Shown here: positions 1 to 64,000 of the stretch, one piece after another
Numbering within the stretch: the stretch's first letter is position 1
Layout of the letters: each line of letters opens with the position of its first letter
Source: Spirochaetia bacterium
Lineage (GTDB): Bacteria; Spirochaetota; Leptospiria; Leptospirales; Leptonemataceae
NCBI GenBank assembly: GCA_021413825.1
Contig: JAIOPQ010000057.1
Coordinates: forward strand, 1-64,000
DNA: 64,000 nucleotides
Direction: 5' to 3'
The notes under the pieces: model-generated
The model's database searches: none
Seen by the model: only the letters and a program-made list of their open reading frames with translations
What the model was told of the DNA's origin: nothing
Program-made: the position numbers and the translations under genes

Positions 1-367
1 CGATGGCTAGTAGTGCGTATTCGCGTCTGAGCTGGCTCGTATCCATTTGAAAAAGCGGTTGAGCGCGCGCTACCTGTTGGCCTTCACGCACCAGGCCGAT
101 ACCAGCGGCGGGAGCCTGAATCTCAATCCGCGGAAGCTCGAGCGTAGCAGGAAGAACAAGGGTTCGCGATTCGTTGCGCGTCTCGACGATAAGTGTTTCC
201 TTCGACCCGACTATGGATCTGGCGAAGCGAGTGATACGACCAAAGTGTGAGAGGTCGGAAACGTCAGCGAGAATATGCGAGGGCTGAGCGGCGGCGGCGA
301 GCGCGCCAAGGAGCAGCGCATTCAGTAGCCAAACCCCGCGACATACGATACGCAGACCAGGTCTCAT
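1..367 (-). CDS. Periplasmic adaptor (membrane-fusion-like) protein, N-terminal part
   Basis: This gene runs off the left edge and only its first 122 codons are visible. It starts at an ATG at 365-367, 47 bases past the stop of the RND gene upstream. Residues 9-27 are a hydrophobic signal peptide ending in an Ala-rich stretch before QPSH. Residues 80-112 (IEIQAPAAGIGLVREGQQV and on) look like the first half of a lipoyl/biotinyl hairpin of efflux adaptors: a beta strand, AP-G-G, then EGQ-V. With the complete adaptor at 6640-8160 the operon would have two adaptors. It could also be another exported protein with a lipoyl half-motif, since the coiled coil and beta barrel lie outside the window. 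Confidence 0.6.
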   Translation of the reverse strand, partial: MRPGLRIVCRGVWLLNALLLGALAAAAQPSHILADVSDLSHFGRITRFARSIVGSKETLIVETRNESRTLVLPATLELPRIEIQAPAAGIGLVREGQQVARAQPLFQMDTSQLRREYALLAI

Positions 368-414
368 CTGATCTAAATATCGGTCAAATAGCGGATCTCT
401 GCATCCTTTCCGGA

Positions 415-3400
415 TCAGCCGCGACGGGCCCTGCTCCGCTCTACAAGTCGCTGGATCGTCGCGCTTATCCAGGGACGAATCCCAGCAAGGAGTTCGCGCA
501 ACTTCGCGCGATCGGGCCTGAACTGGAAGAGACCGATCGTAATGATTGGTGTCAGGATCAATGCAACAGGCAGACCGCAGACCATGATGACAGTTGCACC
601 AATCAAAAGGCTCCTACCTTCGCCGGGGGCGAATAGAAAAGGAACAAAGAAAGCGAAAGTCGTGAGGTATCCCATTAGCAAGGGGCGAATCCCATCAACG
701 ATAGTTGCCGAAAGTGGTTCCCCGGAATTTCTTCCTTCGCGCTGCAATTGAGTCAGGATCTGCATTGTCATCGCCGCAGTAAAAGCCGCAAGCATCAGCA
801 TTGCTGCGAGTCCGGGCACGGTAAGCGTTGTGCCAAAGAGGCGGAGGATCAATCCCGCGATGATCAAGGGTGCCGGGATTACGGCGAGAACAAACAACGG
901 CTTCGTTAGCGATTCAAAGTAGGAAGCGATGATCATGAAAATGAGCAGGAAAGCAATCAAACCAATTCGGTTGAACTGCGATCTCGTATCCTGGATTTTC
1001 TCGAACTCGCGGCTCATCGAAATTCTGTAGTTCAAAGGCAGTTCAGTGGCTCGCAATTTGTCTACGAGATTGACGATTGCGGAATACTCCACATTGACCG
1101 GACGAAAGGAAAACGAGAAGACGCGCTTCTTATCTTTGCGATAGATTTTGACGGGAACGAGACTCTCTCTGAGAACTGCCACTTCTTTTAATGGGATGAA
1201 AAGCTTCTCAAGGGTACTCAGGCTGATTTCGTTGATGCTATCCGGATTATCCCGAAAGATCTCCTTGTAGCGAATTCGAACGTCCAGCTCCCGCGTCTGA
1301 TCAATGAATTTTGTTGCCACCCCGCCTTGAATGGCATAGCGCACCATCTCACCAACTTCCTTCGAGGTGATCCCGGCCTTCTCCGCCTTGAGCTTGTCCA
1401 CGACCACCTGCAATTCCGGACGAGGAGATTTGTAGCGGAGCACCACATCGCGCACTTCTGGAAACGCTTCTGTTCGCTTGGCCAGTGATCGCGTAATCTT
1501 GTCGAGTGTGTCCAGGTCAGGACCAAAGCAGTCTATCGTGACTTCGCGAAGGGCGCTACCCTCGGCTTGACTTGCGAAATAAATAAAGGCAGGTTCGACG
1601 GTTCCGATAGTTGAACGAAGAAAATCCGTGTAGGCTCCGTCTGCTGTTTGTCCTTTTTCCAATCGCAAGAGAACGGTTGCCTGGGATGCTTCCACTTTCG
1701 CATTGATCTGTTTGATCCCCTTCACTCCCTTGAGCTTCTCTTCAACCTTCTTAGTCGTTGCGTCAGTTACCCCAAAACTTGTTCCGGAAGGAAACTCGAT
1801 GTTTATTCGCACTTCGTTCTCTTCCAGTGGATTGCCAAACTCCTGGGGTGTCCCTGTCAGAAGGAACAGTCCTACGATCGTAAACAGAAAGTATGCCGAA
1901 GCAACCACTGTTAGCCTGGTTTCAACGAAAAGCAAACCCCGATTGATGAACGCGATGGTCCATTCCATCCCGATTGGGCGGGCGGTGGACAAAACCGCCA
2001 ACCGCTGCGCCGCACGCCTGAGTAACTTCGCAGGCCTGGCGATTAAATGATGCCTGATACCTGAAAGCGCGCGGACCAGAGAGGCCAACGAAACGTTAAA
2101 CGGTGTTGTTGCTTTCAATCGCTCCCGTAAGAGCGGAAAGACGGACAGCATCAGTATGAAACCTGGAATAATCGCAAAGATAATGGAAACGGCAAGTCCG
2201 CCGTACACAAGGCGTGCCTCGCGACTTGAGAAAACCACTGGCAGGAATGTTGCACAGATTAGGAGCACCCCGATGAATACTACTGACTTCACCGGAGCCA
2301 CGCCGGAAGACGGCGCGCCGCTCAACCCGTTTGCTCCCAGCAATCCAATCGAAATGCCCACGGCTAAAACGAGTCCAGAGATAGTCAGCAGGTTCAGGTC
2401 CATCTGCATCAAGTACAGAACGAAAATCGAACTCAGGCATGCAACGCAGGCGATCAAAAGCAATAAAAGGGCAACACGAACCCGAATTCCGAATACGAGA
2501 CGCATGACAATGCAACTCAGAATGAAACCCAGAATCACAAAGACGAGAAATGTCTGAAGGGTTCCCCGAACCTGCTCCGCCTGGTCGTAGATGATTGCAT
2601 AGCTCACGTCGCTGAGCGCAAACGTTCCAAGCAGCTCATTGACTTCCGCAGAAACATCCAGAAGGTTCGCTCGGCTTGCGCGATACACGTACAGTCCAAC
2701 CCTCTCCTCTCCATCCACACGCGATGCAGAATCCTGCTCACGAAACGCATAAGAAACGTCAGCTACGTCGCCCAGCCGTATCATGGCGTTACGGCTGGAG
2801 GAAAACACCACTGTGTTCTTGATCTCGCTGACAGACTTAAAACGACCTTTGGCGTAAAGCTTGTAGCGGCCGCCACCGTCATCGATTGTTCCGGCAGCAA
2901 CGTTCAAGTTGACTTTCTGCAGCGCCTGAAACAGGTCTCGCATGGAAAGCGAATACCCCTGCAACTTCTGCCTGTCGCAGTCGACGAGCACCTCTCGCAT
3001 TCTGCCGCCGGCTACGCTTACCTGGCTGACACCCTGAACACCTGACAATTGTTTTGCGATCTGACGCTCGGCGATCTCGCGAAGCTCGGAGAGATCCTTT
3101 TTCGTGCTATTCAGAACGATGATGAGGACCGGACGTTGATCCGGATCATACCTCAGAATCACGGGCTTCTGAGTTTCCCGGGGAAAAGCCGAAGCTACAA
3201 TGTCTATCCGCTCGCGAACCTCCAGTGCCTTCAGATTGACGTTTGAACCTTGATCGAACTGAATGTTGACTTTCGTCTTCCCTTCTTCTGATACGGAAAA
3301 CAATTCCTCAATGCCGCCTACCGTTGCGACAGCATCTTCGATGGGACGCGTGATGATTTCCTCAATCTTGTCCGGCGTTACGCCCGAGTAGTTTACCTCG

Positions 3401-3537
3401 ACTGTCAGGCCAGGATACTCAACGCCGTGCCCGAGGGTTACCGGAATTAGGAATAGCGCAATTGCCCCGAGCAAGCCAGCACCGACAGCCAGCATCACGG
3501 TCGTGAGAGGGTTCTGGCGTGCGTAGCGTTCAAGCAT
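415..3537 (-). CDS. RND efflux transporter, degenerate proton relay (RND-1)
   Basis: This 1040-residue protein has the full RND layout: TM1 near residues 12-32, a large periplasmic loop, a TM2-6 block at about 325-470, a second loop, and a final block at about 860-1010. Length is normal for the AcrB/MdtB family. The TM4 segment reads LVLAVGISIGLLGAN. Where AcrB-type pumps carry two adjacent aspartates it has Gly398 and Leu399. The segment matching TM10 (about 905-935) has no charged residue. It is therefore unlikely to move protons by the standard mechanism. Its ATG directly follows the stop of the RND gene at 3538-6627, suggesting translational coupling and a mixed trimer of the MdtBC kind, with this subunit passive. 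Substrate is unknown. Confidence 0.9.
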   Translation of the reverse strand: MLERYARQNPLTTVMLAVGAGLLGAIALFLIPVTLGHGVEYPGLTVEVNYSGVTPDKIEEIITRPIEDAVATVGGIEELFSVSEEGKTKVNIQFDQGSNVNLKALEVRERIDIVASAFPRETQKPVILRYDPDQRPVLIIVLNSTKKDLSELREIAERQIAKQLSGVQGVSQVSVAGGRMREVLVDCDRQKLQGYSLSMRDLFQALQKVNLNVAAGTIDDGGGRYKLYAKGRFKSVSEIKNTVVFSSSRNAMIRLGDVADVSYAFREQDSASRVDGEERVGLYVYRASRANLLDVSAEVNELLGTFALSDVSYAIIYDQAEQVRGTLQTFLVFVILGFILSCIVMRLVFGIRVRVALLLLLIACVACLSSIFVLYLMQMDLNLLTISGLVLAVGISIGLLGANGLSGAPSSGVAPVKSVVFIGVLLICATFLPVVFSSREARLVYGGLAVSIIFAIIPGFILMLSVFPLLRERLKATTPFNVSLASLVRALSGIRHHLIARPAKLLRRAAQRLAVLSTARPIGMEWTIAFINRGLLFVETRLTVVASAYFLFTIVGLFLLTGTPQEFGNPLEENEVRINIEFPSGTSFGVTDATTKKVEEKLKGVKGIKQINAKVEASQATVLLRLEKGQTADGAYTDFLRSTIGTVEPAFIYFASQAEGSALREVTIDCFGPDLDTLDKITRSLAKRTEAFPEVRDVVLRYKSPRPELQVVVDKLKAEKAGITSKEVGEMVRYAIQGGVATKFIDQTRELDVRIRYKEIFRDNPDSINEISLSTLEKLFIPLKEVAVLRESLVPVKIYRKDKKRVFSFSFRPVNVEYSAIVNLVDKLRATELPLNYRISMSREFEKIQDTRSQFNRIGLIAFLLIFMIIASYFESLTKPLFVLAVIPAPLIIAGLILRLFGTTLTVPGLAAMLMLAAFTAAMTMQILTQLQREGRNSGEPLSATIVDGIRPLLMGYLTTFAFFVPFLFAPGEGRSLLIGATVIMVCGLPVALILTPIITIGLFQFRPDRAKLRELLAGIRPWISATIQRLVERSRARRG

Positions 3538-6500
3538 TCAAAGACCCGCTTGTTTTCTCATGCGAAGATGAAAGAGCACGGGAATCACAAACAGGGATAT
3601 GATCGCCGATGCGAGGAGTCCGCTGATCACCGTAATTGCAAGCGGTGATTGAAATTCTGATCCCTTGCCAATTTCAAGGGCAACGGGGATCATTCCTAGA
3701 ATCGTAATTCCATTGTTCATGATGATGGGACGCAAAACCAGCTTAGAAGCATTCACTATATTCTCGCGAAGCTGGTAACCTTCTTCCTTGAGCAATTGGA
3801 TGTACTCATAGAGCAACGCCGCGTTATCCACAACGATTCCCACCAGCAGAATAATTCCAGTGAAAGAGCTATCGTTCAGACTTTTGCCCGTGAGAATCAG
3901 GGCCGGGAAAACTCCGATGACTATCATCGGGATGGTTCCGAGCATGATGAATGGTTGGACCAACGACTCAAAATGCGACGCGAGTAGCATATAGATGAGA
4001 ACAATGGATAGACCGAATGCGAGCAACAGTTCGCGAAAGGACTTGGATATGTTTTCCTGTTCTCCCCCGTGCACAATCCGATATCCTTCAGGTAGTGTGG
4101 TCTTCGCGAGATATCGTTCAATGTCGTTGTAAACGGCTGTGGAATCCTTTCCGGAAATATCTGCCGTTATCCGATTGATGCGTGATGCCCCGGACCGTAG
4201 GATTGACGTGTAGCCTTTTCCTGGCTTCAGATCCGCAAGTTGCGACAGAAAGACAGATCCAGATTCACCGGTTCTGAGTGGAATTTCCATGACTCGTTCA
4301 ACGGTCTTGCGATCCTCTTCCCGAAAGCGAAGCCGTATGTCGATCTCTTCGTCTGCGAGATGGAGTTCGGTCACGACGCTACCGCGAATGGCCGTCTTGA
4401 GATAATCAGCCAGATACGAGTGCGAGAGATTGGCTCCCGCCGTGTGCCCTTCGTCGAAAGTCACGTGGAACTCGCGTGCCTCATCTTCCATGCTTGTGAC
4501 CATACCGGTGATGCCAGGAAATTTGCCGAGGTCGCCTTTGATTTTACGCCCCAGCTCTTGAAGCGTACTCAGATCATCGCCGGCAAGATCCAGAGAGATA
4601 GCCCGAGATCCGGGTGAAAGAATACCCGACATCACGTCCGACTTCACCACAAAATAGACGTCTACATCGTCCCTGACTTTGATCTGTTTTTCAAGCTCAG
4701 CAGCCAGCTCACGAGCTGTATTACCACGATCATCCGACATGATCACGCGAATCTGCGCCAGATGAGTCCCAACGTCCGAGGAGCGCGTGGTCAGAACTTC
4801 TTCCTCGTCGTATCCAACGCGCGATAGTACGTGCTGGATGTGTTTCTTGCCGATAACCTGCTTCTCAACGACCTCGACAACCTCGGACATTGCCGCAAGG
4901 GACGTGCCCTTGGTCGCGCGGAGATTGATTGCGAATTCACCGGTGTCCACACGAGGAATGAAACTGCGCTGAACAAAGGGAAACAGGCAACAAGAGACAA
5001 CGAATAGAGTCCCTACCGGGATAAACAGGTGGCGCGGATGATTCAGGAAATGCTGTAAGCGTCGCTCGTACGCGCCGTCGAGTCTGTGCTCGAATTCAGC
5101 GATCTTCTTGATGAACGCATATTTATCAAGCTTCACCCTTGTAAGCCAGGGTAAATTCAGGGAGGACAGCGTTGGAATCAAAGTCAAGGCGACTATCAAA
5201 CTCACGAGGGTTGAGACTGTAATCGTCAGTGCCATTTCGGCAAAGACGACACCGACAACGCTCTTCAAGAATACGATCGGAAGGAAAACAACAACGAGCG
5301 TCAGGACTGCGGATGTTACCGATCCGGCCACTTCGTTTGCGCCCTTCAAGGCTGCCTCGCGTGCTGGCATACCTGTGGCCACATAACGTTCAATCGACAT
5401 CATTACAACGTTCCCCGATTCGAGCAGCATGCCGATTCCAAGCTCTAACCCGCCGAGGGACATCATGTTCAACGACACGTCGTAGAAATACATTGGGATG
5501 AAGGTGGCGATGACGGATGTGGGCAGGATAGTCAGGAGAATCATGGGATTTCTGAGATTCCTGAGAATAATGAACAGGGCCATGAACGCCAGGATAGCAC
5601 CGGCGATTATCTCACGGAGCAGGTTCCGAATCGCCATGCTGATGAAATTGGATTCATCGTAGACTATGTCCGCTTCGACTTCACGTCCAAACTGTTTTCG
5701 GATCGTCTCCATCTCTGCTCTAACATTCTGGGAGACGTCGATTGTATTCTTTCCCGCTTCCTTGTAGAGCGAGACGATCACGCACTCCCGACCATTGTAG
5801 CGCGCCATCCCACTGCGTTCTGCGTAGCCGGCGTGAACGTTCGCCACTGACGATAGAAAGACTGGTGTTCCCTGCTGATTGCGGCTAACGATGGTTCGTT
5901 TTATATCCTCGATGCTGTTGTATTCGCCCAGGGAGCGGATCAGTACGTCGCGGCTGCCAACGGTGATATGCCCCGCAGGAAAGTTCAAGTTGGCTGAGGA
6001 TATTGCTTCACGCAGCTCCGGCAACGTTAAGCGATGTGCAGAGAGCGATTGCGCGTCTACATCGACCTGAACTTCTTTCTTATGACCGCCTGAGAACTGA
6101 ACCATGGCCACGCCATCCGCTCGCTCCAGGAAGACTTTGACTTCATTGCGTAGGAAATGCCGCAAATCCTGTTCGTTTCCCAGCTCCTTTGCGAAGAATA
6201 CAATTTCCATGAACGCGGATTGATTGGGGTCAAAACGGGTTACCACAGAGCGTCCTGCATCCTGAGGTAACGTCCCGCGAATCAAGTCCAGCTTCTCGCG
6301 AACCTCCATGACGGCAAAATCGATGTTTGTCCCCCAGGAAAACTGAAGGGTGACGAGCGAAATTCCTTCCAGGGATTCGGACTGAATCTTTTGAATCGAT
6401 CCGACTGTTCCCACTGCCTCAGAAATCGGCTTCGTGATCAGGTTCTCAATTTCTTCCGGAGCAGAGTTGGAATAAAGCGTAACTACGGTAACACGCGGAT

Positions 6501-6627
6501 ACTCAATGTCCGGAATCAGGTTGACTTTCAGATCTCGAAACGAGATCAAACCCATCAGGATCACACCCAGGTAGAACATACCCGTCGTAACGGGTCGATT
6601 GATGCAGAATCGTTGGAGCGCTCGCAT
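3538..6627 (-). CDS. RND efflux transporter, partner subunit (RND-2)
   Basis: This 1029-residue RND protein sits between the adaptor gene (12-base gap) and RND-1 (TGA directly followed by ATG). It keeps the usual two six-helix halves, each with a large periplasmic loop. TM4 reads LELGIGMLLESGNVV, so the aspartate pair is replaced by Glu403 and Ser404. That keeps one acidic group. In the TM10 region GIVVDNAALLYEYI has an Asp in the area of the AcrB relay lysine and keeps the following Asn. It resembles CzcA or HAE-type transporters but is not clearly a metal pump. It is the likely proton-coupled member of the pair and exports an unknown substrate with adaptor 6640-8160. Confidence 0.92.
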   Translation of the reverse strand: MRALQRFCINRPVTTGMFYLGVILMGLISFRDLKVNLIPDIEYPRVTVVTLYSNSAPEEIENLITKPISEAVGTVGSIQKIQSESLEGISLVTLQFSWGTNIDFAVMEVREKLDLIRGTLPQDAGRSVVTRFDPNQSAFMEIVFFAKELGNEQDLRHFLRNEVKVFLERADGVAMVQFSGGHKKEVQVDVDAQSLSAHRLTLPELREAISSANLNFPAGHITVGSRDVLIRSLGEYNSIEDIKRTIVSRNQQGTPVFLSSVANVHAGYAERSGMARYNGRECVIVSLYKEAGKNTIDVSQNVRAEMETIRKQFGREVEADIVYDESNFISMAIRNLLREIIAGAILAFMALFIILRNLRNPMILLTILPTSVIATFIPMYFYDVSLNMMSLGGLELGIGMLLESGNVVMMSIERYVATGMPAREAALKGANEVAGSVTSAVLTLVVVFLPIVFLKSVVGVVFAEMALTITVSTLVSLIVALTLIPTLSSLNLPWLTRVKLDKYAFIKKIAEFEHRLDGAYERRLQHFLNHPRHLFIPVGTLFVVSCCLFPFVQRSFIPRVDTGEFAINLRATKGTSLAAMSEVVEVVEKQVIGKKHIQHVLSRVGYDEEEVLTTRSSDVGTHLAQIRVIMSDDRGNTARELAAELEKQIKVRDDVDVYFVVKSDVMSGILSPGSRAISLDLAGDDLSTLQELGRKIKGDLGKFPGITGMVTSMEDEAREFHVTFDEGHTAGANLSHSYLADYLKTAIRGSVVTELHLADEEIDIRLRFREEDRKTVERVMEIPLRTGESGSVFLSQLADLKPGKGYTSILRSGASRINRITADISGKDSTAVYNDIERYLAKTTLPEGYRIVHGGEQENISKSFRELLLAFGLSIVLIYMLLASHFESLVQPFIMLGTIPMIVIGVFPALILTGKSLNDSSFTGIILLVGIVVDNAALLYEYIQLLKEEGYQLRENIVNASKLVLRPIIMNNGITILGMIPVALEIGKGSEFQSPLAITVISGLLASAIISLFVIPVLFHLRMRKQAGL

Positions 6628-6639
6628 AGCGACCCAGTT

Positions 6640-8160
6640 TTACGGTGTAGCCGGAGCGCTCTGGACGCGCATTCCTTCGCGAAGCTGCGACAGTTTTTCA
6701 GTTACGATTACGTCACCCTGCTTGAGGCCGGATGAAATCTCGACTCTGTCATCCGAATACTGCCTTCCGGTAACCACGTCCGCTCTGTAAAGAACACCCT
6801 GACGAAGGATGAAGACGTATGCATTGTTTTCCTTTTGCGGAAGCACAGCTGCTGCGGGCACCACAATCAGTTTGCGGGGTTTGCCTGTGATAATACTGGC
6901 CCGAATAAACATTCCGGGCCTTAGCTTGAGACCGGGATTCTTTAGAAGTGCTTTCACTTGCAGGGTATGGGTCTTTGGATCAATTACCGGGAGAATAATT
7001 TCTATGATGCCTTTGAATGTTTCTTTGGGATATACATCGACCTTGAAGTCCATCGTCTGACCTTTTTCAAGGTCTTTTAGATCCGATTCCTTCACGTCCA
7101 TTGTCGCATAAACCGAATTCAAATCCACGAGAACCATAATCGACTGAGCTGCATTACCGGCCGAACCACCAAGCACCTGCTCACCGACACTCTTGTTGCG
7201 CTGAGCTACAACACCGTTAACCGGCGATGTGATCGTGGTCTCTTTTAGGAGGGTCGTGGTGTTACTCATTGCCGCTTGAGCAGAGTTTACTTTGGACCGC
7301 GCGACGCCGATGTCGGCTTCTTCGATTCCGCTGTTGATGTCCATAAGGACTTCTTTTTTCTTTTCCGGATCTTCCGGGATACTCAGTCCGCGTTTTTGAA
7401 TATCCAGATCTCTGAAGCCAATGCTTTGAATTTCAAGATCCTTCTGCGCCATCCGATAGGCGGCTTCGCGGGCGATCAGTTCCGTTCGCATCTGGCCGTA
7501 TTCTTCGCGGCTGATCCCACCCTCTTTATAGAGAATCTCTTTGCCATCATACGTTGCACGCATCTTGTCCACGTCGGCGCCCAGCTTCTTTAGAAGTGTA
7601 TTCTGTTTTTCAATTTCCTTGAGTCGCCCTTCCATTCCGCGACGAGCAACGGCGTGCTTCTCGGTCGCGAGTGAGAGTTCAGATTTTGCGCCCTGCAGAG
7701 CCGCCTCCTGCTGCACAAGCTCAAGTTGTAAAAATACCTTTTCGAGCTGAACCAGAGTCTGGCCCTGGCGAACGACCTGGCCTTCCTTTGCAAAGAACTG
7801 TTCGATTCGACCCGAAGTCTTGGCATTGATTTCAACCTTCTGAAAGAATTCGACGGACCCTGCGCCATCAATCCGGGGTAAGACTTCTTCCGGTTGAATC
7901 GACAGCGTCTTGAGAGTCAGCGCGCTGAGATCAGATCCTTCTGTCTGATTGGCCTGCATTGCATGCGCGAGTCTCTCAATGGGATAGAAGACAGTTCCGA
8001 CGACCGTTCCATACAGTCCCTTTCGCATCGAGGAGAGATATACGCCAAAGATTGCATAGAGGACGATATACGCGACCAGAGCAATGCCGAGTTTGAGATA
8101 CGTGCGACCGCGAATGCGGAGCGGAAACGAGATGAGCGTGCGAAGAAGGTTCATGATCAT
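6640..8160 (-). CDS. HlyD/AcrA-type membrane-fusion protein
   Basis: This 506-residue adaptor links inner-membrane RND pumps to the outer membrane. A transmembrane anchor spans residues 24-43. The first lipoyl half is near 106-140 (KTSGRIEQFFAKEGQVVRQG). A long alpha-helical hairpin, rich in Glu, Lys and Gln, follows to about 310. The second lipoyl half is ITSPVNGVVAQRNKSVGEQV. The beta-barrel and membrane-proximal domains end the protein. Its ATG overlaps the stop of the Yip1-like gene (ATGA at 8157-8160), and an alternative start lies two codons in at 8154. The uncleaved anchor, instead of a lipidated or cleaved signal, and the roughly 100-residue N-terminal extension are slightly unusual. 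Confidence 0.92.
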   Translation of the reverse strand: MIMNLLRTLISFPLRIRGRTYLKLGIALVAYIVLYAIFGVYLSSMRKGLYGTVVGTVFYPIERLAHAMQANQTEGSDLSALTLKTLSIQPEEVLPRIDGAGSVEFFQKVEINAKTSGRIEQFFAKEGQVVRQGQTLVQLEKVFLQLELVQQEAALQGAKSELSLATEKHAVARRGMEGRLKEIEKQNTLLKKLGADVDKMRATYDGKEILYKEGGISREEYGQMRTELIAREAAYRMAQKDLEIQSIGFRDLDIQKRGLSIPEDPEKKKEVLMDINSGIEEADIGVARSKVNSAQAAMSNTTTLLKETTITSPVNGVVAQRNKSVGEQVLGGSAGNAAQSIMVLVDLNSVYATMDVKESDLKDLEKGQTMDFKVDVYPKETFKGIIEIILPVIDPKTHTLQVKALLKNPGLKLRPGMFIRASIITGKPRKLIVVPAAAVLPQKENNAYVFILRQGVLYRADVVTGRQYSDDRVEISSGLKQGDVIVTEKLSQLREGMRVQSAPATP

Positions 8161-8819
8161 TGAGCCGGCCGAACCAGGAGTGAAAGTAGAATGGTAGTCA
8201 CGACGTAAGGGCTAATCCACGTGAGTATCCCGCGACCGCGATTCTGAGTTGCCCGGACCTGCAACCCTTTGACGCAGAGCACGCCATCCCAGATCCAGGC
8301 TGCGAGCAGAAGAAATCCGCTGAGCCCGAATCGGATATACATCCAACCAGGTCTGGACTCAAGCAATGGGTACGGCCATACGTTGGCGAGCACGCGAAGC
8401 CCGGTTGCCAGGGACAACAATGGAATGATCGCCACACACGTAATCAACAGATACGTAGAGAAGGCACGCTCTGAATCGCCCAGCCATCCGGCAAAGCTCC
8501 GGCGCATGAAAGCGGCGAAAAGGATGAAGGCGCCCCAACCCAACGCGAACCGGATTACATCACCCGGAAATCGAGGATCACCGGAAAACATAAGGCGCAT
8601 CTGATCGCGATATTGGGAAGGAAAGATTGGCTCCGGATCGACCCATGCTCGCAGCAACGATGAAGCGACCAGGAAGAGCAAGAGGAAGCCAAAGAAGAGT
8701 CCCATCGTTTCAAAGGTTGTGCGCGTCTGGGGATGATTCGCTTCAAAGAATGATCGGGGATTTCTGGTGGCACCGCAAAATCGCAGTACCGATTGAATCC
8801 TTTCGCGGACCTTGCCCAT
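8157..8819 (-). CDS. Yip1-like multi-pass membrane protein (paralogue 1)
   Basis: This 220-residue protein has about five membrane segments (near 38-57, 85-105, 120-145, 160-185 and 200-216). Its end has the signature NRGRGILTWISPYVV, which recurs almost unchanged in the proteins at 10627-11280 and 50515-51237, so the three are paralogues. The overall shape resembles the Yip1 family. It is translationally coupled to the adaptor gene through an ATGA overlap, so one copy has joined an efflux operon while the other two sit beside MORN and TPR genes in the toxin loci. Function is unknown. A role in membrane assembly of the export machinery is inference. Confidence 0.7.
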   Translation of the reverse strand: MGKVRERIQSVLRFCGATRNPRSFFEANHPQTRTTFETMGLFFGFLLLFLVASSLLRAWVDPEPIFPSQYRDQMRLMFSGDPRFPGDVIRFALGWGAFILFAAFMRRSFAGWLGDSERAFSTYLLITCVAIIPLLSLATGLRVLANVWPYPLLESRPGWMYIRFGLSGFLLLAAWIWDGVLCVKGLQVRATQNRGRGILTWISPYVVTTILLSLLVRPAQ

Positions 8820-8895
8820 AGATCACTCATCGGTTGGACGGACAAATCGTTTGATCGCAAAATCCCGCAAGTTGCGAAATACCTTTCTGAACAAT

Positions 8896-9804
8896 CTAGG
8901 GCAGCTGTTCCAGGTTTCGGAGTGCAGCGGCAAGGAGTAGTTCTTCCGCAGGAGCAGTCCTGCTTGCCCCCGGCTTCATTCCCTGATACATTTCGCGTGG
9001 TCGCATGCTCGCTGATCCGGTGCGGACGGTCGCTTTGCCCAAGACTTCACCCGCTTCCTGGATTGCGGAACGAATCCGCGACGCTACGTGATCCGCGCCT
9101 GGATAATCGGTCTCAGACAAGACTACCACAAACCGGCGATCTGCGATTCGTCCGGCCACATCACCGGCCCTGTGAAGGCATTCGCGCAGGTGATCGCCTA
9201 ACGCGCGAAAATGTACATCCGTCAGGGCCGAGGAATCGGCAATGACGTCCACAGCGATAGCAGCTATGGGGCGATCATACCGTAACGAACGACGCCATTC
9301 GCGAGATAGAAACTGCAACAGGGTTCCATGACTTGCAAGGCCCGTGTCGCGATCGCGGAGTTCTATGAGATCATCAGAATGACGGGACATTTCGCGAAAG
9401 TCATGCTCAAGATCATGCTGCGCCGCAAGGGCATTGCGAAGGCGCAATAGGGAATTCATGCGCGTCTGAACTTCGCGCGAATCTACGGGCATAGAGGCCA
9501 CGTCAGCAATTAGGGAGCCGGGTGTGAAATCGGTCAAAGCCGATCGGTCGAGGAGAATTAGAATTGGAACATTTGTCAAAATCTCGAGGTCAGCGAACGC
9601 CTGCAGGGAACCTGAGATTCCAAGAATGGGCGAAACGGCCGTCACAATCATTTCAATTTCTGCGGGCGATTGATGCAGTTGAACAAACTCGATAAGCTCA
9701 GCAAAGTCTTTGCAAGGGACAATTGCCTCTTTGGACAGCGGTTGAAGGATTCTTTCGATGGTCTTGCGGGAAGGGGCATCCGGGAGGCCGATGTAGGAAG
9801 GCAT
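8896..9804 (-). CDS. Degenerate GGDEF-domain protein with receiver-like N terminus
   Basis: Of 302 residues, about 1-125 have the alternating strand-helix pattern of a receiver-like domain. A GGDEF fold follows at about 145-275: DRDTGLASHGTLLQFL matches the domain start and RPIAAIAVDVI the first strand. At the active-site loop the usual R-x-GGDEF is RIADRRF (219-225), so both acidic catalytic residues are replaced by arginines. It should not make cyclic-di-GMP and may be a receptor or scaffold. It lies 76 bases upstream of the Yip1-like gene on the same strand and could be the first gene of the efflux operon. Confidence 0.7.
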   Translation of the reverse strand: MPSYIGLPDAPSRKTIERILQPLSKEAIVPCKDFAELIEFVQLHQSPAEIEMIVTAVSPILGISGSLQAFADLEILTNVPILILLDRSALTDFTPGSLIADVASMPVDSREVQTRMNSLLRLRNALAAQHDLEHDFREMSRHSDDLIELRDRDTGLASHGTLLQFLSREWRRSLRYDRPIAAIAVDVIADSSALTDVHFRALGDHLRECLHRAGDVAGRIADRRFVVVLSETDYPGADHVASRIRSAIQEAGEVLGKATVRTGSASMRPREMYQGMKPGASRTAPAEELLLAAALRNLEQLP

Positions 9805-9938
9805 GGTTAATCGTCGGCGCTTGGAATCGAATTGTCATCACCTATCGTGGGTAAACGAGAAATTTTCCAACAGGGTGACGTGCTTCTGAACGATTCGAAT
9901 TGACGGCTCCCTCACGGGTCGTTTTCGATTAAATCCAC
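9805..9938. promoter_or_regulatory. Divergent intergenic region between GGDEF-like and MORN genes
   Basis: These 134 bases separate genes that point away from each other, so promoters for both must lie here or within the gene starts. I see no convincing -35/-10 pair and no clear Shine-Dalgarno before the MORN start. Confidence 0.35.
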
Positions 9939-10637
9939 ATGGCCCGGTTCAAGCAATATCTTTCGCGGATTCAAGCCGCCCTGACGAGGATCGGCTCTCG
10001 CGCCAGTCGGTTTCCGTGGAAACCCATTCTCATAACCATGGGAAGTCTGATTGCGGCTTCCGTAATCACTCTGGCTGGATTGCTCTACTATATGCAAAGA
10101 TCCAGATGCGTCGCCGGAGATTGCGAGAATGGAACCGGTACCCTTCAGGTCAATGACGGCACCACTTACACCGGTCGTTTCCGCGAAAGAAAATTCGATG
10201 GCGCAGGAATCTTGTCAACGCGGCGGAAGGGGAATTACCGGGGCGAATGGGTAATGGGGCAGAAACAGGGATTTGGCGAGTATACCTACGCAGACGGTGG
10301 TAAGTATTCGGGCCAGTTTCACGCGAATGTGAAAGAAGGCCGTGGTTCATATCGATGGTCGGACGGAACAGTTCTGGCGGGTAACTGGCATGAAGGCGAA
10401 CCACAGGGAGATTGCACCCTCACACTATCTGACGGTACGGCTTTGCGGGGCCAATACGCTGATGGAAAAGTGCACTCTGGCGCTGGGATCTATATTTACG
10501 ATAACGGCAAGCGCTACATTGGCCAGTGGTCCGATGGCAAGCGAAATGGCATTGGCGCGCTGCTCGATGAAGAGGGTGGCGTGATTTTTTCGGGAAGATG
10601 GAAGGATGATAAGGAAGTGAAAACGGATGGAAAATAG
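9939..10637 (+). CDS. Membrane-anchored MORN-repeat protein (locus A)
   Basis: This 232-residue protein has a basic N terminus, one transmembrane segment (about 31-52), then about seven MORN repeats of 20-23 residues through to the end, for example EWVMGQKQGFGEYTYADGG. MORN repeats form an elongated beta sheet that binds lipids or proteins. The anchor would place them outside the inner membrane. A clear paralogue lies at 51253-51885: RCVAGDCENGTG here matches QCVSGNCINGNG there, just after the anchor. It overlaps the Yip1-like gene downstream by 11 bases and starts the run MORN, Yip1-like, TPR. A role as scaffold for the toxin beyond 12315 is inference. Confidence 0.85.
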   Translation: MARFKQYLSRIQAALTRIGSRASRFPWKPILITMGSLIAASVITLAGLLYYMQRSRCVAGDCENGTGTLQVNDGTTYTGRFRERKFDGAGILSTRRKGNYRGEWVMGQKQGFGEYTYADGGKYSGQFHANVKEGRGSYRWSDGTVLAGNWHEGEPQGDCTLTLSDGTALRGQYADGKVHSGAGIYIYDNGKRYIGQWSDGKRNGIGALLDEEGGVIFSGRWKDDKEVKTDGK

Positions 10638-11280
10638 TAAGGTGGGCATTCTTTCTCTCCCTCGGGAGATATTTCGAGCGCATCGGAATCCTGAGAACTC
10701 GGTTGATCTTCTCGGAGATTCGTCGATTCGTCGCCTGACGTTAACTCAGTTGATCTGGTTGCTAATTCTGGCAATTCCCGGAACTATTACCGGCCTCGTT
10801 ATTCTCTTAGTCAAAGGAACTTTCGGCCAAACCGTCCCAGGGGGCCCCACTTCTTCCCCTGGTGAAATGCTATTTGCAGACGCACTGTTATTCGTCATAG
10901 CCTGGATCGCTTACCTGTTTCCGGTTGCCCTTGTAAGACTCTGGGGCCTTCGCTTCCTTGGAGACACTGGAACCTACCGCCAGGTTTTTCGCGTCGCGTG
11001 GATGGCTGCATGGCCGGTAATAGCGATTGCAGCGCTGCTCAGATTCGTTGCAGTTCTGGTGCCGGGGACGGCTCCACCCGCAGTTGGATACGCGCAATTT
11101 GCATTGTCGATGATTCTATTTCTGGCAGGGTTATTTCTTGAGGCAAGGTATACCGTGAAAGTTCACAGGCCCCTCTTTGGCCAAAACACGGGCCGCGCCG
11201 TGGTTACCTGGGTTTCTCCGTTTGTAATCTGGTTTGTATTCGCCTGGCTAATGGTTCAAATTCTGGGGCTATTCGCATGA
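10627..11280 (+). CDS. Yip1-like multi-pass membrane protein (paralogue 2, locus A)
   Basis: This 217-residue integral membrane protein has about five helices (near 38-62, 83-105, 120-143, 150-172 and 190-215). The C-terminal signature NTGRAVVTWVSPFVIW matches paralogues 1 and 3. The start overlaps the MORN gene by 11 bases and the stop overlaps the TPR gene, so the three are co-translated. Function is unknown. Conserved pairing with MORN and TPR genes in both toxin loci suggests a common complex in the inner membrane. Confidence 0.75.
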   Translation: MENSKVGILSLPREIFRAHRNPENSVDLLGDSSIRRLTLTQLIWLLILAIPGTITGLVILLVKGTFGQTVPGGPTSSPGEMLFADALLFVIAWIAYLFPVALVRLWGLRFLGDTGTYRQVFRVAWMAAWPVIAIAALLRFVAVLVPGTAPPAVGYAQFALSMILFLAGLFLEARYTVKVHRPLFGQNTGRAVVTWVSPFVIWFVFAWLMVQILGLFA

Positions 11281-12140
11281 TGACTCACAAAAGGAGCATT
11301 CAAATCCTCCTGATTTTAGGCGCATTCTTGATGTTCGTCACGTGCAAACAACAAACACCTGACGAAGCCAATGCAGAGATTGATCAGGCAATTTCAGAGG
11401 GATTGAAATTCTATCAGGAGGCGAATTTCGCAGAGGCCCTTCCCGTCTTTGAGAAGGCGGCCAAAAAGCATCCTGGATCAGCGGACCTGGCGAATAACGT
11501 TGGAATGTGTCACCTGCAGATGGGCGACTTTGTGCGCGCAGAAGAAGGCTTCAAAGCAGCTCTAAGCATTCAGAAAACTTCCAAGCTATACGTTAACCTG
11601 GGGGATGTACAGGCGCGACAAGGAAAATTCAACGAAGCTGTAAAGACGTTAACAGAGGCTACCACCCTGGACCAAAAGAATTTCTTTGCCTGGGTGGCCC
11701 TAGGTCGCGCTCATTTCTCGCTCAAAGAGTTTGAGAAAGCCGAGAAATCCTGGAACCATGCGCGCACGCTGAACGAAAGTGCTGAGTTACTAAATAGTCT
11801 GGGCACGCTCCGCCTGCATCAAAACAAAACCGAAGATGCAACAACGTTATTCGACAAAGCAATCAAGATGGAGCCTGGGTACGCACCGGCTTACTACAAT
11901 CTGGGTGTCCTTCAACAGAAGGCAAAGGAATATCAGAAAGCGAATGACAATTACGTCAGAGCGATTGCCGTTGATGCTGCGTATTTACCTGCCTATTACA
12001 ATCTTGGGCTGGTTCGGAAGGAATTGGGCCGCAAAGAAGAGGCTATCGCCAGTTTTAAACGATTCGTTCAGCTTGCTCCAAAGGATCTTGAGGAACAGAT
12101 AAAGGGAGCGCAGAGTGAGATTGAGGGGTTGGGAAAGTGA
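11277..12140 (+). CDS. TPR lipoprotein (locus A)
   Basis: This 287-residue protein has a signal peptide ending at a relaxed spirochaete-type lipobox (FLMFVTC, Cys at about 23). About seven tetratricopeptide repeats follow, such as AYYNLGVLQQKAKEYQKA and AYYNLGLVRKELGRKEEA. The last 60 residues closely parallel the end of the TPR protein at 51882-52489. Two Met codons start the gene, overlapping the Yip1-like stop (ATGATGA). The protein is probably anchored to a membrane facing the periplasm, where TPRs would bind partners. It could hold or chaperone the exported toxin, but no sequence motif proves that. Confidence 0.85.
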   Translation: MMTHKRSIQILLILGAFLMFVTCKQQTPDEANAEIDQAISEGLKFYQEANFAEALPVFEKAAKKHPGSADLANNVGMCHLQMGDFVRAEEGFKAALSIQKTSKLYVNLGDVQARQGKFNEAVKTLTEATTLDQKNFFAWVALGRAHFSLKEFEKAEKSWNHARTLNESAELLNSLGTLRLHQNKTEDATTLFDKAIKMEPGYAPAYYNLGVLQQKAKEYQKANDNYVRAIAVDAAYLPAYYNLGLVRKELGRKEEAIASFKRFVQLAPKDLEEQIKGAQSEIEGLGK

Positions 12141-12314
12141 ACCCCGCTACCTGGGGGGAATGAACGCGTTTCCTTCTTCGGCTTTGTTGCGTGCGCGAAT
12201 CCTGTTCGCACATGTCAGCCAACTACATATCACCGTTATTTGAGATTTATTTTGCCCTTGATCACTTCCCGAAAAAGGTCTGGCTCAAGTAACGATATTT
12301 CCAGAGGGGCCTCA
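12141..12314. other. Convergent intergenic region
   Basis: These 174 bases lie between the convergent TPR gene (plus) and the immunity candidate (minus). I see no gene and no strong terminator hairpin. Confidence 0.4.
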
Positions 12315-12656
12315 TCATTTTTCCTTACTTGAGCCCGGATTGCATGCGCCTGCAGCCGAGTCCTCCAAGATGGAATCCTTCAGTCGCCAACCAGCTGCTT
12401 CGTCGAACATCTCGTCAAACATTGATTCTGGCAGAATTCGCAAATCCTCACCTTCATGCTCTGAACAGAATTGAGCCATTGCTGAAGCTAGGTCAGGACC
12501 TTGCACCCGTTTCAGTGTCTTCTGATCAAGCCAACCTGTGAATCTAAAGGGAATTGGCTCACCCGATTCGGCTATGCATGCAGCCTTTCCCAAATCAATT
12601 CCCTGTCTGCTCTGCATTGCCACCAAATAAAAACTATGGCTCACGGTTTTACCCAA
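12315..12656 (-). CDS. Candidate immunity protein to the tRNase toxin
   Basis: This 113-residue protein has no signal peptide or membrane segment and is acidic towards the C terminus (AMAQFCSEHEGEDLR, FDEMFDEAAG). I do not recognise its family. The case for immunity is context: its ATG lies inside the last codons of the giant toxin gene (16-base overlap, same strand), the usual position of immunity genes in CdiA and polymorphic toxin systems. A soluble cytoplasmic protein is what a tRNase would require. Small acidic immunity proteins are common against basic nuclease domains. Confidence 0.65.
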   Translation of the reverse strand: MGKTVSHSFYLVAMQSRQGIDLGKAACIAESGEPIPFRFTGWLDQKTLKRVQGPDLASAMAQFCSEHEGEDLRILPESMFDEMFDEAAGWRLKDSILEDSAAGACNPGSSKEK

Positions 12657-15600
12657 ACATACTCACCACTGCTGGTCAAGATTTTTACCTCCTTTAATGC
12701 TCCCATGCGCCCGGACTGCACTTGTTGCTGGACAGCGCGAATTGCATCCGCGTGGCTGAGACCGGCAGAACGTCCATCAACGATTACTCTGTCCGATTGG
12801 TACTTGGCTTTCCCCAAATTGTTTCGAACGGCATTAATGCTAGCACTCTCAAGCGTTTTAAATTCGTAACGTACCCCGTTTACCACGAAATCATATCCTT
12901 CGGCCTGACTACCTCGCACGATTACGTTGTTGCCCTTCGAAGCGAGTTCTTTTGCAAAATCGATCTCTTTTCTATACGCTTTGCCTAAGACCTTGACATC
13001 CCCGAGAACGACTTTGAGTTCATTCTTGATTACTTGAGACCCCGGACCACCCATGTAGGCATCACCTGCAACGATCGCAGCAATCGCTTCGCCAATCGTG
13101 ATGCTATTTGCCGTTGCAAACAGATAAAGGGCTGGACATCCCCCCGCCGCGCATGCAACCACGCCCACCTCAACGGCGGCTGCGACGGCACTTGCCTTAG
13201 CCAAATTAGCTGACGTCTCGTTCATGCAAGCCGGCCCATCATCACAAGCCATTCGTAGCCCAAGACCGAAGCTACCGTAAGGATCATCGTTGTGCACGAG
13301 TGATTCGCCTTCCCCAACAAAGTAGTCATGCGCTTCCGCTACTGAGAAGTTATAGACAGTCACCGTACGTGGAATCATCTCAACGGTGGAAATCGTCGCT
13401 GACCCTGGTAGCTCTGCTGGCAAAAACACGGCTTCCTTTCCCTTACCCGTTTCTGAACCCGTGAAAGACACTGTTTTCACAGGAAACTTGTGTCCATCGG
13501 CCATAGTCACTCGTTCATTGTGCCTCGCGATAGCGGCTATCGTTGGAATTAGCATGCCAGCACGGAGGTCCCTTCCCTTCACCCAACCTTTGCCGGCCAC
13601 ATAAAACCGATGCGACCATGTCGTTTCAAGGCTCGTTCCGTCCAGGCTAGTTACACGGTAGATTTCTGGGGTCGTTCGAACGAATGTTTCCTGTACTTTC
13701 GAATATGTCAATGCGCCCGTCTTTTCATTCCACGCAATCACCGTGTCTCCGCTACGAATATCCTGTATTTCTTTGTAATGCTTGTGATTCTTTACGAATG
13801 CCCCGCGCGTCTGCGGAGCAACCAGAACTAACGTTCCCCGGGTGAAACAGGTCCGGCTCTGATACTTCCCATTCGTATCAATGTATCCCCAGCGGTCGCC
13901 GAGTCCGCCGCCAGCCAGCTCATGCATTCCGTCCTGGATATCCCCAAAGAAGTCATCCAGTATCCCATCACCCCGCGATGCTTCCATATCGCGCGGCGGA
14001 CTTTCTCCATTCTGAATCCTTAGCGCCAGTTCTTTGTTGTGCAGAGCTGTAAGCTCTGCCTCGCGCTGAGCTTCCGTTAAGTTCGCCCATGCCGCAGCAC
14101 TGTAGTCTTTGCCCGTTAATTCCTTGATGCGATCACGGCGCCCTTTATCCAGCTCCGCCTGTTTCTGAGCCTGATCCATCGCTTGCGCATAGTCATGCAA
14201 AAGAGTGGGATTGATGGTACCTACGCCGCGGTCGGTCAGGGTTCCCACATTCACTCCCTTCGTGCTCATGCTCACAGAAAGCGAGTCTTCGCCATCCCAT
14301 CCGCGTGTATAACTCAGGCCGATCCCGTTCTCTCCATATCTGCTGCTGGCTTTTCCCGAGTATTTGATGCCTGCAGTGATTCCGCCGTGCTGTGAAATGC
14401 CCGCATTTACGCCAAGACCCGCTGGCATCCTACCGGCGTCACCTTTGAAGTTGTGACTTATGTTGGCTCCGAAGCCACTTGCCCTATCATAGGAAAGGCC
14501 AAATGCTGGACCGTCCTTCTGACCATAGCTTCCGCTCACAGATAATCCGCCCCGTACACTATATCCTACGGATCCACTGAGCCCGTCTGCATCTCCCGCG
14601 TTGAATGAAACGCCTAGCCCATTCCTATCCGAATACGTAAGGGCGCCGCCCAGTTTTCCAGAGCCAGGACCGTATCCCAGGGAGGCTGAAAATCCTCCCT
14701 CATGTGTATAACTCATACTGCCGCTTACAAATTCTAAGGACGCAACTGTCGCTGTGCTGGCTCCGGCTAGTGCAGCAAAACCTGGGATCGCTTGCAGAGC
14801 AAGGCTTCCCGCAGCTACCAGCGCACCCTTGTCCCCACCCCTGATCCAGCCTTCACGGACTTTCCAGGCAGTGTAAGCTCCGCCGCCAATCAGGCCGGTC
14901 GTTGCGTCCATCAGCATCGGGTGCTGTGCATAGGTTGCAACCAGTCCCTTTTCAATTCTGGAAAAGACTTTGTCGTTGGCCATGAGTATGGCAGAGCCGA
15001 CAACGACGAAGGGATTTCCAGATGCAAACGCCAGTTGCATGATTCCGCCTCGAGCACCGAAACCCAGGTTCTTCGTAAAGTCCGATGCAGCGGCGTAATC
15101 ACCATTGGCCTTCATCTTCATGGATTCTTTCAATCGATCATTGCCGGCCAAATCAGCGGCGCCTTTCAGTGTATTGTATTGGATCTGTGTGGCGACTTTT
15201 TCGGCCATATTGCCGTAGACCTTGGTTGCGATCTTGATGTCTTTCGCCAGGACATCAAGGCCCGTGTAAGCACCGAGCTTTGCAACATTGTCGAGTTTGG
15301 TAATGCCAAAATCTTTCTTGAGTTTGTCCAATGGAACCCCAGTAGTTGCGGCACCCAAATGTGCAACGGCACCTTTGTAGTCACCCGTCACCCACGACCC
15401 AAAGGTATCTCCAAGGTTTGTAACTATCCCAACAACCCCATCCAGGCCTGCCTGCAACGCTCCACCCAGACCCTTCCCGGCCAGGCTGGCTTGATACATT
15501 CCTTTTCCCAGTCCCCAAATGGCGCCAGCAATAGGAATAGAGGAAATGGCTTGATCTACCTTCGCGAGCTTGGGGTTGTAAGCCGCATTGCGCATAGTGT

Positions 15601-18376
15601 ACGTAACGGCTCCGAGAATTAGATCTTCCGGTTTTAACTGAGCAGCCTTAGTTTTTGCCTTCTTTGCGGCCGCCTGGGACAATTGAGTCTGGAGCATACT
15701 TGCCAGATCTGCATTTCCAATCGCTTCGCCAAGGTGCTGATATGCCAGACTCTCGGCATAACTTGCGGCGGCTTCGTGCGGTTTCATCCCGCCCATGAGT
15801 CCGGAAAGGAAGCCGGAAGGAAAGCCCGTGGCCGCAGAGATTGCGTCAGCGATCTGTCCGCGCACCTGGCCTTGCGCCCAGGATTCAAATGTGCCGCCTG
15901 TGAGGAGTGCGGTGAGCAGGCTTTTGATCTGGGCTGCATCGGCAGCTTTCTTCTGCGCTTCCTTTGAAAATGCCTGGAGATTGTCTCCTACTACTTTGTT
16001 TGCAGCTTCCAGAACCTCGCTCTGCCGATTCATCGATTCTTCGGTTTGCTTCTGGTAATCGTTCTGAGCGTCCAGAATTGACTGAAGATTCCACTCGCTA
16101 AAGAGTGAACCAGTGCTCGCCAGTTTTTGCGTCGGAGGCGGAGCAATGTGAATGGTCTGTTGCGCAAGGACGGGGTGATAGGCTTCCGCGTTCGTCGGAT
16201 CGCCACCGTCATTCAGTGCTGCCTGGCCGTTGGCAACCGCTCTTGTTAACGTTATACGACCAGATGCATCCGTCGTAACTTGAATCGAAGAGTCAGAGAC
16301 TTTTCCTTCGGCAATATTCTTTTGCACTTCCGCCGTAATCTGATCCCCGCTCCATTCAGGATGTGCAATCGACAGGGCCAGTGCATCCGCCTGTGCTTTC
16401 GCACTTGTGATCATACTCTTAACGGCATCAGATTTCATATGCTCGGCTTCATCGCTGGCGGTCTTTGCAATAGCGAGGTTTGACAGACCGCCTAACGTTT
16501 CGCCAAACTTGTTTTCCAGGTTTGAGATCAAACTGAAATCAGGCAGACCAATCGCGGCACTGTCATTGGCATGCGTAGAACTGGATGGCACGCTATTTAC
16601 AATAGATATAAGGTTTGCAAGGTTAGGTTGCTGGACCGGGGTATACGCTGGCAAACCAGCAAGCACAGCTTTGGCAGCTTCTTGTTGAGCCTTTGGATCA
16701 CCGCCTTGCGTCGCGTTTTGGGCAGCAGCAAGGTCAAGAGCTACCGTTTGCCATTGGGCATCGGCAACCTTGTGAGCATCGCTCATTGATTGAAGCCACG
16801 TGTTCTTTGATTGCATCAACTGCGTCGATGCGGTGTCATATGCCTGCTGCTCCGTGATTAGGTCTTGCTGGGCCGTGGCCAACCAGGCCGCATGTTGCGC
16901 CTGATACTGTGACACCTGGACTTCCCAGTTGGCGCTTGCCTGCTGCAGGCCGGTGAATGTTGCAAGCGCAGCACTCAGGTCATTCTTGTATCCGCCCCAG
17001 GTTTGTGCGTTGGATTCAGCGATTGAATCGTGAACGTGATATGTGAGCGTTTTGATAACACTGTCTTCCGCATAGCCGCCGCCCTGAGGGATGCAGATTA
17101 CGAAGCAAATAGCTCCATTTGCGCCCCATTGAAAAGGAAAACCATCGTTCGGCAAATAGATATGATTCGTCTCCCAAGTGTTGAAGACAATTGGGAAGGG
17201 CGGATTGTGTGAAGCGGAGTATCCCTGCAGCTGAATCGAGTTTATCGTTACGGTCTTGCCTACTCCACCCAGTTGAGTCAGGAGTGGTTGCTGATTTCCG
17301 TCGATGTACGCCTGGACATTTCCAAATTGGGGATCGACGTAGAGATTGCCCCAGTTGCCATAAAAGCTCAGCGTTGCACTGTCATTATAGTTAATGTCTA
17401 CCTGGCTTTGCCAGGTTTGCTCGGTCGTATACGCAACGTTTTCCTGCGCGGTGAGATAGTTCACCATCGTCTGCGTAACTTGAGACAGCGGCGCATTCTG
17501 CTGCAGCGCTGTCTGAATACTCGTTATGACCGTCAGGAGATCGGTTCCCGCTTGATTCATTGCGCTGACGCAATTATTTCCCTGAGCGTCGCATGTCGTA
17601 TTGTAGAACAATTGACTGCTCTGCAAATAGCTCTGCATCCCCTGAACCTGCGTGCTAATCGCGTTGCGAACGTTTCCTTCCGCTGCCTGAATCCCCTGAA
17701 GATTTTGCTGATATTCTTGCTCTGTCTGATTCAGGCCGGCAATAAACGAATTAAAGTTTTGATCCAGCGCACCCTGGGCCGCACCAAACTGATTCAGGCC
17801 ATTCGCAAGTTGCGCATTGAATCCCTTTTCGTAAGCGGCTTTCGCGTCTGCTACTTGCTGCGCCGCATCCTTGAAAACATCGGAATTCTGAGTGGGCGCT
17901 GTCGCATTCAAAAGAGCGTCTGCCTGGGTCTTTGCGTCCTGCTCTGCTTCCTTGAGATCGGCGGTGCTAAGCGATGCGATGAAAGTCTGGCGTTCAGTCT
18001 GGATGGTAGTCTGAGCAGCGCTGGTCCAGCTCGCTTCGGCGGCGCTCATCTGGCTGAGGAGCGCACTCCGGACATAGTTTTGATAGTCAACCTGACTGTT
18101 TACAGAATCCGATTGCGTAACATTGAGCAGCTCTGTGTTAATCTGCGCGGTGACGACCGCTTCCCATGTCGCGCGAAGCCCCGCGAGACCACCCTGAACA
18201 ATCGTCTCCCACGCGGCCTGGCTTTGCGCTCCTTGAGCCTGGCTAATAGTTGGATTCAAGTCCTGACTATTGAAAGCCGGAGGTTGCAGTTGCGGGACAG
18301 GCGCCGGTTGGCCAATCAATCCAACGAGGGAAAATAACAACAGGTTTGCGACAAAAACTAATCGAAAGGGCTTCAT
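12641..18376 (-). CDS. Giant polymorphic toxin: Lepto_longest trunk, Hint domain, CdiA-type tRNase tip
   Basis: This 1911-residue exported protein has a signal peptide (about 1-23, ending LVGLIGQ). A long trunk rich in Gln, Ala and coiled coil follows (about 25-1210) and resembles TIGR04388. A Gly-rich beta-repeat zone spans about 1215-1390. A Hint (hedgehog/intein) domain spans 1510-1696 with Cys1510, the TTWSH block and the closing VHN, so autoproteolysis looks intact. The last 110 residues (1799-1911) resemble the CdiA C-terminal tRNase domain of restriction-endonuclease fold: Asp1829, Glu1838 and Lys1840 in YDFVVNGVRYEFK give a D...ExK site, followed by AVRNNLGKAKYQSDRVIVD. The trunk is shared with 53853-60521 but the tip is different. 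I infer that Hint cleavage frees a nuclease to enter a competitor. The delivery route is unknown. Confidence 0.88.
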   Translation of the reverse strand: MKPFRLVFVANLLLFSLVGLIGQPAPVPQLQPPAFNSQDLNPTISQAQGAQSQAAWETIVQGGLAGLRATWEAVVTAQINTELLNVTQSDSVNSQVDYQNYVRSALLSQMSAAEASWTSAAQTTIQTERQTFIASLSTADLKEAEQDAKTQADALLNATAPTQNSDVFKDAAQQVADAKAAYEKGFNAQLANGLNQFGAAQGALDQNFNSFIAGLNQTEQEYQQNLQGIQAAEGNVRNAISTQVQGMQSYLQSSQLFYNTTCDAQGNNCVSAMNQAGTDLLTVITSIQTALQQNAPLSQVTQTMVNYLTAQENVAYTTEQTWQSQVDINYNDSATLSFYGNWGNLYVDPQFGNVQAYIDGNQQPLLTQLGGVGKTVTINSIQLQGYSASHNPPFPIVFNTWETNHIYLPNDGFPFQWGANGAICFVICIPQGGGYAEDSVIKTLTYHVHDSIAESNAQTWGGYKNDLSAALATFTGLQQASANWEVQVSQYQAQHAAWLATAQQDLITEQQAYDTASTQLMQSKNTWLQSMSDAHKVADAQWQTVALDLAAAQNATQGGDPKAQQEAAKAVLAGLPAYTPVQQPNLANLISIVNSVPSSSTHANDSAAIGLPDFSLISNLENKFGETLGGLSNLAIAKTASDEAEHMKSDAVKSMITSAKAQADALALSIAHPEWSGDQITAEVQKNIAEGKVSDSSIQVTTDASGRITLTRAVANGQAALNDGGDPTNAEAYHPVLAQQTIHIAPPPTQKLASTGSLFSEWNLQSILDAQNDYQKQTEESMNRQSEVLEAANKVVGDNLQAFSKEAQKKAADAAQIKSLLTALLTGGTFESWAQGQVRGQIADAISAATGFPSGFLSGLMGGMKPHEAAASYAESLAYQHLGEAIGNADLASMLQTQLSQAAAKKAKTKAAQLKPEDLILGAVTYTMRNAAYNPKLAKVDQAISSIPIAGAIWGLGKGMYQASLAGKGLGGALQAGLDGVVGIVTNLGDTFGSWVTGDYKGAVAHLGAATTGVPLDKLKKDFGITKLDNVAKLGAYTGLDVLAKDIKIATKVYGNMAEKVATQIQYNTLKGAADLAGNDRLKESMKMKANGDYAAASDFTKNLGFGARGGIMQLAFASGNPFVVVGSAILMANDKVFSRIEKGLVATYAQHPMLMDATTGLIGGGAYTAWKVREGWIRGGDKGALVAAGSLALQAIPGFAALAGASTATVASLEFVSGSMSYTHEGGFSASLGYGPGSGKLGGALTYSDRNGLGVSFNAGDADGLSGSVGYSVRGGLSVSGSYGQKDGPAFGLSYDRASGFGANISHNFKGDAGRMPAGLGVNAGISQHGGITAGIKYSGKASSRYGENGIGLSYTRGWDGEDSLSVSMSTKGVNVGTLTDRGVGTINPTLLHDYAQAMDQAQKQAELDKGRRDRIKELTGKDYSAAAWANLTEAQREAELTALHNKELALRIQNGESPPRDMEASRGDGILDDFFGDIQDGMHELAGGGLGDRWGYIDTNGKYQSRTCFTRGTLVLVAPQTRGAFVKNHKHYKEIQDIRSGDTVIAWNEKTGALTYSKVQETFVRTTPEIYRVTSLDGTSLETTWSHRFYVAGKGWVKGRDLRAGMLIPTIAAIARHNERVTMADGHKFPVKTVSFTGSETGKGKEAVFLPAELPGSATISTVEMIPRTVTVYNFSVAEAHDYFVGEGESLVHNDDPYGSFGLGLRMACDDGPACMNETSANLAKASAVAAAVEVGVVACAAGGCPALYLFATANSITIGEAIAAIVAGDAYMGGPGSQVIKNELKVVLGDVKVLGKAYRKEIDFAKELASKGNNVIVRGSQAEGYDFVVNGVRYEFKTLESASINAVRNNLGKAKYQSDRVIVDGRSAGLSHADAIRAVQQQVQSGRMGALKEVKILTSSGEYVWVKP

Positions 18377-18618
18377 AGGTAGATGTCAGGGACGCATCGT
18401 TTTCGCGCCACGGTCAACGCGAATTGTCAAAATACCGGCCAATTTTGTGCGAAAAAAGCAACTTTCGCATCGCCGAAATCAGCTACGCCCAAAGGGATAG
18501 AAGGATGCATCCGTTGGCGGCACCTCGCAATGGGCATCCAGCATAAACAAGAGTTGACAGGGAAACCTCGGACGCCGAACCATTAAGTAGAGTCGAAATT
18601 GGCTCTACCAGACGCGCT
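18377..18618. other. Divergent intergenic region upstream of toxin A
   Basis: These 242 bases separate the toxin start (minus) from the methyltransferase start (plus). A promoter for the toxin is expected here, but I see no strong consensus. Only a weak ribosome site precedes the toxin ATG. Confidence 0.35.
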
Positions 18619-19500
18619 GTGCACCTGTTTCGAATCCTACGATCAATCCTGAATCATCCTCTAAACAAAAACAGTAAGATCAAGACCCTCATTCGATTCA
18701 TCCGGTGGCAACTGGGGGTACGGCTCCTGCCCTTCCCGGTAGTTTATCCGTTCATTCACGAGACCGTCTTGGTCGCCGAACGCGGCATGACTGGCGCAAC
18801 CGGAAACATTTATTCCGGACTTGAAGAATTCGACAATATGGGTTTCGTCCTGCATTTTCTCCGACCTGCTGACCTCTTCCTGGATGTGGGAGCAAACATC
18901 GGGTCGTACTCGGTCCTAGCAGCCGGAGTGCTGGGTTGCAAAACAGTAAGCCTTGAACCTTTCACGAGATCATTCGCCTCACTTGAGCGAAATATAGCCG
19001 TCAACAGAATCGGGAAACTTGTAAGCCCGAGGGTCGTGGCAGCAAGTGATCGAAAAGGAACTTTGAAACTCGCGACCACCCTTGGCGCCATGAATCATGT
19101 TGTGCCGTCGTCAGACATTTCATCTGAATCGGTGGAGGTGGATGCGGATACTCTCGACAATATTGTTGGGGATCAAATTCCAGCGCTCATCAAGATTGAC
19201 GTTGAGGGATTTGAACAATCCGTAATCATGGGGGCACGCCGCACCCTGAGGGACCCGCGGCAACAGGCTCTGCTCATCGAACTCGGAGGACTTTCCGAAC
19301 GCTTTGGTGTACACGCCACAGATCTCCGTGGATTGATCCAATCCTTCGGGTATTCAGAAGTGCTTTACGAACCTCGTTCGCGCAGGTTGAAACCTGGTCT
19401 TGCAGAACAATACAATGCACTGTTTGTAAAAGACATCGCGTTCGTCACGGAACGTGTTGGGTCCGCAAAAGCGTTTGTCGTCAATGGCCAGTCGATCTAG
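18619..19500 (+). CDS. FkbM-family SAM-dependent methyltransferase
   Basis: This 293-residue protein uses a GTG start. The SAM-binding motif I is LFLDVGANIGSYSVLAAG (about 87-104). The acidic motif II is SLEPFTRSFASLERN, and LIKIDVEGFEQSVIMGA (about 190-206) is the typical FkbM C-terminal motif. FkbM proteins O-methylate sugars and polyketides and are common in surface-polysaccharide clusters and mobile regions. No glycosyltransferase neighbours are seen here, so the acceptor is unknown. The gene stands alone at the left end of the accessory island. Confidence 0.88.
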   Translation: MHLFRILRSILNHPLNKNSKIKTLIRFIRWQLGVRLLPFPVVYPFIHETVLVAERGMTGATGNIYSGLEEFDNMGFVLHFLRPADLFLDVGANIGSYSVLAAGVLGCKTVSLEPFTRSFASLERNIAVNRIGKLVSPRVVAASDRKGTLKLATTLGAMNHVVPSSDISSESVEVDADTLDNIVGDQIPALIKIDVEGFEQSVIMGARRTLRDPRQQALLIELGGLSERFGVHATDLRGLIQSFGYSEVLYEPRSRRLKPGLAEQYNALFVKDIAFVTERVGSAKAFVVNGQSI

Positions 19501-19524
19501 GAGCGGCTTGCCCGTTTGCCCATT

Positions 19525-20201
19525 TCAGATCTCCATTGCCCGCACAGAACGATCCGTATAGAAATCCGAAGTTGTCTTGGGATCGCTGTGCCCCAGGAGT
19601 TTCTGCGCGTAGATGAAATCGCGTTTCCTTGAAGCCTGGCGACCCAGGTGGTGGCGCATGCCGTGAGTCGCGATCAGTTGCCCGAGTCCATTTCGGATTC
19701 CCCAGGAATTCCCGCACGGCGAACCTGGCAGGACCAGAAAACGTGATCGGAATCAATTCCGGCAACAGCGTGATAGCGGTCCAGGGCCCGGATGAGTTTT
19801 CGGAATGTCTTTTCTGAAAGTCGTATAACGTGGCGATCGCGCCGCTTCGGCCTGTAGAACGAAATGAGCGGACCCAGGTCATCACGACGGAAATCAGATC
19901 GCTTGAGAAGCACAAGTTCACTGGCCCGCATTCCGGTTACCAGGAGAATAAGAAGCATGGCATGGGAACGCGTTCCGTCCTCATCACGTCGGCTTGCAAG
20001 GGATCTACGGAGTGCATCGATTGCGTGAGGATTCACCGGGGCCCGGTGCAAAACATTCAGCCCCCGCGTTTCACCTGTCCGCTTCTCTTGGCGGTGTCCG
20101 TGTGTTCTGCTGTTGAAATCTACGAGGTGTAATGTTCCCATCGCCGGATGGTAGGCGCGGATGCGAGACGCGTCAAATAGAATAAGCAGGAAGTGTGTCA
20201 A
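19525..20201 (-). pseudogene. Tyrosine recombinase (integrase), frameshifted and N-terminally short
   Basis: The frame ending at 19674 carries catalytic Arg (VTGMRASELVLLKRSDF) and Lys (YRPKRRDRHVIRLS). A different frame, running to a stop at 19525-19527, carries HGMRHH (box II His and Arg), LLGHSDPKTTSDFYT (His and nucleophile Tyr) and RSVRAMEI. All six catalytic residues are therefore present but split by a shift at about 19700-19720, after VFWSCQVRRAG. The joined product would be about 225 residues and seems to lack the N-terminal core-binding domain. A start at 20141 is also possible. It may be a decayed island integrase, or intact with a sequencing error. Confidence 0.8.
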
Positions 20202-20236
20202 ACGGAAAGAACAGTTCCGCTCAACACTTCACTCTG

Positions 20237-21034
20237 CTATCTATCGGCTATTTCGATGCCCTGTATCTCAAGCTTGAAAGCTCCCTGTTTCCATTCCTTC
20301 ATGTCAACGTTCCTCTCCGGACAGACAGAATCCGTCCTCGAATAATTTGGCTTGAGAGGACCGTACTCTCCGTCCTTGCTGAAGGCGACCAACCCTGTGC
20401 TCTCTGCGAAAGCCCGATCCGATTGATCAAAATACGTGGCATGCATTTCAATGCGGGTCATCATCTTATCAGACAGGTTCTTTGCTTTGAAACTAATGCA
20501 GCCACTCTCGTCGGCGGTAATATCGGAAATCTGTAAGAGATGTTTCATCCTTGCGGCAGTGGCGGCCGCCGCACGAGCGCGGTCCTTCTCCAGGTCATCC
20601 CAGGATTTGATTTTTTCACTTTCAGCTTTAGGTTTCTGTGGCCTCTCGGAGACGCGCTTGCACTGCAGCTCGAAGAGATCGGACTGGACGCGCATTGTGG
20701 CCACCGGCGATTTCTGCGCGTCGAGAACAGCAAGGACGCGTGGAGGTTTGTCCGGTGCCATGCGAATCAGTATTTGAGCTTCGCGAATTTCATATGTCCA
20801 GGTCTCACCGACCGTTTCAAGCCAGACCCTGTCATCGTTCTTGAAGGTGTAAACGGGGGAGAATAGAACGGCAGTGCATTCCCAGCTTCCACCGACGATG
20901 AAGGTCTTCAGAGCGGCATTGCGGGGCGTTCTTGCGGAAGGTTGAAACATGAGCGGGAGCTGAGGTTCCGAAAGCAAGGGAGCAAAGCAGCTCACGATCA
21001 GAAGAGTTATTAACGTTTGTCTTTGAGTTTTCAT
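20237..21034 (-). CDS. Exported hypothetical with FxLYD-like C-terminal domain
   Basis: This 265-residue protein has a signal peptide (about 1-22, LITLLIVSCFAPLLSEP). The middle is rich in charged residues and Ala (about 130-165). The last 100 residues have the beta-sandwich pattern seen in FxLYD-type domains: conserved small residues in CISFKAKNLSDKMMTRIEMHATYFD, a later Leu-Lys-Pro and a closing KLEIQGIEIAD. Function is unknown. It is probably periplasmic or, if the Cys at 16 is lipidated, a lipoprotein. No clear operon partner. Confidence 0.6.
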   Translation of the reverse strand: MKTQRQTLITLLIVSCFAPLLSEPQLPLMFQPSARTPRNAALKTFIVGGSWECTAVLFSPVYTFKNDDRVWLETVGETWTYEIREAQILIRMAPDKPPRVLAVLDAQKSPVATMRVQSDLFELQCKRVSERPQKPKAESEKIKSWDDLEKDRARAAAATAARMKHLLQISDITADESGCISFKAKNLSDKMMTRIEMHATYFDQSDRAFAESTGLVAFSKDGEYGPLKPNYSRTDSVCPERNVDMKEWKQGAFKLEIQGIEIADR

Positions 21035-21186
21035 ATTACCTCACGGTTACTCGTGTCCGAGTTTACCGAATCTCGGACACCAGGGATCAGACAGATCCGC
21101 CTACCCATTGGCTACCTTGCACTTCGCGAGAAATGCGCGACCCCTGTCAATCCAGTCGATTTGTTTACCAGAAGCTCAGGTCAGTT

Positions 21187-21906
21187 TCATCGACGTCTCT
21201 TAGAGGATAGAGCCGGAAAGGAATCATAGCCCGGTATTGCAACATGCGGGCACGCGGTTCGGAATCGGATTGCTTCGCGGCGACTAACGTTTGCCCTCAC
21301 CTCCCGCAATTTTGGCAGTTTCTCCAAAATCTGAAGAGATTTGATAGGCCGGTTTCCAACTAAATTCAGGTAACGGAGATTCTCCAACCTTTCCAGGCAC
21401 TGAAAGCCACGAATGACGTTGTCTGCGAGATTCAAGCTGACGAGGTTTGAGAGACCATCGCATTTGATTCTCTTCAATCGATTCTGAGATAGGTTCAGAT
21501 CCCTGAGGCCGCCAAGTCCGGCCAGCGAGTCGGTAGTCCGCATCCCACAACTAACAATAGAGAGCGTTGTAAGGTTGGTTAGCTTTGAGAGCCATTTCCA
21601 ATTCGTTACAGCGCACGAGTCCAGATGAAGCCTGCGAAGCTTAGTCAGTCTGGCAAGCACGCCAACCTCGCTCTTCCCCAGAGTAATCTTACGAAAGCGG
21701 AGAGATTCCAGGCGCGGTCGCGCAAGGAGAAGTTCGAGATCTGGGAGTGACAGGGATTCTGGGCCAATCGATTCAAACGACAGGTTTGCGCGCTCTGGCG
21801 GCAAAAGACGCAGGCTATTCGTAAACTCAATCCAGTGACGCATTCGAATCCAGTTCGCGTCATGCGGCATTGAGACGTTGCGTGTTCCGTTCCGGTGCGC
21901 TGCCAT
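21187..21906 (-). CDS. Leucine-rich repeat protein
   Basis: About seven LRR units of 21-23 residues are visible, such as LRDLNLSQNRLKRIKCDGL, LVSLNLADNVIRGF and LRYLNLVGNRPIKSL. They form a small solenoid. I chose the ATG at 21906 because AGGA lies just before it. The open frame continues to a CTG at 21990, and another Met is at 21870. With the chosen start no signal peptide is evident. LRR proteins are abundant in Leptospira and bind proteins. The partner is unknown. Confidence 0.7.
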   Translation of the reverse strand: MAAHRNGTRNVSMPHDANWIRMRHWIEFTNSLRLLPPERANLSFESIGPESLSLPDLELLLARPRLESLRFRKITLGKSEVGVLARLTKLRRLHLDSCAVTNWKWLSKLTNLTTLSIVSCGMRTTDSLAGLGGLRDLNLSQNRLKRIKCDGLSNLVSLNLADNVIRGFQCLERLENLRYLNLVGNRPIKSLQILEKLPKLREVRANVSRREAIRFRTACPHVAIPGYDSFPALSSKRRR

Positions 21907-22318
21907 ATCCTGCGTTCGTGTAAGGGCCGGACAACTAGAAATTCCAGGCCTTTTAGCTGTCACTGTCGTTTTTTCCTGGCAGGCCAGCACCCGCCGCGAA
22001 CGTCATGCGATAAGTCGTAGAATTCGAGACCAAAAACTTGGAAAAGGAACAAAAATACCGCGATTGACGACCGGAGTGTTTCCGTTCGAAGGCGGTTCAC
22101 ACGATCTTGACAAGAATCAATGCGGAGATAGCAAGGTGCTTCGCCGGGTTTGGCCTGTGGGATGGAAACAGCAGACAAAGATCTCGATCTGATTCGCTGC
22201 GGATTTCCGAGGGTTGCAGTTCTGGCAAAGCATGCGCCTTGTAATACATCAATTCGGAATTTGAAATGCAATTCGACCTTTCCCAACTATCCGCAAGAAT
22301 TCAGCGGGAATTGGCAAT
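21907..22318. other. Intergenic region without clear gene
   Basis: About 410 bases separate the divergent LRR gene and the membrane protein at 22319. Minus-strand frames continue here but show no family pattern. A GGGAA element eight bases before the ATG at 22319 may be a ribosome site. Confidence 0.3.
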
Positions 22319-23155
22319 ATGACAGATGAACCTGGTAAGCCCACGACGCTTGCGGAATCGGTTTGGGCCGTGCTGCACCGACGAATCGTCGATCCATTTC
22401 TGGGTACCTTCCTTCTCGCATTGCTCACATGGAACTGGAAACCAGTCCTGACCATCTGTTTCGACGATGAAACCATGCGGACCAGGATCGATTCCGTGAT
22501 CACTGACTACTGGGGAGATGACTCGAGCATTCTGAAAGCAGTTCTCATTCCCCTCTGCGTCGCTTCAGCTTGGTATTTCGCCTATCCTTTTGTAGCACGA
22601 CTCCTTGCAAAGTTTCATGACATTCAAGATCTAAAGACAGGCAAGATGCGCGCGGACCTTGCGAACGAGCGACGTTTCGAATCCGAGCTGAAGAATCTAC
22701 AGGGCAAAGAACAACTCCTCAAGCGGGTAGAGCAGGCTTTCTTCACGCTCTACCGCGAGAGGTCCAATCCCGGACAAATTGGCCATTTAGATGTAGTGTA
22801 TTGCCCGCAGGCAAGCCTCGGAGATTGGGTTCGCATGGAGTCAAACAGCACGTTGCTCGCAGTGGCGCGTCCACGCGAGCCAATCTGGGCAAATGCTGTG
22901 GTCGTAATGGATCTGAAAGACGGGTTTTGCCTGGTGCAAGGAAACGGCGTCGTTGATCCAAATATTTTCGCCGGAGAGCACAGGTCTATCATGCAAGACA
23001 GCAGAAAGTTCATTCTCAGTTCCGATCCGGGCAAGATGGAACGGGTGAAGGCCGCAGGCTATGCACAAGTTCTCCTGAGATTCGAGCCCGGTGAAAAGAC
23101 CGAATTGACCATCGACCTGAACACTACGCACCTTCCTGCACCCGAAAGCGCATAA
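22319..23155 (+). CDS. Two-helix membrane protein with cytoplasmic C-terminal domain
   Basis: In this 278-residue protein, two hydrophobic segments (about 26-48 and 74-98) are followed by a charged helix (about 105-145) and an alpha/beta domain of about 130 residues. The pattern RRIVDPFLGTFLLALLTWNWKPVL is distinctive, but I cannot name the family. It lies alone, divergent from the LRR gene. Small two-helix proteins with a soluble domain are common as effectors in defence islands, but nothing here proves that. Confidence 0.6.
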   Translation: MTDEPGKPTTLAESVWAVLHRRIVDPFLGTFLLALLTWNWKPVLTICFDDETMRTRIDSVITDYWGDDSSILKAVLIPLCVASAWYFAYPFVARLLAKFHDIQDLKTGKMRADLANERRFESELKNLQGKEQLLKRVEQAFFTLYRERSNPGQIGHLDVVYCPQASLGDWVRMESNSTLLAVARPREPIWANAVVVMDLKDGFCLVQGNGVVDPNIFAGEHRSIMQDSRKFILSSDPGKMERVKAAGYAQVLLRFEPGEKTELTIDLNTTHLPAPESA

Positions 23156-23566
23156 GGTCCCGCAGGCCATCGCAAAAGACACACATGTGATTAGCAAATA
23201 CATGACTGGTATTTAATTGACAGAATCCCGAGTTTGCTTCTGGGTTACATATGGATCAGACCTACCGGATACGCAGTCAACAGAGGGCCTTTCAGCTGGG
23301 ACGAGCTGCGCATGACCGTCTGGAGATTCGTGAGCCGCATCTCGATATGGACTGGGTGGCCCTCACGCAGGGAAAAACGGATCCCGTGGTGAACAGGCTC
23401 AGAAACGCATGGTTCGCAGGATTCGATTCACCTCTGACGCATCCTTAGGGGAAAGGGTAGTAGAAACACCCTGGGTCGGCCTACATTTCCCATTGAGACC
23501 ACCAAACGGTCGAACCGGAGGCCCGTTTGCGCGGTCAAACGAACCTGAGGTAACACAGAGCCAGAA
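23156..23566. other. Intergenic region, possible small ORF
   Basis: This region of 411 bases lies between convergent genes. A 65-codon frame (23251-23448, plus) starts ATG GAT CAG but has no ribosome site and no recognisable pattern, so I do not call it a gene. No other structure is clear. Confidence 0.3.
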
Positions 23567-24061
23567 TCAGATGCGCATGGCAATCAGAACCATAACACCC
23601 GTCAGGAAAACGAAGCCGAGGTACACCGCGAGAAAGTGATTGTCAGCTACTCTCTTTTCTAAATTTCCTCCGGCCCAATTCTTTTCGACAACCGGAAAGA
23701 ACTCCTTGATTAAGCTGCGCTCCCGGCTTCGCAGATTCTTAATACTGTCACGATTCCGTTTCAATATGTCAGAAGACACCGTCCAGATTGCGAGGATCAT
23801 GACGGCAGCAAGCCCATAGACCATGTCTTTCTCTTTATTCTTTTCGAACAGAGCGTAAACGGAACCCTGCGCGATTACGGCGTAATATGTGTTCCGTAGC
23901 ATCCATTCCTTCAAAGCCCTGTTGGCCGAGATTGTCTCACTCAAGTACACCAAAGCTTCTTCTCGCCGGTCTGCCATGGAGAGACCAGAATGCCGTTCCG
24001 ATTTTTTCGGAGGTGGTTGCCAGGCCAGCCAACCGAACAAGTGTTTACACAGACCCTTCAC
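23567..24061 (-). CDS. Small membrane protein, unknown
   Basis: This protein of up to 164 residues starts at a GTG, with a Met at 23977 as an alternative. A helical soluble part (about 30-55) leads to hydrophobic segments at about 75-97 and 142-162, with a basic linker between (RNRDSIKNLRSRERSLIKEF). I do not recognise the family. The arrangement of helix, membrane segments and basic coil recalls small membrane proteins of defence or stress systems. The gene is monocistronic. Confidence 0.55.
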   Translation of the reverse strand: MKGLCKHLFGWLAWQPPPKKSERHSGLSMADRREEALVYLSETISANRALKEWMLRNTYYAVIAQGSVYALFEKNKEKDMVYGLAAVMILAIWTVSSDILKRNRDSIKNLRSRERSLIKEFFPVVEKNWAGGNLEKRVADNHFLAVYLGFVFLTGVMVLIAMRI

Positions 24062-24257
24062 TCCTCGACCAGTCCAAGGTCATTTGAACCCGCAATTCCA
24101 ATTCCTTCTGAGAAACTCGTGATAGTCACCCTGTTCGCTGAACGGAGCCACAATCGTCCGTTATGCGCTTCTCACCGAGGGCCGCTGATATCCCTCTTGC
24201 CGGGGAGTATCGCGAAGCGATTTGAACCACGTGGGGTCGCCGGATCGCGGTAGCCTT

Positions 24258-24296
24258 TCCTTGTTTTTCTGAAAAGCAAGGATATTGTTCTTTTTG
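24258..24296 (+). terminator. Terminator-like hairpin with T-rich tail
   Basis: Bases 24258-24282 can form a stem of about ten pairs (TCCTTGTTTTTC against GAAAAGCAAGGA, one G-T pair) with a tiny loop, followed by TATTGTTCTTTTTG. No plus-strand gene ends directly before it. It may insulate the lipoprotein gene at 24342 from upstream transcription. Confidence 0.45.
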
Positions 24297-24341
24297 AATT
24301 CAAATTTTATTTGACGATTCAGACAACAATATGTACTACAT

Positions 24342-25697
24342 ATGGTTATGATTCAACTAGCATTGCGTTTGATATTTCCATTTTTGATATTTATGATAAC
24401 CTTTTGCGGGGATCGCGAAAGCAATGTCCTCCTACACGATTTCCTTCGTAACAACGCGGCACCCACTACCTCAGCTAACACGCAGAAGGGATGGGTGCAA
24501 GGGGAAACTATCGCTGATGCAAAGTGGCAAGGAGACATCTCAGGCAGTGCGGACGTTGGACCGATTGTTGCCGTTAATTATATAAGCCAGTTTGTCAAGA
24601 AGCCGGGAACAAAGGATATGGAGTTGCTACGCTGCCACAAAGTCCCATTTGAGCGACTGCATAGCACAGCTCCTTTAAATATTACACAGGAGACTACCAA
24701 GGCCTCGGTTCACATAAAGCAAGAGATACTTGTAGAAGTGAACGCGCGAATCGATGCAGCTCTTAAGGAGAAGAAGATCACCGATATTGAAGCGGCCGCC
24801 CTCAAAGCCAAGGTTTCAGGGTCAGTTTTTGAAAAAGTAACAAAGGATACGAACGCCAGGCTCACCTATGTAACCGTCACGGACGCATCCCCGAATAACT
24901 GGTTCGACGCAGGGGACCCGACTTTGACGGAAGCCCTTTCGACGTGCGCGAGCGGAACACGAGGTTCTTTGCTTCAAGTGATCAACGGCGTTTCGGGTTG
25001 GTTCGTGAAGGACCTCACCGTCTCGTCGGTCATCGTCGAAGAGAAATCGCTCCTCGCAGACTTAAGTGCAAGTGTATCCGGCGTTCCTAAAGGTCAGATC
25101 ATAGTGGACGCCAGCGCGGATATTGCTCTCAAAATCAATAAGCGCTTCACAAAAGACCTGGCAATCGAAACCAACGTTAAGAATATGTTCATTCCGAACC
25201 AATTCCGTTTGCGAGCAACGGTCCAGGCCAGTAACATACTTCCACGCGTCTGCAGCACCGAGGAACTTAATACGAAGTTCACGCCTCGGAGCAAACTGCA
25301 ATGCAAGCCACCTCACTCAGCGGTAGTGAGGCATATCGAAAGTAACGGTGAAGACTTCGCAAGCTTCATCAACACAAATCACGAGCAGGTCTATTCCTCA
25401 AATCTTGCGATCGTTCCAGTGGCTGGTGCTCTCTGTCCAGGACCGACCACCGATGCCTTCGTAGAAGCATTGATACAATTTGGTACCCCCGTTTTCTACA
25501 ATACAGGATTGGTGCCAACACCGGGAGCAGGAACCGCGCACGCGCTTGCATGGACGATGAAGGTTGTTCCCATCCCTGTGCCGGGTCTGGCGAATGGTAC
25601 GGCAAAATATTGGATGGGTTCCTCCTACAGCGGAGACCATCATACGACCAATGGCATTGTATACTTCAGAGTTACACCAAACTGCCTTCTAAAGTGA
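24342..25697 (+). CDS. Large lipoprotein, unknown
   Basis: This 451-residue protein has a signal peptide (hydrophobic 5-20, LIFPFLIFMITFC) with a lipobox Cys at about 22. The mature part has a helical zone rich in Lys and Glu (about 125-160, VEVNARIDAALKEKKITDIEAAALKAK) and a beta-rich C terminus with scattered Cys. I do not recognise a family. Just upstream is an AT-rich stretch with TTGACG at 24313-24318. Two in-frame Met codons (24342, 24348) make the exact start uncertain. It is transcribed alone. Confidence 0.65.
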   Translation: MVMIQLALRLIFPFLIFMITFCGDRESNVLLHDFLRNNAAPTTSANTQKGWVQGETIADAKWQGDISGSADVGPIVAVNYISQFVKKPGTKDMELLRCHKVPFERLHSTAPLNITQETTKASVHIKQEILVEVNARIDAALKEKKITDIEAAALKAKVSGSVFEKVTKDTNARLTYVTVTDASPNNWFDAGDPTLTEALSTCASGTRGSLLQVINGVSGWFVKDLTVSSVIVEEKSLLADLSASVSGVPKGQIIVDASADIALKINKRFTKDLAIETNVKNMFIPNQFRLRATVQASNILPRVCSTEELNTKFTPRSKLQCKPPHSAVVRHIESNGEDFASFINTNHEQVYSSNLAIVPVAGALCPGPTTDAFVEALIQFGTPVFYNTGLVPTPGAGTAHALAWTMKVVPIPVPGLANGTAKYWMGSSYSGDHHTTNGIVYFRVTPNCLLK

Positions 25698-25841
25698 GAC
25701 GGTGATCTGGACCACTCTACGGCGCGGGCTCGTTGCAAGCGGGCCCGGCGTTTCGCTTTCTTGCTTTTCCGGCAGGCGAGACTCGGGGTGCGGGGACTCC
25801 ACGCCACATCAATTCCCAGAATGTCGAGCCGCCATTCGCAC

Positions 25842-26510
25842 TTACTCGATCTTGAAGTAGGTTCCGTCAAAGTATGCCCGCGCGCCGTGAAATCCCGAGC
25901 AGTCAACTTCCTCAACTTGAAGCGCCCCGGGTTCAATCGTGAAATTCAAGTCACATTTCATTACCATTGGATCAGAGGTAGACCATCGGTACTTGATCGA
26001 ATTGCCAGTACGACGAAAGACTCCGTTATATTGTCCTGTGTGGAACGTTGGACCGCGAACTACCCGCATTTCAAATAGGTACTCATTCGGACCGACCTGG
26101 ATAATTGTCACCGACCCGTTTGACTCATCTGAATAATAACCGGCAATGTCTGCATCCCTCACTCGACCCAATAGCTTCGTTAGAAAACGCAACCTCTCGT
26201 CCGTCGAGCGCAGGAGGCATGCATAGAACTCCTGGTCCCCGGAAGGACTTGAGGTCTTGCAGTCTGCCTCCTTCGCGCGTATCCAGGAAATCGAACTATC
26301 CTGAAGCGCCTTCCTCGTTCGCGCGGATAGAAGCGGAATCAGTTTCTTGTAGACCTCATTCAGTTCGCTATCCCGTTTTTGATAAGCTGCTTTCAGACAC
26401 ACCCGGAGATCGGGTTTGGTATTCGGATCGCAGATATTTGGCTCTGCCCCTACGGCAACAAAGCTCACAAGCAGGACAACGAAAGCGAGAGCATTGCGAT
26501 ATCGTACCAT
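25842..26510 (-). CDS. LprI-like exported protein (possible lysozyme inhibitor)
   Basis: I start the gene at the Met at 26510 because a signal peptide follows directly (YRNALAFVVLLVSFVAVGAEP); the longer frame to 26654 would bury it. The mature N terminus has the LprI-type pattern: CLKAAYQKRDSELNEVYKKL, then about 20 residues on SISWIRAKEADC. LprI of Mycobacterium inhibits lysozyme, though many family members have no tested role. The C-terminal 110 residues are beta-rich and unfamiliar. A periplasmic lysozyme inhibitor would make sense in a genome carrying a lysozyme toxin (53853-60521), but that link is speculative. Confidence 0.7.
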   Translation of the reverse strand: MVRYRNALAFVVLLVSFVAVGAEPNICDPNTKPDLRVCLKAAYQKRDSELNEVYKKLIPLLSARTRKALQDSSISWIRAKEADCKTSSPSGDQEFYACLLRSTDERLRFLTKLLGRVRDADIAGYYSDESNGSVTIIQVGPNEYLFEMRVVRGPTFHTGQYNGVFRRTGNSIKYRWSTSDPMVMKCDLNFTIEPGALQVEEVDCSGFHGARAYFDGTYFKIE

Positions 26511-26562
26511 GTGTTTCCCCTCACCACCTATACAAAACGTGCCACATTCAGAGCAGCAATCC

Positions 26563-27654
26563 TCACGCTCGCTCCGCATACTCATCCACCAATGTGTGCG
26601 ACAGATGAGAGAGGTGCTCCAGCCCCGCGATTTCCTCCACATCAGCGTATCCAATGAAGGTGCAAGTTTCCCTCAGAGGCTTGTCAAGGAGCGAAAATAC
26701 TGGTCGTTTGATTTGCTCAAGGACTTTGTCGCGTCGATCTTCCGGCGCCACGATATGTAGGCGAATGTCCAGGTTCGGCACGAGAGCCAGCAGGTCGGCC
26801 ATACGAAGAATGCCGGAATACACTGCAGTTGTATGCTCCACTTCAAAGGCTCTAACGATTGACCTGCCTTTCATCCAGATCACATCGATCTGTTCTATCG
26901 TCTTGATCGTGGTGCCATCGTAGCTCAGCGGAAGTTCGTCAAGTAGCACGCCAGTCTTCGCATTCCAGGCTTTGAGAACGTTGACGCGATCGCCACGCGG
27001 AAGCCAGATCTTCATGCCCATCGATTCTCCGATCTGGCAAAGCAAAGCTTGAATCTTATGCGATTCCCGGACAATCGGAACCGCACTTGATTCCTCATCG
27101 TCTCCTTTATCCGGCACCGAAACAGAAATGACCTTCCCTTCTGTCCGAGCTTCGTGTCGTTCAAACCTTGCTTTATCCCTTTCAGACATCGCGAAGAGGT
27201 GCTTCTGGTCCTTCTGCTTAAGAAGCGCCTGCGTCAGAAGAATCGCGTCCGCGCTTTCCACTTCATTGAGACTCTGACGAAGACGGCCAGTCCACTCAGC
27301 CGATGTTTTCGCGACTCCTTTTGTGAATGTGAGGTGATTCCAGAGCATATCCTCGTGAATCGGAATTCCGTGCTCCTTTTCCAACCAGACGACAGGCTCG
27401 ATCTTGAATCGCACAACGTATTTTTCATCAATCTGCGAATAGAGAGGTGTTTCATCAACGTAAGCAGGGTCAACGACGTTGAGAATACCAACAAAGCGGG
27501 AAACTTTCGTTACATAGCATATGAAGGTATCGCCAGGCATGACGCGCTCGGCTATCTTCTTCTGCCGGAGGGGAAAACCGCTGACCATTCGATCAGACCT
27601 GGAAAAGACTTCATAGGTCTCAGGAGACCAGAGATTGTAGTAATACTTTCCCAT
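26563..27654 (-). CDS. EVE-domain protein fused to a restriction-endonuclease-like domain
   Basis: This 363-residue protein starts at the ATG at 27654; the frame extends to a TTG at 27660. The N-terminal 130 residues look like an EVE/PUA-like domain, which binds modified bases: YYYNLWSPETYEVFSR, then GDTFICYVTKVSRFVGIL. After a charged linker the C-terminal 150 residues have a PD-(D/E)xK-like core: EQIDVIWMKGRSIVRAFEVEH. The fusion resembles modification-dependent restriction enzymes. It is the last gene of the type I operon and follows the small nuclease-like gene by two bases, so it may add modified-DNA restriction to hsdRSM. Confidence 0.75.
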   Translation of the reverse strand: MGKYYYNLWSPETYEVFSRSDRMVSGFPLRQKKIAERVMPGDTFICYVTKVSRFVGILNVVDPAYVDETPLYSQIDEKYVVRFKIEPVVWLEKEHGIPIHEDMLWNHLTFTKGVAKTSAEWTGRLRQSLNEVESADAILLTQALLKQKDQKHLFAMSERDKARFERHEARTEGKVISVSVPDKGDDEESSAVPIVRESHKIQALLCQIGESMGMKIWLPRGDRVNVLKAWNAKTGVLLDELPLSYDGTTIKTIEQIDVIWMKGRSIVRAFEVEHTTAVYSGILRMADLLALVPNLDIRLHIVAPEDRRDKVLEQIKRPVFSLLDKPLRETCTFIGYADVEEIAGLEHLSHLSHTLVDEYAERA

Positions 27655-27656
27655 GG

Positions 27657-28076
27657 TCAATGCACCCAGCGAACTTTCTTTTGATCATTTACATAGAACA
27701 CACTGATGCCAAGTCGCCGGATCAGCGGCAGAATCGGGTCCACAATATTGCAATGATGCGCGTTGTCGGGCACCGCGATCGCCACCTGAGTTAGCTTCGG
27801 GGCTTTTGCAGCTAATGTCCCCATGGTTTTCAGAAGGGCTCCCGCAACATGGGACTTTACCTGTGCACCGGTAAACTGTTTACCGTACCTATTCGTGGCT
27901 GGTTTGGAACTCGTCGCGCCCTTCGCCTCGATATAGAATGTCTTCTTCCCGTCGGCTGAGATCATTTCGAGATCAACACCGCGCTCATTTGGGTCCGCCC
28001 TTCCGTGAAGTGAATATCCCTTTCTCCTTAGAAAGGCAAGAACGGCATCAATGACGTCCTTCTCAGTAAGCATCAC
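27657..28076 (-). CDS. PD-(D/E)xK nuclease-like protein
   Basis: This 139-residue protein has the core ERGVDLEMISADGKKTFYIEAKG, giving Asp at about 34 and Glu-x-Lys at about 48-50, the signature of the restriction-endonuclease fold. A helical tail and strands follow (LTQVAIAVPDN, ISVFYV). It resembles small proteins often found in type I restriction operons. The start overlaps hsdM's stop (four bases) and its stop lies two bases before the EVE gene. It could be a nuclease or a structural partner. Confidence 0.72.
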   Translation of the reverse strand: MMLTEKDVIDAVLAFLRRKGYSLHGRADPNERGVDLEMISADGKKTFYIEAKGATSSKPATNRYGKQFTGAQVKSHVAGALLKTMGTLAAKAPKLTQVAIAVPDNAHHCNIVDPILPLIRRLGISVFYVNDQKKVRWVH

Positions 28077-29530
28077 TTCCGACCGAGGCTTTCATACACG
28101 CCCCGAAACTGCTCCAGGGCCGCTTCCAGGTTCTCAATGATTTCCTGGGCTATGATCTCCGGCTCCGGCAGGTTCTCAGCGTCTTCAAGCGAATCATCCT
28201 TCAGCCAGAAGATATCCAGACTCGTCTTGTCCCGTTGGATTATATCTTCGTAAGCGAATGCGTGGAATCGATCGGTCTCTTTACGTTTGCGACGATTGTC
28301 AGGGTTGAAACACTTTATGAAATCCTCGAGATCGGAATACTTGAGCGTATTCTCTTTCAGCGTAAAGTGCATGTTAGTCCGCAGATCATAGATCCAGACC
28401 TTTTCCGTCCACGGCTTCTCGCTTGCAGGCTTTCGGTCAAAGAAGATGACGTTGGCCTTCACTCCCTGCGCATAGAAGATACCCGTGGGCAGGCGAAGAA
28501 GCGTGTGAACATCCAGTTCGGCAAGGAGTCGCTTGCGCAACGTTTCACCAGCACCACCCTCGAATAGAACGTTATCCGGCACTACAACAGCGGCGCGGCC
28601 GTTAATCTTGAGGAGCGTCTTCATGTGCTGCACGAAGTTGAGCTGTTTGTTCGACGTTGTGGTCCAGAAGTCTTCCCTTGTGTATTGAAGGCTTTCTTTA
28701 TCTGCCTTGCCTTCATCGTTAATAATTGTGACAGATGATTTCTTGCCGAAGGGCGGATTACTCATGATGAGATCGAATCGATCTCCGGGATCAGCAAGCA
28801 GGGCATCGGCCACAACAACCGGGCTTTCTTCCCCGCCAATGCCATGAAGATGAAGGTTCATCACACAGAGGCGTGCGGTGCTATCGACAATCTCCCAACC
28901 CTTGAATGTTTGGTGTTTAAGAAATTCCTTCTGACCCTTGTCCAGCTTGAAAGTCTGCGCTATGTAATCATGTGCCGAGAGGAAAAATCCTCCGGTTCCA
29001 CAAGCCGGGTCTGCGATCGTTTGACCTGGCTGAGGCCGCATAACTTCTACGAGGGCTTTGATGAGCTGCCTGGGTGTGAAATACTGACCCGCCCCAGACT
29101 TAACGTCTTCTGCATTCTTCTGCAAAAGCCCTTCGTATATATCACCCTTGACGTCGATGTCGAGCCCGGACCAGGTCTCCTCATCGATCAGCCGGATCAG
29201 GCGCTCCAGTTTTGCGGGGTCTTGAATCTTGTTCTGGGATTTGCGGAAGATGATGCCGAGGGTGCCCTTCTCTTTCCCCAGGGATTCCAACAGGTGACGA
29301 TAGTGTACTTCAAGCTCGTCCCCGCTTTTCGGAACCAGGCTCTGCCAGTCGTATTTCTTTGGAATAATCGATTCCTTCTTGAACGGCGGACGCGTTTGTT
29401 CGTCAGCCATTTTCAGGAACAAGAGATACGTTAGTTGCTCTACATAGTCGCCGTAAGAGACGCCGTCGTCTCGGAGGACGTTGCAGTAATTCCAGAGTTT
29501 CTGGACAATCGCGGTTGATTCGTTAGCCAT
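28073..29530 (-). CDS. hsdM: Type I restriction-modification methyltransferase subunit
   Basis: This 485-residue protein has an N-terminal helical domain (about 8-140), the QYFTPRQLIKALVEV motif, SAM motif I ADPACGTGGFF (173-183) and catalytic NPPF (258-261), typical of N6-adenine methylases. The C terminus is helical and charged for HsdS binding. It overlaps hsdS upstream by eight bases and the nuclease-like gene downstream by four. All key motifs are intact, so the complex should methylate adenine in a bipartite target. Confidence 0.96.
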   Translation of the reverse strand: MANESTAIVQKLWNYCNVLRDDGVSYGDYVEQLTYLLFLKMADEQTRPPFKKESIIPKKYDWQSLVPKSGDELEVHYRHLLESLGKEKGTLGIIFRKSQNKIQDPAKLERLIRLIDEETWSGLDIDVKGDIYEGLLQKNAEDVKSGAGQYFTPRQLIKALVEVMRPQPGQTIADPACGTGGFFLSAHDYIAQTFKLDKGQKEFLKHQTFKGWEIVDSTARLCVMNLHLHGIGGEESPVVVADALLADPGDRFDLIMSNPPFGKKSSVTIINDEGKADKESLQYTREDFWTTTSNKQLNFVQHMKTLLKINGRAAVVVPDNVLFEGGAGETLRKRLLAELDVHTLLRLPTGIFYAQGVKANVIFFDRKPASEKPWTEKVWIYDLRTNMHFTLKENTLKYSDLEDFIKCFNPDNRRKRKETDRFHAFAYEDIIQRDKTSLDIFWLKDDSLEDAENLPEPEIIAQEIIENLEAALEQFRGVYESLGRK

Positions 29531-30908
29531 GTTTTCTCTCCGATTCGCTCGCAGGGACGAGCTTGCCTTTAAAAGCCCTAGTCAGGATTGATTGCCGCAA
29601 AGGTTCTGCTGATGCGTCGACTTTGGCGACGAGACCGCCTAAACCTTCGACGTCAGCCATGTGGGTATCAAGGGTGTCGCATAGGAAAGCCTGCTCTTCT
29701 TTGGGTGGGACTCTGACCAAATACTCGAACAACTTCTCACCGGGCAGATGCTTGATAGTGGTGCCGGTAAAAAGTCGTGCCAATCGATGCGTAGAAGAAT
29801 CCAATTCCAACTGCCACGCGTATAGGTGCGAAATGATCCCCGCAAGTGGCCGGGCCCGATGGAGAGCCTTTTGAATGACTATGGTATGGGACTTCTCCCA
29901 AACTGCACAACGACCCGGTTCTCCCCCTTCGCAAATGATGAGGTCACCGGAAACTGCACTTACGTTCTCAATCTCCTCGCTTTGGAGGCGGATCTCCTTC
30001 AGCTCAATTAAGTCAAAGGAATGCCATCGAACGTTGATATTGCCAAGGTAGGGATGGAGGGTTCCCAAGTTCTTCGCTTGATCAAGCATCTTACCCAATC
30101 TGCAATCAAAAATGTCGGTGAACCTCGCCCAGGCCCAACCTTCCGGCAACTCCGGCAGACTACTCGTATCCAGTGTCGGCAGTTCCTTGTATCTCTTCCC
30201 CATCTTCTTCTTCCGCTCTTCGCGAATGCGCTCAAGAAGCAAGGAGGCCGGTTCGATCTTGTCCCGATTCTCCTGCCGCCATTTCTCTGTTACCTTTCCG
30301 CTGAAAGCACTCTTCAATAGGGACTGACGGTATTGCTTCAGCAAGACTTTCGCTCGTTCGAGTGCCTGCACACCAGCATCGACCTGAGTGAATAGCTCCT
30401 CGATCTTGGCAACGATGCGGCGTTGTTCGGGGAGAGGCGGAAATGGAATCTGGATCGTCTGCAACGAAGGAACGTCCAGACTTTCGACTGTAGTGCCATC
30501 TTTCATACAATCACGGAGAATCCGCCGGTTTTCTCCGACGGAATAGTAGTACACGTATTCAGGCTCGATCTGGGCAGATGGTGTAAACGCTCGCAGGTCT
30601 TGGTTGACCGCACCCTCAACGGTGAGGATCGAGACCGGCAATATTCGCCGGAGAATACCGGATCGAACAACGTAGAGCACAGAATTGGGGGGAATGATTT
30701 TCGCCGCTGATTTTGCCAGCGCTTCACGGGAAATGTGATCCTCGGTGTCGACCACCCGAACACTCTTCATATCTTTGGGACTCACCCAGGGGATACCTGT
30801 TGGTACCCAGTACTCTGGAGTGCTCTTCGACGGAGTCCCTCCGCCTCTCCAAACGCCGAGATCAGACAATCGTTTGCGCTGCCAGCCAGCGGGCATTGAA
30901 TCGCTCAA
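29523..30908 (-). CDS. hsdS: Type I restriction-modification specificity subunit
   Basis: This 461-residue protein has two target-recognition domains (about 8-175 and 250-420). Each is followed by a long conserved helix; the first contains PLPEQRRIVAKIEELF and LKQYRQSLLKSAFSGK, the second ends LRQSILTRAFKGKLVP. This is the full-length two-TRD arrangement. It overlaps hsdR by four bases upstream and hsdM by eight downstream. The TRDs set the target sequence, which cannot be read from here. Confidence 0.95.
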   Translation of the reverse strand: MSDSMPAGWQRKRLSDLGVWRGGGTPSKSTPEYWVPTGIPWVSPKDMKSVRVVDTEDHISREALAKSAAKIIPPNSVLYVVRSGILRRILPVSILTVEGAVNQDLRAFTPSAQIEPEYVYYYSVGENRRILRDCMKDGTTVESLDVPSLQTIQIPFPPLPEQRRIVAKIEELFTQVDAGVQALERAKVLLKQYRQSLLKSAFSGKVTEKWRQENRDKIEPASLLLERIREERKKKMGKRYKELPTLDTSSLPELPEGWAWARFTDIFDCRLGKMLDQAKNLGTLHPYLGNINVRWHSFDLIELKEIRLQSEEIENVSAVSGDLIICEGGEPGRCAVWEKSHTIVIQKALHRARPLAGIISHLYAWQLELDSSTHRLARLFTGTTIKHLPGEKLFEYLVRVPPKEEQAFLCDTLDTHMADVEGLGGLVAKVDASAEPLRQSILTRAFKGKLVPASESERKHG

Positions 30909-33652
30909 GCTACCAGCCTCTCGTTCAATTCATCCAGAATCTGCTCCAGCTTCTCGCCGAACACTTTGTAAACTCGCACGGCCCCGCCCTTCTGCGCAAA
31001 AGGAACTTTCTGGAAATCGTCGATTTCGATGGCAACGCTGGTTGCGATGTGATCCTTGATCATGTTCAGCCATTCCATCTGTTCGCCGGAAAACGTCACA
31101 CCGCTTTTGTTCTGATCCGTCAGCCATTCCTCAAAACGATGATCCACAAATTCTGTATAGGGCTCAAGCGTCGTCAATTTGCCTGATGCGTATCGCACGA
31201 GTGAAACAATATCTGTGAGAAGGCGCGTCGTCCCTGCCTTCTTCACCTTTGCCGCTTCCAGTCGCTCATAGGCATTCCATACGGCTTCTGGCGTAAGCTC
31301 ATATGGAGGTTTCTCAATCCGTTCGGCAAGCTCCTTCACGTTGGCGTAAGTGAGATGCCGATTCCCATACGGCTGACTGTAAAGAATCTGAAGAGCGAGA
31401 AGTTCGTCTTTGTTTTCATCAATGAATTTCTGGAACGTGTTCACAACCGTTTTCGCTTTTTCTTTCGCAGCCTCGCTGAAGCCGGCTTCTGCGAGCGTGT
31501 CAACCGAAACTTCGTCGACGACAATGTCGTTTCGCTTCTTGATGTCGATGATCACGTTCCTGAGAGTTGCGTTATCGAAAATCTTGCAGGCATCGTCGGC
31601 CAGTTCCTTGTATGCGACCTGAATCTGTTCATCGCTTGGTGCTTCGACGCCAAACTTTTCCTGCGCACGCACCTCCTGCTTGTCTGGATCAACCGCATCC
31701 AACAACCGGTGGACGATTTCCTTGATGGTCTGACCCGCCTTGCTCTCGATCTCTTTTCGATCCGCAGGGCCAATTGCGCGATCCAACCTGGCCAGACGAC
31801 CGGCGAGACTCGAAACCGTATCCTCATCCCGGATGTCGAGGGCCACTGAATGCAGCAGTTTGTCAAACGGCGTGGTCTTCTTCCGTTCTAGAGGTCGTGA
31901 ATCCGTTTTTTCATTCTCGCAGACGCCGACCGCATCCACAATCATGAAGTGTGTCTTGACCCTTGCATCCGGCGTTACCGCCTGCAGGTCCGTTGGATCA
32001 ATCACACGAGTTCCCCGTCCTTTCATCTGCTCAAAGTAGTTTCGTGAACGCACGTCTCGCATGAATAGAAGACATTCGAGCGGCTTGATGTCCGTTCCTG
32101 TGGAGATCATATCAACCGTCACCGCAATCCGGGGATTATAACTCGTACGAAAGGCCGTCACCAGATCGTCTGCCTTCTCATCGGTACGATAGGTGATCTT
32201 CTTGCAGAAGTCGTTGCCTTTCCCGAACTCCTCACGGATGATCCCGACGATCTCTTCTGCGTGATTGTCGTCTTTGGCAAACACCAGCGTCTTTGGAACC
32301 TCGGTTCTTTTCGGAAATATCTCTGTGAAGAGGCGATCTCTGAATGTCCGTACAACGAGTCTGATCTGGTCTTTTGCGACAACGTCGCGATCGAGCTGGT
32401 TTGCCGTGTACTGGAAATCATCATCAAGTTCCTGCCACAACGTCTTTCGCGTCATCCGACTCCGCAGTGTGATAAAACTACCAGCCTCGATCTTACTCCC
32501 CTTCTCCGTGATGTTCGTGCGAATTCTGTACACCTCGAATCCGACGTTGACACCATCCGCGACAGCAGCCTCGTGCGAATAGTTGCTCACCAGGTTATTG
32601 TGAAAGAATCCAATGGTCTGCTTCGACGGTGTGGCAGTTAGTCCAATCAGGAACGAATCGAAATACTCCAGCACTTGTCTCCACAGGTTGTAAATGCTGC
32701 GATGCGCTTCATCCGTAATCACGAAATCGAACGTCTCGATCGGAATCCTGGCATTGTATCCAACGATCTGCTCCTTTCCATCGGGCATGATTTCGAAACC
32801 TGACCGCTCTTCATTCTCGGCTTCAAAATCGGCATCACCCTTCAGCATCGAGAAGAGCCGCTGAATAGTCGTGATGACAACTTTATTCACAGGATCGATC
32901 GTGTTCGACTGGAGGCGCTGAACATTATAGAGTTCTGTAAACTTACGACCATCATCCGGCGTAGTATATGTTTGAAATTCTTTGAAGGCCTGCTTTCCAA
33001 GATTGCTTCGATCTACCAGAAACAGTATTCGCTTTGCATTGGCGAACTTGATGAGTCGATAGACAAAGCTAACGGCGGTAAACGACTTCCCGGCTCCCGT
33101 CGCCATTTGAATGAGCGAACGCTGTCTATCGGAGGCAAACGCCTTCTCGAGTCCGTGGATCGCATCCACCTGGCAATCACGCAGATTCCCAGTGTTTAAT
33201 ACAGGCAACTTCCGCAGACGTGCCCGAAGAGTTTCCGTCTGCTTAGCCCATTCAAGAAGTGTCTCTGGTCTATGAAAATGAAAGACCCTTCGTGATCGCG
33301 GAGCCGGATCACGCAGATCTCGAAAGTGTGTCTCTACGCTTGTCGACTCATAGGCAAATGGGAGGAGTTTGTGAACGTAAGCCGGGAAGTTTTCCGGCAA
33401 CCCCTGGACATATTTCTCGGTTTGCTCGGCAACCTCGGTCAGCTTCACGCCAACGGGTTTCGCCTCTACTACACCTACCGCCTTTCGATCCACGAAGAGC
33501 ATGTAGTCTGCGAAGCCCGTCGTAAGCGGAAACTCTCGAATCGCGATTCCAGACCCGGCGCTGAGGTCGATTTCCTTGAAGTCCTGCACGAGCCAACCCG
33601 CCTGTGCAAGTTGCTCGTCGATCGTCTGCCTGGCTTTCTCCTCTGGCTTCAT
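30905..33652 (-). CDS. hsdR: Type I restriction endonuclease subunit
   Basis: This 915-residue protein starts with a PD-(D/E)xK nuclease: Asp49 in GFADYMLFVDRKAVGVVEAKPVG and Glu63-x-Lys65. The SF2 translocase follows with Walker A MATGAGKSFTAV (about 183-194), DEAH-type ITDEAHRSIY (near 305) and LIGLTATPSKQT. The C-terminal third is helical for HsdM contact. It is the first gene of the operon hsdR, hsdS, hsdM, nuclease-like, EVE-nuclease. All motifs look intact. Its upstream region is shared with the divergent gene at 33804. Confidence 0.95.
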   Translation of the reverse strand: MKPEEKARQTIDEQLAQAGWLVQDFKEIDLSAGSGIAIREFPLTTGFADYMLFVDRKAVGVVEAKPVGVKLTEVAEQTEKYVQGLPENFPAYVHKLLPFAYESTSVETHFRDLRDPAPRSRRVFHFHRPETLLEWAKQTETLRARLRKLPVLNTGNLRDCQVDAIHGLEKAFASDRQRSLIQMATGAGKSFTAVSFVYRLIKFANAKRILFLVDRSNLGKQAFKEFQTYTTPDDGRKFTELYNVQRLQSNTIDPVNKVVITTIQRLFSMLKGDADFEAENEERSGFEIMPDGKEQIVGYNARIPIETFDFVITDEAHRSIYNLWRQVLEYFDSFLIGLTATPSKQTIGFFHNNLVSNYSHEAAVADGVNVGFEVYRIRTNITEKGSKIEAGSFITLRSRMTRKTLWQELDDDFQYTANQLDRDVVAKDQIRLVVRTFRDRLFTEIFPKRTEVPKTLVFAKDDNHAEEIVGIIREEFGKGNDFCKKITYRTDEKADDLVTAFRTSYNPRIAVTVDMISTGTDIKPLECLLFMRDVRSRNYFEQMKGRGTRVIDPTDLQAVTPDARVKTHFMIVDAVGVCENEKTDSRPLERKKTTPFDKLLHSVALDIRDEDTVSSLAGRLARLDRAIGPADRKEIESKAGQTIKEIVHRLLDAVDPDKQEVRAQEKFGVEAPSDEQIQVAYKELADDACKIFDNATLRNVIIDIKKRNDIVVDEVSVDTLAEAGFSEAAKEKAKTVVNTFQKFIDENKDELLALQILYSQPYGNRHLTYANVKELAERIEKPPYELTPEAVWNAYERLEAAKVKKAGTTRLLTDIVSLVRYASGKLTTLEPYTEFVDHRFEEWLTDQNKSGVTFSGEQMEWLNMIKDHIATSVAIEIDDFQKVPFAQKGGAVRVYKVFGEKLEQILDELNERLVA

Positions 33653-33770
33653 GGGTGACCAGAATCAAGTATAACCGACGGGTGTGACAAGCGGGAATTC
33701 GTATCGAAAATCGTTTCGAACCATACCTCCCTAGCCGCTACCGGCTATTCACGATATTTTCGATTCCAGG

Positions 33771-33803
33771 TTGACTGTTTCTGCATAATGATATAGTGCG
33801 ACG
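33771..33803 (+). promoter_or_regulatory. Promoter of WYL-like gene, near-leaderless
   Basis: TTGACT (33771-33776) and TATAGT (33792-33797) stand 15 bases apart. The ATG at 33804 follows the -10 box after only six bases, so the transcript would begin at or next to the start codon. Confidence 0.5.
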
Positions 33804-34841
33804 ATGAAAGGCCACCTCACCCACGAAGCTCAGATACAAGCAGCAATCGAATACGTCGCCCTTGCCTACGAATACGTCCTGAAACCCAGGGAAGAACATC
33901 CCGGAAGTCGAAGGCGAGACCACACGGCGAGAATTGACGAGAGTAAAGCAAAGACCCACGACGGTGCCTGGACTGCAGCAACGCTCGCAGAATTTGTCAG
34001 GCAGCTACAGGGAGCAGAGAATCGCGAACTAGGGTCAGCAGAGCGAATCCTTCGCAAGTATACTCGCTATCTTGGAGATGTAGTTCCGAATATCGAAGTA
34101 AATCTACAGGGAGGATACATTTCCGAATACACTCTGCCCGCCTCCCAAGTTCGACTTTGTTCGCACTACTTTCGCACCTTTGTCGCCGAGAATCTGGAGA
34201 ATAGGATTCCGCCTTACCAGAACGATACGGCGTTGCAAAAGTACGTTTATGCAGTTGGGACAGTGCAGACGCGGCATGGAAGGTCTGACTACACAAAGGC
34301 GATCCATCAACTCGTCGTCTTGCAATATGCGATTCGTTTTCGCCTGAAGTTGCGGGTAGTAATTCTGGGAGTATCGGATTCCAGGACCTTTGTCGAAATC
34401 AATCCCGTCGCTTTGTTTTGTGACGGTAGTCGCATCTCACTCGCGATTCTGGATTCGAAGCAAGACTACAAGATTATTGAACTCAACCGGCTAGCCGCAA
34501 TTGAATCAGACCTGCACAGAGCGTTCATTAACAAGGAAGAGTCCGAACCCTACGATCTCGAACATGTTCGTAGGCTCATTGCATCATCGAACGATCGATT
34601 CGTCTGCGAAGTGCCGAGATCAAAGCTACCGCAGTGCTTGAGTTCCATAGCAGATTTGACCAGTCTTGATTTTGAGGATTCCGAAATTGCGAGAATAACG
34701 ATCCAGGGCTCCACAGAGGCCGTAGACTCTGCCTTGCTTGCAGTTCTTCCCTTCGCGAAATCCATCACGCCCAACGCACGTCTGGACCAGGCGCGAGCAC
34801 GGGTTCTAGAGTTGAATCGAGCAGTAGAGCGGATCTCTTAG
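33804..34841 (+). CDS. Possible WYL-type regulator beside the restriction operon
   Basis: This 345-residue protein is divergent from hsdR. The N-terminal 115 residues are helical and charged. The zone from about 180 to 235 (LKLRVVILGVSDSRTFVEINPV, LAILDSKQDYKIIELNRLAAIE) has the strand pattern of a WYL domain, which senses ligands or DNA ends in transcriptional regulators such as BrxR/CapW. A helical tail follows. A regulator next to a restriction operon is common, so it may control hsdR transcription, but no helix-turn-helix is clear. The family call is tentative. Confidence 0.45.
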   Translation: MKGHLTHEAQIQAAIEYVALAYEYVLKPREEHPGSRRRDHTARIDESKAKTHDGAWTAATLAEFVRQLQGAENRELGSAERILRKYTRYLGDVVPNIEVNLQGGYISEYTLPASQVRLCSHYFRTFVAENLENRIPPYQNDTALQKYVYAVGTVQTRHGRSDYTKAIHQLVVLQYAIRFRLKLRVVILGVSDSRTFVEINPVALFCDGSRISLAILDSKQDYKIIELNRLAAIESDLHRAFINKEESEPYDLEHVRRLIASSNDRFVCEVPRSKLPQCLSSIADLTSLDFEDSEIARITIQGSTEAVDSALLAVLPFAKSITPNARLDQARARVLELNRAVERIS

Positions 34842-34842
34842 A

Positions 34843-35568
34843 TTGCCGCTCACACTCTACGTCGGAGATATTCATGGGGACTTCCATGCTCTGGAACGAC
34901 TCGTCTTCGTGATTCTGTCTCGTCATCCTGATGTCGAACGCGTTGTCGTTGTCGGTGACTTCGGATTCTTTCCTGATGCGCACCAGGACTACTGGTATCC
35001 GCAGTCGCGTCTGCCGATTCCCCTGCTTTTCATAGAAGGAAACCATGAGGACAACGCCGCCCTTGATCACGGATCGAGTTCGGTCCCAATGCGTAAGAGT
35101 CCGTGTTTTGACGCCTTCCACATTCCCCGAGGATACTGCGCCGATGGAGTCCTATACATGGGTGGCGCCACATCCCGGGATCGTGAGCCAGCCAGGCGAG
35201 GCATCGACTGGTTTCCGCAAGAGAACATTTCGTATAAAGACATGGCCAGGGCCCGCGCGCAGATCAAGGCGCAAGTCGGACGAATTCATACCATGGTGTG
35301 CCACGAAACAACGGCAGGAGCGTTTCGAATTCTGCGTAACAATGAAATAGATCCAAATCGAAAGAGGCTGGAAGAACTCTTTCAACTCGTGCGGCCGCGA
35401 TTATTCATTCATGGACACCACCACTGTTCAAGGCAATACGAGTATCAAGGATGCAAGTTTGTGGTACTACAAAATCTCGACCATTTCCATTTCGATATCA
35501 TGGAATCCAGGGGAAACAAAGAGATACTACGCATAGCCCGGAGTTGCTACTTAGTTGTAGAATCGTAG
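34843..35568 (+). CDS. Calcineurin-like metallophosphoesterase
   Basis: This 241-residue protein has all metal-binding motifs: GDIHGDFH (near 8), VVGDFGFFP (about 36), FIEGNHED (about 63), a CHE motif (about 152) and FIHGHHH (about 188). It uses a TTG start right after the stop of the WYL-like gene, so the two are coupled. Family members cleave phosphodiesters of nucleotides, RNA or cyclic nucleotides. As partner of a regulator beside restriction genes it may be an effector or modifier, but the substrate is unknown. Confidence 0.88.
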   Translation: MPLTLYVGDIHGDFHALERLVFVILSRHPDVERVVVVGDFGFFPDAHQDYWYPQSRLPIPLLFIEGNHEDNAALDHGSSSVPMRKSPCFDAFHIPRGYCADGVLYMGGATSRDREPARRGIDWFPQENISYKDMARARAQIKAQVGRIHTMVCHETTAGAFRILRNNEIDPNRKRLEELFQLVRPRLFIHGHHHCSRQYEYQGCKFVVLQNLDHFHFDIMESRGNKEILRIARSCYLVVES

Positions 35569-35606
35569 GGTGCAAGATTTTTCTGAGTCCATGCCCTTTG
35601 ATCACC

Positions 35607-36794
35607 TCACGGGCCAAAGCGAAACAGAAGATTCAATGGCTTATGTTCTGAAATATGGTGAACCTCAGTCGCTAGCTCGTTCCTGATTTCTGTAAGGCGC
35701 GTCATCGTTTTCTGTCTCAAAGCTCGCACTCCCCAGTTATGAAATTCGATGTCACGATTTGCTGCATCCAGACCTTTCCAGCCACCTGGCCATTCCGCAA
35801 AATGCTGCTCATATCTCCTGCGCCTCAGGCGCGAATCCAATTCAGGGACCACACTCCGCAGCCGAAGGTCGATAAAGTATTCCGGCATATATCCATCGCA
35901 GCCGTGCATGGTGAAATGCAGTGCTCGGATGGAAAATAGGAGATGTTTGGCATCAGCGTCGTCGTTCTCGATTAAGGACTGCAAATGCTGAACCATAAGT
36001 TGGTGCATTTTCTTATCCTGCAAGAGACGAAAGTCGCTGCTATCAAGGGAAAATCCGAACGTGCTCACAATCCTTGCTCCGACGGATCTGATATAAGGGT
36101 CGGCAATATTGTCCAATCGTTCACAAGCCTGGATTAAATGAAAGAGCAGATCAGATGAATCGTCGGCAAGAAACGCGCGACGGATGGCCTCGAACATCGG
36201 ATCAAAGGCGATCCACTTGCGACCGATTACTTGATCGAAATTCGGTAGTAGGTTCGCTTGTCCAAGGCCTTGGTAGAAGGAAAATCCGGCCTGAATCGGG
36301 TTACCAGCAACATCTACCCCCAACAGATAAGCCAGCAACGGCAGGACGTCGCTGTCCTTCCCGAACCTTATGCCAGGTTTTTCACCGAACCCAAGGATCG
36401 TAGTGCAAGAGGTAGGTACCGAAATCGATTCTCCCGGCTTCATTTCAACTTTGTTGCAAACCCATTCACGTCTAAGAATTTCGATCGATTGCTGGCCATT
36501 CAGCCGTCGAGGGGACAGAGCAGATGAAATCGGTAATTCTCTCTGCATTCTCTGCCGTGAAACACTTATTAGGTTCGCTAAGCGCGACCAAACAGTCTTC
36601 TGGTCAGATGAAGGCCGGAGCATATGAAGAGCAAAGAAGAATCCCACGAGCGTAGCAATAAACAACAACGCCAGAGTGACAAAAGGACCTGCGGCCAGAT
36701 TCTGATCAGAAGCCCCCAAAAGTACGGAAAGTCCGCAAACAAAGACAAACGGAGCGCCTACTACAATCAAAACCGTTTTGAGGAAAAGCCGCAT
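35607..36794 (-). CDS. Two-helix membrane protein, unknown
   Basis: I start at the ATG at 36794, one base past the stop of the gene upstream (TAACATG); the open frame extends to 37049. The 395-residue product has membrane segments at about 3-25 and 35-58, then a cytoplasmic part with helices (FEAIRRAFLADDSSDLLFHLIQACERLDNI). I do not recognise the family. It is coupled to the zinc-ribbon membrane protein at 36796, so both probably work together at the membrane. Confidence 0.6.
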   Translation of the reverse strand: MRLFLKTVLIVVGAPFVFVCGLSVLLGASDQNLAAGPFVTLALLFIATLVGFFFALHMLRPSSDQKTVWSRLANLISVSRQRMQRELPISSALSPRRLNGQQSIEILRREWVCNKVEMKPGESISVPTSCTTILGFGEKPGIRFGKDSDVLPLLAYLLGVDVAGNPIQAGFSFYQGLGQANLLPNFDQVIGRKWIAFDPMFEAIRRAFLADDSSDLLFHLIQACERLDNIADPYIRSVGARIVSTFGFSLDSSDFRLLQDKKMHQLMVQHLQSLIENDDADAKHLLFSIRALHFTMHGCDGYMPEYFIDLRLRSVVPELDSRLRRRRYEQHFAEWPGGWKGLDAANRDIEFHNWGVRALRQKTMTRLTEIRNELATEVHHISEHKPLNLLFRFGP

Positions 36795-36795
36795 G

Positions 36796-37458
36796 TTATT
36801 TCCGTTCACCATCACAGATCGCTGTTGAAAAGCTCCATTGAACGAATTCCTGCGGGTGTTGCTGATAGTACTGGTTTTTAGCGAGGGCAACAAAGTATCG
36901 AAACTGCGGTGAATTGTTCGTGATGACGCTGTCGGGTCGGATGAACCCCAGCCCGCCAAACTTTGGCGGAAGTTCATAGCCGGAAATAATAGTCTTTCCA
37001 TCGATCCCTTCGTGCTCGACTTTCGAGACATACAAAGTTCGCAATGCAATGGGCAACTGAATAGATTTCAACTCCTTGCTCGTTGGATTGCAGACCGTGA
37101 TGCGAGCCTGGGCTTGTTTCAAATCTTCGAGCTTCACAGAAATAGTCTTCGTATCATCCGCAAGCTTCAAAGAAAAGTCTGAGTTTTTGAAGGTCACAAG
37201 ACCGGGGGCCGCGATAAACACCTCATCCCAATAGAACAGTGTAGAAACGGTATACCTGTATGCTTGGATCAAAAGGCCGATTACGCAGAATATTCCCACT
37301 AGACCCAAAATAACCGGGCCAACTCCACCTCCACTGAGAGTAGAACCACCTCCCGATTGTTTTCGAGGATCGCAGTGGTCACAAACAGGGAATGCTCGGA
37401 GTTTCAGGGATTCCGACAAGCTCAGGCGCCTCCCGCAAGACTTACAACTAGATGCCAT
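36796..37458 (-). CDS. Zinc-ribbon membrane protein, unknown
   Basis: In this 220-residue protein an N-terminal zinc ribbon (Cys5, Cys8, Cys26, Cys29 in SCKSCGRR and CDHCDP) is followed by a Gly-rich linker, one membrane helix (about 47-67) and a beta-rich domain facing the other side. It is followed by the two-helix protein with a one-base gap. The gene upstream on the same strand (37475) starts an apparent three-gene unit. Function is unknown. Confidence 0.62.
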   Translation of the reverse strand: MASSCKSCGRRLSLSESLKLRAFPVCDHCDPRKQSGGGSTLSGGGVGPVILGLVGIFCVIGLLIQAYRYTVSTLFYWDEVFIAAPGLVTFKNSDFSLKLADDTKTISVKLEDLKQAQARITVCNPTSKELKSIQLPIALRTLYVSKVEHEGIDGKTIISGYELPPKFGGLGFIRPDSVITNNSPQFRYFVALAKNQYYQQHPQEFVQWSFSTAICDGERK

Positions 37459-37474
37459 AGATTTTCCCTTACGC

Positions 37475-38296
37475 TTAATGATATTCGTATGTATACGTAT
37501 ACAGTTTGTCTGCCTCGTTCAAAGAACTGAATGTCTTGAGTATCACCAGACGGTTCTCAGCATCATACTCCATAACAGCACGATCACTCAGGTGAATATC
37601 CAGAGACAGTTCCTGGGTCGAATAGGTTATCTTTTCGATCTCATTGCCTCGTGCATCGTACTTGTGTTCTTCTTTGAAGGTTACGCGATCAAATGACGAA
37701 TAGCAAAGCGTTTCGATCGGGGACCCTGCATTCGTGTAAGAGTACTCGCACCTCTGATCAAGTGTGCCGTCGGGTTTGAAGGATCGGGAACGAATCGGAT
37801 TCCTGGCGGGGCCCTCTATCGCAATCTTCGCAGTAACGCTCCCGAATCTATCATAAATGATTCGTTCTCGCTGCTGCCCATCTATGATTCGGATAATTGC
37901 CTTGTAGGTCGTCTTCCCCTTACTGTCGTATTTCGTCGTATCTAGATACATCTGCATATCGGTGGCCATTTTACGGACCATGCGTTCGCTCAGTTCGCAT
38001 TTCCCTTTGAAACAGACGAAGGTTTCTGTTCCATCGGTCAGAGCTACCCGGTCTATTGTGCCAGTTATCCGCCTGCTCAGCGAGCCATCGTATTCTGAGT
38101 ATTCAAGTTCCGTCAGGACATCTATGCCATTTCGAGCATAGAATTTCTCACGCACCTTTGCCTTTTCTCCGACAACCTCACCAAATCTCACAACTTGTAC
38201 AAATTCCGTCTGTTTCTTGAGTGGCCGGAGCTTAGGTTCATCTGGGAAAGCCGGAGTAATAAATAGTAACCAGACGAGGGAGAGTTTTGTTTTCAC
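37475..38296 (-). CDS. Exported protein with YD/RHS-like repeats
   Basis: This 273-residue protein has a short signal peptide (KLSLVWLLFITPAFPD). Four to five repeats resemble YD motifs of RHS proteins: KYDSKGKTTYKAI, IYDRFGSVTAKI, KYDARGNEIEKITY, EYDAENRLVILKT. RHS repeats form toxin-encasing shells, but this one is short with no toxin tip, so it is a periplasmic or surface protein of unknown role. Same strand as the two membrane genes downstream. Confidence 0.7.
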   Translation of the reverse strand: MKTKLSLVWLLFITPAFPDEPKLRPLKKQTEFVQVVRFGEVVGEKAKVREKFYARNGIDVLTELEYSEYDGSLSRRITGTIDRVALTDGTETFVCFKGKCELSERMVRKMATDMQMYLDTTKYDSKGKTTYKAIIRIIDGQQRERIIYDRFGSVTAKIAIEGPARNPIRSRSFKPDGTLDQRCEYSYTNAGSPIETLCYSSFDRVTFKEEHKYDARGNEIEKITYSTQELSLDIHLSDRAVMEYDAENRLVILKTFSSLNEADKLYTYTYEYH

Positions 38297-38378
38297 GTTT
38301 GTCCTTTTCTGTAGCTTGCGACAAGACTCCGCATAGCAATCCGTTGCTTATACGTCTGGACGAAAATGTCCACGCTTT

Positions 38379-38422
38379 TTTGCCCTGTTCTTATTGTCTC
38401 AGGAATGGTATAACAGGACGTG
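38379..38422 (+). promoter_or_regulatory. Promoter of XRE gene
   Basis: TATAAC (38409-38414) lies eight bases before the ATG at 38423. TTTG at 38379-38382 sits 30 bases before it, the same spacing as TTTGATCC to TATAAT upstream of 38793 and 40809. Confidence 0.4.
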
Positions 38423-38704
38423 ATGGCCTACGAAACGGATACAAGCGAACAGCGAGAGATCGAACGCTTCAAACAGGCTGTCGCGAAGAAGATTCGCGAG
38501 CACAGAATCAATCTGGGCAGGAGCCAGGAGGATGTAGCAGGGGCACAGGTTTCTAGCAAGACGTATGCCCGCATTGAGCGAGGGGAATCCTCTCCGAATC
38601 TCAATACGCTGTTCTGGATTTCCAGGAATCTGAACGTGCATCCCAAGGAGTTTTTCGAGATTGATTTCCCATTAGAGAAAGAAGGAAGGAGGAAACGAAC
38701 TTAG
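38423..38704 (+). CDS. XRE-family helix-turn-helix regulator
   Basis: This 93-residue protein has the Cro/CI-type HTH: AVAKKIREHRINLGRSQEDVAGAQVSSK and on (about 19-75), with the recognition helix near VSSKTYARIERGESSPNL. I use the ATG at 38423; a GTG at 38420 is possible. Small XRE proteins often act as repressors of nearby accessory genes. It may bind the TTTG...TATAA element shared by its own promoter and those at 38751 and 40766. Confidence 0.88.
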   Translation: MAYETDTSEQREIERFKQAVAKKIREHRINLGRSQEDVAGAQVSSKTYARIERGESSPNLNTLFWISRNLNVHPKEFFEIDFPLEKEGRRKRT

Positions 38705-38750
38705 AATCGTCTCCGGGCCCTAAGCTTGCTTGTTTGCATGTTCGGAACAC

Positions 38751-38792
38751 TTTGATCCTGTCCAGTGAGCCTTCCTATGCTATAATGAGACG
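38751..38792 (+). promoter_or_regulatory. Near-leaderless promoter of GNAT gene
   Basis: TTTGATCC (38751-38758) and GCTATAAT (TATAAT 38781-38786) are followed after six bases by the ATG at 38793. The TTTGATCC to TATAAT spacing is identical to that at 40766-40801. Confidence 0.55.
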
Positions 38793-39341
38793 ATGTCATC
38801 GTGTTCACGAAGAGTATCGCGAAGAACAAGCCTCCCCGATTCCAGGAGACTCCTCAACGCACTACCTATCCACTGGAATGATCTCGCAATCGACGTGATT
38901 CGCCAGTCAGATGTTGCCGCGCTCTACAAGGCCGCCTGTCGTTCGCGCAAGGAACTGGTTGAATGGATGCAGTGGCCTCGAACCTTCTCAATTAACATGG
39001 CAGGGAAGCACGTGGCGAAACGCCTTCGCTCATGGTCTTCGAGAGAACTGATCTATACCAGCCTCCTTGGATTCGCAATCAGGTGCCGAGGTGAATTCGT
39101 GGGCGCGATGGACCTTTCCAATTTCTCGTTGCCGGAGGGGTCAGCGGAAGTATCTTACTGGATAGATACTTCGCAAGCACGACAAAGAATTGCCCGTCGC
39201 GCCTTGCATATGCTCACCACGTTTTGCTTCCAACATGAGATACCGAGAGTCATACTCTGTGTTGATCCTCGCAACGTCGGGAGTCAAAACGTAGTGAGAC
39301 GTGTAGGTGGAATTCGAATCGGTGCATCGATTTCGATCTAA
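38793..39341 (+). CDS. GNAT-family acetyltransferase
   Basis: This 182-residue protein matches the RimJ/RimL-type GNAT layout. The core strands are FVGAMDLSNFSLPEGSAEVSYWIDTSQ (about 104-130), then RQRIARRALHMLTTFCF where the acetyl-CoA loop sits, and RVILCVDPRNVGSQNVVRRVGG (about 153-174), typical of the family end. Substrate is unknown. No ribosome site is visible, which fits a near-leaderless transcript. The usual Gly-x-Gly of the acetyl-CoA loop is not perfect. Confidence 0.8.
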   Translation: MSSCSRRVSRRTSLPDSRRLLNALPIHWNDLAIDVIRQSDVAALYKAACRSRKELVEWMQWPRTFSINMAGKHVAKRLRSWSSRELIYTSLLGFAIRCRGEFVGAMDLSNFSLPEGSAEVSYWIDTSQARQRIARRALHMLTTFCFQHEIPRVILCVDPRNVGSQNVVRRVGGIRIGASISI

Positions 39342-39355
39342 GGGGCAATGGCGCA

Positions 39356-39802
39356 GTGTGGGTCGATGCATTCAAGATTACGCCAGCCACGCTTCGCAAC
39401 CGGCAAGACCTGGACGGCGCATCTCAGAAGGTTGTATCGCTGCGAACCTCTGTAGATATTCCTTCAAAAGTTACGGGCATCACGGGAGTCCTCAGGCTGT
39501 CGATTCCCAATCATGAGCCACCCTGTGTCCATTACGTAACTGGCGATGCGAACTACTGCATCCCCGTTTTCCATCGCGACACCCGGTTTTCTCGAAGCAA
39601 CAACGAAAACCAACCTGATGCCGCGCTTTTGTCCTCAGTTCGTCGGTGGATCGCGGCCAACAAGGCAATCATCGTGAATTTCGCGGCGTACGGGGATCTC
39701 TGGCGCGCGGATGAACAGGATGCCTTTCTGGCCGGCCTCGTGCCGATTGGAGTTCCTTTGACACCTGGCATGCGAGTCAGCAGGAGCCCGTCCAGACGCT
39801 AG
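39356..39802 (+). CDS. Hypothetical protein
   Basis: This 148-residue frame starts at a GTG 15 bases after the GNAT stop, with AGGGGC before it. The sequence (VVSLRTSVDIPSKVTGITGVLRLSIPN, LSSVRRWIAANKAIIVNFAAYGDLWR) looks like a small alpha/beta protein but matches nothing I know. The frame is open upstream of the GTG too, so the start is unsure. It lies convergent to the gene at 39777 and overlaps its end by 26 bases. Confidence 0.5.
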   Translation: MWVDAFKITPATLRNRQDLDGASQKVVSLRTSVDIPSKVTGITGVLRLSIPNHEPPCVHYVTGDANYCIPVFHRDTRFSRSNNENQPDAALLSSVRRWIAANKAIIVNFAAYGDLWRADEQDAFLAGLVPIGVPLTPGMRVSRSPSRR

Positions 39803-40271
39803 ATTCATCCACGTTTCCCTGGAACAGTTCGAGAACCCGCATGGTTTGTGCCCGCGAGGGTTCGATGACGGAGCGCACCTGAGACGAAGCACTCCAATTC
39901 GACGTTATGCGCTCCAATTGTCTGACGACTTCCCCAAAGCAATCGGAGGCCTTTGAAATCACATCCCACTCGGCATCGGTGTAACGCCGGCGCTTTCTTA
40001 GTTTACGCGGCTGCCTGTGTTCGACGTATCGATTCCGTATTGGACCCCGGAACCTGGGATGCAGCCCCCTATCCCATGGATCTCGGCTTGCCCTGCCCAG
40101 CCCGTTTCGAATCTCGATGTGGGACATCCGAAGGTGTTCACAGAAGAACGCCAGTTCAGATCGCCTGACGTATTGTTTTCGCCATCGCCTTTCAGACTCG
40201 AGAAAGGCCACTGCCATGGACCTCAGATAGACTGCAATAAGCAGGTGGTCACTGCGATCCACGTATATCAC
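39777..40271 (-). CDS. Hypothetical basic protein
   Basis: This 164-residue protein is Arg-rich in its middle (about 60-100, RKLRKRRRYTDAEWDVI), suggesting nucleic-acid contact. The GTG start overlaps the stop of the gene at 40268 (GTGA), so both are translated from one mRNA. No family is recognised. It overlaps 39356-39802 at its 3' end. Confidence 0.45.
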   Translation of the reverse strand: MIYVDRSDHLLIAVYLRSMAVAFLESERRWRKQYVRRSELAFFCEHLRMSHIEIRNGLGRASRDPWDRGLHPRFRGPIRNRYVEHRQPRKLRKRRRYTDAEWDVISKASDCFGEVVRQLERITSNWSASSQVRSVIEPSRAQTMRVLELFQGNVDESSVWTGSC

Positions 40272-40756
40272 TTTGCCCGCTCATCCATTAAGTCTCTGGC
40301 GAAAGTGGATAGATCGGCAGTATCAAATGCCTCCGTGGCTTTCTCGAACAGATCGGTTACACAGGTGATGCTCTGTGTAGGATGATCGGGGTCACACTTA
40401 TCCCTCTCGACTCGAATTCCATCTTCGTGGATATATGCTATCACGGCCAGGGCAGAAGTATTCCTGGTCTCACAAACCACTGAGTACATGTAGGAGCCCA
40501 GATCCCGAATCAGTATGCGCGTGCGTGACGGATCGGCGGTGCATACGGCACGCCTGAGATAATGTGTTTCTCCATCTTCATACTTGAGATGCCTGCCTGT
40601 TCTCTCGTCGAACTCCACAAGCAACTGTAGTATACGAAGGAATTCCTCCTTGCGTCGAATCAGTTCTTTCCATTTTTCCACGTGCTCATTATAGAGCGCG
40701 GCGCCTTCGCTGGATGGAACATTGTATTCCGGGTTGGCAGAAAATGAATTCTCCAA
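40268..40756 (-). CDS. Hypothetical acidic protein
   Basis: This 162-residue protein has a helical N terminus (YNEHVEKWKELIRRKEEFLRILQLLVEFDE) and an alpha/beta remainder. The start is a TTG directly after a stop codon, the only option upstream of a Met in the middle, so the true N terminus is unsure. It is coupled to the basic protein downstream, so an acidic-basic protein pair is possible. Function is unknown. Confidence 0.45.
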   Translation of the reverse strand: MENSFSANPEYNVPSSEGAALYNEHVEKWKELIRRKEEFLRILQLLVEFDERTGRHLKYEDGETHYLRRAVCTADPSRTRILIRDLGSYMYSVVCETRNTSALAVIAYIHEDGIRVERDKCDPDHPTQSITCVTDLFEKATEAFDTADLSTFARDLMDERAK

Positions 40757-40765
40757 TCAGAACGA

Positions 40766-40808
40766 TTTGATCCGACATCAGAGTCCTCTCCGTGCTATAA
40801 TTGAAACC
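40766..40808 (+). promoter_or_regulatory. Near-leaderless promoter, second copy of the 38751 element
   Basis: TTTGATCC (40766-40773) and GCTATAAT (TATAAT 40796-40801) stand exactly as far apart as at 38751-38786. The ATG at 40809 follows after seven bases. Confidence 0.55.
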
Positions 40809-41252
40809 ATGGATGCCTTTAGCTGTAGGTCCAGGCTGCGCAAATATGAAGAGACTAGCGAGAAAGCGATTGATTGGAAAGCCAGGATGGCTGTCGCGCG
40901 TCACCAACAGCAAGCTTTGAAATCCCTGATCTACCGGGGGTGTCCGATTCTCTTTCGTCACGCGATCAAGGCAGAGCGGAGCCGATATCCCGAGCGCTGG
41001 AATCGCGTGGCCTCAGAGGGTTTTGCAGTCCAGTTGTCGTGGATGCCCGAGGTATTTCTGGTGTTGCGTCGCATGGAGCGACTCGCCGAACGTCTTCCCT
41101 CACCACCTTACATCACGCAGGTGAAAGAGAAGTTTGATGGGCTTCGCATCTACTGGCGGTGGTACGGGAAGCCTGCGGAAGCCACCGGATTCAGTGATGC
41201 CGCAGAAGCGATTCTAGCTCGTGCTGAAAACCGACTCATGCAGAAGGGCTGA
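40809..41252 (+). CDS. Hypothetical protein with KEKFDGLRIYW motif
   Basis: In this 147-residue protein I use the ATG at 40809 rather than the longer frame because TATAAT is just upstream. The segment PPYITQVKEKFDGLRIYW resembles a motif (QIKEKFG-LRFY) common in small phage and accessory proteins of unknown role. The N terminus is helical and basic. It is divergent from the pair at 40756. Confidence 0.55.
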   Translation: MDAFSCRSRLRKYEETSEKAIDWKARMAVARHQQQALKSLIYRGCPILFRHAIKAERSRYPERWNRVASEGFAVQLSWMPEVFLVLRRMERLAERLPSPPYITQVKEKFDGLRIYWRWYGKPAEATGFSDAAEAILARAENRLMQKG

Positions 41253-41397
41253 GTCCTAGGCACATCGTAATCTTAGAAGTGATCCGAACCGTGCAATACA
41301 AGGAGTCAGGATTTCAAATTGACTGGTGGCTGCGAGAGGAAGGCTCGCTGTTCGGACCTTTATCCTGTGTTAGCACATAACTTCGCTGCCAGCCGAA

Positions 41398-42636
41398 TCA
41401 GGCCGGAACAGATGCCGGAATCAATTGAGGGTGTGGCACGTTGCCAATCAGCTCTTTGATAATGTCACGGAATGGGTGAATTCCTTTCCCGAGGACCAAT
41501 AGGCGTTGCCCCGACGGAACCGACGTTTCTACTTCTCTCTCGGGCTTTTCAATAATCCTTCTTGTCCCTACGAATTCACCTTCCGTTGCGACATACTCCT
41601 CCCGAGTTGACCATTGCGTAAACGTATCAAGGGGAAAATTTGAATAGAGCACTACCGTGCTCGGATACTCGTAGTAACGAGCACGACCAACCGCCTGCTC
41701 AATCTGCCCCTTTGTGAAACCGAATTGAATCCTCTGAATGTCGGGATCGTCGGAAAGGGCCATGTAGCGAAATTCGTAAGAGCCATAGGTCACCCTGCAG
41801 GGCTGCACCGAGTGATACCCCTTAATCGTGCTCGTTTCCAGACCAAGCGAGGCAGCTCTGAGGCGAAGGGAATGCTCAGGGATATTCTGTGTTCCGAGGA
41901 CCAGGAGGTTCTCCCCCGTGAACCTATTGTCGCCTTCGGTTGCACCGAAATGACTATCTAGAACTATCTTGTCCGATTCCAAGGATTGGAATGATATGCG
42001 TCGGAAATTCATTTCCGCAAAATCGCGAAGAATCTTGGCCGCCCCTTCCGCTTTTTCGAGCTTGCCCAGACTTGCCTGGCTAAAGCTGTTTCGATTGATT
42101 TGAATCAGGGTTCCCTTGGGTTGTACCGAACCCAAATCATGAACAACTACTCGGTCGCCATACAGGCATTGATAAATCCACGGGTCAACGGTTGCGGAGA
42201 GAATGATTGTCGTTCCTTCGTCCGGTAGTTTTCGCAATCTAACATAGTGAATGAAGTCATTATTCCGAAGAAAGTAAGCAGCCTCTGTTAAGGCAATGGT
42301 GTTGCCCGCGCCGCCTGAAAGGGAACTGGTGCGTATCTTCACCAAAAGCAAACGAAACAACTCGTTTCGTCCTTCCAAGGAAAAAAAGAAACGCAAGGCT
42401 TCAGGGATACTGAGGGGATCGGAAGGGTTACAACCATATACCCGATTCTCAGTTAGATTCGAAAGAAACTCGTATGGCCCCCGAAGGAAGTCATCCTGCT
42501 TTCCACTCAGCAGACTAGCCAGTTGGCCGAGCTTGAATCGATCCTCTTTAATCATTGAGGACATCGGGTCCTCGTCAAAGATAGAGACTCCTGGCCTGAC
42601 GCGCCCATCGCAGAAAAATCGCTCATGAGTCATCAC
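41398..42636 (-). CDS. Helicase C-terminal part of a split primase-helicase
   Basis: This 412-residue frame starts at a GTG or the ATG at 42633. It has a Walker-B-like VSIFDEDP (about 17-24), motif III TTIILSATVDP (about 143-153) and motif VI KGQIEQAVGRARYYEYP (about 306-322), as in SF2-type helicases. It lacks Walker A, which ends the gene just upstream in another frame. Reading upstream of the start in this frame gives NSTRVVMTHERFF, the expected motif Ia. The two genes are best seen as halves of one protein separated by a shift near 42656-42670. Confidence 0.72.
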   Translation of the reverse strand: MMTHERFFCDGRVRPGVSIFDEDPMSSMIKEDRFKLGQLASLLSGKQDDFLRGPYEFLSNLTENRVYGCNPSDPLSIPEALRFFFSLEGRNELFRLLLVKIRTSSLSGGAGNTIALTEAAYFLRNNDFIHYVRLRKLPDEGTTIILSATVDPWIYQCLYGDRVVVHDLGSVQPKGTLIQINRNSFSQASLGKLEKAEGAAKILRDFAEMNFRRISFQSLESDKIVLDSHFGATEGDNRFTGENLLVLGTQNIPEHSLRLRAASLGLETSTIKGYHSVQPCRVTYGSYEFRYMALSDDPDIQRIQFGFTKGQIEQAVGRARYYEYPSTVVLYSNFPLDTFTQWSTREEYVATEGEFVGTRRIIEKPEREVETSVPSGQRLLVLGKGIHPFRDIIKELIGNVPHPQLIPASVPA

Positions 42637-42646
42637 TACCCTTGTG

Positions 42647-44260
42647 CTATTGCGCGCTGCGGCGCTTCAATTTCCTATCCTTGGAATTGCGGAGCAGTCT
42701 ATTGATCAGGGACGAACCCAGTCCCCACTCAAGGGACTCACGGCATAATTCCTCCGCTGCTGGCGGTAAACCAGGATAGTGATCCGCATCCTTTCTTATC
42801 TCCGAAGCGACGCGATGAGTTGGAGCTGCAATTGAGAAAGAATCTGGTAGATCTAGCCGTTCAAGGGCCTGAGTCTTACCGATACCCGCCGGAGCAATAA
42901 ACAGATGAATCTTTCCGTCGTTCCGATCCACAGCGTCCTGGAGTTCTATCGCCAGCCTTTTCCTAACCCCTTCCAGAGTATTCCTCGGCGGGATTAGGTC
43001 TTTGATCCGGACAACGCTGGTTGGCCTGGGGGGCTGCAGCGATAGCAAGTTTTTCGGGTTTGAACAGTAGGGCCGCCCCTGTGGGTCGTGCTTCCCAAAA
43101 AATCTGCAGTATTTGGCACACCCAGTCGGCAGGTACTTCTTGTTGGAAAAATCGCGACCGAGTTCATAGTAGTAATTAGCCGGTCTTCGCTCAGAACACG
43201 GACGGTTCTTGAATAATTCTTTCCGAAATCCCGAGGTCCCCTTGATATTTACCAGATTCATTATCAAATGGATCATCTCCTCATGATTTGTGGCCTCTGG
43301 GATCGTGGCCAAATGACAGTTCTCTTTCAGAAAATCCAGGTTGTACCCCTGGAATGGTGTCCTGTTTCCGATAGTCGGCTTCATCTGTCCCAACACGTCT
43401 TCGACTTCAGCATACCGGGAAATATCCTTCTTTGCTGGGTTGACCGGGGTGGCTCCAGGCGGTAATCTGAAGTCGAAGGTTTCTCGGGGATAAATTGACT
43501 CGAATTGCTTAGAGAACTTCTCTGTCAGGTCACTTCCGGCATTCCGCGTAAGCGATCGGTAGAGGGAGGGATGCTGACTTGCAAACTGATCGAATAACCA
43601 GACAAGGTCTAGAGTGCTTTCGGGGGAGAGAATAGCATACTCTGCCTGATCGTTCCCATAGAATAGCCTGCACAGGTCAGTACAATTCCTATCAGTCTTG
43701 AAGACATTAACGACAGCGCTAAGAATTAATTTCAGAACCACGGGATCATCGATCATGCAAGGAAGTGCGGCAAAAGCGCGGAATCGATCACAGGGTGGAC
43801 CAACAACCCTCGCACCCTTTCTCTTTTCCTTCTGGTGACTACCAGTAGTATAATAGCCGAGGATGTGCGGTCCATGCACATCGATGAACTCCTGAAGGCC
43901 CCACCCCGCGTCTATGTCAATTGCGACTAGATTCGTCGACTTGAAACTATCATTCGCCCTATTTCCTTTCATCGCGGCCGGAACGAATGCATATCCACTG
44001 GCTATGTGTTCTATGATCTGATTGATGGACAGCGTAACGTTTTGAAATCCTTCAGCGTAAGCTTTGACGCTGGTATTAAAGTCTCTGTTGTTGAATTGTG
44101 TAGTGAGACTGACAGAGTATTCTCTTGATGAGAGATCTGTCTCGTTCTTGCTGGTTTGGTTTTCTTTCCTTCTCTTGGGCGCAGAGGTCGGTATCCCGTC
44201 TGCTATTCTATTTTGCGAATCACTTAGATTCGCCTGGCTGACCTTCGTAAGGCCTTCCAT
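42647..44260 (-). CDS. AEP-type primase with Walker A, N-terminal part of split primase-helicase
   Basis: This 537-residue protein has the archaeo-eukaryotic-type primase pattern: LVAIDIDAGWG (catalytic Asp pair), YYTTGSHQKEKRKGARVVGPPCDRFRAF (Ser-x-His and Arg) and CTDLCRLFYG. It also has a Cys cluster like an iron-sulphur or zinc site (CSERRP, CAKYCRFFGKHDPQGRPYC) and Walker A FIAPAGIGKTQAL (about 456-468). It ends soon after, in a basic tail, where a helicase should continue. Such proteins replicate plasmids and phage-like elements, so an integrated plasmid or phage-plasmid remnant is likely. The ATG follows AGGAG by one base. Confidence 0.75.
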   Translation of the reverse strand: MEGLTKVSQANLSDSQNRIADGIPTSAPKRRKENQTSKNETDLSSREYSVSLTTQFNNRDFNTSVKAYAEGFQNVTLSINQIIEHIASGYAFVPAAMKGNRANDSFKSTNLVAIDIDAGWGLQEFIDVHGPHILGYYTTGSHQKEKRKGARVVGPPCDRFRAFAALPCMIDDPVVLKLILSAVVNVFKTDRNCTDLCRLFYGNDQAEYAILSPESTLDLVWLFDQFASQHPSLYRSLTRNAGSDLTEKFSKQFESIYPRETFDFRLPPGATPVNPAKKDISRYAEVEDVLGQMKPTIGNRTPFQGYNLDFLKENCHLATIPEATNHEEMIHLIMNLVNIKGTSGFRKELFKNRPCSERRPANYYYELGRDFSNKKYLPTGCAKYCRFFGKHDPQGRPYCSNPKNLLSLQPPRPTSVVRIKDLIPPRNTLEGVRKRLAIELQDAVDRNDGKIHLFIAPAGIGKTQALERLDLPDSFSIAAPTHRVASEIRKDADHYPGLPPAAEELCRESLEWGLGSSLINRLLRNSKDRKLKRRSAQ

Positions 44261-44312
44261 ACTCCTGCTGATTTCATGATTTTATCTTCCTGCACCTCCT
44301 ACGAAAGTATCT

Positions 44313-44344
44313 GCTATAGGAAAGAGAATCTCCCGGGTTGTCAA
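44313..44344 (-). promoter_or_regulatory. Possible promoter for the primase gene
   Basis: On the minus strand a perfect TTGACA (44339-44344) is followed after 17 bases by TCCTAT, overlapping TATAGC at 44313-44318. AGGAGG then occurs before the coding start. The -10 match is weak. Confidence 0.35.
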
Positions 44345-44852
44345 GCATTATTTCGACTGCCCGTCGACCCTGCGACTAGCGAAATTTGGATATTTCCTTT
44401 AGTATACTCTTCTTCTTTATCCAATTTTACTTCGACTACCCCGCTGTTATAGAGAGTCCGTCTGTGTATTGCCGCACACCATCAAAACCATTGCAAATGC
44501 CCGCCGGGTCCTTCTAGTCCTGCACCAAGGGCAATAGACGTCCCCAGACGGATAGCGTGATCTCTGCGATTTGCCGGTTGGGCCGCTCCAGCTAGCCGGA
44601 CTGAGGCATGAAATAATATCGATCTTCGCTACAGCAAGGATTGACAAGAGATCCGCCGGGGTCAAGAAGATGCCCCCTGGGAGTCATGTGGCGAAGCTGT
44701 CACCAGGCCACCGCAGCCTCCGGTTGTAGCTTGATCGCGAACGACGCGCATAAGAAGCAACCTAGTCTATGGGAAAGGCCATACTTTAGAGCCATTCTCC
44801 GCCCAAAGCCCCGGGGATCGAAACATGAAACCGATAGTAAGGAGAACCCATC
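44345..44852. other. Intergenic region without recognised gene
   Basis: About 500 bases lie between divergent genes. Two short opposed frames (44447-44665, 44641-44856) show no family pattern. An AT-rich stretch at 44385-44430 contains TATACT. A good AAGGAG lies before the start at 44853. No RNA gene is apparent. Confidence 0.35.
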
Positions 44853-45266
44853 ATGAAGAATAGAACTGTAATCCGCGTCATTCTATTGTTGGTTTGCTTG
44901 ACCCTTTCGACGGCCGTAATCTACGCCAGTTACCAAGCTCCGGCGAACTCCAATACGCAAGCTTTGCTCGTAAACCTCGGCACTGAAGTACTCGGATTGG
45001 GCACTGCAATCATATTCGTCGAGTACATTCTTGAACGGCAGCGGGAGCTGGAGAAATGCTTCAACATGGCCCAAGCAACCCTTCATGAGATCCAGTACGC
45101 GGTTTGGGTCTGGCAAGGTGGAAATAAGGAATTCAACGTTTACCTTTTGTTGGAAGTTCTCTCTCGCGTGAAGAAAAGCGATCGCCTTGCGGTTCCAACC
45201 GAGAATTTGTTACTGGTGCTCGGCACGAGGGCTGGGAACCGCTTGCGAATAGATCAAAACACTTGA
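44853..45266 (+). CDS. Two-helix membrane protein
   Basis: This 137-residue protein has a strong ribosome site (AAGGAGA, eight bases upstream). Hydrophobic segments at about 7-26 and 38-60 (LLVNLGTEVLGLGTAIIFVEYIL) are followed by a charged helix (ERQRELEK). The frame ends QNT with a TGA that overlaps a TTG start (45263) in another frame; the downstream 80 residues look like a helical continuation. The two may be one gene interrupted by a shift, or a coupled pair. Function is unknown. Confidence 0.6.
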   Translation: MKNRTVIRVILLLVCLTLSTAVIYASYQAPANSNTQALLVNLGTEVLGLGTAIIFVEYILERQRELEKCFNMAQATLHEIQYAVWVWQGGNKEFNVYLLLEVLSRVKKSDRLAVPTENLLLVLGTRAGNRLRIDQNT

Positions 45267-45505
45267 AGCACCGTGGCGGTGTCACTCGTGGCCTAGAAAA
45301 AATAGAGCCTCTATGTCGTCTGCGGGATCAAGGCGTAAAATATACACCTCGACAAGTTTCCGATCTGCTGATTTCTGCGGTACAATTGTTAGGAGAGGAA
45401 GTCGGAGCGGATGTCCCTCGCGGGTTGATCCATGTGACCTCAATCGAAGTGAACGCCGCAATAAACCAGCAAGAGTTTCGTTATCGTGGCAGAGTATTTT
45501 CGTAG
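45263..45505 (+). CDS. Small hypothetical protein, possible continuation of 44853
   Basis: This 80-residue frame uses a TTG start overlapping the preceding stop (TTGA). The helical sequence (YTPRQVSDLLISAVQLLGEEVGADVPRGLIHVTSIEVNAAIN) is compact and plausible as a domain. It may be a separate coupled gene or the C terminus of the membrane protein. Confidence 0.4.
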   Translation: MKHRGGVTRGLEKIEPLCRLRDQGVKYTPRQVSDLLISAVQLLGEEVGADVPRGLIHVTSIEVNAAINQQEFRYRGRVFS

Positions 45506-45569
45506 CCGATTGGCCGCGCCGCATAACAACGGAGTAATACGTTATGCGACATGCCCGCAAAGGCCTACT

Positions 45570-47204
45570 ATGAAAGACTTTCGATTTCAAGACATCATAC
45601 CAAAGCTCTCATCCTTGTTCATCAAGGACGGCTGGATTACTGTCTACGAAAATCTCGACAAAACTCAATATGCGGACCAAGGCGCCCTGTTTTGCGGGCT
45701 AATTGAAACCAAACAAATCAAAAGGGCTTTACAATCTTATAGTTGGGACCTGACGATTGGGCAGTGCCGTCCCAGTCACACGCACTATTATGACAACGGA
45801 AAGGAAAAGATTGAATATCATAGATTCTCCGATAAAGGCATTGAACCCTTTGTTTTACACCGCAATGGATTCGGTCATCACTCACCGCACATTGAGATTT
45901 CTGAGGAATTTCGACTCTATCATAATCTATATGAAGCCACTACGGCAGCCGGTGAACGCTCTGCTTCACTATTGTATATAGATGGCAACGCTGATGAAAT
46001 TCCTGTCGTAAAGATCCAAGAACGCTCGGTTCAAGTGAAACTCAATTTCTTGCAAGATTATATTAATGCACGCCGCATCAATTTTGTTACGTATTTCGAA
46101 CTAATGCGTTTCTACGATGAAGATATGACCACCTTGAAACTAAAGCCCGAGGACTCGACAACGGTTGTCTGCAGAAGCTCCGTCTACAATCTCCTGATCA
46201 GACCCATGGAGATCGGGAGCAGTCGCACGCAGGCCTGGCTGCTTGGCAAAGTGATTCGCCCTTTTGATAAGACCTACAAGCCGAACGTGTTTGGCAGGAT
46301 GGACACCGACGAAAACCTGTACGTCAGTTTCGCCATCGGCTATGATGATTCGGGAAATATCCTAGAGCACACTTCGAACGAGGAAGCCCTGTCAAACTAC
46401 TTTGGCAAGAATCAGGGCGCGCCGCACTATTTGACTCCAGTGTACTTTCGTACTGATGTGTTAAAGAAGTACTTCGATACCCCGAACAAGTACATTGTTC
46501 ACGATGGCCGCATCGAATGCATGGGCTTTTGGTCGTTGCGCCTCGATAATAGCTGCAGGGATTACGTCATAGTCTTCCTTGGTGACCTCGGAACACTTCC
46601 TTACAAAGAGCAGCTATATTGGAAGAGTTTCAATATTGAAAAACAAGGCGGAATGAGTCATACCGGTTTCAAGCGCGCATTCCTTGGCGAATGGGCAGAT
46701 CCAGACAGTCCCGATTTGTATTTCAAAATGCGCCTACAAGAGTTCAACGACAAATGGACCAAGGCCAACGGCTGGTGTCTCTTCAAGCCACTAAATGAAG
46801 GTGACAAACATTACTTTCAATCGCTCCATTCCCTTACATCTGACAATAACGAGAAGGAGTTTGACGAGCAGATCCTAAATTTAACAAAAATCATAATTGA
46901 TTCCCTCAATGAAAAAGAAATGCAGAAACATATCGCCCTGGAGTCAGACGAAAAAGGGCTCGATAAGCTAGACAAGTTTCTTGCCAGCACCGGCCGGCGA
47001 TATCCAGACATGATACAATTCCTGCGGAATTTGCAAACTCTCCGATCTACGACCGTTGCACACAGAAGATCTGATTCGAACAAGAAGACCAAAGCCACCT
47101 TGGAATATTTCCAGATTGGTACGGCTAGTCTGAAAAGCGTTTTTGACGAAATACTTATTAAAACAATTATGATATTCAATACTCTGGGAAAATCTCTCAG
47201 CTAA
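45570..47204 (+). CDS. Large hypothetical, possible HEPN-type effector
   Basis: I start at the ATG at 45570; the open frame extends to 45486. The 544-residue product is richer in A and T than its neighbours, a sign of separate origin. The first 450 residues are beta-rich and unfamiliar. The last 90 are helical and contain LRSTTVAHRR, an R-x5-H arrangement like the HEPN RNase motif, after a helix (FLRNLQTL) also typical of HEPN. Proteins with a large sensor and C-terminal HEPN include phage-defence factors such as ApeA. This is a candidate, not a demonstration. No close partner gene. Confidence 0.5.
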   Translation: MKDFRFQDIIPKLSSLFIKDGWITVYENLDKTQYADQGALFCGLIETKQIKRALQSYSWDLTIGQCRPSHTHYYDNGKEKIEYHRFSDKGIEPFVLHRNGFGHHSPHIEISEEFRLYHNLYEATTAAGERSASLLYIDGNADEIPVVKIQERSVQVKLNFLQDYINARRINFVTYFELMRFYDEDMTTLKLKPEDSTTVVCRSSVYNLLIRPMEIGSSRTQAWLLGKVIRPFDKTYKPNVFGRMDTDENLYVSFAIGYDDSGNILEHTSNEEALSNYFGKNQGAPHYLTPVYFRTDVLKKYFDTPNKYIVHDGRIECMGFWSLRLDNSCRDYVIVFLGDLGTLPYKEQLYWKSFNIEKQGGMSHTGFKRAFLGEWADPDSPDLYFKMRLQEFNDKWTKANGWCLFKPLNEGDKHYFQSLHSLTSDNNEKEFDEQILNLTKIIIDSLNEKEMQKHIALESDEKGLDKLDKFLASTGRRYPDMIQFLRNLQTLRSTTVAHRRSDSNKKTKATLEYFQIGTASLKSVFDEILIKTIMIFNTLGKSLS

Positions 47205-47310
47205 CATTTGCGGGTATGTCGCATAACAACAGTGTAAGCACACGTTATCTGCAATTGCGGAGGGCTGCACTGCCTCTGAGCCCGCCATCCGTGGCCGTCG
47301 CTTTCACGCT

Positions 47311-48510
47311 ATGATTACCATTTCAAAATTGAGCATCGAACTGGAATGGATCGCGAAGCATGCAACGTTGCTGGGTCGTAATATGAGGCAACAGAAACTA
47401 GCCGCTATCCGGGACAGTGTGCGACATCGAACTGACCACAACATCCAGATTGGCTTGAATGAGGGAACTATTGTGGCACCAGCTTCTGAGATTCTGGAAC
47501 CTCGTGATGGAATCCTAACTCCGAAGACATTGGAGCCTCTAGGGGGATCATGGGAAATAACGTTTGCATTTCCGGATTTTGACCCCGACAATCCGTGGCC
47601 AATCAACGAGAGTGCGAACGTGGCAAGGGCTTTCAGCAGTCTGAATATCTATGGGGGCAAAATTCTGGTTCATGAGATCAGTGGGACCATTCCCTTCCTG
47701 CGGTTGGTGGGTCATGAGAAGTGGGCATTCTCCGTAAGTAAATGTAGGAAAATCAAGCACCTAGTTCTTGAAGCGGCGCAAGCGCGTTTCACCGGCGAAT
47801 GCAACATTGGTGTGCTTGAGGAACGAGGTAACGTAATTCTCAGTATCTCCAACTCAGAGGTTGAGTATAGCTTCATCACTGGTGAACTCGAACTGATCAA
47901 CGTGAAGAAAATTCAGTTCATAGCACAACTCACAGCCGGTAGAACCAAGGAGGGCGTGGAATTGAGGAACTGCCAGCTCGCGACCAGTCTAAAGGTTTAC
48001 AGCACCTTTCCGAAAGTCGAAGGATTTTGGTTCGGCGAGCCCATTGGAACCGCCGATTTACAAATCACTCTCCGCGACCGCCGCGTCTTAGCGCGAATCC
48101 TCGCAACAATGACGAACATTCAAAAGGAGCATGGACTCGAGTATTATTCCAGCGGAATCGCCCAATTGTCGGCTTACATTGAATCGCGGGAGAGCCTCGT
48201 GAAGCGATTTCTCTTCTGGTTTCACGAAGGATATCAGGCCTTGCGACTACCCAGCATAACGTTCGTGATTGCTCTCTTGCTCTCCGCTACTACCCTCTAT
48301 GCGATTGGCAGCGATGGTGGAGAAACATTGATCGACGCAGTCACACCTAAAGTTGTCTTGCACAAGCTACTCAGTTTTGTGGAACTCAGTCCGCTGGCTG
48401 TAGCCCTCAAGATCCCTCTATTCATTTGGCAAAGAGTGATGTATTTCTCTGGATTTTGTTTCATAGTGGCTATGAAGCGCCGTTTCGGATTCCCAAAATT
48501 TCAACCTTGA
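47311..48510 (+). CDS. Hypothetical with C-terminal membrane helices
   Basis: This 399-residue protein has about 290 soluble, beta-rich residues followed by a basic helix (ESRESLVKRFLFWFHEGYQ) and two hydrophobic segments at about 316-335 and 365-393. No signal peptide is evident, so the soluble part probably faces the cytoplasm. Family is not recognised. No ribosome site is seen before the ATG. Confidence 0.55.
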   Translation: MITISKLSIELEWIAKHATLLGRNMRQQKLAAIRDSVRHRTDHNIQIGLNEGTIVAPASEILEPRDGILTPKTLEPLGGSWEITFAFPDFDPDNPWPINESANVARAFSSLNIYGGKILVHEISGTIPFLRLVGHEKWAFSVSKCRKIKHLVLEAAQARFTGECNIGVLEERGNVILSISNSEVEYSFITGELELINVKKIQFIAQLTAGRTKEGVELRNCQLATSLKVYSTFPKVEGFWFGEPIGTADLQITLRDRRVLARILATMTNIQKEHGLEYYSSGIAQLSAYIESRESLVKRFLFWFHEGYQALRLPSITFVIALLLSATTLYAIGSDGGETLIDAVTPKVVLHKLLSFVELSPLAVALKIPLFIWQRVMYFSGFCFIVAMKRRFGFPKFQP

Positions 48511-48599
48511 GAAAGGCGGGGGCATTCCTCGCTGGCTATCCGGCGTAGAAGAAAAAAACTTCTTTCACTCTTGGGAGGGATCCTCTTCTGCTGCGCTTT

Positions 48600-48782
48600 A
48601 TGGCACTCTTCAACATCTTGATACTCGAAACCGTGCGGGCCGGGAAACGTCATGTTTCCGTCCCTGTAGAAGCAGAAACGCAGGTGGAAGCGCTTGCAAA
48701 ACTCCCGGGCTTAACGATTGGCAGGGAGTACAGAGTGGAAAACGTTCTCACTCCTCCGGAGAAGGGAGTAAACTCGCGATGA
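48600..48782 (+). CDS. Small protein coupled to membrane protein
   Basis: This 60-residue protein (NILILETVRAGKRHVSVPVEAETQVEALAKL and a short tail) looks like a compact beta-alpha-beta fold. Its stop overlaps the start of the next gene (ATGA), supporting it as a real gene. Function is unknown. Confidence 0.55.
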   Translation: MALFNILILETVRAGKRHVSVPVEAETQVEALAKLPGLTIGREYRVENVLTPPEKGVNSR

Positions 48783-49366
48783 AAGGTAAAGGAAAAGTGG
48801 ACCGGGATACAGCTTGGACCCATCAAATCGGAAGCGATAACGAGGAGCTGCGCTTCGTAAAACAAATGCAATGGCAGGGCATAACGAGCACCGCCTTGCT
48901 CTACGGGGCCATCGGGTATCTTCACACACAATCAGTTTCCCAGCTGATCCTAATCGTTGCATTGTGTTTGGTCTGCTTTTCCGCCCTTGGATTTCATGCA
49001 GCGACAAGGAGCCAGATTGGACGCAGACGGAAAGGCCAAACTGCGGCGATGGCTATGATGCCTCACGAGATACTTGATCTTCATACGAAGCGCTCACGCG
49101 TTCGACAATGGATCGAAGATGCCTTTGTCAACGGACCTTTCTTGCTCGTGACCCTAGGCGGTGGCTTTCTAACACTCTTACTATTGTGTATTGCACCGCC
49201 GAAAGCGACCGGTAGCGGTCACGCTCCGCAAAGTTGTCCGGAAACGAAAGCCCCTCACTCCTTCGGAGCAGGAAGCAAACTCGAAGGCTTCACCAAATCC
49301 GAAGCCCGGTCAATGACTGTTCCGACTGCAAATCCTCTCGCTCCATGGAGCGCAAGTCACCGATAA
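48779..49366 (+). CDS. Membrane protein, unknown
   Basis: This 195-residue protein has three hydrophobic segments (about 37-50, 55-75 and 118-140) and a long polar C-terminal tail rich in Pro and Ser. It is translated from an ATGA overlap with the small gene upstream. The family is not recognised. It could be a small membrane effector, as often found in defence islands. Confidence 0.55.
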   Translation: MKGKGKVDRDTAWTHQIGSDNEELRFVKQMQWQGITSTALLYGAIGYLHTQSVSQLILIVALCLVCFSALGFHAATRSQIGRRRKGQTAAMAMMPHEILDLHTKRSRVRQWIEDAFVNGPFLLVTLGGGFLTLLLLCIAPPKATGSGHAPQSCPETKAPHSFGAGSKLEGFTKSEARSMTVPTANPLAPWSASHR

Positions 49367-49447
49367 TCCTGTTCTGACACCGATCGACCATTCGCTTAGG
49401 GAAAGGATTGTCTCCGTTCTTGAATGGGCGTCCCCATGGGTCGCTTA

Positions 49448-49511
49448 GATTCCTAGCGACCTACTCTCGGCTGCCTCTGCCCGGCACAGTCCGAGAACCC
49501 GTTCTCAAACC
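49448..49511 (+). repeat. Direct repeat copy 1 flanking toxin locus B
   Basis: This 64-base stretch matches 62020-62078 in the same orientation. Its last 21 bases (49491-49511) are identical in both and contain the palindrome GAGAAC-CC-GTTCTC. The start (GATTCCTAGCGA, CCTACT) is also similar. It lies in the 374-base gap without genes (49367-49740). Confidence 0.65.
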
Positions 49512-49654
49512 GTTCCTTTGCGCCTGCTTCCTCCCCCGTTCCGGGACTCACCGTGTGGCGGAGCTATGTCCTAACAGAGAAGTCCCTTCGTGCTATTTCT
49601 GCCCGCATCCGGAGGTTGACTTTTGCTTGATCAATCAGTTCCCACGGTTCTGCG

Positions 49655-49680
49655 AGTCCGACTTCTACGGTTGTCGGACT
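49655..49680. repeat. Inverted repeat downstream of lipoprotein gene
   Basis: AGTCCGAC and GTCGGACT form an eight-pair perfect inverted repeat around ten bases, about 60 bases beyond the stop of the minus-strand gene at 49741. There is no T tract, so it may be a protein site or a weak terminator. Confidence 0.4.
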
Positions 49681-49740
49681 CCGATGTTCCGAAAAGCCAA
49701 TCGGATTCTTAGGAGGATGCGATTCGCGAGTCCAAGAACG

Positions 49741-50490
49741 TCATTCCTCCTGGATGTAACTTTCCCAGTGCGCAGGCGACTTTACTTCGCGATACGCGAC
49801 GCAACGCATTCCGTACGGGGAGTTTTCATAGAAGGCGCATTCAAAATCAGACTGGTTTACGGGCAGTATGGAAATTGCTTCGATCGGGCGAAGGAAATAT
49901 CGTGCCGTTATGTGCTCAGATGGAGGATGAAATTCCTGGCCACGGAGGATCGTGTTCGCAAAGATCAGGATGCGATAGATGGCAGCTTCATTCAAAAAGT
50001 CTTTTACACGCGAAACATCCGATCCGCTCACCGCTACTGTGAATCGATCGATTTCAGATGCAGGATTCTTTTCCTGAGAACCCGGATTCTTTCTCTGGAT
50101 GCGGACATCAAATTCTGCGATGCCTCGATCCGGGTTTGAAATCAGGTGGTTGACGAGCGTCATGCGGACTACGGGTTTTTCGGGACCGGAGGTGCGCGAG
50201 GTCGCTGTCAACAGAACACGAGATTGAGCAAAGTACGCTCCTGCGGATTGCTCCAACGAATCACGGAACGCTTTTAGATCTTTCAAGTCAAATTGACCGG
50301 AGGCCCGGCGGCCTTTGGCAATCAGAACGGCGTTTGTGGGAGGAGAGACGATCTCAAACACGACTGGTTCCGCATAACGGGGTGCGGGTGGAAGCGAAAC
50401 ATTCATGACCGTGGCGGCCGTATTTGCGCAACCCGCGATCAGAAGAACAACAGGTATCAGAAGGGTTCTTACGATCTGTGTCTCCAGCAT
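49741..50490 (-). CDS. Lipoprotein at the end of the locus B accessory operon
   Basis: This 249-residue lipoprotein has a signal peptide ending LLIAGC (Cys about 21). The mature part begins with a Pro-rich strand region (LPPAPRYAEPVVFEIVSPP) and is alpha/beta, with Cys residues near the C terminus (DFECAFY, RCVAYR). Family is unknown. It follows the Yip1-like gene by 24 bases on the same strand, so it is the last gene of TPR, TPR, MORN, Yip1-like, lipoprotein. Locus A has no counterpart. Confidence 0.68.
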   Translation of the reverse strand: MLETQIVRTLLIPVVLLIAGCANTAATVMNVSLPPAPRYAEPVVFEIVSPPTNAVLIAKGRRASGQFDLKDLKAFRDSLEQSAGAYFAQSRVLLTATSRTSGPEKPVVRMTLVNHLISNPDRGIAEFDVRIQRKNPGSQEKNPASEIDRFTVAVSGSDVSRVKDFLNEAAIYRILIFANTILRGQEFHPPSEHITARYFLRPIEAISILPVNQSDFECAFYENSPYGMRCVAYREVKSPAHWESYIQEE

Positions 50491-50514
50491 TTCGTTTCTA
50501 TCCGTCCGTTTCTA

Positions 50515-51237
50515 TTAGAGAAAGAAGAGTTGAAGGACCATTCCGACGAGCACAAATGAGAGAACACCGGCGATCAGAGGTGAAAGCCATATGAGTGTGG
50601 CACGACCACGATTGAGTGTGAATACGATGCGGAAGGTCCGAATGCAAAGAAACCCTTCCCAGGCGACTGCGGCGAAGGTCAGGAACAGTCCGGTGTAAAT
50701 CCGGATCAGGGGTACATTGGAAACCTCGGGTGAAGGTACCAGCGGAAAGAGGTTGTTCACAACTCCCTGGAGTCCTCCGGAGATCACGAACGGAATCAGG
50801 GCGAAGGCGGAGAGTGCTGTAGCTGTCAGAAAGGAACGCGCGTCTCCAAAAAGAATCATTGCACCGTTGCGGATGGCTCCCAGGAAGAAGAAAACTACAA
50901 TGAAAGAAAGTGGAAATAGCAGCCTTCCCAGCGGACCTGGATTCTGGTAGAGTGGAACCTGTCCGCGAATCGCGCCTACGAGGTTTTCATTGGCGGCCTG
51001 AATCTGATTAAAGTTTAGAATACCGGTTACTACCAGCAGAAGAGTGAGAAGACTCAGGATCACGAATACGCCGCGAACAATGGTCTGCTGGATTTTTTTG
51101 TGATCGTTTGCATGGGCCAGAAGTTCTGGACGAATGAGCGCGCGAAAGATGGTTACGGTCGAATCGCGAAGGGTGTCAATGGAAAGAAGGGTTTTAAGTC
51201 CGGCGCTTTCCTGCGATAAAGTATCTGATTGATTCAT
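50515..51237 (-). CDS. Yip1-like multi-pass membrane protein (paralogue 3, locus B)
   Basis: This 240-residue protein has about five membrane helices (near 55-75, 105-125, 135-160, 175-195 and 215-238). The end carries NRGRATLIWLSPLIAG, matching paralogues 1 and 2. It follows the MORN gene by 15 bases on the same strand. Its conserved place beside MORN and TPR genes in both toxin loci argues for a shared inner-membrane complex. Confidence 0.75.
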   Translation of the reverse strand: MNQSDTLSQESAGLKTLLSIDTLRDSTVTIFRALIRPELLAHANDHKKIQQTIVRGVFVILSLLTLLLVVTGILNFNQIQAANENLVGAIRGQVPLYQNPGPLGRLLFPLSFIVVFFFLGAIRNGAMILFGDARSFLTATALSAFALIPFVISGGLQGVVNNLFPLVPSPEVSNVPLIRIYTGLFLTFAAVAWEGFLCIRTFRIVFTLNRGRATLIWLSPLIAGVLSFVLVGMVLQLFFL

Positions 51238-51252
51238 AGTTCGCTCCTATTC

Positions 51253-51885
51253 TTACTCTTTGAATTCGTCGTTTTCCCAGTGGCCTGCCTTCAGGATCTT
51301 GCCGGATTCGTCGGTAAGAATTCCTTTGCCATGCCGTTTGCCGTTCTTCCATTCACCGGTGAAGGTCGATCCGTCCTTGTATTTGAAAATGCCTGTTCCG
51401 TCGTGTATCCGCCCCGCCTGGTAGGTGCCACGCAGAGCACGACCGTCAGGAAGGGAGAGTGTTCCATTCCCTTCCATAGTACCGGCGTGCCAGGGGCCGC
51501 GATACTGTGTTCCATCACCCCATGTGAATGTGCCGGTTCCCTGTTTGATGTTATGCTCGAACTGTCCGTTGTATTCTGTTCCATCCACATAAGTGTAGCG
51601 ACCGTAACCGTGTTTGTCGCCGCCCTTCCATTCGCCGGTATATTTATCCCCGTTTGCTCCAGACCAGAAACCTGTACCGTCTGGTTTTTCATTCTTGAAG
51701 CTGCCGGTATAAGAACCACCGGATTGAAAGATCATCCTTCCGTTTCCGTTTATGCAGTTTCCGGAAACGCACTGAGGTTTTGGACCAAAGAGTTTACGAA
51801 GAATGGGTCTGGCGGCGAAGATCACGGCTGGAAGAAGGGCAATGGATACCACGATTAGCCCGATTCGTTGGTATTTACGAATCAT
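51253..51885 (-). CDS. Membrane-anchored MORN-repeat protein (locus B)
   Basis: This 210-residue protein is the paralogue of 9939-10637. One N-terminal membrane segment (about 8-27) is followed by QCVSGNCINGNG and about eight MORN repeats, such as EWKGGDKHGYGRYTYVDGTEY. The start overlaps the TPR gene stop by four bases. The close match of the first repeat after the anchor in both copies suggests a conserved docking surface. Confidence 0.87.
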   Translation of the reverse strand: MIRKYQRIGLIVVSIALLPAVIFAARPILRKLFGPKPQCVSGNCINGNGRMIFQSGGSYTGSFKNEKPDGTGFWSGANGDKYTGEWKGGDKHGYGRYTYVDGTEYNGQFEHNIKQGTGTFTWGDGTQYRGPWHAGTMEGNGTLSLPDGRALRGTYQAGRIHDGTGIFKYKDGSTFTGEWKNGKRHGKGILTDESGKILKAGHWENDEFKE

Positions 51886-52489
51886 TCGGTGACACCGAGT
51901 TCAGAAAGGATCGCGCGTGCATCGGCGATCTGCGTCGTCAGGTGCGGCGGGATCATCTTCAAGTAGATCTTGAGTGCGCGAACTGCTTCGGTCTTTCTTC
52001 CGAGTGAGCGTTCTACAATTCCGAGGTTATAGTACGCTGGAAAATACTCCGGGCTGAGTCCAACACAACGAACAAAAGACCTTTCAGCTTCTGCGAGTTT
52101 GTTCTGCTTTTGAAACACGATGCCCAGATTGAAGTGCGCCAGGTGATTCTGATCGTTTGCCTTAGTCGAATTTAAGAGGTAAGTCTCTGCTTTTGAGAGA
52201 TCGTTTTTCTGTAGGTATGCGACACCCAGATACATGAGAACAAGCGGGTCGTTCTTGATCGTCTGTGCCCGACTCCAGGCGGAGATGGCATCGTCTGTTT
52301 TCTTCTGTTGGAAGAAGAGAACCCCCATATGTGCCAGAGCGTCAAAATAATCAGCTTTCAGTGTTGAAAATCTTCTACTGCATAGAGGCGCAGACCCTGG
52401 AGATTCGCGGCCTTCGCATCGTTTCTGGAGTCTGCCTGCATGACCGATGGAACACAAATGAGCGCGGCTATGAGAAGTATGAGACGCAT
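51882..52489 (-). CDS. Exported TPR protein with internal frameshift (locus B)
   Basis: Two frames join into one gene. From the ATG at 52489, one base past the stop of the TPR gene upstream, a signal peptide (MRLILLIAALICVPSVMQA) and about 25 residues run to a stop after AVEDFQH. The TPR body continues in another frame from near 52365 (STLKADYFDALAHMG), at a run of four A on the plus strand. The joined product is about 202 residues with four to five TPRs. Its C terminus (AYYNLGIVERSLGRKTEAVRAL) parallels the locus A TPR lipoprotein. The shift may be an error, a mutation or slippage. Confidence 0.75.
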
Positions 52490-52490
52490 G

Positions 52491-53105
52491 TTACTCAGCC
52501 TCTGAAGTTTTCTGGATCAGACCTGGCGCAAGAAGGGCGGCCTTGGTGAGCGAGATTTTGCGCATTGAATCCAGGCCGACACTTCCATAGATCATGCCGA
52601 GTCGCGCGTGGGCTCGGGCAATGGACTCTTCTCGTTCTGTGACAGCGCGATAGGCGGCAATCGCCTCGTGTGTCTGCTTTTTCTCTTCGTGTAGAGAGGC
52701 TTTTAGAAGCAGCGCATCGATGTGACCACCATCGTTTTCCAGAAGGTTCGCCAGGGTTCTAAGCGCTTCCTCTTTCTTCTCCGGCATCACGCTCTGAACA
52801 CGCGCGAGCCAGAAGAGCGCGTCGATGCTGGATGGGTTTCGATCGATCGCGTTTTCCAGCTCTTTGTGTGCTTGTTCAAAGTTACGATTGAAATAATAGA
52901 TGCGTGCGATCATGATCCGTGCGGGTGTGTGATCGTAATCGGAGTCCAGGATCTCACCGTACAGCTTGCGTGCTCCTTCTAAGTCGTGCGCTTCATACAA
53001 TCGATTTGCGTCCTGAAATTTCTTCGCGGTCTCTTCGCGCGTTGGCCCGCAACTGCACAATGCGACCATAATAAGCATCAATATTCCAGAGGTTATGCGA
53101 TTCAC
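52491..53105 (-). CDS. TPR lipoprotein (locus B)
   Basis: This 204-residue protein has a signal peptide and lipobox VALCSC (Cys about 19), then about four TPRs (AARIMI-type helices: ARIMIARIYYFNRNFEQAHKE, and later DALLLKASLHEEKKQTHEA). It is the first gene of the minus-strand accessory operon of locus B. With two TPR proteins, locus B has one more than locus A. It probably sits on the periplasmic side of a membrane. Confidence 0.82.
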   Translation of the reverse strand: MNRITSGILMLIMVALCSCGPTREETAKKFQDANRLYEAHDLEGARKLYGEILDSDYDHTPARIMIARIYYFNRNFEQAHKELENAIDRNPSSIDALFWLARVQSVMPEKKEEALRTLANLLENDGGHIDALLLKASLHEEKKQTHEAIAAYRAVTEREESIARAHARLGMIYGSVGLDSMRKISLTKAALLAPGLIQKTSEAE

Positions 53106-53373
53106 TGTTCTGATCTCGATAGTTTAAGATTCGTAGTAACCGTTTTTCGCGCGGCCGCCTTTCGCACCAACAACTTTCGCATGATCGCAATAAAGGGTAT
53201 AGTGCTACCGCAAGCAGGGGATGGTGTGTCCGTTTCGTTCGGAATGTACCGGATTTCGCGCTGATTTATGGTCTTGGCTCGCTGAAAAGTTTTGACCCTG
53301 AACCCGTAGAATGAGATCAGTGCCACGAGACCGATTGCGTCTCAAAAATGGTTAGGGTGAAGGAGAGCGTTTT
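53106..53373. promoter_or_regulatory. Divergent intergenic region of locus B
   Basis: These 268 bases separate the accessory operon (minus) from the lipoprotein and toxin genes (plus). Promoters for both sides are expected. A GGAGAG ribosome site precedes the ATG at 53374. I see no certain -35/-10 pair. Confidence 0.4.
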
Positions 53374-53808
53374 ATGTCTCAGAAGAAACTAGTACTTGCG
53401 ACGATACTCGTTATCGGATGTATTTCCGGAGCATGTAAGAAGAACGAGGACAGTAGCGATACGACGAACCTTCTGCTTCTATCGCAGCTCTCACGGTCAT
53501 CAGCCTGCGCCACTCCGACGACCAATTCCAGCACATTTACGAATACATCCTGCACCTATACCAACGGGAGTCAGTGTATCAACTACTACACTGTGGCACA
53601 GACCGCTGCAACCTGCGCAACATTCGGAAACTTTTCAACTTCCGCGTGCTCGTGCACGAACAATGCGGGTACTTGTGTAAGATTGGCTCCGAGCGGGTGC
53701 AATACACAGAAAATCGTCTATAATGCTGCGAATTTCACCACAACTACGGCGGAGGCCAATTGTTCGAGCTTGAAAGGGACCTACAGCTTGACCTGTGAAT
53801 CACCCTGA
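53374..53808 (+). CDS. Cys- and Thr-rich lipoprotein upstream of toxin B
   Basis: This 144-residue protein has a signal peptide and lipobox CISGAC (Cys about 21). The mature part is rich in Thr, Ser, Asn and Cys (CTYTNGSQC, CSCTNNAGTCVRL), suggesting disulphides and a surface or periplasmic location. GGAG precedes the ATG. It lies 44 bases before the toxin gene on the same strand and may be an accessory of it. Locus A has no obvious equivalent. Confidence 0.7.
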   Translation: MSQKKLVLATILVIGCISGACKKNEDSSDTTNLLLLSQLSRSSACATPTTNSSTFTNTSCTYTNGSQCINYYTVAQTAATCATFGNFSTSACSCTNNAGTCVRLAPSGCNTQKIVYNAANFTTTTAEANCSSLKGTYSLTCESP

Positions 53809-53852
53809 CAGGTTGCACGCCTCCAGACTCGGACAACTGACAGAAGGATAAT

Positions 53853-56800
53853 ATGCAAAGAGTAATTCAGAAGATTTTCATCTATTCTATAATTCTGTCG
53901 GTTGCGGGGATATTCGCGCAGCCCGCGCAGGTGCCATCGTTTCAGCCGCCTGCATTCAGCAGTCAGGATTTGAATCCAGCGTTTAATCAGGCGCAGGGCG
54001 CAACGACCATGGGAGCCTGGCAGTCCATAGTAGAAGGAAGTCTTGCGGGATTGCGCGCAACCTGGGAAACTCAGGCGCAAGCACAGATTGACCTCGCGGT
54101 CGGACAGGTGACGCAGACGGACGCGATTGTATCAAATCAGGACTATGTGAATTATGTGCGAGCGGCACTCTTGAGTCAGAAGGAAAGCGCGCGCACTACC
54201 TGGGAGAATCAGGTAGAAGCGACGATCGCGCCACAGCGGCAAACATTCATCAGCTTTTTGAGTGCGAAGGAAGAAGAGGAACTGAATCAAAGTACGCGCA
54301 GCGCGCTCCAGCAAGCGACGCAATCGATTCAAACGCATGAGAATACTGCTTTCACGACCGCACAGAATACAGTCGATCAGGCAAAAGCAAAGTACGAGCA
54401 GAACTACAACAGGCAACTGAATGATGGCCATTCGCAGTTCAATCTGGCTCAGAATGAAGTGAATACGAGCTATCAGGCTTTTCTGGCGAGTCTGAATCAA
54501 ACAGATCTGAACTTCCAGCAGAACATTGGGAATCTCGAAGCCACAGAACAAACTGTGCGGAATACGATTGGAAATCAAGTCACGCAAATGCAGACCTATC
54601 TAGGGCAGAGTCAGCAGTTCTACGATACTAACTGCGACGCGCAGAACAATTGCACGAGCGCGATGAATCAGGCGGGTCAGGATTTACTGTCCGTCATCTC
54701 CACCATGGAAACGGCGCTTCAAAGTGGTGCGCCCCTCTCACAGGTTACGCAGACGATGGTGAATTACCTGGGCACACAGCGCACCAACGCTAATACCACA
54801 CAGCAGACCTGGCAGAATGCTACGGATATACCTACGAATTATCCCTCGGTTCATTTTAGTTCAGGCGATTTTTTTTCACACAACAATCCGCTCCTTGATG
54901 CGCTCACCGCCTGGATTGATGGGAACCAATCCCCACTAACGCAGTATTATGCGCCGAATCCCGGGCAGTCTCTAACAGTCTCTAATCTTACAATGCAAGG
55001 TGTTTCACCTTCGGGTCGCGGGTTGTTTCTTGGAACCGATTCAACCGATCGCTTTTATTCAGCGGGTGATCCGCATCCGTTCCAGTTTCACTACAACAAC
55101 GGTTGTTTCTTCTATATTTGTCTCGATGGCTGGCTTGGTGAAGGCGAGATTGTTGTAAACTTTCAGGCCAATATGCATGACGCGAACGCTGAAAACAATG
55201 CCACGATCTGGGGCGGCTATGCAAACGATCTCACGGGAGCAGAGAATACCTGGAACGGACTTTTGAATTCTGTTCAGAACTGGGAAGCGCAGGTCACACA
55301 ATACAAGGCCCAGTACACAGCCTGGCAGGGACAGGCCCAGACTGAATTCTTGAATCAACAGCAGGCGTATTTGAATGCCTCCAGTCAGATCACACAGGAA
55401 AGAAACACCTGGGCATACCAGATGGATGAAGCGCACCGCGAGGCTCAGGCCGACTGGCGCGGGATTTCACTCGACCTGGAACGCACTCAGGCGCTGACCC
55501 AGGGCGGAGACCCAAAAGCACAGCAGCAGGCAGCGGCGGAGATCCTGGGTCGACTCCCGGTTTCGCAAACACTTTCCACGCCGAATACCAGTTCGCTCCA
55601 TTCAATTGTTTCCAATTCTGGCCTTTCACCCTTTGCTGAGAGTGCATACGCAGACGCGGATCATGGCACACCCGACTCAAAACTGTTGGATGGCTTTTCA
55701 AAAGAATTTGGAAGTACACTGAACGGGCTTCAGAATTTCGCCTTCGCGACCAAGCAGAACAGCGATGCAAATAGCATCCGTGATCGATTGATTAGCTCGA
55801 TGATTGACAGCGCGAAGCAACAGGACGGAAGTCTGGCATACAATGTAGCGTATGGCGACGAATATTCAAAAGTGGCGAACGAGCATCCGGACTGGGTTCC
55901 GCCAGAAACCGCGACAAAGGGCGCAGCCGATGTACCTGATCGAATCGATGAGGAAGTAAAACGCAGACTGGCTGGTAGAACTTTCAGTGACAGTCTTCAA
56001 GCATCACGCGATTCCAGTGGAGCTATTACGATCACCCGTCAGGCGGCGAATGGAAGCGCGAGTTTAAACGCAGGCGGCGATGCAACTAACGCCAGCGACT
56101 ATCATGCAAATCTTTCGACCCAGACGATTCACATAGCAGCGGCCGAGAACATGAAGCTGGCCAAAACAGGCAGTCTATTCCAGGAATGGGATCAGAACAA
56201 ACTTATAGAATCTACAGAGGAATACGAAAAGCGTGTAAGCGAAGCCGCCGGTAAACAGTTCAACGACGCGTTCACAAACGCAAGCAAGGTAGCCAATGAG
56301 AATCTGAATAAGGCTAAGAAGGATGCGCAGAAACAGGCCGAGACAGCCCAGAAGATCCAGAGTCTTGTACAGGCACTGCTTCCGGGCGGTGGTGGACTGA
56401 AGGGATGGATCAAGGATCAGACGAAATCGATTCTTGAGACTGCGTTTGAACAGGCCACAGGACTTCCGGGTGGACTCTTTACGAATTTACAGAGTGGCAT
56501 GTCCATGGGCAAGGCAGTTAGCAAAGCTGTTACGGATCGTATGCAGTCAAATCTGATTGCAGAGATTGATAAGGCTACAGGCCTTGCTGGGGCCGGTGGA
56601 CTTTTCATGGAGAAGTTCAACAAAGCTCAGGAAAATAAGAAGAAACATGATGCGATGAAGGGAGTGGGAGCACTCAATCCCATGAACATGCAGTATACAC
56701 AACTGGGCAAAACCATGATGAACTCCAGCAACCCGTTCGTGGGCGCGAGTGTTGCTATGATGACTGGAAACCCGCTGGCTCTCGTACCAACGCTGATGTC

Positions 56801-59800
56801 TGTCGCACCGAAATCGGTAAGGTCCAGTGTAGCCAAGGGAATGAACCAGATGGCGAACTTTATGGAGAAGAGCGGCGGAGCTATGGCTGCGGCAATTGCC
56901 GGACCAACCATGTTGAGTGCCGTTACTGGTGGGCCATTCAGTGCGATGCCTGCACTAACCGGAGCCGCAATCCACAACAATTCAAAGCAGATAGCCGACT
57001 CCTTTCGGGGTCTGGGGAATGTAGTCGCCCAGGGTGGCGGAAGCGGAAACCAGGTGCGCGAAAACTTCCGTGCAGGAAAAGACAGAGAGATTTCACTAAG
57101 CGATGCTTTGGACAAAGGTGATGCAATTGTAAAACAAAATCAGCAACATTTCACAAAGATGAATCTGGGTAGCTTCATGAGTGATCTGATGTTGCCAATC
57201 ACAACTCTCACATCTGCTCTACAAAAACCCGTAACGGTCAAATCCCCTGCCCGCGTGCAATTTGAAACCAGCTTCTCTGACAAGTTCAGCGAGATGTCGG
57301 GCTGGCCCCGTGAATTCACAAGATCAATGGTTGTTGATGGAGCAAACATGGAAGATGCCGTAATGGCACAATTGTACGGCAATCTGGATGCACAATTTCC
57401 GAGCGCAGGCGGAATGCTGAAAGACAGACTTGCAAAAGTTGCTCAATCAAAAGCAAGACACAGAGCCGCGAAAGTAAAGCCGGAGGATCTAATTCCGGGA
57501 TACGGAGCGCTTACATATGTCTGGAGAAATGCGGAGCAACATAAAGACGGAGCGCTGGCCTTGCAGGTTGTGGAAACGACAGCAGCAGCCATTGTAAATA
57601 TTGTGCCCGTGGCGGGCCAGGCAGCATCAATGGCGATGGTTGCATATATGGGTGCCAAGCAGGCATATCTAGGCTCACTGCATGGCGGAACAAAAGGTGC
57701 TCTTGCAGGAGCAACAGGCGCAATCATTCAGGGCGCAACGATGATGGCCGGAATGCCGCCTGCTCCGATCAATCTTGGACTCAGCTATGATAGAGAGAAT
57801 GGCTGGGGCGGAAATATTGGTATGAACATGCCTATAGGTAGCGGAGGGTTTTCCGGAGGAATGTCGCTTAACCTCAGAGAAGGCCAGGGCGTTGTAGGCG
57901 GTGGACTAAATCTTGGATATTCTCCTGGCAAAAGTGGCGGCTGGGGCGGAGACCTGGGTCTGAGCTTTGACAGAACCGGACAATTCTCGGGAGCGAGCAT
58001 CAGCGCAAATCGTTCAGGAAAGGATATGGGATTCGCAGGAGGAACGGGTACAGCTTCCGGAGGAATTAGGCTCGATCGCGATGGGAAATATGCCGGAATC
58101 GACTTGAGTTACAAGAACGCGCAGGAAGTTCCAATCAAACCCGGAGATCAGAACAATCCATTCTCACGATTTGGGAGACCGTTTGATGGTGGGCAATCGA
58201 CTTATCTCTTAGGCGCAGGACTGAGTCTGAATTCAGACAACAGCTTCAGCGTGAATACAACGATTGGTGCGGGATTCACAGACTTCAACAAGGCAGGACT
58301 GAATTCAGTAACTGGAACGCAGAATAGCCAGATCAACTTCAATAAGAACGGTGGGTATACGGGCGTATCGAGTTCGATTGGATTTCAGACGGCTGTACAG
58401 ACTCCGGAGCAGAGAGCCGCTGCGAGTCGTGCCCTGAAACAGGCACTGGATTCAGACGATCTCTCGCCTGAACAGAGAACTCAATTACAGACAGAATACA
58501 ACCAGCTCAATCCAGATGAGGCAAAAGCAAACTACTTGATGGCACATCAAGATGAATTGCGCAAAGCATACAAGGAGAAGACAGGCGAAGATCTCACGGA
58601 AGAAGAGTTAGGGAAAATTCTCCGGAATGATCCGGATGCGAAGATGAGCAGAGCGGATGCGCTGAAAGAAACCGGGAAACAGGTGAAGGACTCATCTGGA
58701 ACGGAACAGGGCGGATCACGCGAGCACTGGTGGGAGAAAGCTGCGGGTGCGGTTGGTGATGCTGTTGGGACATTCGTGCTGGGAAGTTACAGCGATGATG
58801 ATGGCTATGTCGATGAATCGGGCCAATGGCAACAGAATACCTGTTACGAATACTCTGTTGAAGTAGTGACGAAAAACGGGACGAAACAGATTGGACAGAT
58901 CGTGCCGGGTGATGAGGTACTCTCCGCTAATCCGATAACGGGAGAACTTTCTTTCAGAAAAGTAACGGAAGTCTTTGTGCACGATGTGGCGCAGATCTTC
59001 TATGTGAAATACACCGACGGCACGCAGGTCGGTACTACCAACAATCATCCGTTCTGGATCAGGAACAGAGGATGGGTAGAAGCAACCCGTCTACAACACG
59101 GACAGCGATCTGTTACAGCCATGAGTATTCTGAATGGCCAGAACAAACCACAGGTCCGCAAGATCTCAATGGCGGATAACGGGCCATATTGGGATGATGC
59201 GCTTGAAGGGACGCTCGAAGTCTCTGGAATTGAACCGGTAAGGAAGTATACTAAAGTCTACAACATAGAAGTCGAGGGCAATCACACATATTTTGTGACC
59301 AGGAAAGGGATTCTGGTGCATAATTATCTGGTGAAGCCAGGAGAATCTCTGCAAATTCTAGCTGCCCGAAACGGAACGACGGTTGAAAAACTTCTGGAAT
59401 TGAACCCACATCTGGGAAAGGGGCGTGGATTGTATAAAGGGGAGCTTCTCATTTTGCCGGGTGAGGAAAACAAGGTTTCTAAGGAATTCCAGGAAGCATA
59501 TGCGGAACTTGGAAAAACATACAAGGAACTGGAAGAGACACGCAGCCGCTTAAAGGAGAGTTGTCCTGAAGAACCCTGCATGTTGCAACCGATCCTTGAT
59601 CTGGCAAATCTGAATACTCTTGAAGCGCGAGAAGCCGAACTATTGAAGAAAGCTGTAACTCTGTCCAATTCAACGATTACCCTGGATCAACTACGGGCTG
59701 CCATTGATGGCAAATCCGATGTCTGGTTTTCACTGGAAAACGGAAAACTGGTACCGCACGAAGTGAAGCAACCCCCAAGCGACTACGAAAAAACAGCGAC

Positions 59801-60521
59801 CGATATCCTCAGAAAAGTAAACGAATGGAGTCCGCTTGGTCTTGTGTCCAAAGCCATTGATTGGTTGAAGGGTTCGTCAGCGTCATCTTTAGCAACACAA
59901 GATCCCAAGAAGCTGAAGCTTTCGTTGGAAGGTTCTGAAATGCTCAAAGGGTCCGAAGCTGTGATGTCGGGTGAACAGGGCGTATACATTGATGTTGCTG
60001 GAAATCCGACTGCCGGAGTTGGTGTACTAATTCCTGGGGTTACGAAAAAATATCCGCCTACGAAGGAAGGGGCAGCACTGTTCAAGGCGGATTACCCGGA
60101 GCTTGCCAAGTATTACATGGAACGAACTGAAACACCTGAAAAAGCGCTGGAACTGTACGCTGAAAGAAAAGTAGTCTATGTTGATGCTGTGAAGAAAAAT
60201 GTTACAGTGCCTCTTAATCAAAAGCAGTTTGATGCTCTGGTGAGCTTGACTTATAACATTGGCCAGAACTCCGGGATCACCGACTTTGTGATGGAAAGTA
60301 GACTCAATTCTGGAGGAGGTGATGAAAGACTATATAAAGCATTCATGACTCGCGTTATAGATAGCAACAAAGTTGTACAAATCGGGCTTATAAAGCGTCG
60401 AATTGAAGAGTATCATGTGTTCAATGGGGCGGATTACAACTTTAATGCGGCAAATACAAAGGAGATGGAACAATGGTGCAATTTTTACAAAGTAAAGCAT
60501 GCCTATTGCGTTGCAAGATGA
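53853..60521 (+). CDS. Giant polymorphic toxin: Lepto_longest trunk, Hint domain, LysM, lysozyme-like tip
   Basis: This 2222-residue exported protein has AGAAGGA before its ATG. Its signal peptide (about 1-22) and trunk (about 25-1300) match toxin A: PPAFSSQDLNPAFNQAQGA here, PPAFNSQDLNPTISQAQGA there. A Gly-rich repeat zone spans about 1309-1500. The Hint domain spans 1664-1824 with Cys1664, TTNNHPF and closing VHN. A LysM peptidoglycan-binding module (about 1825-1871, YLVKPGESLQILAARNG) follows. The tip (about 2020-2195) looks like a T4-lysozyme or pesticin-like muramidase: YIDVAGNPTAGVG (Asp2047, Thr2053), PLNQKQFDALVSLTYNIG and the late RRIEEYHVF. Glu2035 or Glu2041 would be the catalytic acid, though spacing is not canonical. 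It is expected to cut peptidoglycan. Confidence 0.87.
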   Translation: MQRVIQKIFIYSIILSVAGIFAQPAQVPSFQPPAFSSQDLNPAFNQAQGATTMGAWQSIVEGSLAGLRATWETQAQAQIDLAVGQVTQTDAIVSNQDYVNYVRAALLSQKESARTTWENQVEATIAPQRQTFISFLSAKEEEELNQSTRSALQQATQSIQTHENTAFTTAQNTVDQAKAKYEQNYNRQLNDGHSQFNLAQNEVNTSYQAFLASLNQTDLNFQQNIGNLEATEQTVRNTIGNQVTQMQTYLGQSQQFYDTNCDAQNNCTSAMNQAGQDLLSVISTMETALQSGAPLSQVTQTMVNYLGTQRTNANTTQQTWQNATDIPTNYPSVHFSSGDFFSHNNPLLDALTAWIDGNQSPLTQYYAPNPGQSLTVSNLTMQGVSPSGRGLFLGTDSTDRFYSAGDPHPFQFHYNNGCFFYICLDGWLGEGEIVVNFQANMHDANAENNATIWGGYANDLTGAENTWNGLLNSVQNWEAQVTQYKAQYTAWQGQAQTEFLNQQQAYLNASSQITQERNTWAYQMDEAHREAQADWRGISLDLERTQALTQGGDPKAQQQAAAEILGRLPVSQTLSTPNTSSLHSIVSNSGLSPFAESAYADADHGTPDSKLLDGFSKEFGSTLNGLQNFAFATKQNSDANSIRDRLISSMIDSAKQQDGSLAYNVAYGDEYSKVANEHPDWVPPETATKGAADVPDRIDEEVKRRLAGRTFSDSLQASRDSSGAITITRQAANGSASLNAGGDATNASDYHANLSTQTIHIAAAENMKLAKTGSLFQEWDQNKLIESTEEYEKRVSEAAGKQFNDAFTNASKVANENLNKAKKDAQKQAETAQKIQSLVQALLPGGGGLKGWIKDQTKSILETAFEQATGLPGGLFTNLQSGMSMGKAVSKAVTDRMQSNLIAEIDKATGLAGAGGLFMEKFNKAQENKKKHDAMKGVGALNPMNMQYTQLGKTMMNSSNPFVGASVAMMTGNPLALVPTLMSVAPKSVRSSVAKGMNQMANFMEKSGGAMAAAIAGPTMLSAVTGGPFSAMPALTGAAIHNNSKQIADSFRGLGNVVAQGGGSGNQVRENFRAGKDREISLSDALDKGDAIVKQNQQHFTKMNLGSFMSDLMLPITTLTSALQKPVTVKSPARVQFETSFSDKFSEMSGWPREFTRSMVVDGANMEDAVMAQLYGNLDAQFPSAGGMLKDRLAKVAQSKARHRAAKVKPEDLIPGYGALTYVWRNAEQHKDGALALQVVETTAAAIVNIVPVAGQAASMAMVAYMGAKQAYLGSLHGGTKGALAGATGAIIQGATMMAGMPPAPINLGLSYDRENGWGGNIGMNMPIGSGGFSGGMSLNLREGQGVVGGGLNLGYSPGKSGGWGGDLGLSFDRTGQFSGASISANRSGKDMGFAGGTGTASGGIRLDRDGKYAGIDLSYKNAQEVPIKPGDQNNPFSRFGRPFDGGQSTYLLGAGLSLNSDNSFSVNTTIGAGFTDFNKAGLNSVTGTQNSQINFNKNGGYTGVSSSIGFQTAVQTPEQRAAASRALKQALDSDDLSPEQRTQLQTEYNQLNPDEAKANYLMAHQDELRKAYKEKTGEDLTEEELGKILRNDPDAKMSRADALKETGKQVKDSSGTEQGGSREHWWEKAAGAVGDAVGTFVLGSYSDDDGYVDESGQWQQNTCYEYSVEVVTKNGTKQIGQIVPGDEVLSANPITGELSFRKVTEVFVHDVAQIFYVKYTDGTQVGTTNNHPFWIRNRGWVEATRLQHGQRSVTAMSILNGQNKPQVRKISMADNGPYWDDALEGTLEVSGIEPVRKYTKVYNIEVEGNHTYFVTRKGILVHNYLVKPGESLQILAARNGTTVEKLLELNPHLGKGRGLYKGELLILPGEENKVSKEFQEAYAELGKTYKELEETRSRLKESCPEEPCMLQPILDLANLNTLEAREAELLKKAVTLSNSTITLDQLRAAIDGKSDVWFSLENGKLVPHEVKQPPSDYEKTATDILRKVNEWSPLGLVSKAIDWLKGSSASSLATQDPKKLKLSLEGSEMLKGSEAVMSGEQGVYIDVAGNPTAGVGVLIPGVTKKYPPTKEGAALFKADYPELAKYYMERTETPEKALELYAERKVVYVDAVKKNVTVPLNQKQFDALVSLTYNIGQNSGITDFVMESRLNSGGGDERLYKAFMTRVIDSNKVVQIGLIKRRIEEYHVFNGADYNFNAANTKEMEQWCNFYKVKHAYCVAR

Positions 60522-61021
60522 TTCTAAGCGCAGTCTTTCTGTGCATAAGTTGTGAAGCAAAGAAGCCACCAGTTGATATTGGCAGCCTGTACGGTAACTG
60601 GACGGTTACAGGTTACTATGCGTACCCGGATACTAGAGTCTGGGCTCTAACACCGGATGAAGTTAAAAAGCACTGGGTGGGCAAAGTTCTCAGCGTAACA
60701 CGGGAGGGGTTGCGCTTTCCTTGCTCAGATTTGCCGCATTGCAACGCATCGTTTCGGCCAAGTGCTGACGGGCCCGTGAAGATTCCTCTTGATAATTTCT
60801 GTCCTTTATCGGAAAGCAAATTGGAAGAAGTTAAACCACCTGCCCCGCATATTCGCGAGGCTCTGCCGGATTACCTCAAGAATGTTCATTACAGGCAAAT
60901 CGACATGCCGGGATGTTTCAAACATACAAACCTTGAAATTTTTTATGAATTTCAAACTTCACCAAAGAGTACACTAATGGTCGGAACTGGTGGAATGTTG
61001 GTTCGGTTGGAGAAAAAGTAG
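60518..61021 (+). CDS. Candidate lipoprotein immunity protein to the lysozyme toxin
   Basis: I start at the ATG at 60518, which overlaps the toxin stop (ATGA); an upstream Met at 60473 would put 15 residues before the signal peptide. The 167-residue product has the signal MILSAVFLCISC with lipobox Cys at 12, so it should be a lipoprotein. The body opens IGSLYGNWTVTGYYAY, a beta-rich lipocalin-like pattern, and has several Cys. Position, coupling and location in the periplasm, where a muramidase acts, all support immunity. I do not recognise a known immunity family. Confidence 0.72.
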   Translation: MILSAVFLCISCEAKKPPVDIGSLYGNWTVTGYYAYPDTRVWALTPDEVKKHWVGKVLSVTREGLRFPCSDLPHCNASFRPSADGPVKIPLDNFCPLSESKLEEVKPPAPHIREALPDYLKNVHYRQIDMPGCFKHTNLEIFYEFQTSPKSTLMVGTGGMLVRLEKK

Positions 61022-61034
61022 CATCTTCGCAGTG

Positions 61035-61146
61035 TCTCTGTTTCTTTCACGGGGAATCCGTCTAGACATGCGATGCATTCAAATTCGTGGTTCTCTGTTT
61101 TCTTTTCACCGGGAATCCATTTGCACAGTCGGTCCATTCAAATTCG
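61035..61146 (+). repeat. Two tandem imperfect repeats of about 54 bases
   Basis: Copy one (61035-61087) and copy two (61092-61146) both run TCTCTG-T-rich, then GGGAATCC, then CATTCAAATTCG. They lie right after the immunity gene and lead into the hairpin at 61139. Confidence 0.6.
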
Positions 61147-61162
61147 CCGTCAGGCGAATTTG
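61139..61162 (+). terminator. Perfect ten-pair hairpin, possible terminator
   Basis: CAAATTCGCC and GGCGAATTTG pair perfectly around a GTCA loop and are followed by TTCCTTTC. It sits 120 bases after the immunity gene and may end the toxin-immunity transcript. The T tract is weak. Confidence 0.5.
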
Positions 61163-61542
61163 TTCCTTTCAAAAACTCAGAACAGGGACGCTCGTACCTC
61201 ACGCCCGCCGGGCAAGCGATCAAGCGGGTGGCCTTCACACGAGGCATTCAGATCAAGATCAGCTGGCGGTGATAGGCGCGTTAGTTGGCCAGCCCGTGCG
61301 AGCGCGGTCCGCGTATGCAACAAGTAAAGCCGAAGGAGGAACCGCGATTCATGGTCCTGACGGAGAGCGGGACGAGTCCGGCACCGAGTTTGATACGAGC
61401 GTCCGAGCGTCGCAACGGTGAGCGAGGACCGAGTCTTCCGCCGAAAGGAAGCGTAGCAGATCCTCCTCCCAAGTTCGGGAGGGAACGGAAATTGCTTTCG
61501 CCGTCAGTTTTCTGACCCGACAATCAGAGTATAGGGGAAGCC
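61163..61542. other. Intergenic region, no clear gene
   Basis: About 380 bases rich in short inverted repeats, for example CCTCCC and GGGAGG around 61465-61485. Frames in both directions are low in complexity and unlike known proteins. It could be a decayed toxin tip or immunity gene, or a structured RNA. Confidence 0.3.
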
Positions 61543-61974
61543 ATGACGCAACGACGAAGCCGGGTTCAAAATGAGGTAAAGAATCTTCACAATGCCCTTG
61601 ATAGATTCAAGGAATTGATCCAAGAGAATGCGTTGTTGCAGGATCAGAATTTACAACTACGAGATCAGCTTGAACAACTAAGAACTTGGGAGAAAAATTT
61701 CGGGGGCCTCGTTGAAGACGGGATTCAAGCAAGACGAACACCCCTGGAGTCCGCTGAGCGAAACACGATTGTAACCTTCCTTGTCAAGACCGGCTACAAT
61801 CAGCGTCAAACCAGTGAGCTACTGGGTATCAGACAAAACACCCTTATTAACAAGATTCGCAAATACAATATTCCGCGCCCAGACATCAGCGCCGGCCGCA
61901 AACGCAAAGCAGATCCTTCTAACCTCGCGCTCCCAACCCTGGTACCCTCGGAAAATCTAGAATCTAGGTGCTAA
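61543..61974 (+). CDS. Fis-type helix-turn-helix protein with coiled coil
   Basis: This 143-residue protein has AGGGGAAG before its ATG. Residues 8-55 form a coiled coil (LHNALDRFKELIQENALLQDQNLQLRDQLEQL, split heptads). Residues 66-115 are a Fis/NtrC C-terminal-like HTH: LESAERNTIVTFLVKTGYNQ, then TSELLGIRQNTLINKIRKYNI. It would dimerise and bend DNA. It lies upstream of the transposase on the same strand and may regulate it or help the reaction. Confidence 0.82.
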   Translation: MTQRRSRVQNEVKNLHNALDRFKELIQENALLQDQNLQLRDQLEQLRTWEKNFGGLVEDGIQARRTPLESAERNTIVTFLVKTGYNQRQTSELLGIRQNTLINKIRKYNIPRPDISAGRKRKADPSNLALPTLVPSENLESRC

Positions 61975-62019
61975 GCGGCCTGCTTCCAGCGTACACCCTT
62001 TGTCGTCATAAGTTTGTTG

Positions 62020-62078
62020 GATCCTTAGCGAGCCTACTTCTCTGCTATACGCGCAGCCCGAGAACCCGTTCTCAAACC
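62020..62078 (+). repeat. Direct repeat copy 2 flanking toxin locus B
   Basis: This 59-base stretch has the same orientation as 49448-49511. The 21 bases at 62058-62078 are identical to 49491-49511. The copies bracket 12.5 kb that includes all of toxin locus B. It lies between the Fis-like gene and the transposase. Confidence 0.65.
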
Positions 62079-62188
62079 CTCCTCGGGCCACCCAGGCGAA
62101 GCCATGCCTGCTCGGGCTTGTCTCTTTCTTAGAGAATCGGAACAAACAGTTCCACTCTTTCCATTGCGTACCCTTTACAATAGTCAGT

Positions 62189-63931
62189 ATGAGAAGCATC
62201 GCGAAGACACCAATCCCCAACCCCACGCCCCTCTATTCCCATTCCACAACGTGGTCCGCCAGAACCAACGTAGGCCTCAGCTTGTCCGTTCTCGGAGGGA
62301 AAGTGGTCGCTAATCGCAATGTCCCTTCCCCCTTTAGAACACAAATCGGGAATTCGAAGCCGCAGGGGGAACGGACCTGGTCTAATCCCTCCCCTCACAA
62401 CCCCGATTACTTCCAGCGCGTAACAGACGTGTTGCTCTCCTTGTATCCCAAGCGTTGCCCGCATTGCGACATCGTGATGACCTCCGGTGTTGTCACGCGT
62501 CCCGCCATCGTGCGATGTTCGCGATGCCACTACCAGGGATCGAAACTGCAGGGCACACCGTTGGCCAACTGTCGTGTTCCCCAGTGGATGTTTGGTTGGT
62601 GTGTCAGGGAATCCGTAGTGTTGCACCCCCGCGTACTCACTGCAGTTCACATCCAGAAATCACTGGGACTCAATCCCAAGGCTGCGTGTCGCATGAAGCG
62701 CAGAGTACAATTGCTGGCCGCAGATCAGATGGTAAAAGTGAAGGCGTTGATCCACGACGAACTCCAGAAAGAGTATAAGGGCTTCCTTTTACCACCGGAG
62801 GGTACCGACCTCACTGCGATTCGTAAGCGAAAGCGTATCGTACACGCTGATACCGTGGTGTTGTTCTCGGCATCGCAACGAGCCAATAAAGGCCGGAAAA
62901 ACTACAGGAATCGCGGACTCACGGCTTCCATATACTTGCAGGACAGACTCGGGGGCAAACAGATAGGAACACTGGTACACGTGATGGGGACACAGCAGGG
63001 ATGGTGCCTCCTGGATTCCGTTAGTGATCAGAAAGCGAACACTCTGGGTCCCATCATACGAGAAGCACTACCTATCAGCACGGCGATATTCACCGACGAA
63101 GCCTACACGTGGCTGTATCGAGTCTACCGGAACCACAGGATGGTGAACCACTCGTTGAAGTCGAAAGACAATCGATGGAGATTCTCGCGTCAGCGCTGGT
63201 GCCGTAACGGAGTCCACAACCAGGTAGCGGAGGGACTCAACTCTTCACTGAAGTCTGCAATGGCCGCCTATCGTTACTTCAGACCGGAATACTCTCAGCT
63301 ATACCTCAGCGAGTGGGCGTTCTTCAAGAACTTGAAACACTTTGGACTGGAACGGATACGGAGAGGAGTTGGTGGTTTAATCCATCCACTCCTGGACACA
63401 CGGACAAAAACTTCTGGTGTGGTAAGGGGTGGAAGGATATGCACTGGCCTCAATCTCGCAGCGCGAGTCACCGAACTAAAGTATCTTGCACCATCACTAG
63501 AGATCCGGAGTATTTCCGATTCATCAAATCAAAACCATCTCTCAGTTGAGGAAAGACGCCGCCTGGCAAGCGAAAATGCTCGTCTGGCAGACTCAATGGT
63601 TGAGAATGATGCGTTCTGGATTCACGGGAATTCCAAGCCCTATCAGCGGGTGAAGGAGCGTCTCTATCAGCGCGAGGCAGAGAAGCTCTGGGGTCAACTC
63701 CCGCTGGGGGAATTCACCGACCTCCCTGAAACGAATATACATTCGCCGACTTTCTTCTATAGAATCCTGCGCAGATGGTCCGCTTTGGGTCTCGTGGAGT
63801 TGGAGAATCTCCGACCTCCCGGCAGGGGTCATCAGAATCATTGCTACGAGATCTGTCGCGTTCGAGCAGAAAAGTTACCAAGGATTCTCTATATGCAAAC
63901 CCGATTAGAATACGATGGGAGATCCAAATGA
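62189..63931 (+). CDS. ISXO2-like (IS1595-type) transposase with C-terminal extension
   Basis: This 580-residue protein has a zinc ribbon (Cys90, Cys93, Cys110, Cys113) and then a DDE-type core: Asp221 in IVHADTVVLFSA, Asp303 in IFTDEAYTWLYRVYRNHRMVNHS, and Glu348 in HNQVAEGLNSSLKSAMAAYRYF, matching the ISXO2-like pattern. After about residue 400 an extra 180 residues follow, ending in a winged-helix-like part (FYRILRRWSALGLVEL). That is long for the family (about 300). No clear terminal inverted repeats were found. The stop overlaps the next start (ATGA). It may be domesticated or a larger transposon's enzyme. Confidence 0.75.
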   Translation: MRSIAKTPIPNPTPLYSHSTTWSARTNVGLSLSVLGGKVVANRNVPSPFRTQIGNSKPQGERTWSNPSPHNPDYFQRVTDVLLSLYPKRCPHCDIVMTSGVVTRPAIVRCSRCHYQGSKLQGTPLANCRVPQWMFGWCVRESVVLHPRVLTAVHIQKSLGLNPKAACRMKRRVQLLAADQMVKVKALIHDELQKEYKGFLLPPEGTDLTAIRKRKRIVHADTVVLFSASQRANKGRKNYRNRGLTASIYLQDRLGGKQIGTLVHVMGTQQGWCLLDSVSDQKANTLGPIIREALPISTAIFTDEAYTWLYRVYRNHRMVNHSLKSKDNRWRFSRQRWCRNGVHNQVAEGLNSSLKSAMAAYRYFRPEYSQLYLSEWAFFKNLKHFGLERIRRGVGGLIHPLLDTRTKTSGVVRGGRICTGLNLAARVTELKYLAPSLEIRSISDSSNQNHLSVEERRRLASENARLADSMVENDAFWIHGNSKPYQRVKERLYQREAEKLWGQLPLGEFTDLPETNIHSPTFFYRILRRWSALGLVELENLRPPGRGHQNHCYEICRVRAEKLPRILYMQTRLEYDGRSK

Positions 63932-64000
63932 AGAAGGAGCCGTATAGATTCAAAGCCCGGGATTTTTACCAATTGCTGGAGAAGCAAAAGTACCGATGTC
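63928..64000 (+). CDS. Possible HNH endonuclease, N-terminal fragment
   Basis: This gene starts at the ATG overlapping the transposase stop and runs off the window after 24 codons. The visible end FYQLLEKQKYRC recalls the start of HNH nucleases, in which a Cys of a CxxC pair follows. The coupling to the transposase suggests a shared element. Identity is uncertain because almost nothing is visible. Confidence 0.4.
   Translation, partial: MKKEPYRFKARDFYQLLEKQKYRC

Follow-up and report, generated by a model that had tools for sequence, protein, structure and literature searches.

A spirochaete RND permease pair with one relay-less and one rewired partner, a candidate hetero-oligomeric efflux pump

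Introduction

Two-permease RND pumps are known from MdtABC-TolC of Escherichia coli, and also from MuxABC-OpmB and SmeJK, in which an adaptor and two adjacent RND genes yield a B2C heterotrimer. MdtBC is reported to act as B2C, with relay mutations more damaging in MdtB and substrate bound mostly to MdtC (PMC4338810, PMC10924465). The two subunits are functionally asymmetric, with adaptor-proximal MdtB mainly performing energy coupling. A 2024 survey of 6205 RND proteins placed tandem permeases in the MdtBC clade only, its sampling depth in the phylum considered here being uncertain (PMC10872679).

AcrB is powered via D407, D408, K940, R971 and T978, and R971 also contacts E414 and N415 (PMC8277102); the D407N, D408N, K940A and R971A mutants are inactive (PMC4359379). 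Pumps of this type are thought to require cycling of all three protomers, and in a fused AcrB trimer a single inactive protomer abolishes transport (PMC10924465, PMC5719797). Here we describe a tandem permease pair from a spirochaete, located in a window of 64,000 nucleotides (the whole stretch of DNA analysed), in which one partner lacks the relay residues and the other carries a rewired set.

Results

The locus lies on the minus strand in the order MFP1 (8160-6640), RND-2 (6627-3538), RND-1 (3537-415). The periplasmic adaptor MFP1 (506 aa, 6640..8160; TIGR01730 E=6.7e-57, above cut-off) opens the conserved trio, and provides the operon-borne adaptor expected of HAE-type systems. RND-2 (1029 aa, 3538..6627) matches ACR_tran over its whole length (E=7.2e-226), and RND-1 (1040 aa, 415..3537) matches it in two stretches (E=1.2e-125), the better covering residues 7-395. 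Both proteins thus match PF00873, the family of HAE-type tripartite RND efflux permeases, and the layout, with two homologous permease genes side by side after the adaptor gene, is of the MdtBC type. Neither RND reading frame contains an internal stop, and their coordinates are unchanged from the first-pass annotation, whose claim that the two genes are directly coupled holds, as the RND-2 stop codon is followed by the RND-1 ATG with no base between.

A Yip1-like membrane protein (8157..8819, minus strand; Pfam Yip1 E=9.5e-5, below cut-off) overlaps the MFP1 start and is a possible member of the operon; it is not conserved throughout the clade described below. Small Yip1-like membrane proteins (8157-8819, 50515-51237 and L042:9851-10537) are found repeatedly, both near RND pairs and at other places on the contig.

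Directly downstream of RND-1 is the N-terminal part of a second, divergent adaptor, MFP2 (1..367, minus strand), the rest of which lies outside the window at contig positions 68829-69662 (minus strand). Pfam gave no useful match for MFP2, and its full-length homologue in the related genome G001 matched TIGR01730 (NCBIfam) below cut-off (E=1.9e-17); among 61 genomes searched, MFP2 was found in the window's own genome and in G001 only. Window positions 1-21 are identical to positions 69653-69673 of the same contig (G000:C42), an exact 21-base overlap of the contig ends, and the MFP2 reading frame continues across the junction. Gene order over the junction is as in G001, where an OMF fragment is 89% and a TPR protein 82% identical. 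Given this overlap, frame and synteny, the contig is probably circular, with a length of about 69.65 kb; the contig ORFs scanned included no recognisable replication gene.

An OEP protein on the same contig (64885-66483) supplies the nearby channel typical of HAE-type systems, and in G013 an OMF 44% identical to that of the window's contig directly follows RND-1. The pump in the window's genome would be MFP1, RND-2, RND-1 and MFP2, with the OMF a few kilobases on and on the opposite strand. Elsewhere in the window, a 1911-aa protein with pretoxin HINT and CdiA C-terminal domains (12641-18376, minus strand) resembles a polymorphic contact-dependent toxin, and type I restriction-modification genes encode methylase, specificity and restriction subunits (28073-33652, minus strand). 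FlaA was present in all 31 genomes searched that comprise the window's own and its relatives, and in 0 of 14 controls, which makes a spirochaete origin of the window very probable.

The relay residues of RND-1 were assessed in an alignment with AcrB, MdtB, MdtC, CusA and 60+ relatives, with the window codons checked. We take the relevant relay positions to be AcrB D407 and D408 (TM4), K940 (TM10), and R971 and T978 (TM11). RND-1 has none of them, carrying G398, L399, A922, G949 and G956 in their place. G398/L399 (2341-2346) lie within TM4, LNLLTISGLVLAVGISIGLLGANG (2326..2397, minus strand); A922 (772..774, minus strand) occupies the K940 position in a TM10 without a charged residue; and in TM11 (670..693, minus strand) G949 (691-693) and G956 (670-672) stand at the R971 and T978 positions. 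The first-pass annotation had reported the Gly-Leu replacement of the TM4 Asp pair and an uncharged TM10, and the alignment bears out both: acids elsewhere in TM4 or TM10 were looked for and none was present, nor was any D, E, K, R or H found within the core of either helix. We suggest from these residues that RND-1 would have lost ion coupling altogether.

RND-2 aligns E403, S404, D934, V964 and N971 with AcrB 407, 408, 940, 971 and 978. Its TM4 site (5395..5421, minus strand) has E403/S404 at the D407/D408 positions, N406, and M410/S411 at the positions of E414 and N415, so that the AcrB partners of R971 are gone and N406 and N972 are gained. D934 in TM10 (3826..3828, minus strand) sits at the K940 position and is invariant in all seven clade members, and TM11 (3712..3738, minus strand) has V964 at the R971 position and N971/N972 at those of T978/S979. 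Each of the two acids, E403 and D934, is the last residue of a GxxxE/D motif (G399xxxE403 in TM4, mirrored by G930xxxD934 in TM10), and the site is therefore pseudosymmetric, with the two-acid arrangement of MmpL/Dispatched-like sites. The earlier view that RND-2 keeps its relay stands in part: E403 and a TM10 Asp are present, but the second TM4 acid is replaced, as are the Lys of TM10 and both the Arg and the Thr of TM11, leaving one TM4 acid and an added TM10 Asp where HAE permeases have the canonical relay. Because K940 and R971 are essential in AcrB and missing here (PMC4359379), coupling by RND-2 is itself something we infer.

Sampling of 393 genomes from the phylum yielded seven with the arrangement adaptor, rewired RND, degenerate RND, all from a single order and divided between two of its families. 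Six of the contigs span the region and show this gene order; the seventh (G029) begins inside RND-2. Besides the window's genome, the carriers are two from its genus, two others from its family and two from the second family of the order. Across the 393 genomes, scores fall off after the recognised members, from 1051 to 964 bits for the RND-2 model (1051 bits being the score of the truncated G029 gene, whereas full-length members reach at least 1618 bits) and from 1325 to 719 bits for the RND-1 model. The most divergent RND-1, that of G024 (539 bits), was recognised by adjoining a rewired RND-2. A wider scan of a contig collection returned a single distant Alteromonas homologue.

Within the clade, the RND genes abut, overlap by up to 35 bp or sit 8 bp apart, and RND-1 reading frames are intact in all members (951-1083 aa). 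The relay set is absent from RND-1 in 7/7, the TM4 and TM11 alignment of G024 being uncertain, and all seven RND-2 proteins combine a D or E followed by S or N in TM4 with a TM10 D, a V or I at position 971 and NN at 978-979. Loss in RND-1 and rewiring in RND-2 are confined to the same seven of the sampled genomes. Among 42 adjacent pairs in the phylum, upstream Arg971 was lost in seven, every one with a downstream partner lacking the 407 acid; in the other 35, the upstream TM11 Arg was lost in none and the downstream TM4 acid in two (Fisher p = 1.3e-6, the seven pairs being related and not independent). The joint occurrence of both signatures, found in 7/7 clade pairs, exceeds chance.

Among the ordinary two-RND operons of the phylum, the relay is retained in each partner, with two exceptions, both of them losses in the downstream gene. 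In G110 (L141:3868-10344), the upstream RND has D-K in TM4, and the downstream RND (991 aa) has lost its membrane site broadly, with the acid at D407, the motif of TM10 and the Arg of TM11 all gone; the locus is an independent degenerate pair. An RND-RND fusion had been suspected here, but the genes are separate and the downstream one is a further degenerate partner. In the downstream RND of G204 (L142:7256-10279), Ser-Ser replaces the Asp pair of TM4 and Lys replaces Arg971; its upstream partner is normal. Several downstream partners carry a milder change of Arg971 (to His, Lys or Val), which is seen in no upstream partner outside the seven. An ordinary upstream RND in G002 (L046:8116-11310) carries a TM10 Asp with Arg971 kept, and may represent an intermediate of the rewiring.

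Selective constraint differs between the partners and along RND-1. We compared dN along the genes between the window and G001, rather than dN/dS, because synonymous sites are saturated. RND-1 dN was 0.05-0.13 in periplasmic segments, 0.30-0.36 in TM2-6 and 0.51 in TM10-12, and RND-2 dN was 0.01-0.10 throughout. The ratio of membrane to periplasmic identity was 0.39-0.76 in the degenerate RND-1 clade, against 0.93-1.46 in ordinary downstream partners, 1.01-1.58 in the RND-2 clade and 0.99-1.60 in ordinary upstream partners. The relaxed membrane domain and constrained periplasm thus indicate that RND-1 is selected mainly for its periplasmic part. The segment corresponding to the AcrB switch loop (about residues 613-623) is missing in the downstream partners compared, seven degenerate and the ordinary one of L042.

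A tree restricted to periplasmic columns separates upstream from downstream partners, and the branching order inside one group matches that inside the other; in this tree the seven degenerate proteins are monophyletic (100), as are the seven rewired ones (100). A second, reduced tree recovered the upstream and downstream groups as sister clades (95) and MdtB with MdtC as sisters (100). Grouping of MdtC with the downstream clade was rejected (AU p = 4.5e-5), and the duplication of the spirochaete pair is separate from that of MdtB/MdtC. The partner trees are mirrored (r=0.92), a pattern and a high r that vertical co-inheritance alone would also yield.

AlphaFold2 models, with the two window proteins and one related locus as input, had mean pLDDT of 43 (RND-1) and 40 (RND-2) and were unusable.

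Discussion

We consider it probable that the locus encodes a tripartite RND efflux pump that is an obligate hetero-oligomer, with RND-2 as its single energised permease and RND-1 as a passive periplasmic subunit. The system would consist of an adaptor, the two permeases and an outer-membrane channel, most likely with a trimer as the permease assembly. RND-2 would hold the sole ion-coupling site, and RND-1 would contribute porter and docking domains moved by neighbouring RND-2 protomers. We infer this association, its stoichiometry, the energising of RND-1 by RND-2 and the coupling ion from the residues, pairing and constraint described above. The loss of coupling in RND-1 may have accompanied a rewiring of RND-2 from a Lys/Arg-balanced site to one with one TM4 acid, one TM10 acid and additional Ser/Asn. 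The first-pass annotation had proposed a heterotrimer with a passive RND-1, and clade-wide relay loss, a relaxed membrane domain beside a constrained periplasm, strict pairing and mirrored trees support its passive partner well, if indirectly; that the supposedly active RND-2 is itself rewired had gone unnoticed there.

The intact, constrained RND-1 genes bear on whether this protein has a function at all. Its faster evolution compared with RND-2, and the relaxation of its membrane domain, would fit a decaying pseudogene or functionless relic; however, every member retains an intact reading frame, periplasmic dN is low against saturated synonymous change, and the gene has been kept over two families, so that we rejected this explanation as highly improbable. 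RND-1 might instead be an active transporter with an unconventional energy source, as suggested for mycobacterial MmpL7, which exports lipid without canonical relay residues (PMC8427324). This seems quite improbable, since RND-1 offers no alternative charged membrane residue and its membrane domain, which a self-coupled transporter should conserve, is its least constrained part.

A further alternative is that RND-2 pumps by itself as a homotrimer, with RND-1 assembling separately and sharing the adaptor without pumping, for example to act in regulation, in scavenging of substrate or as a docking platform. The better conservation of RND-2, its retained membrane acid pair and the occurrence of lone RND homologues outside pairs in the phylum would fit such an arrangement. 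We nevertheless regard it as unlikely, given that the downstream-type gene adjoins an upstream-type gene in 42/42 adjacent pairs and that conserved porter and docking domains in RND-1 suit a channel-forming trimer.

In the hetero-oligomer that we favour, the division of labour between RND-2 and RND-1 would resemble that proposed for MdtB2C, but would be fixed in sequence (PMC4338810, PMC10924465). The comparison with MdtBC made in the first-pass annotation is thus apt for function and not for ancestry: the duplications are separate, and MdtB and MdtC are sisters that each keep the full D-D-K-R-T set, which neither RND-1 nor RND-2 does. Closer relatives are the ordinary two-RND operons of the same phylum (G000 contig C41, L042), which share the duplication, gene order and adaptor, and whose downstream partner also lacks the switch loop; L042-type operons differ in keeping the TM4 acid and TM11 Arg/Thr in both partners. 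TriABC-OpmH likewise has two adaptors, as the window has MFP1 and MFP2, but a single RND permease.

Outside this lineage, MmpL7 of Mycobacterium tuberculosis lacks TM4/TM10 relay residues as RND-1 does, but is an MmpL lipid transporter of an unrelated lineage and is not reported in that source in an adjacent RND pair (PMC8427324). For RND-2, the E403/D934 site recalls Dispatched-1, with acids in both TM4 (D572/D573) and TM10 (D1051) (PMC8630017), and the Asp/Tyr pairs in TM4 and TM10 of MmpL3/MmpL (PMC8427324). MmpL3 and Dispatched-1 belong to other RND families and have no adaptor or channel, and RND-2 matches ACR_tran and RND_permease_2 best and HAE3 weakly, which places it outside the MmpL/Dispatched family. 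The likeness is confined to the site and is probably convergent.

A naturally passive protomer would be unexpected given the fused AcrB trimer, and since one inactive protomer kills that trimer, it would need a changed mechanism. The objection therefore makes the case informative, as the powered partner has been altered alongside. We tentatively suggest, at somewhat less than even confidence, a hetero-oligomer with a permanently unpowered protomer in which a two-carboxylate TM4/TM10 site replaces the Lys/Arg-balanced relay and symmetric three-protomer rotation does not occur. The two-carboxylate site is possibly coupled to Na+ or to a different H+ stoichiometry.

With the spirochaete pairs, two-permease RND pumps have a further origin, independent of that of the MdtBC lineage, and relay-residue loss in these pairs recurs, each time on the downstream subunit. 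A conserved natural pair that joins an uncoupled partner to one whose coupling site is rebuilt would test to what extent functional rotation is needed, and also the minimal residue set able to power an RND trimer.
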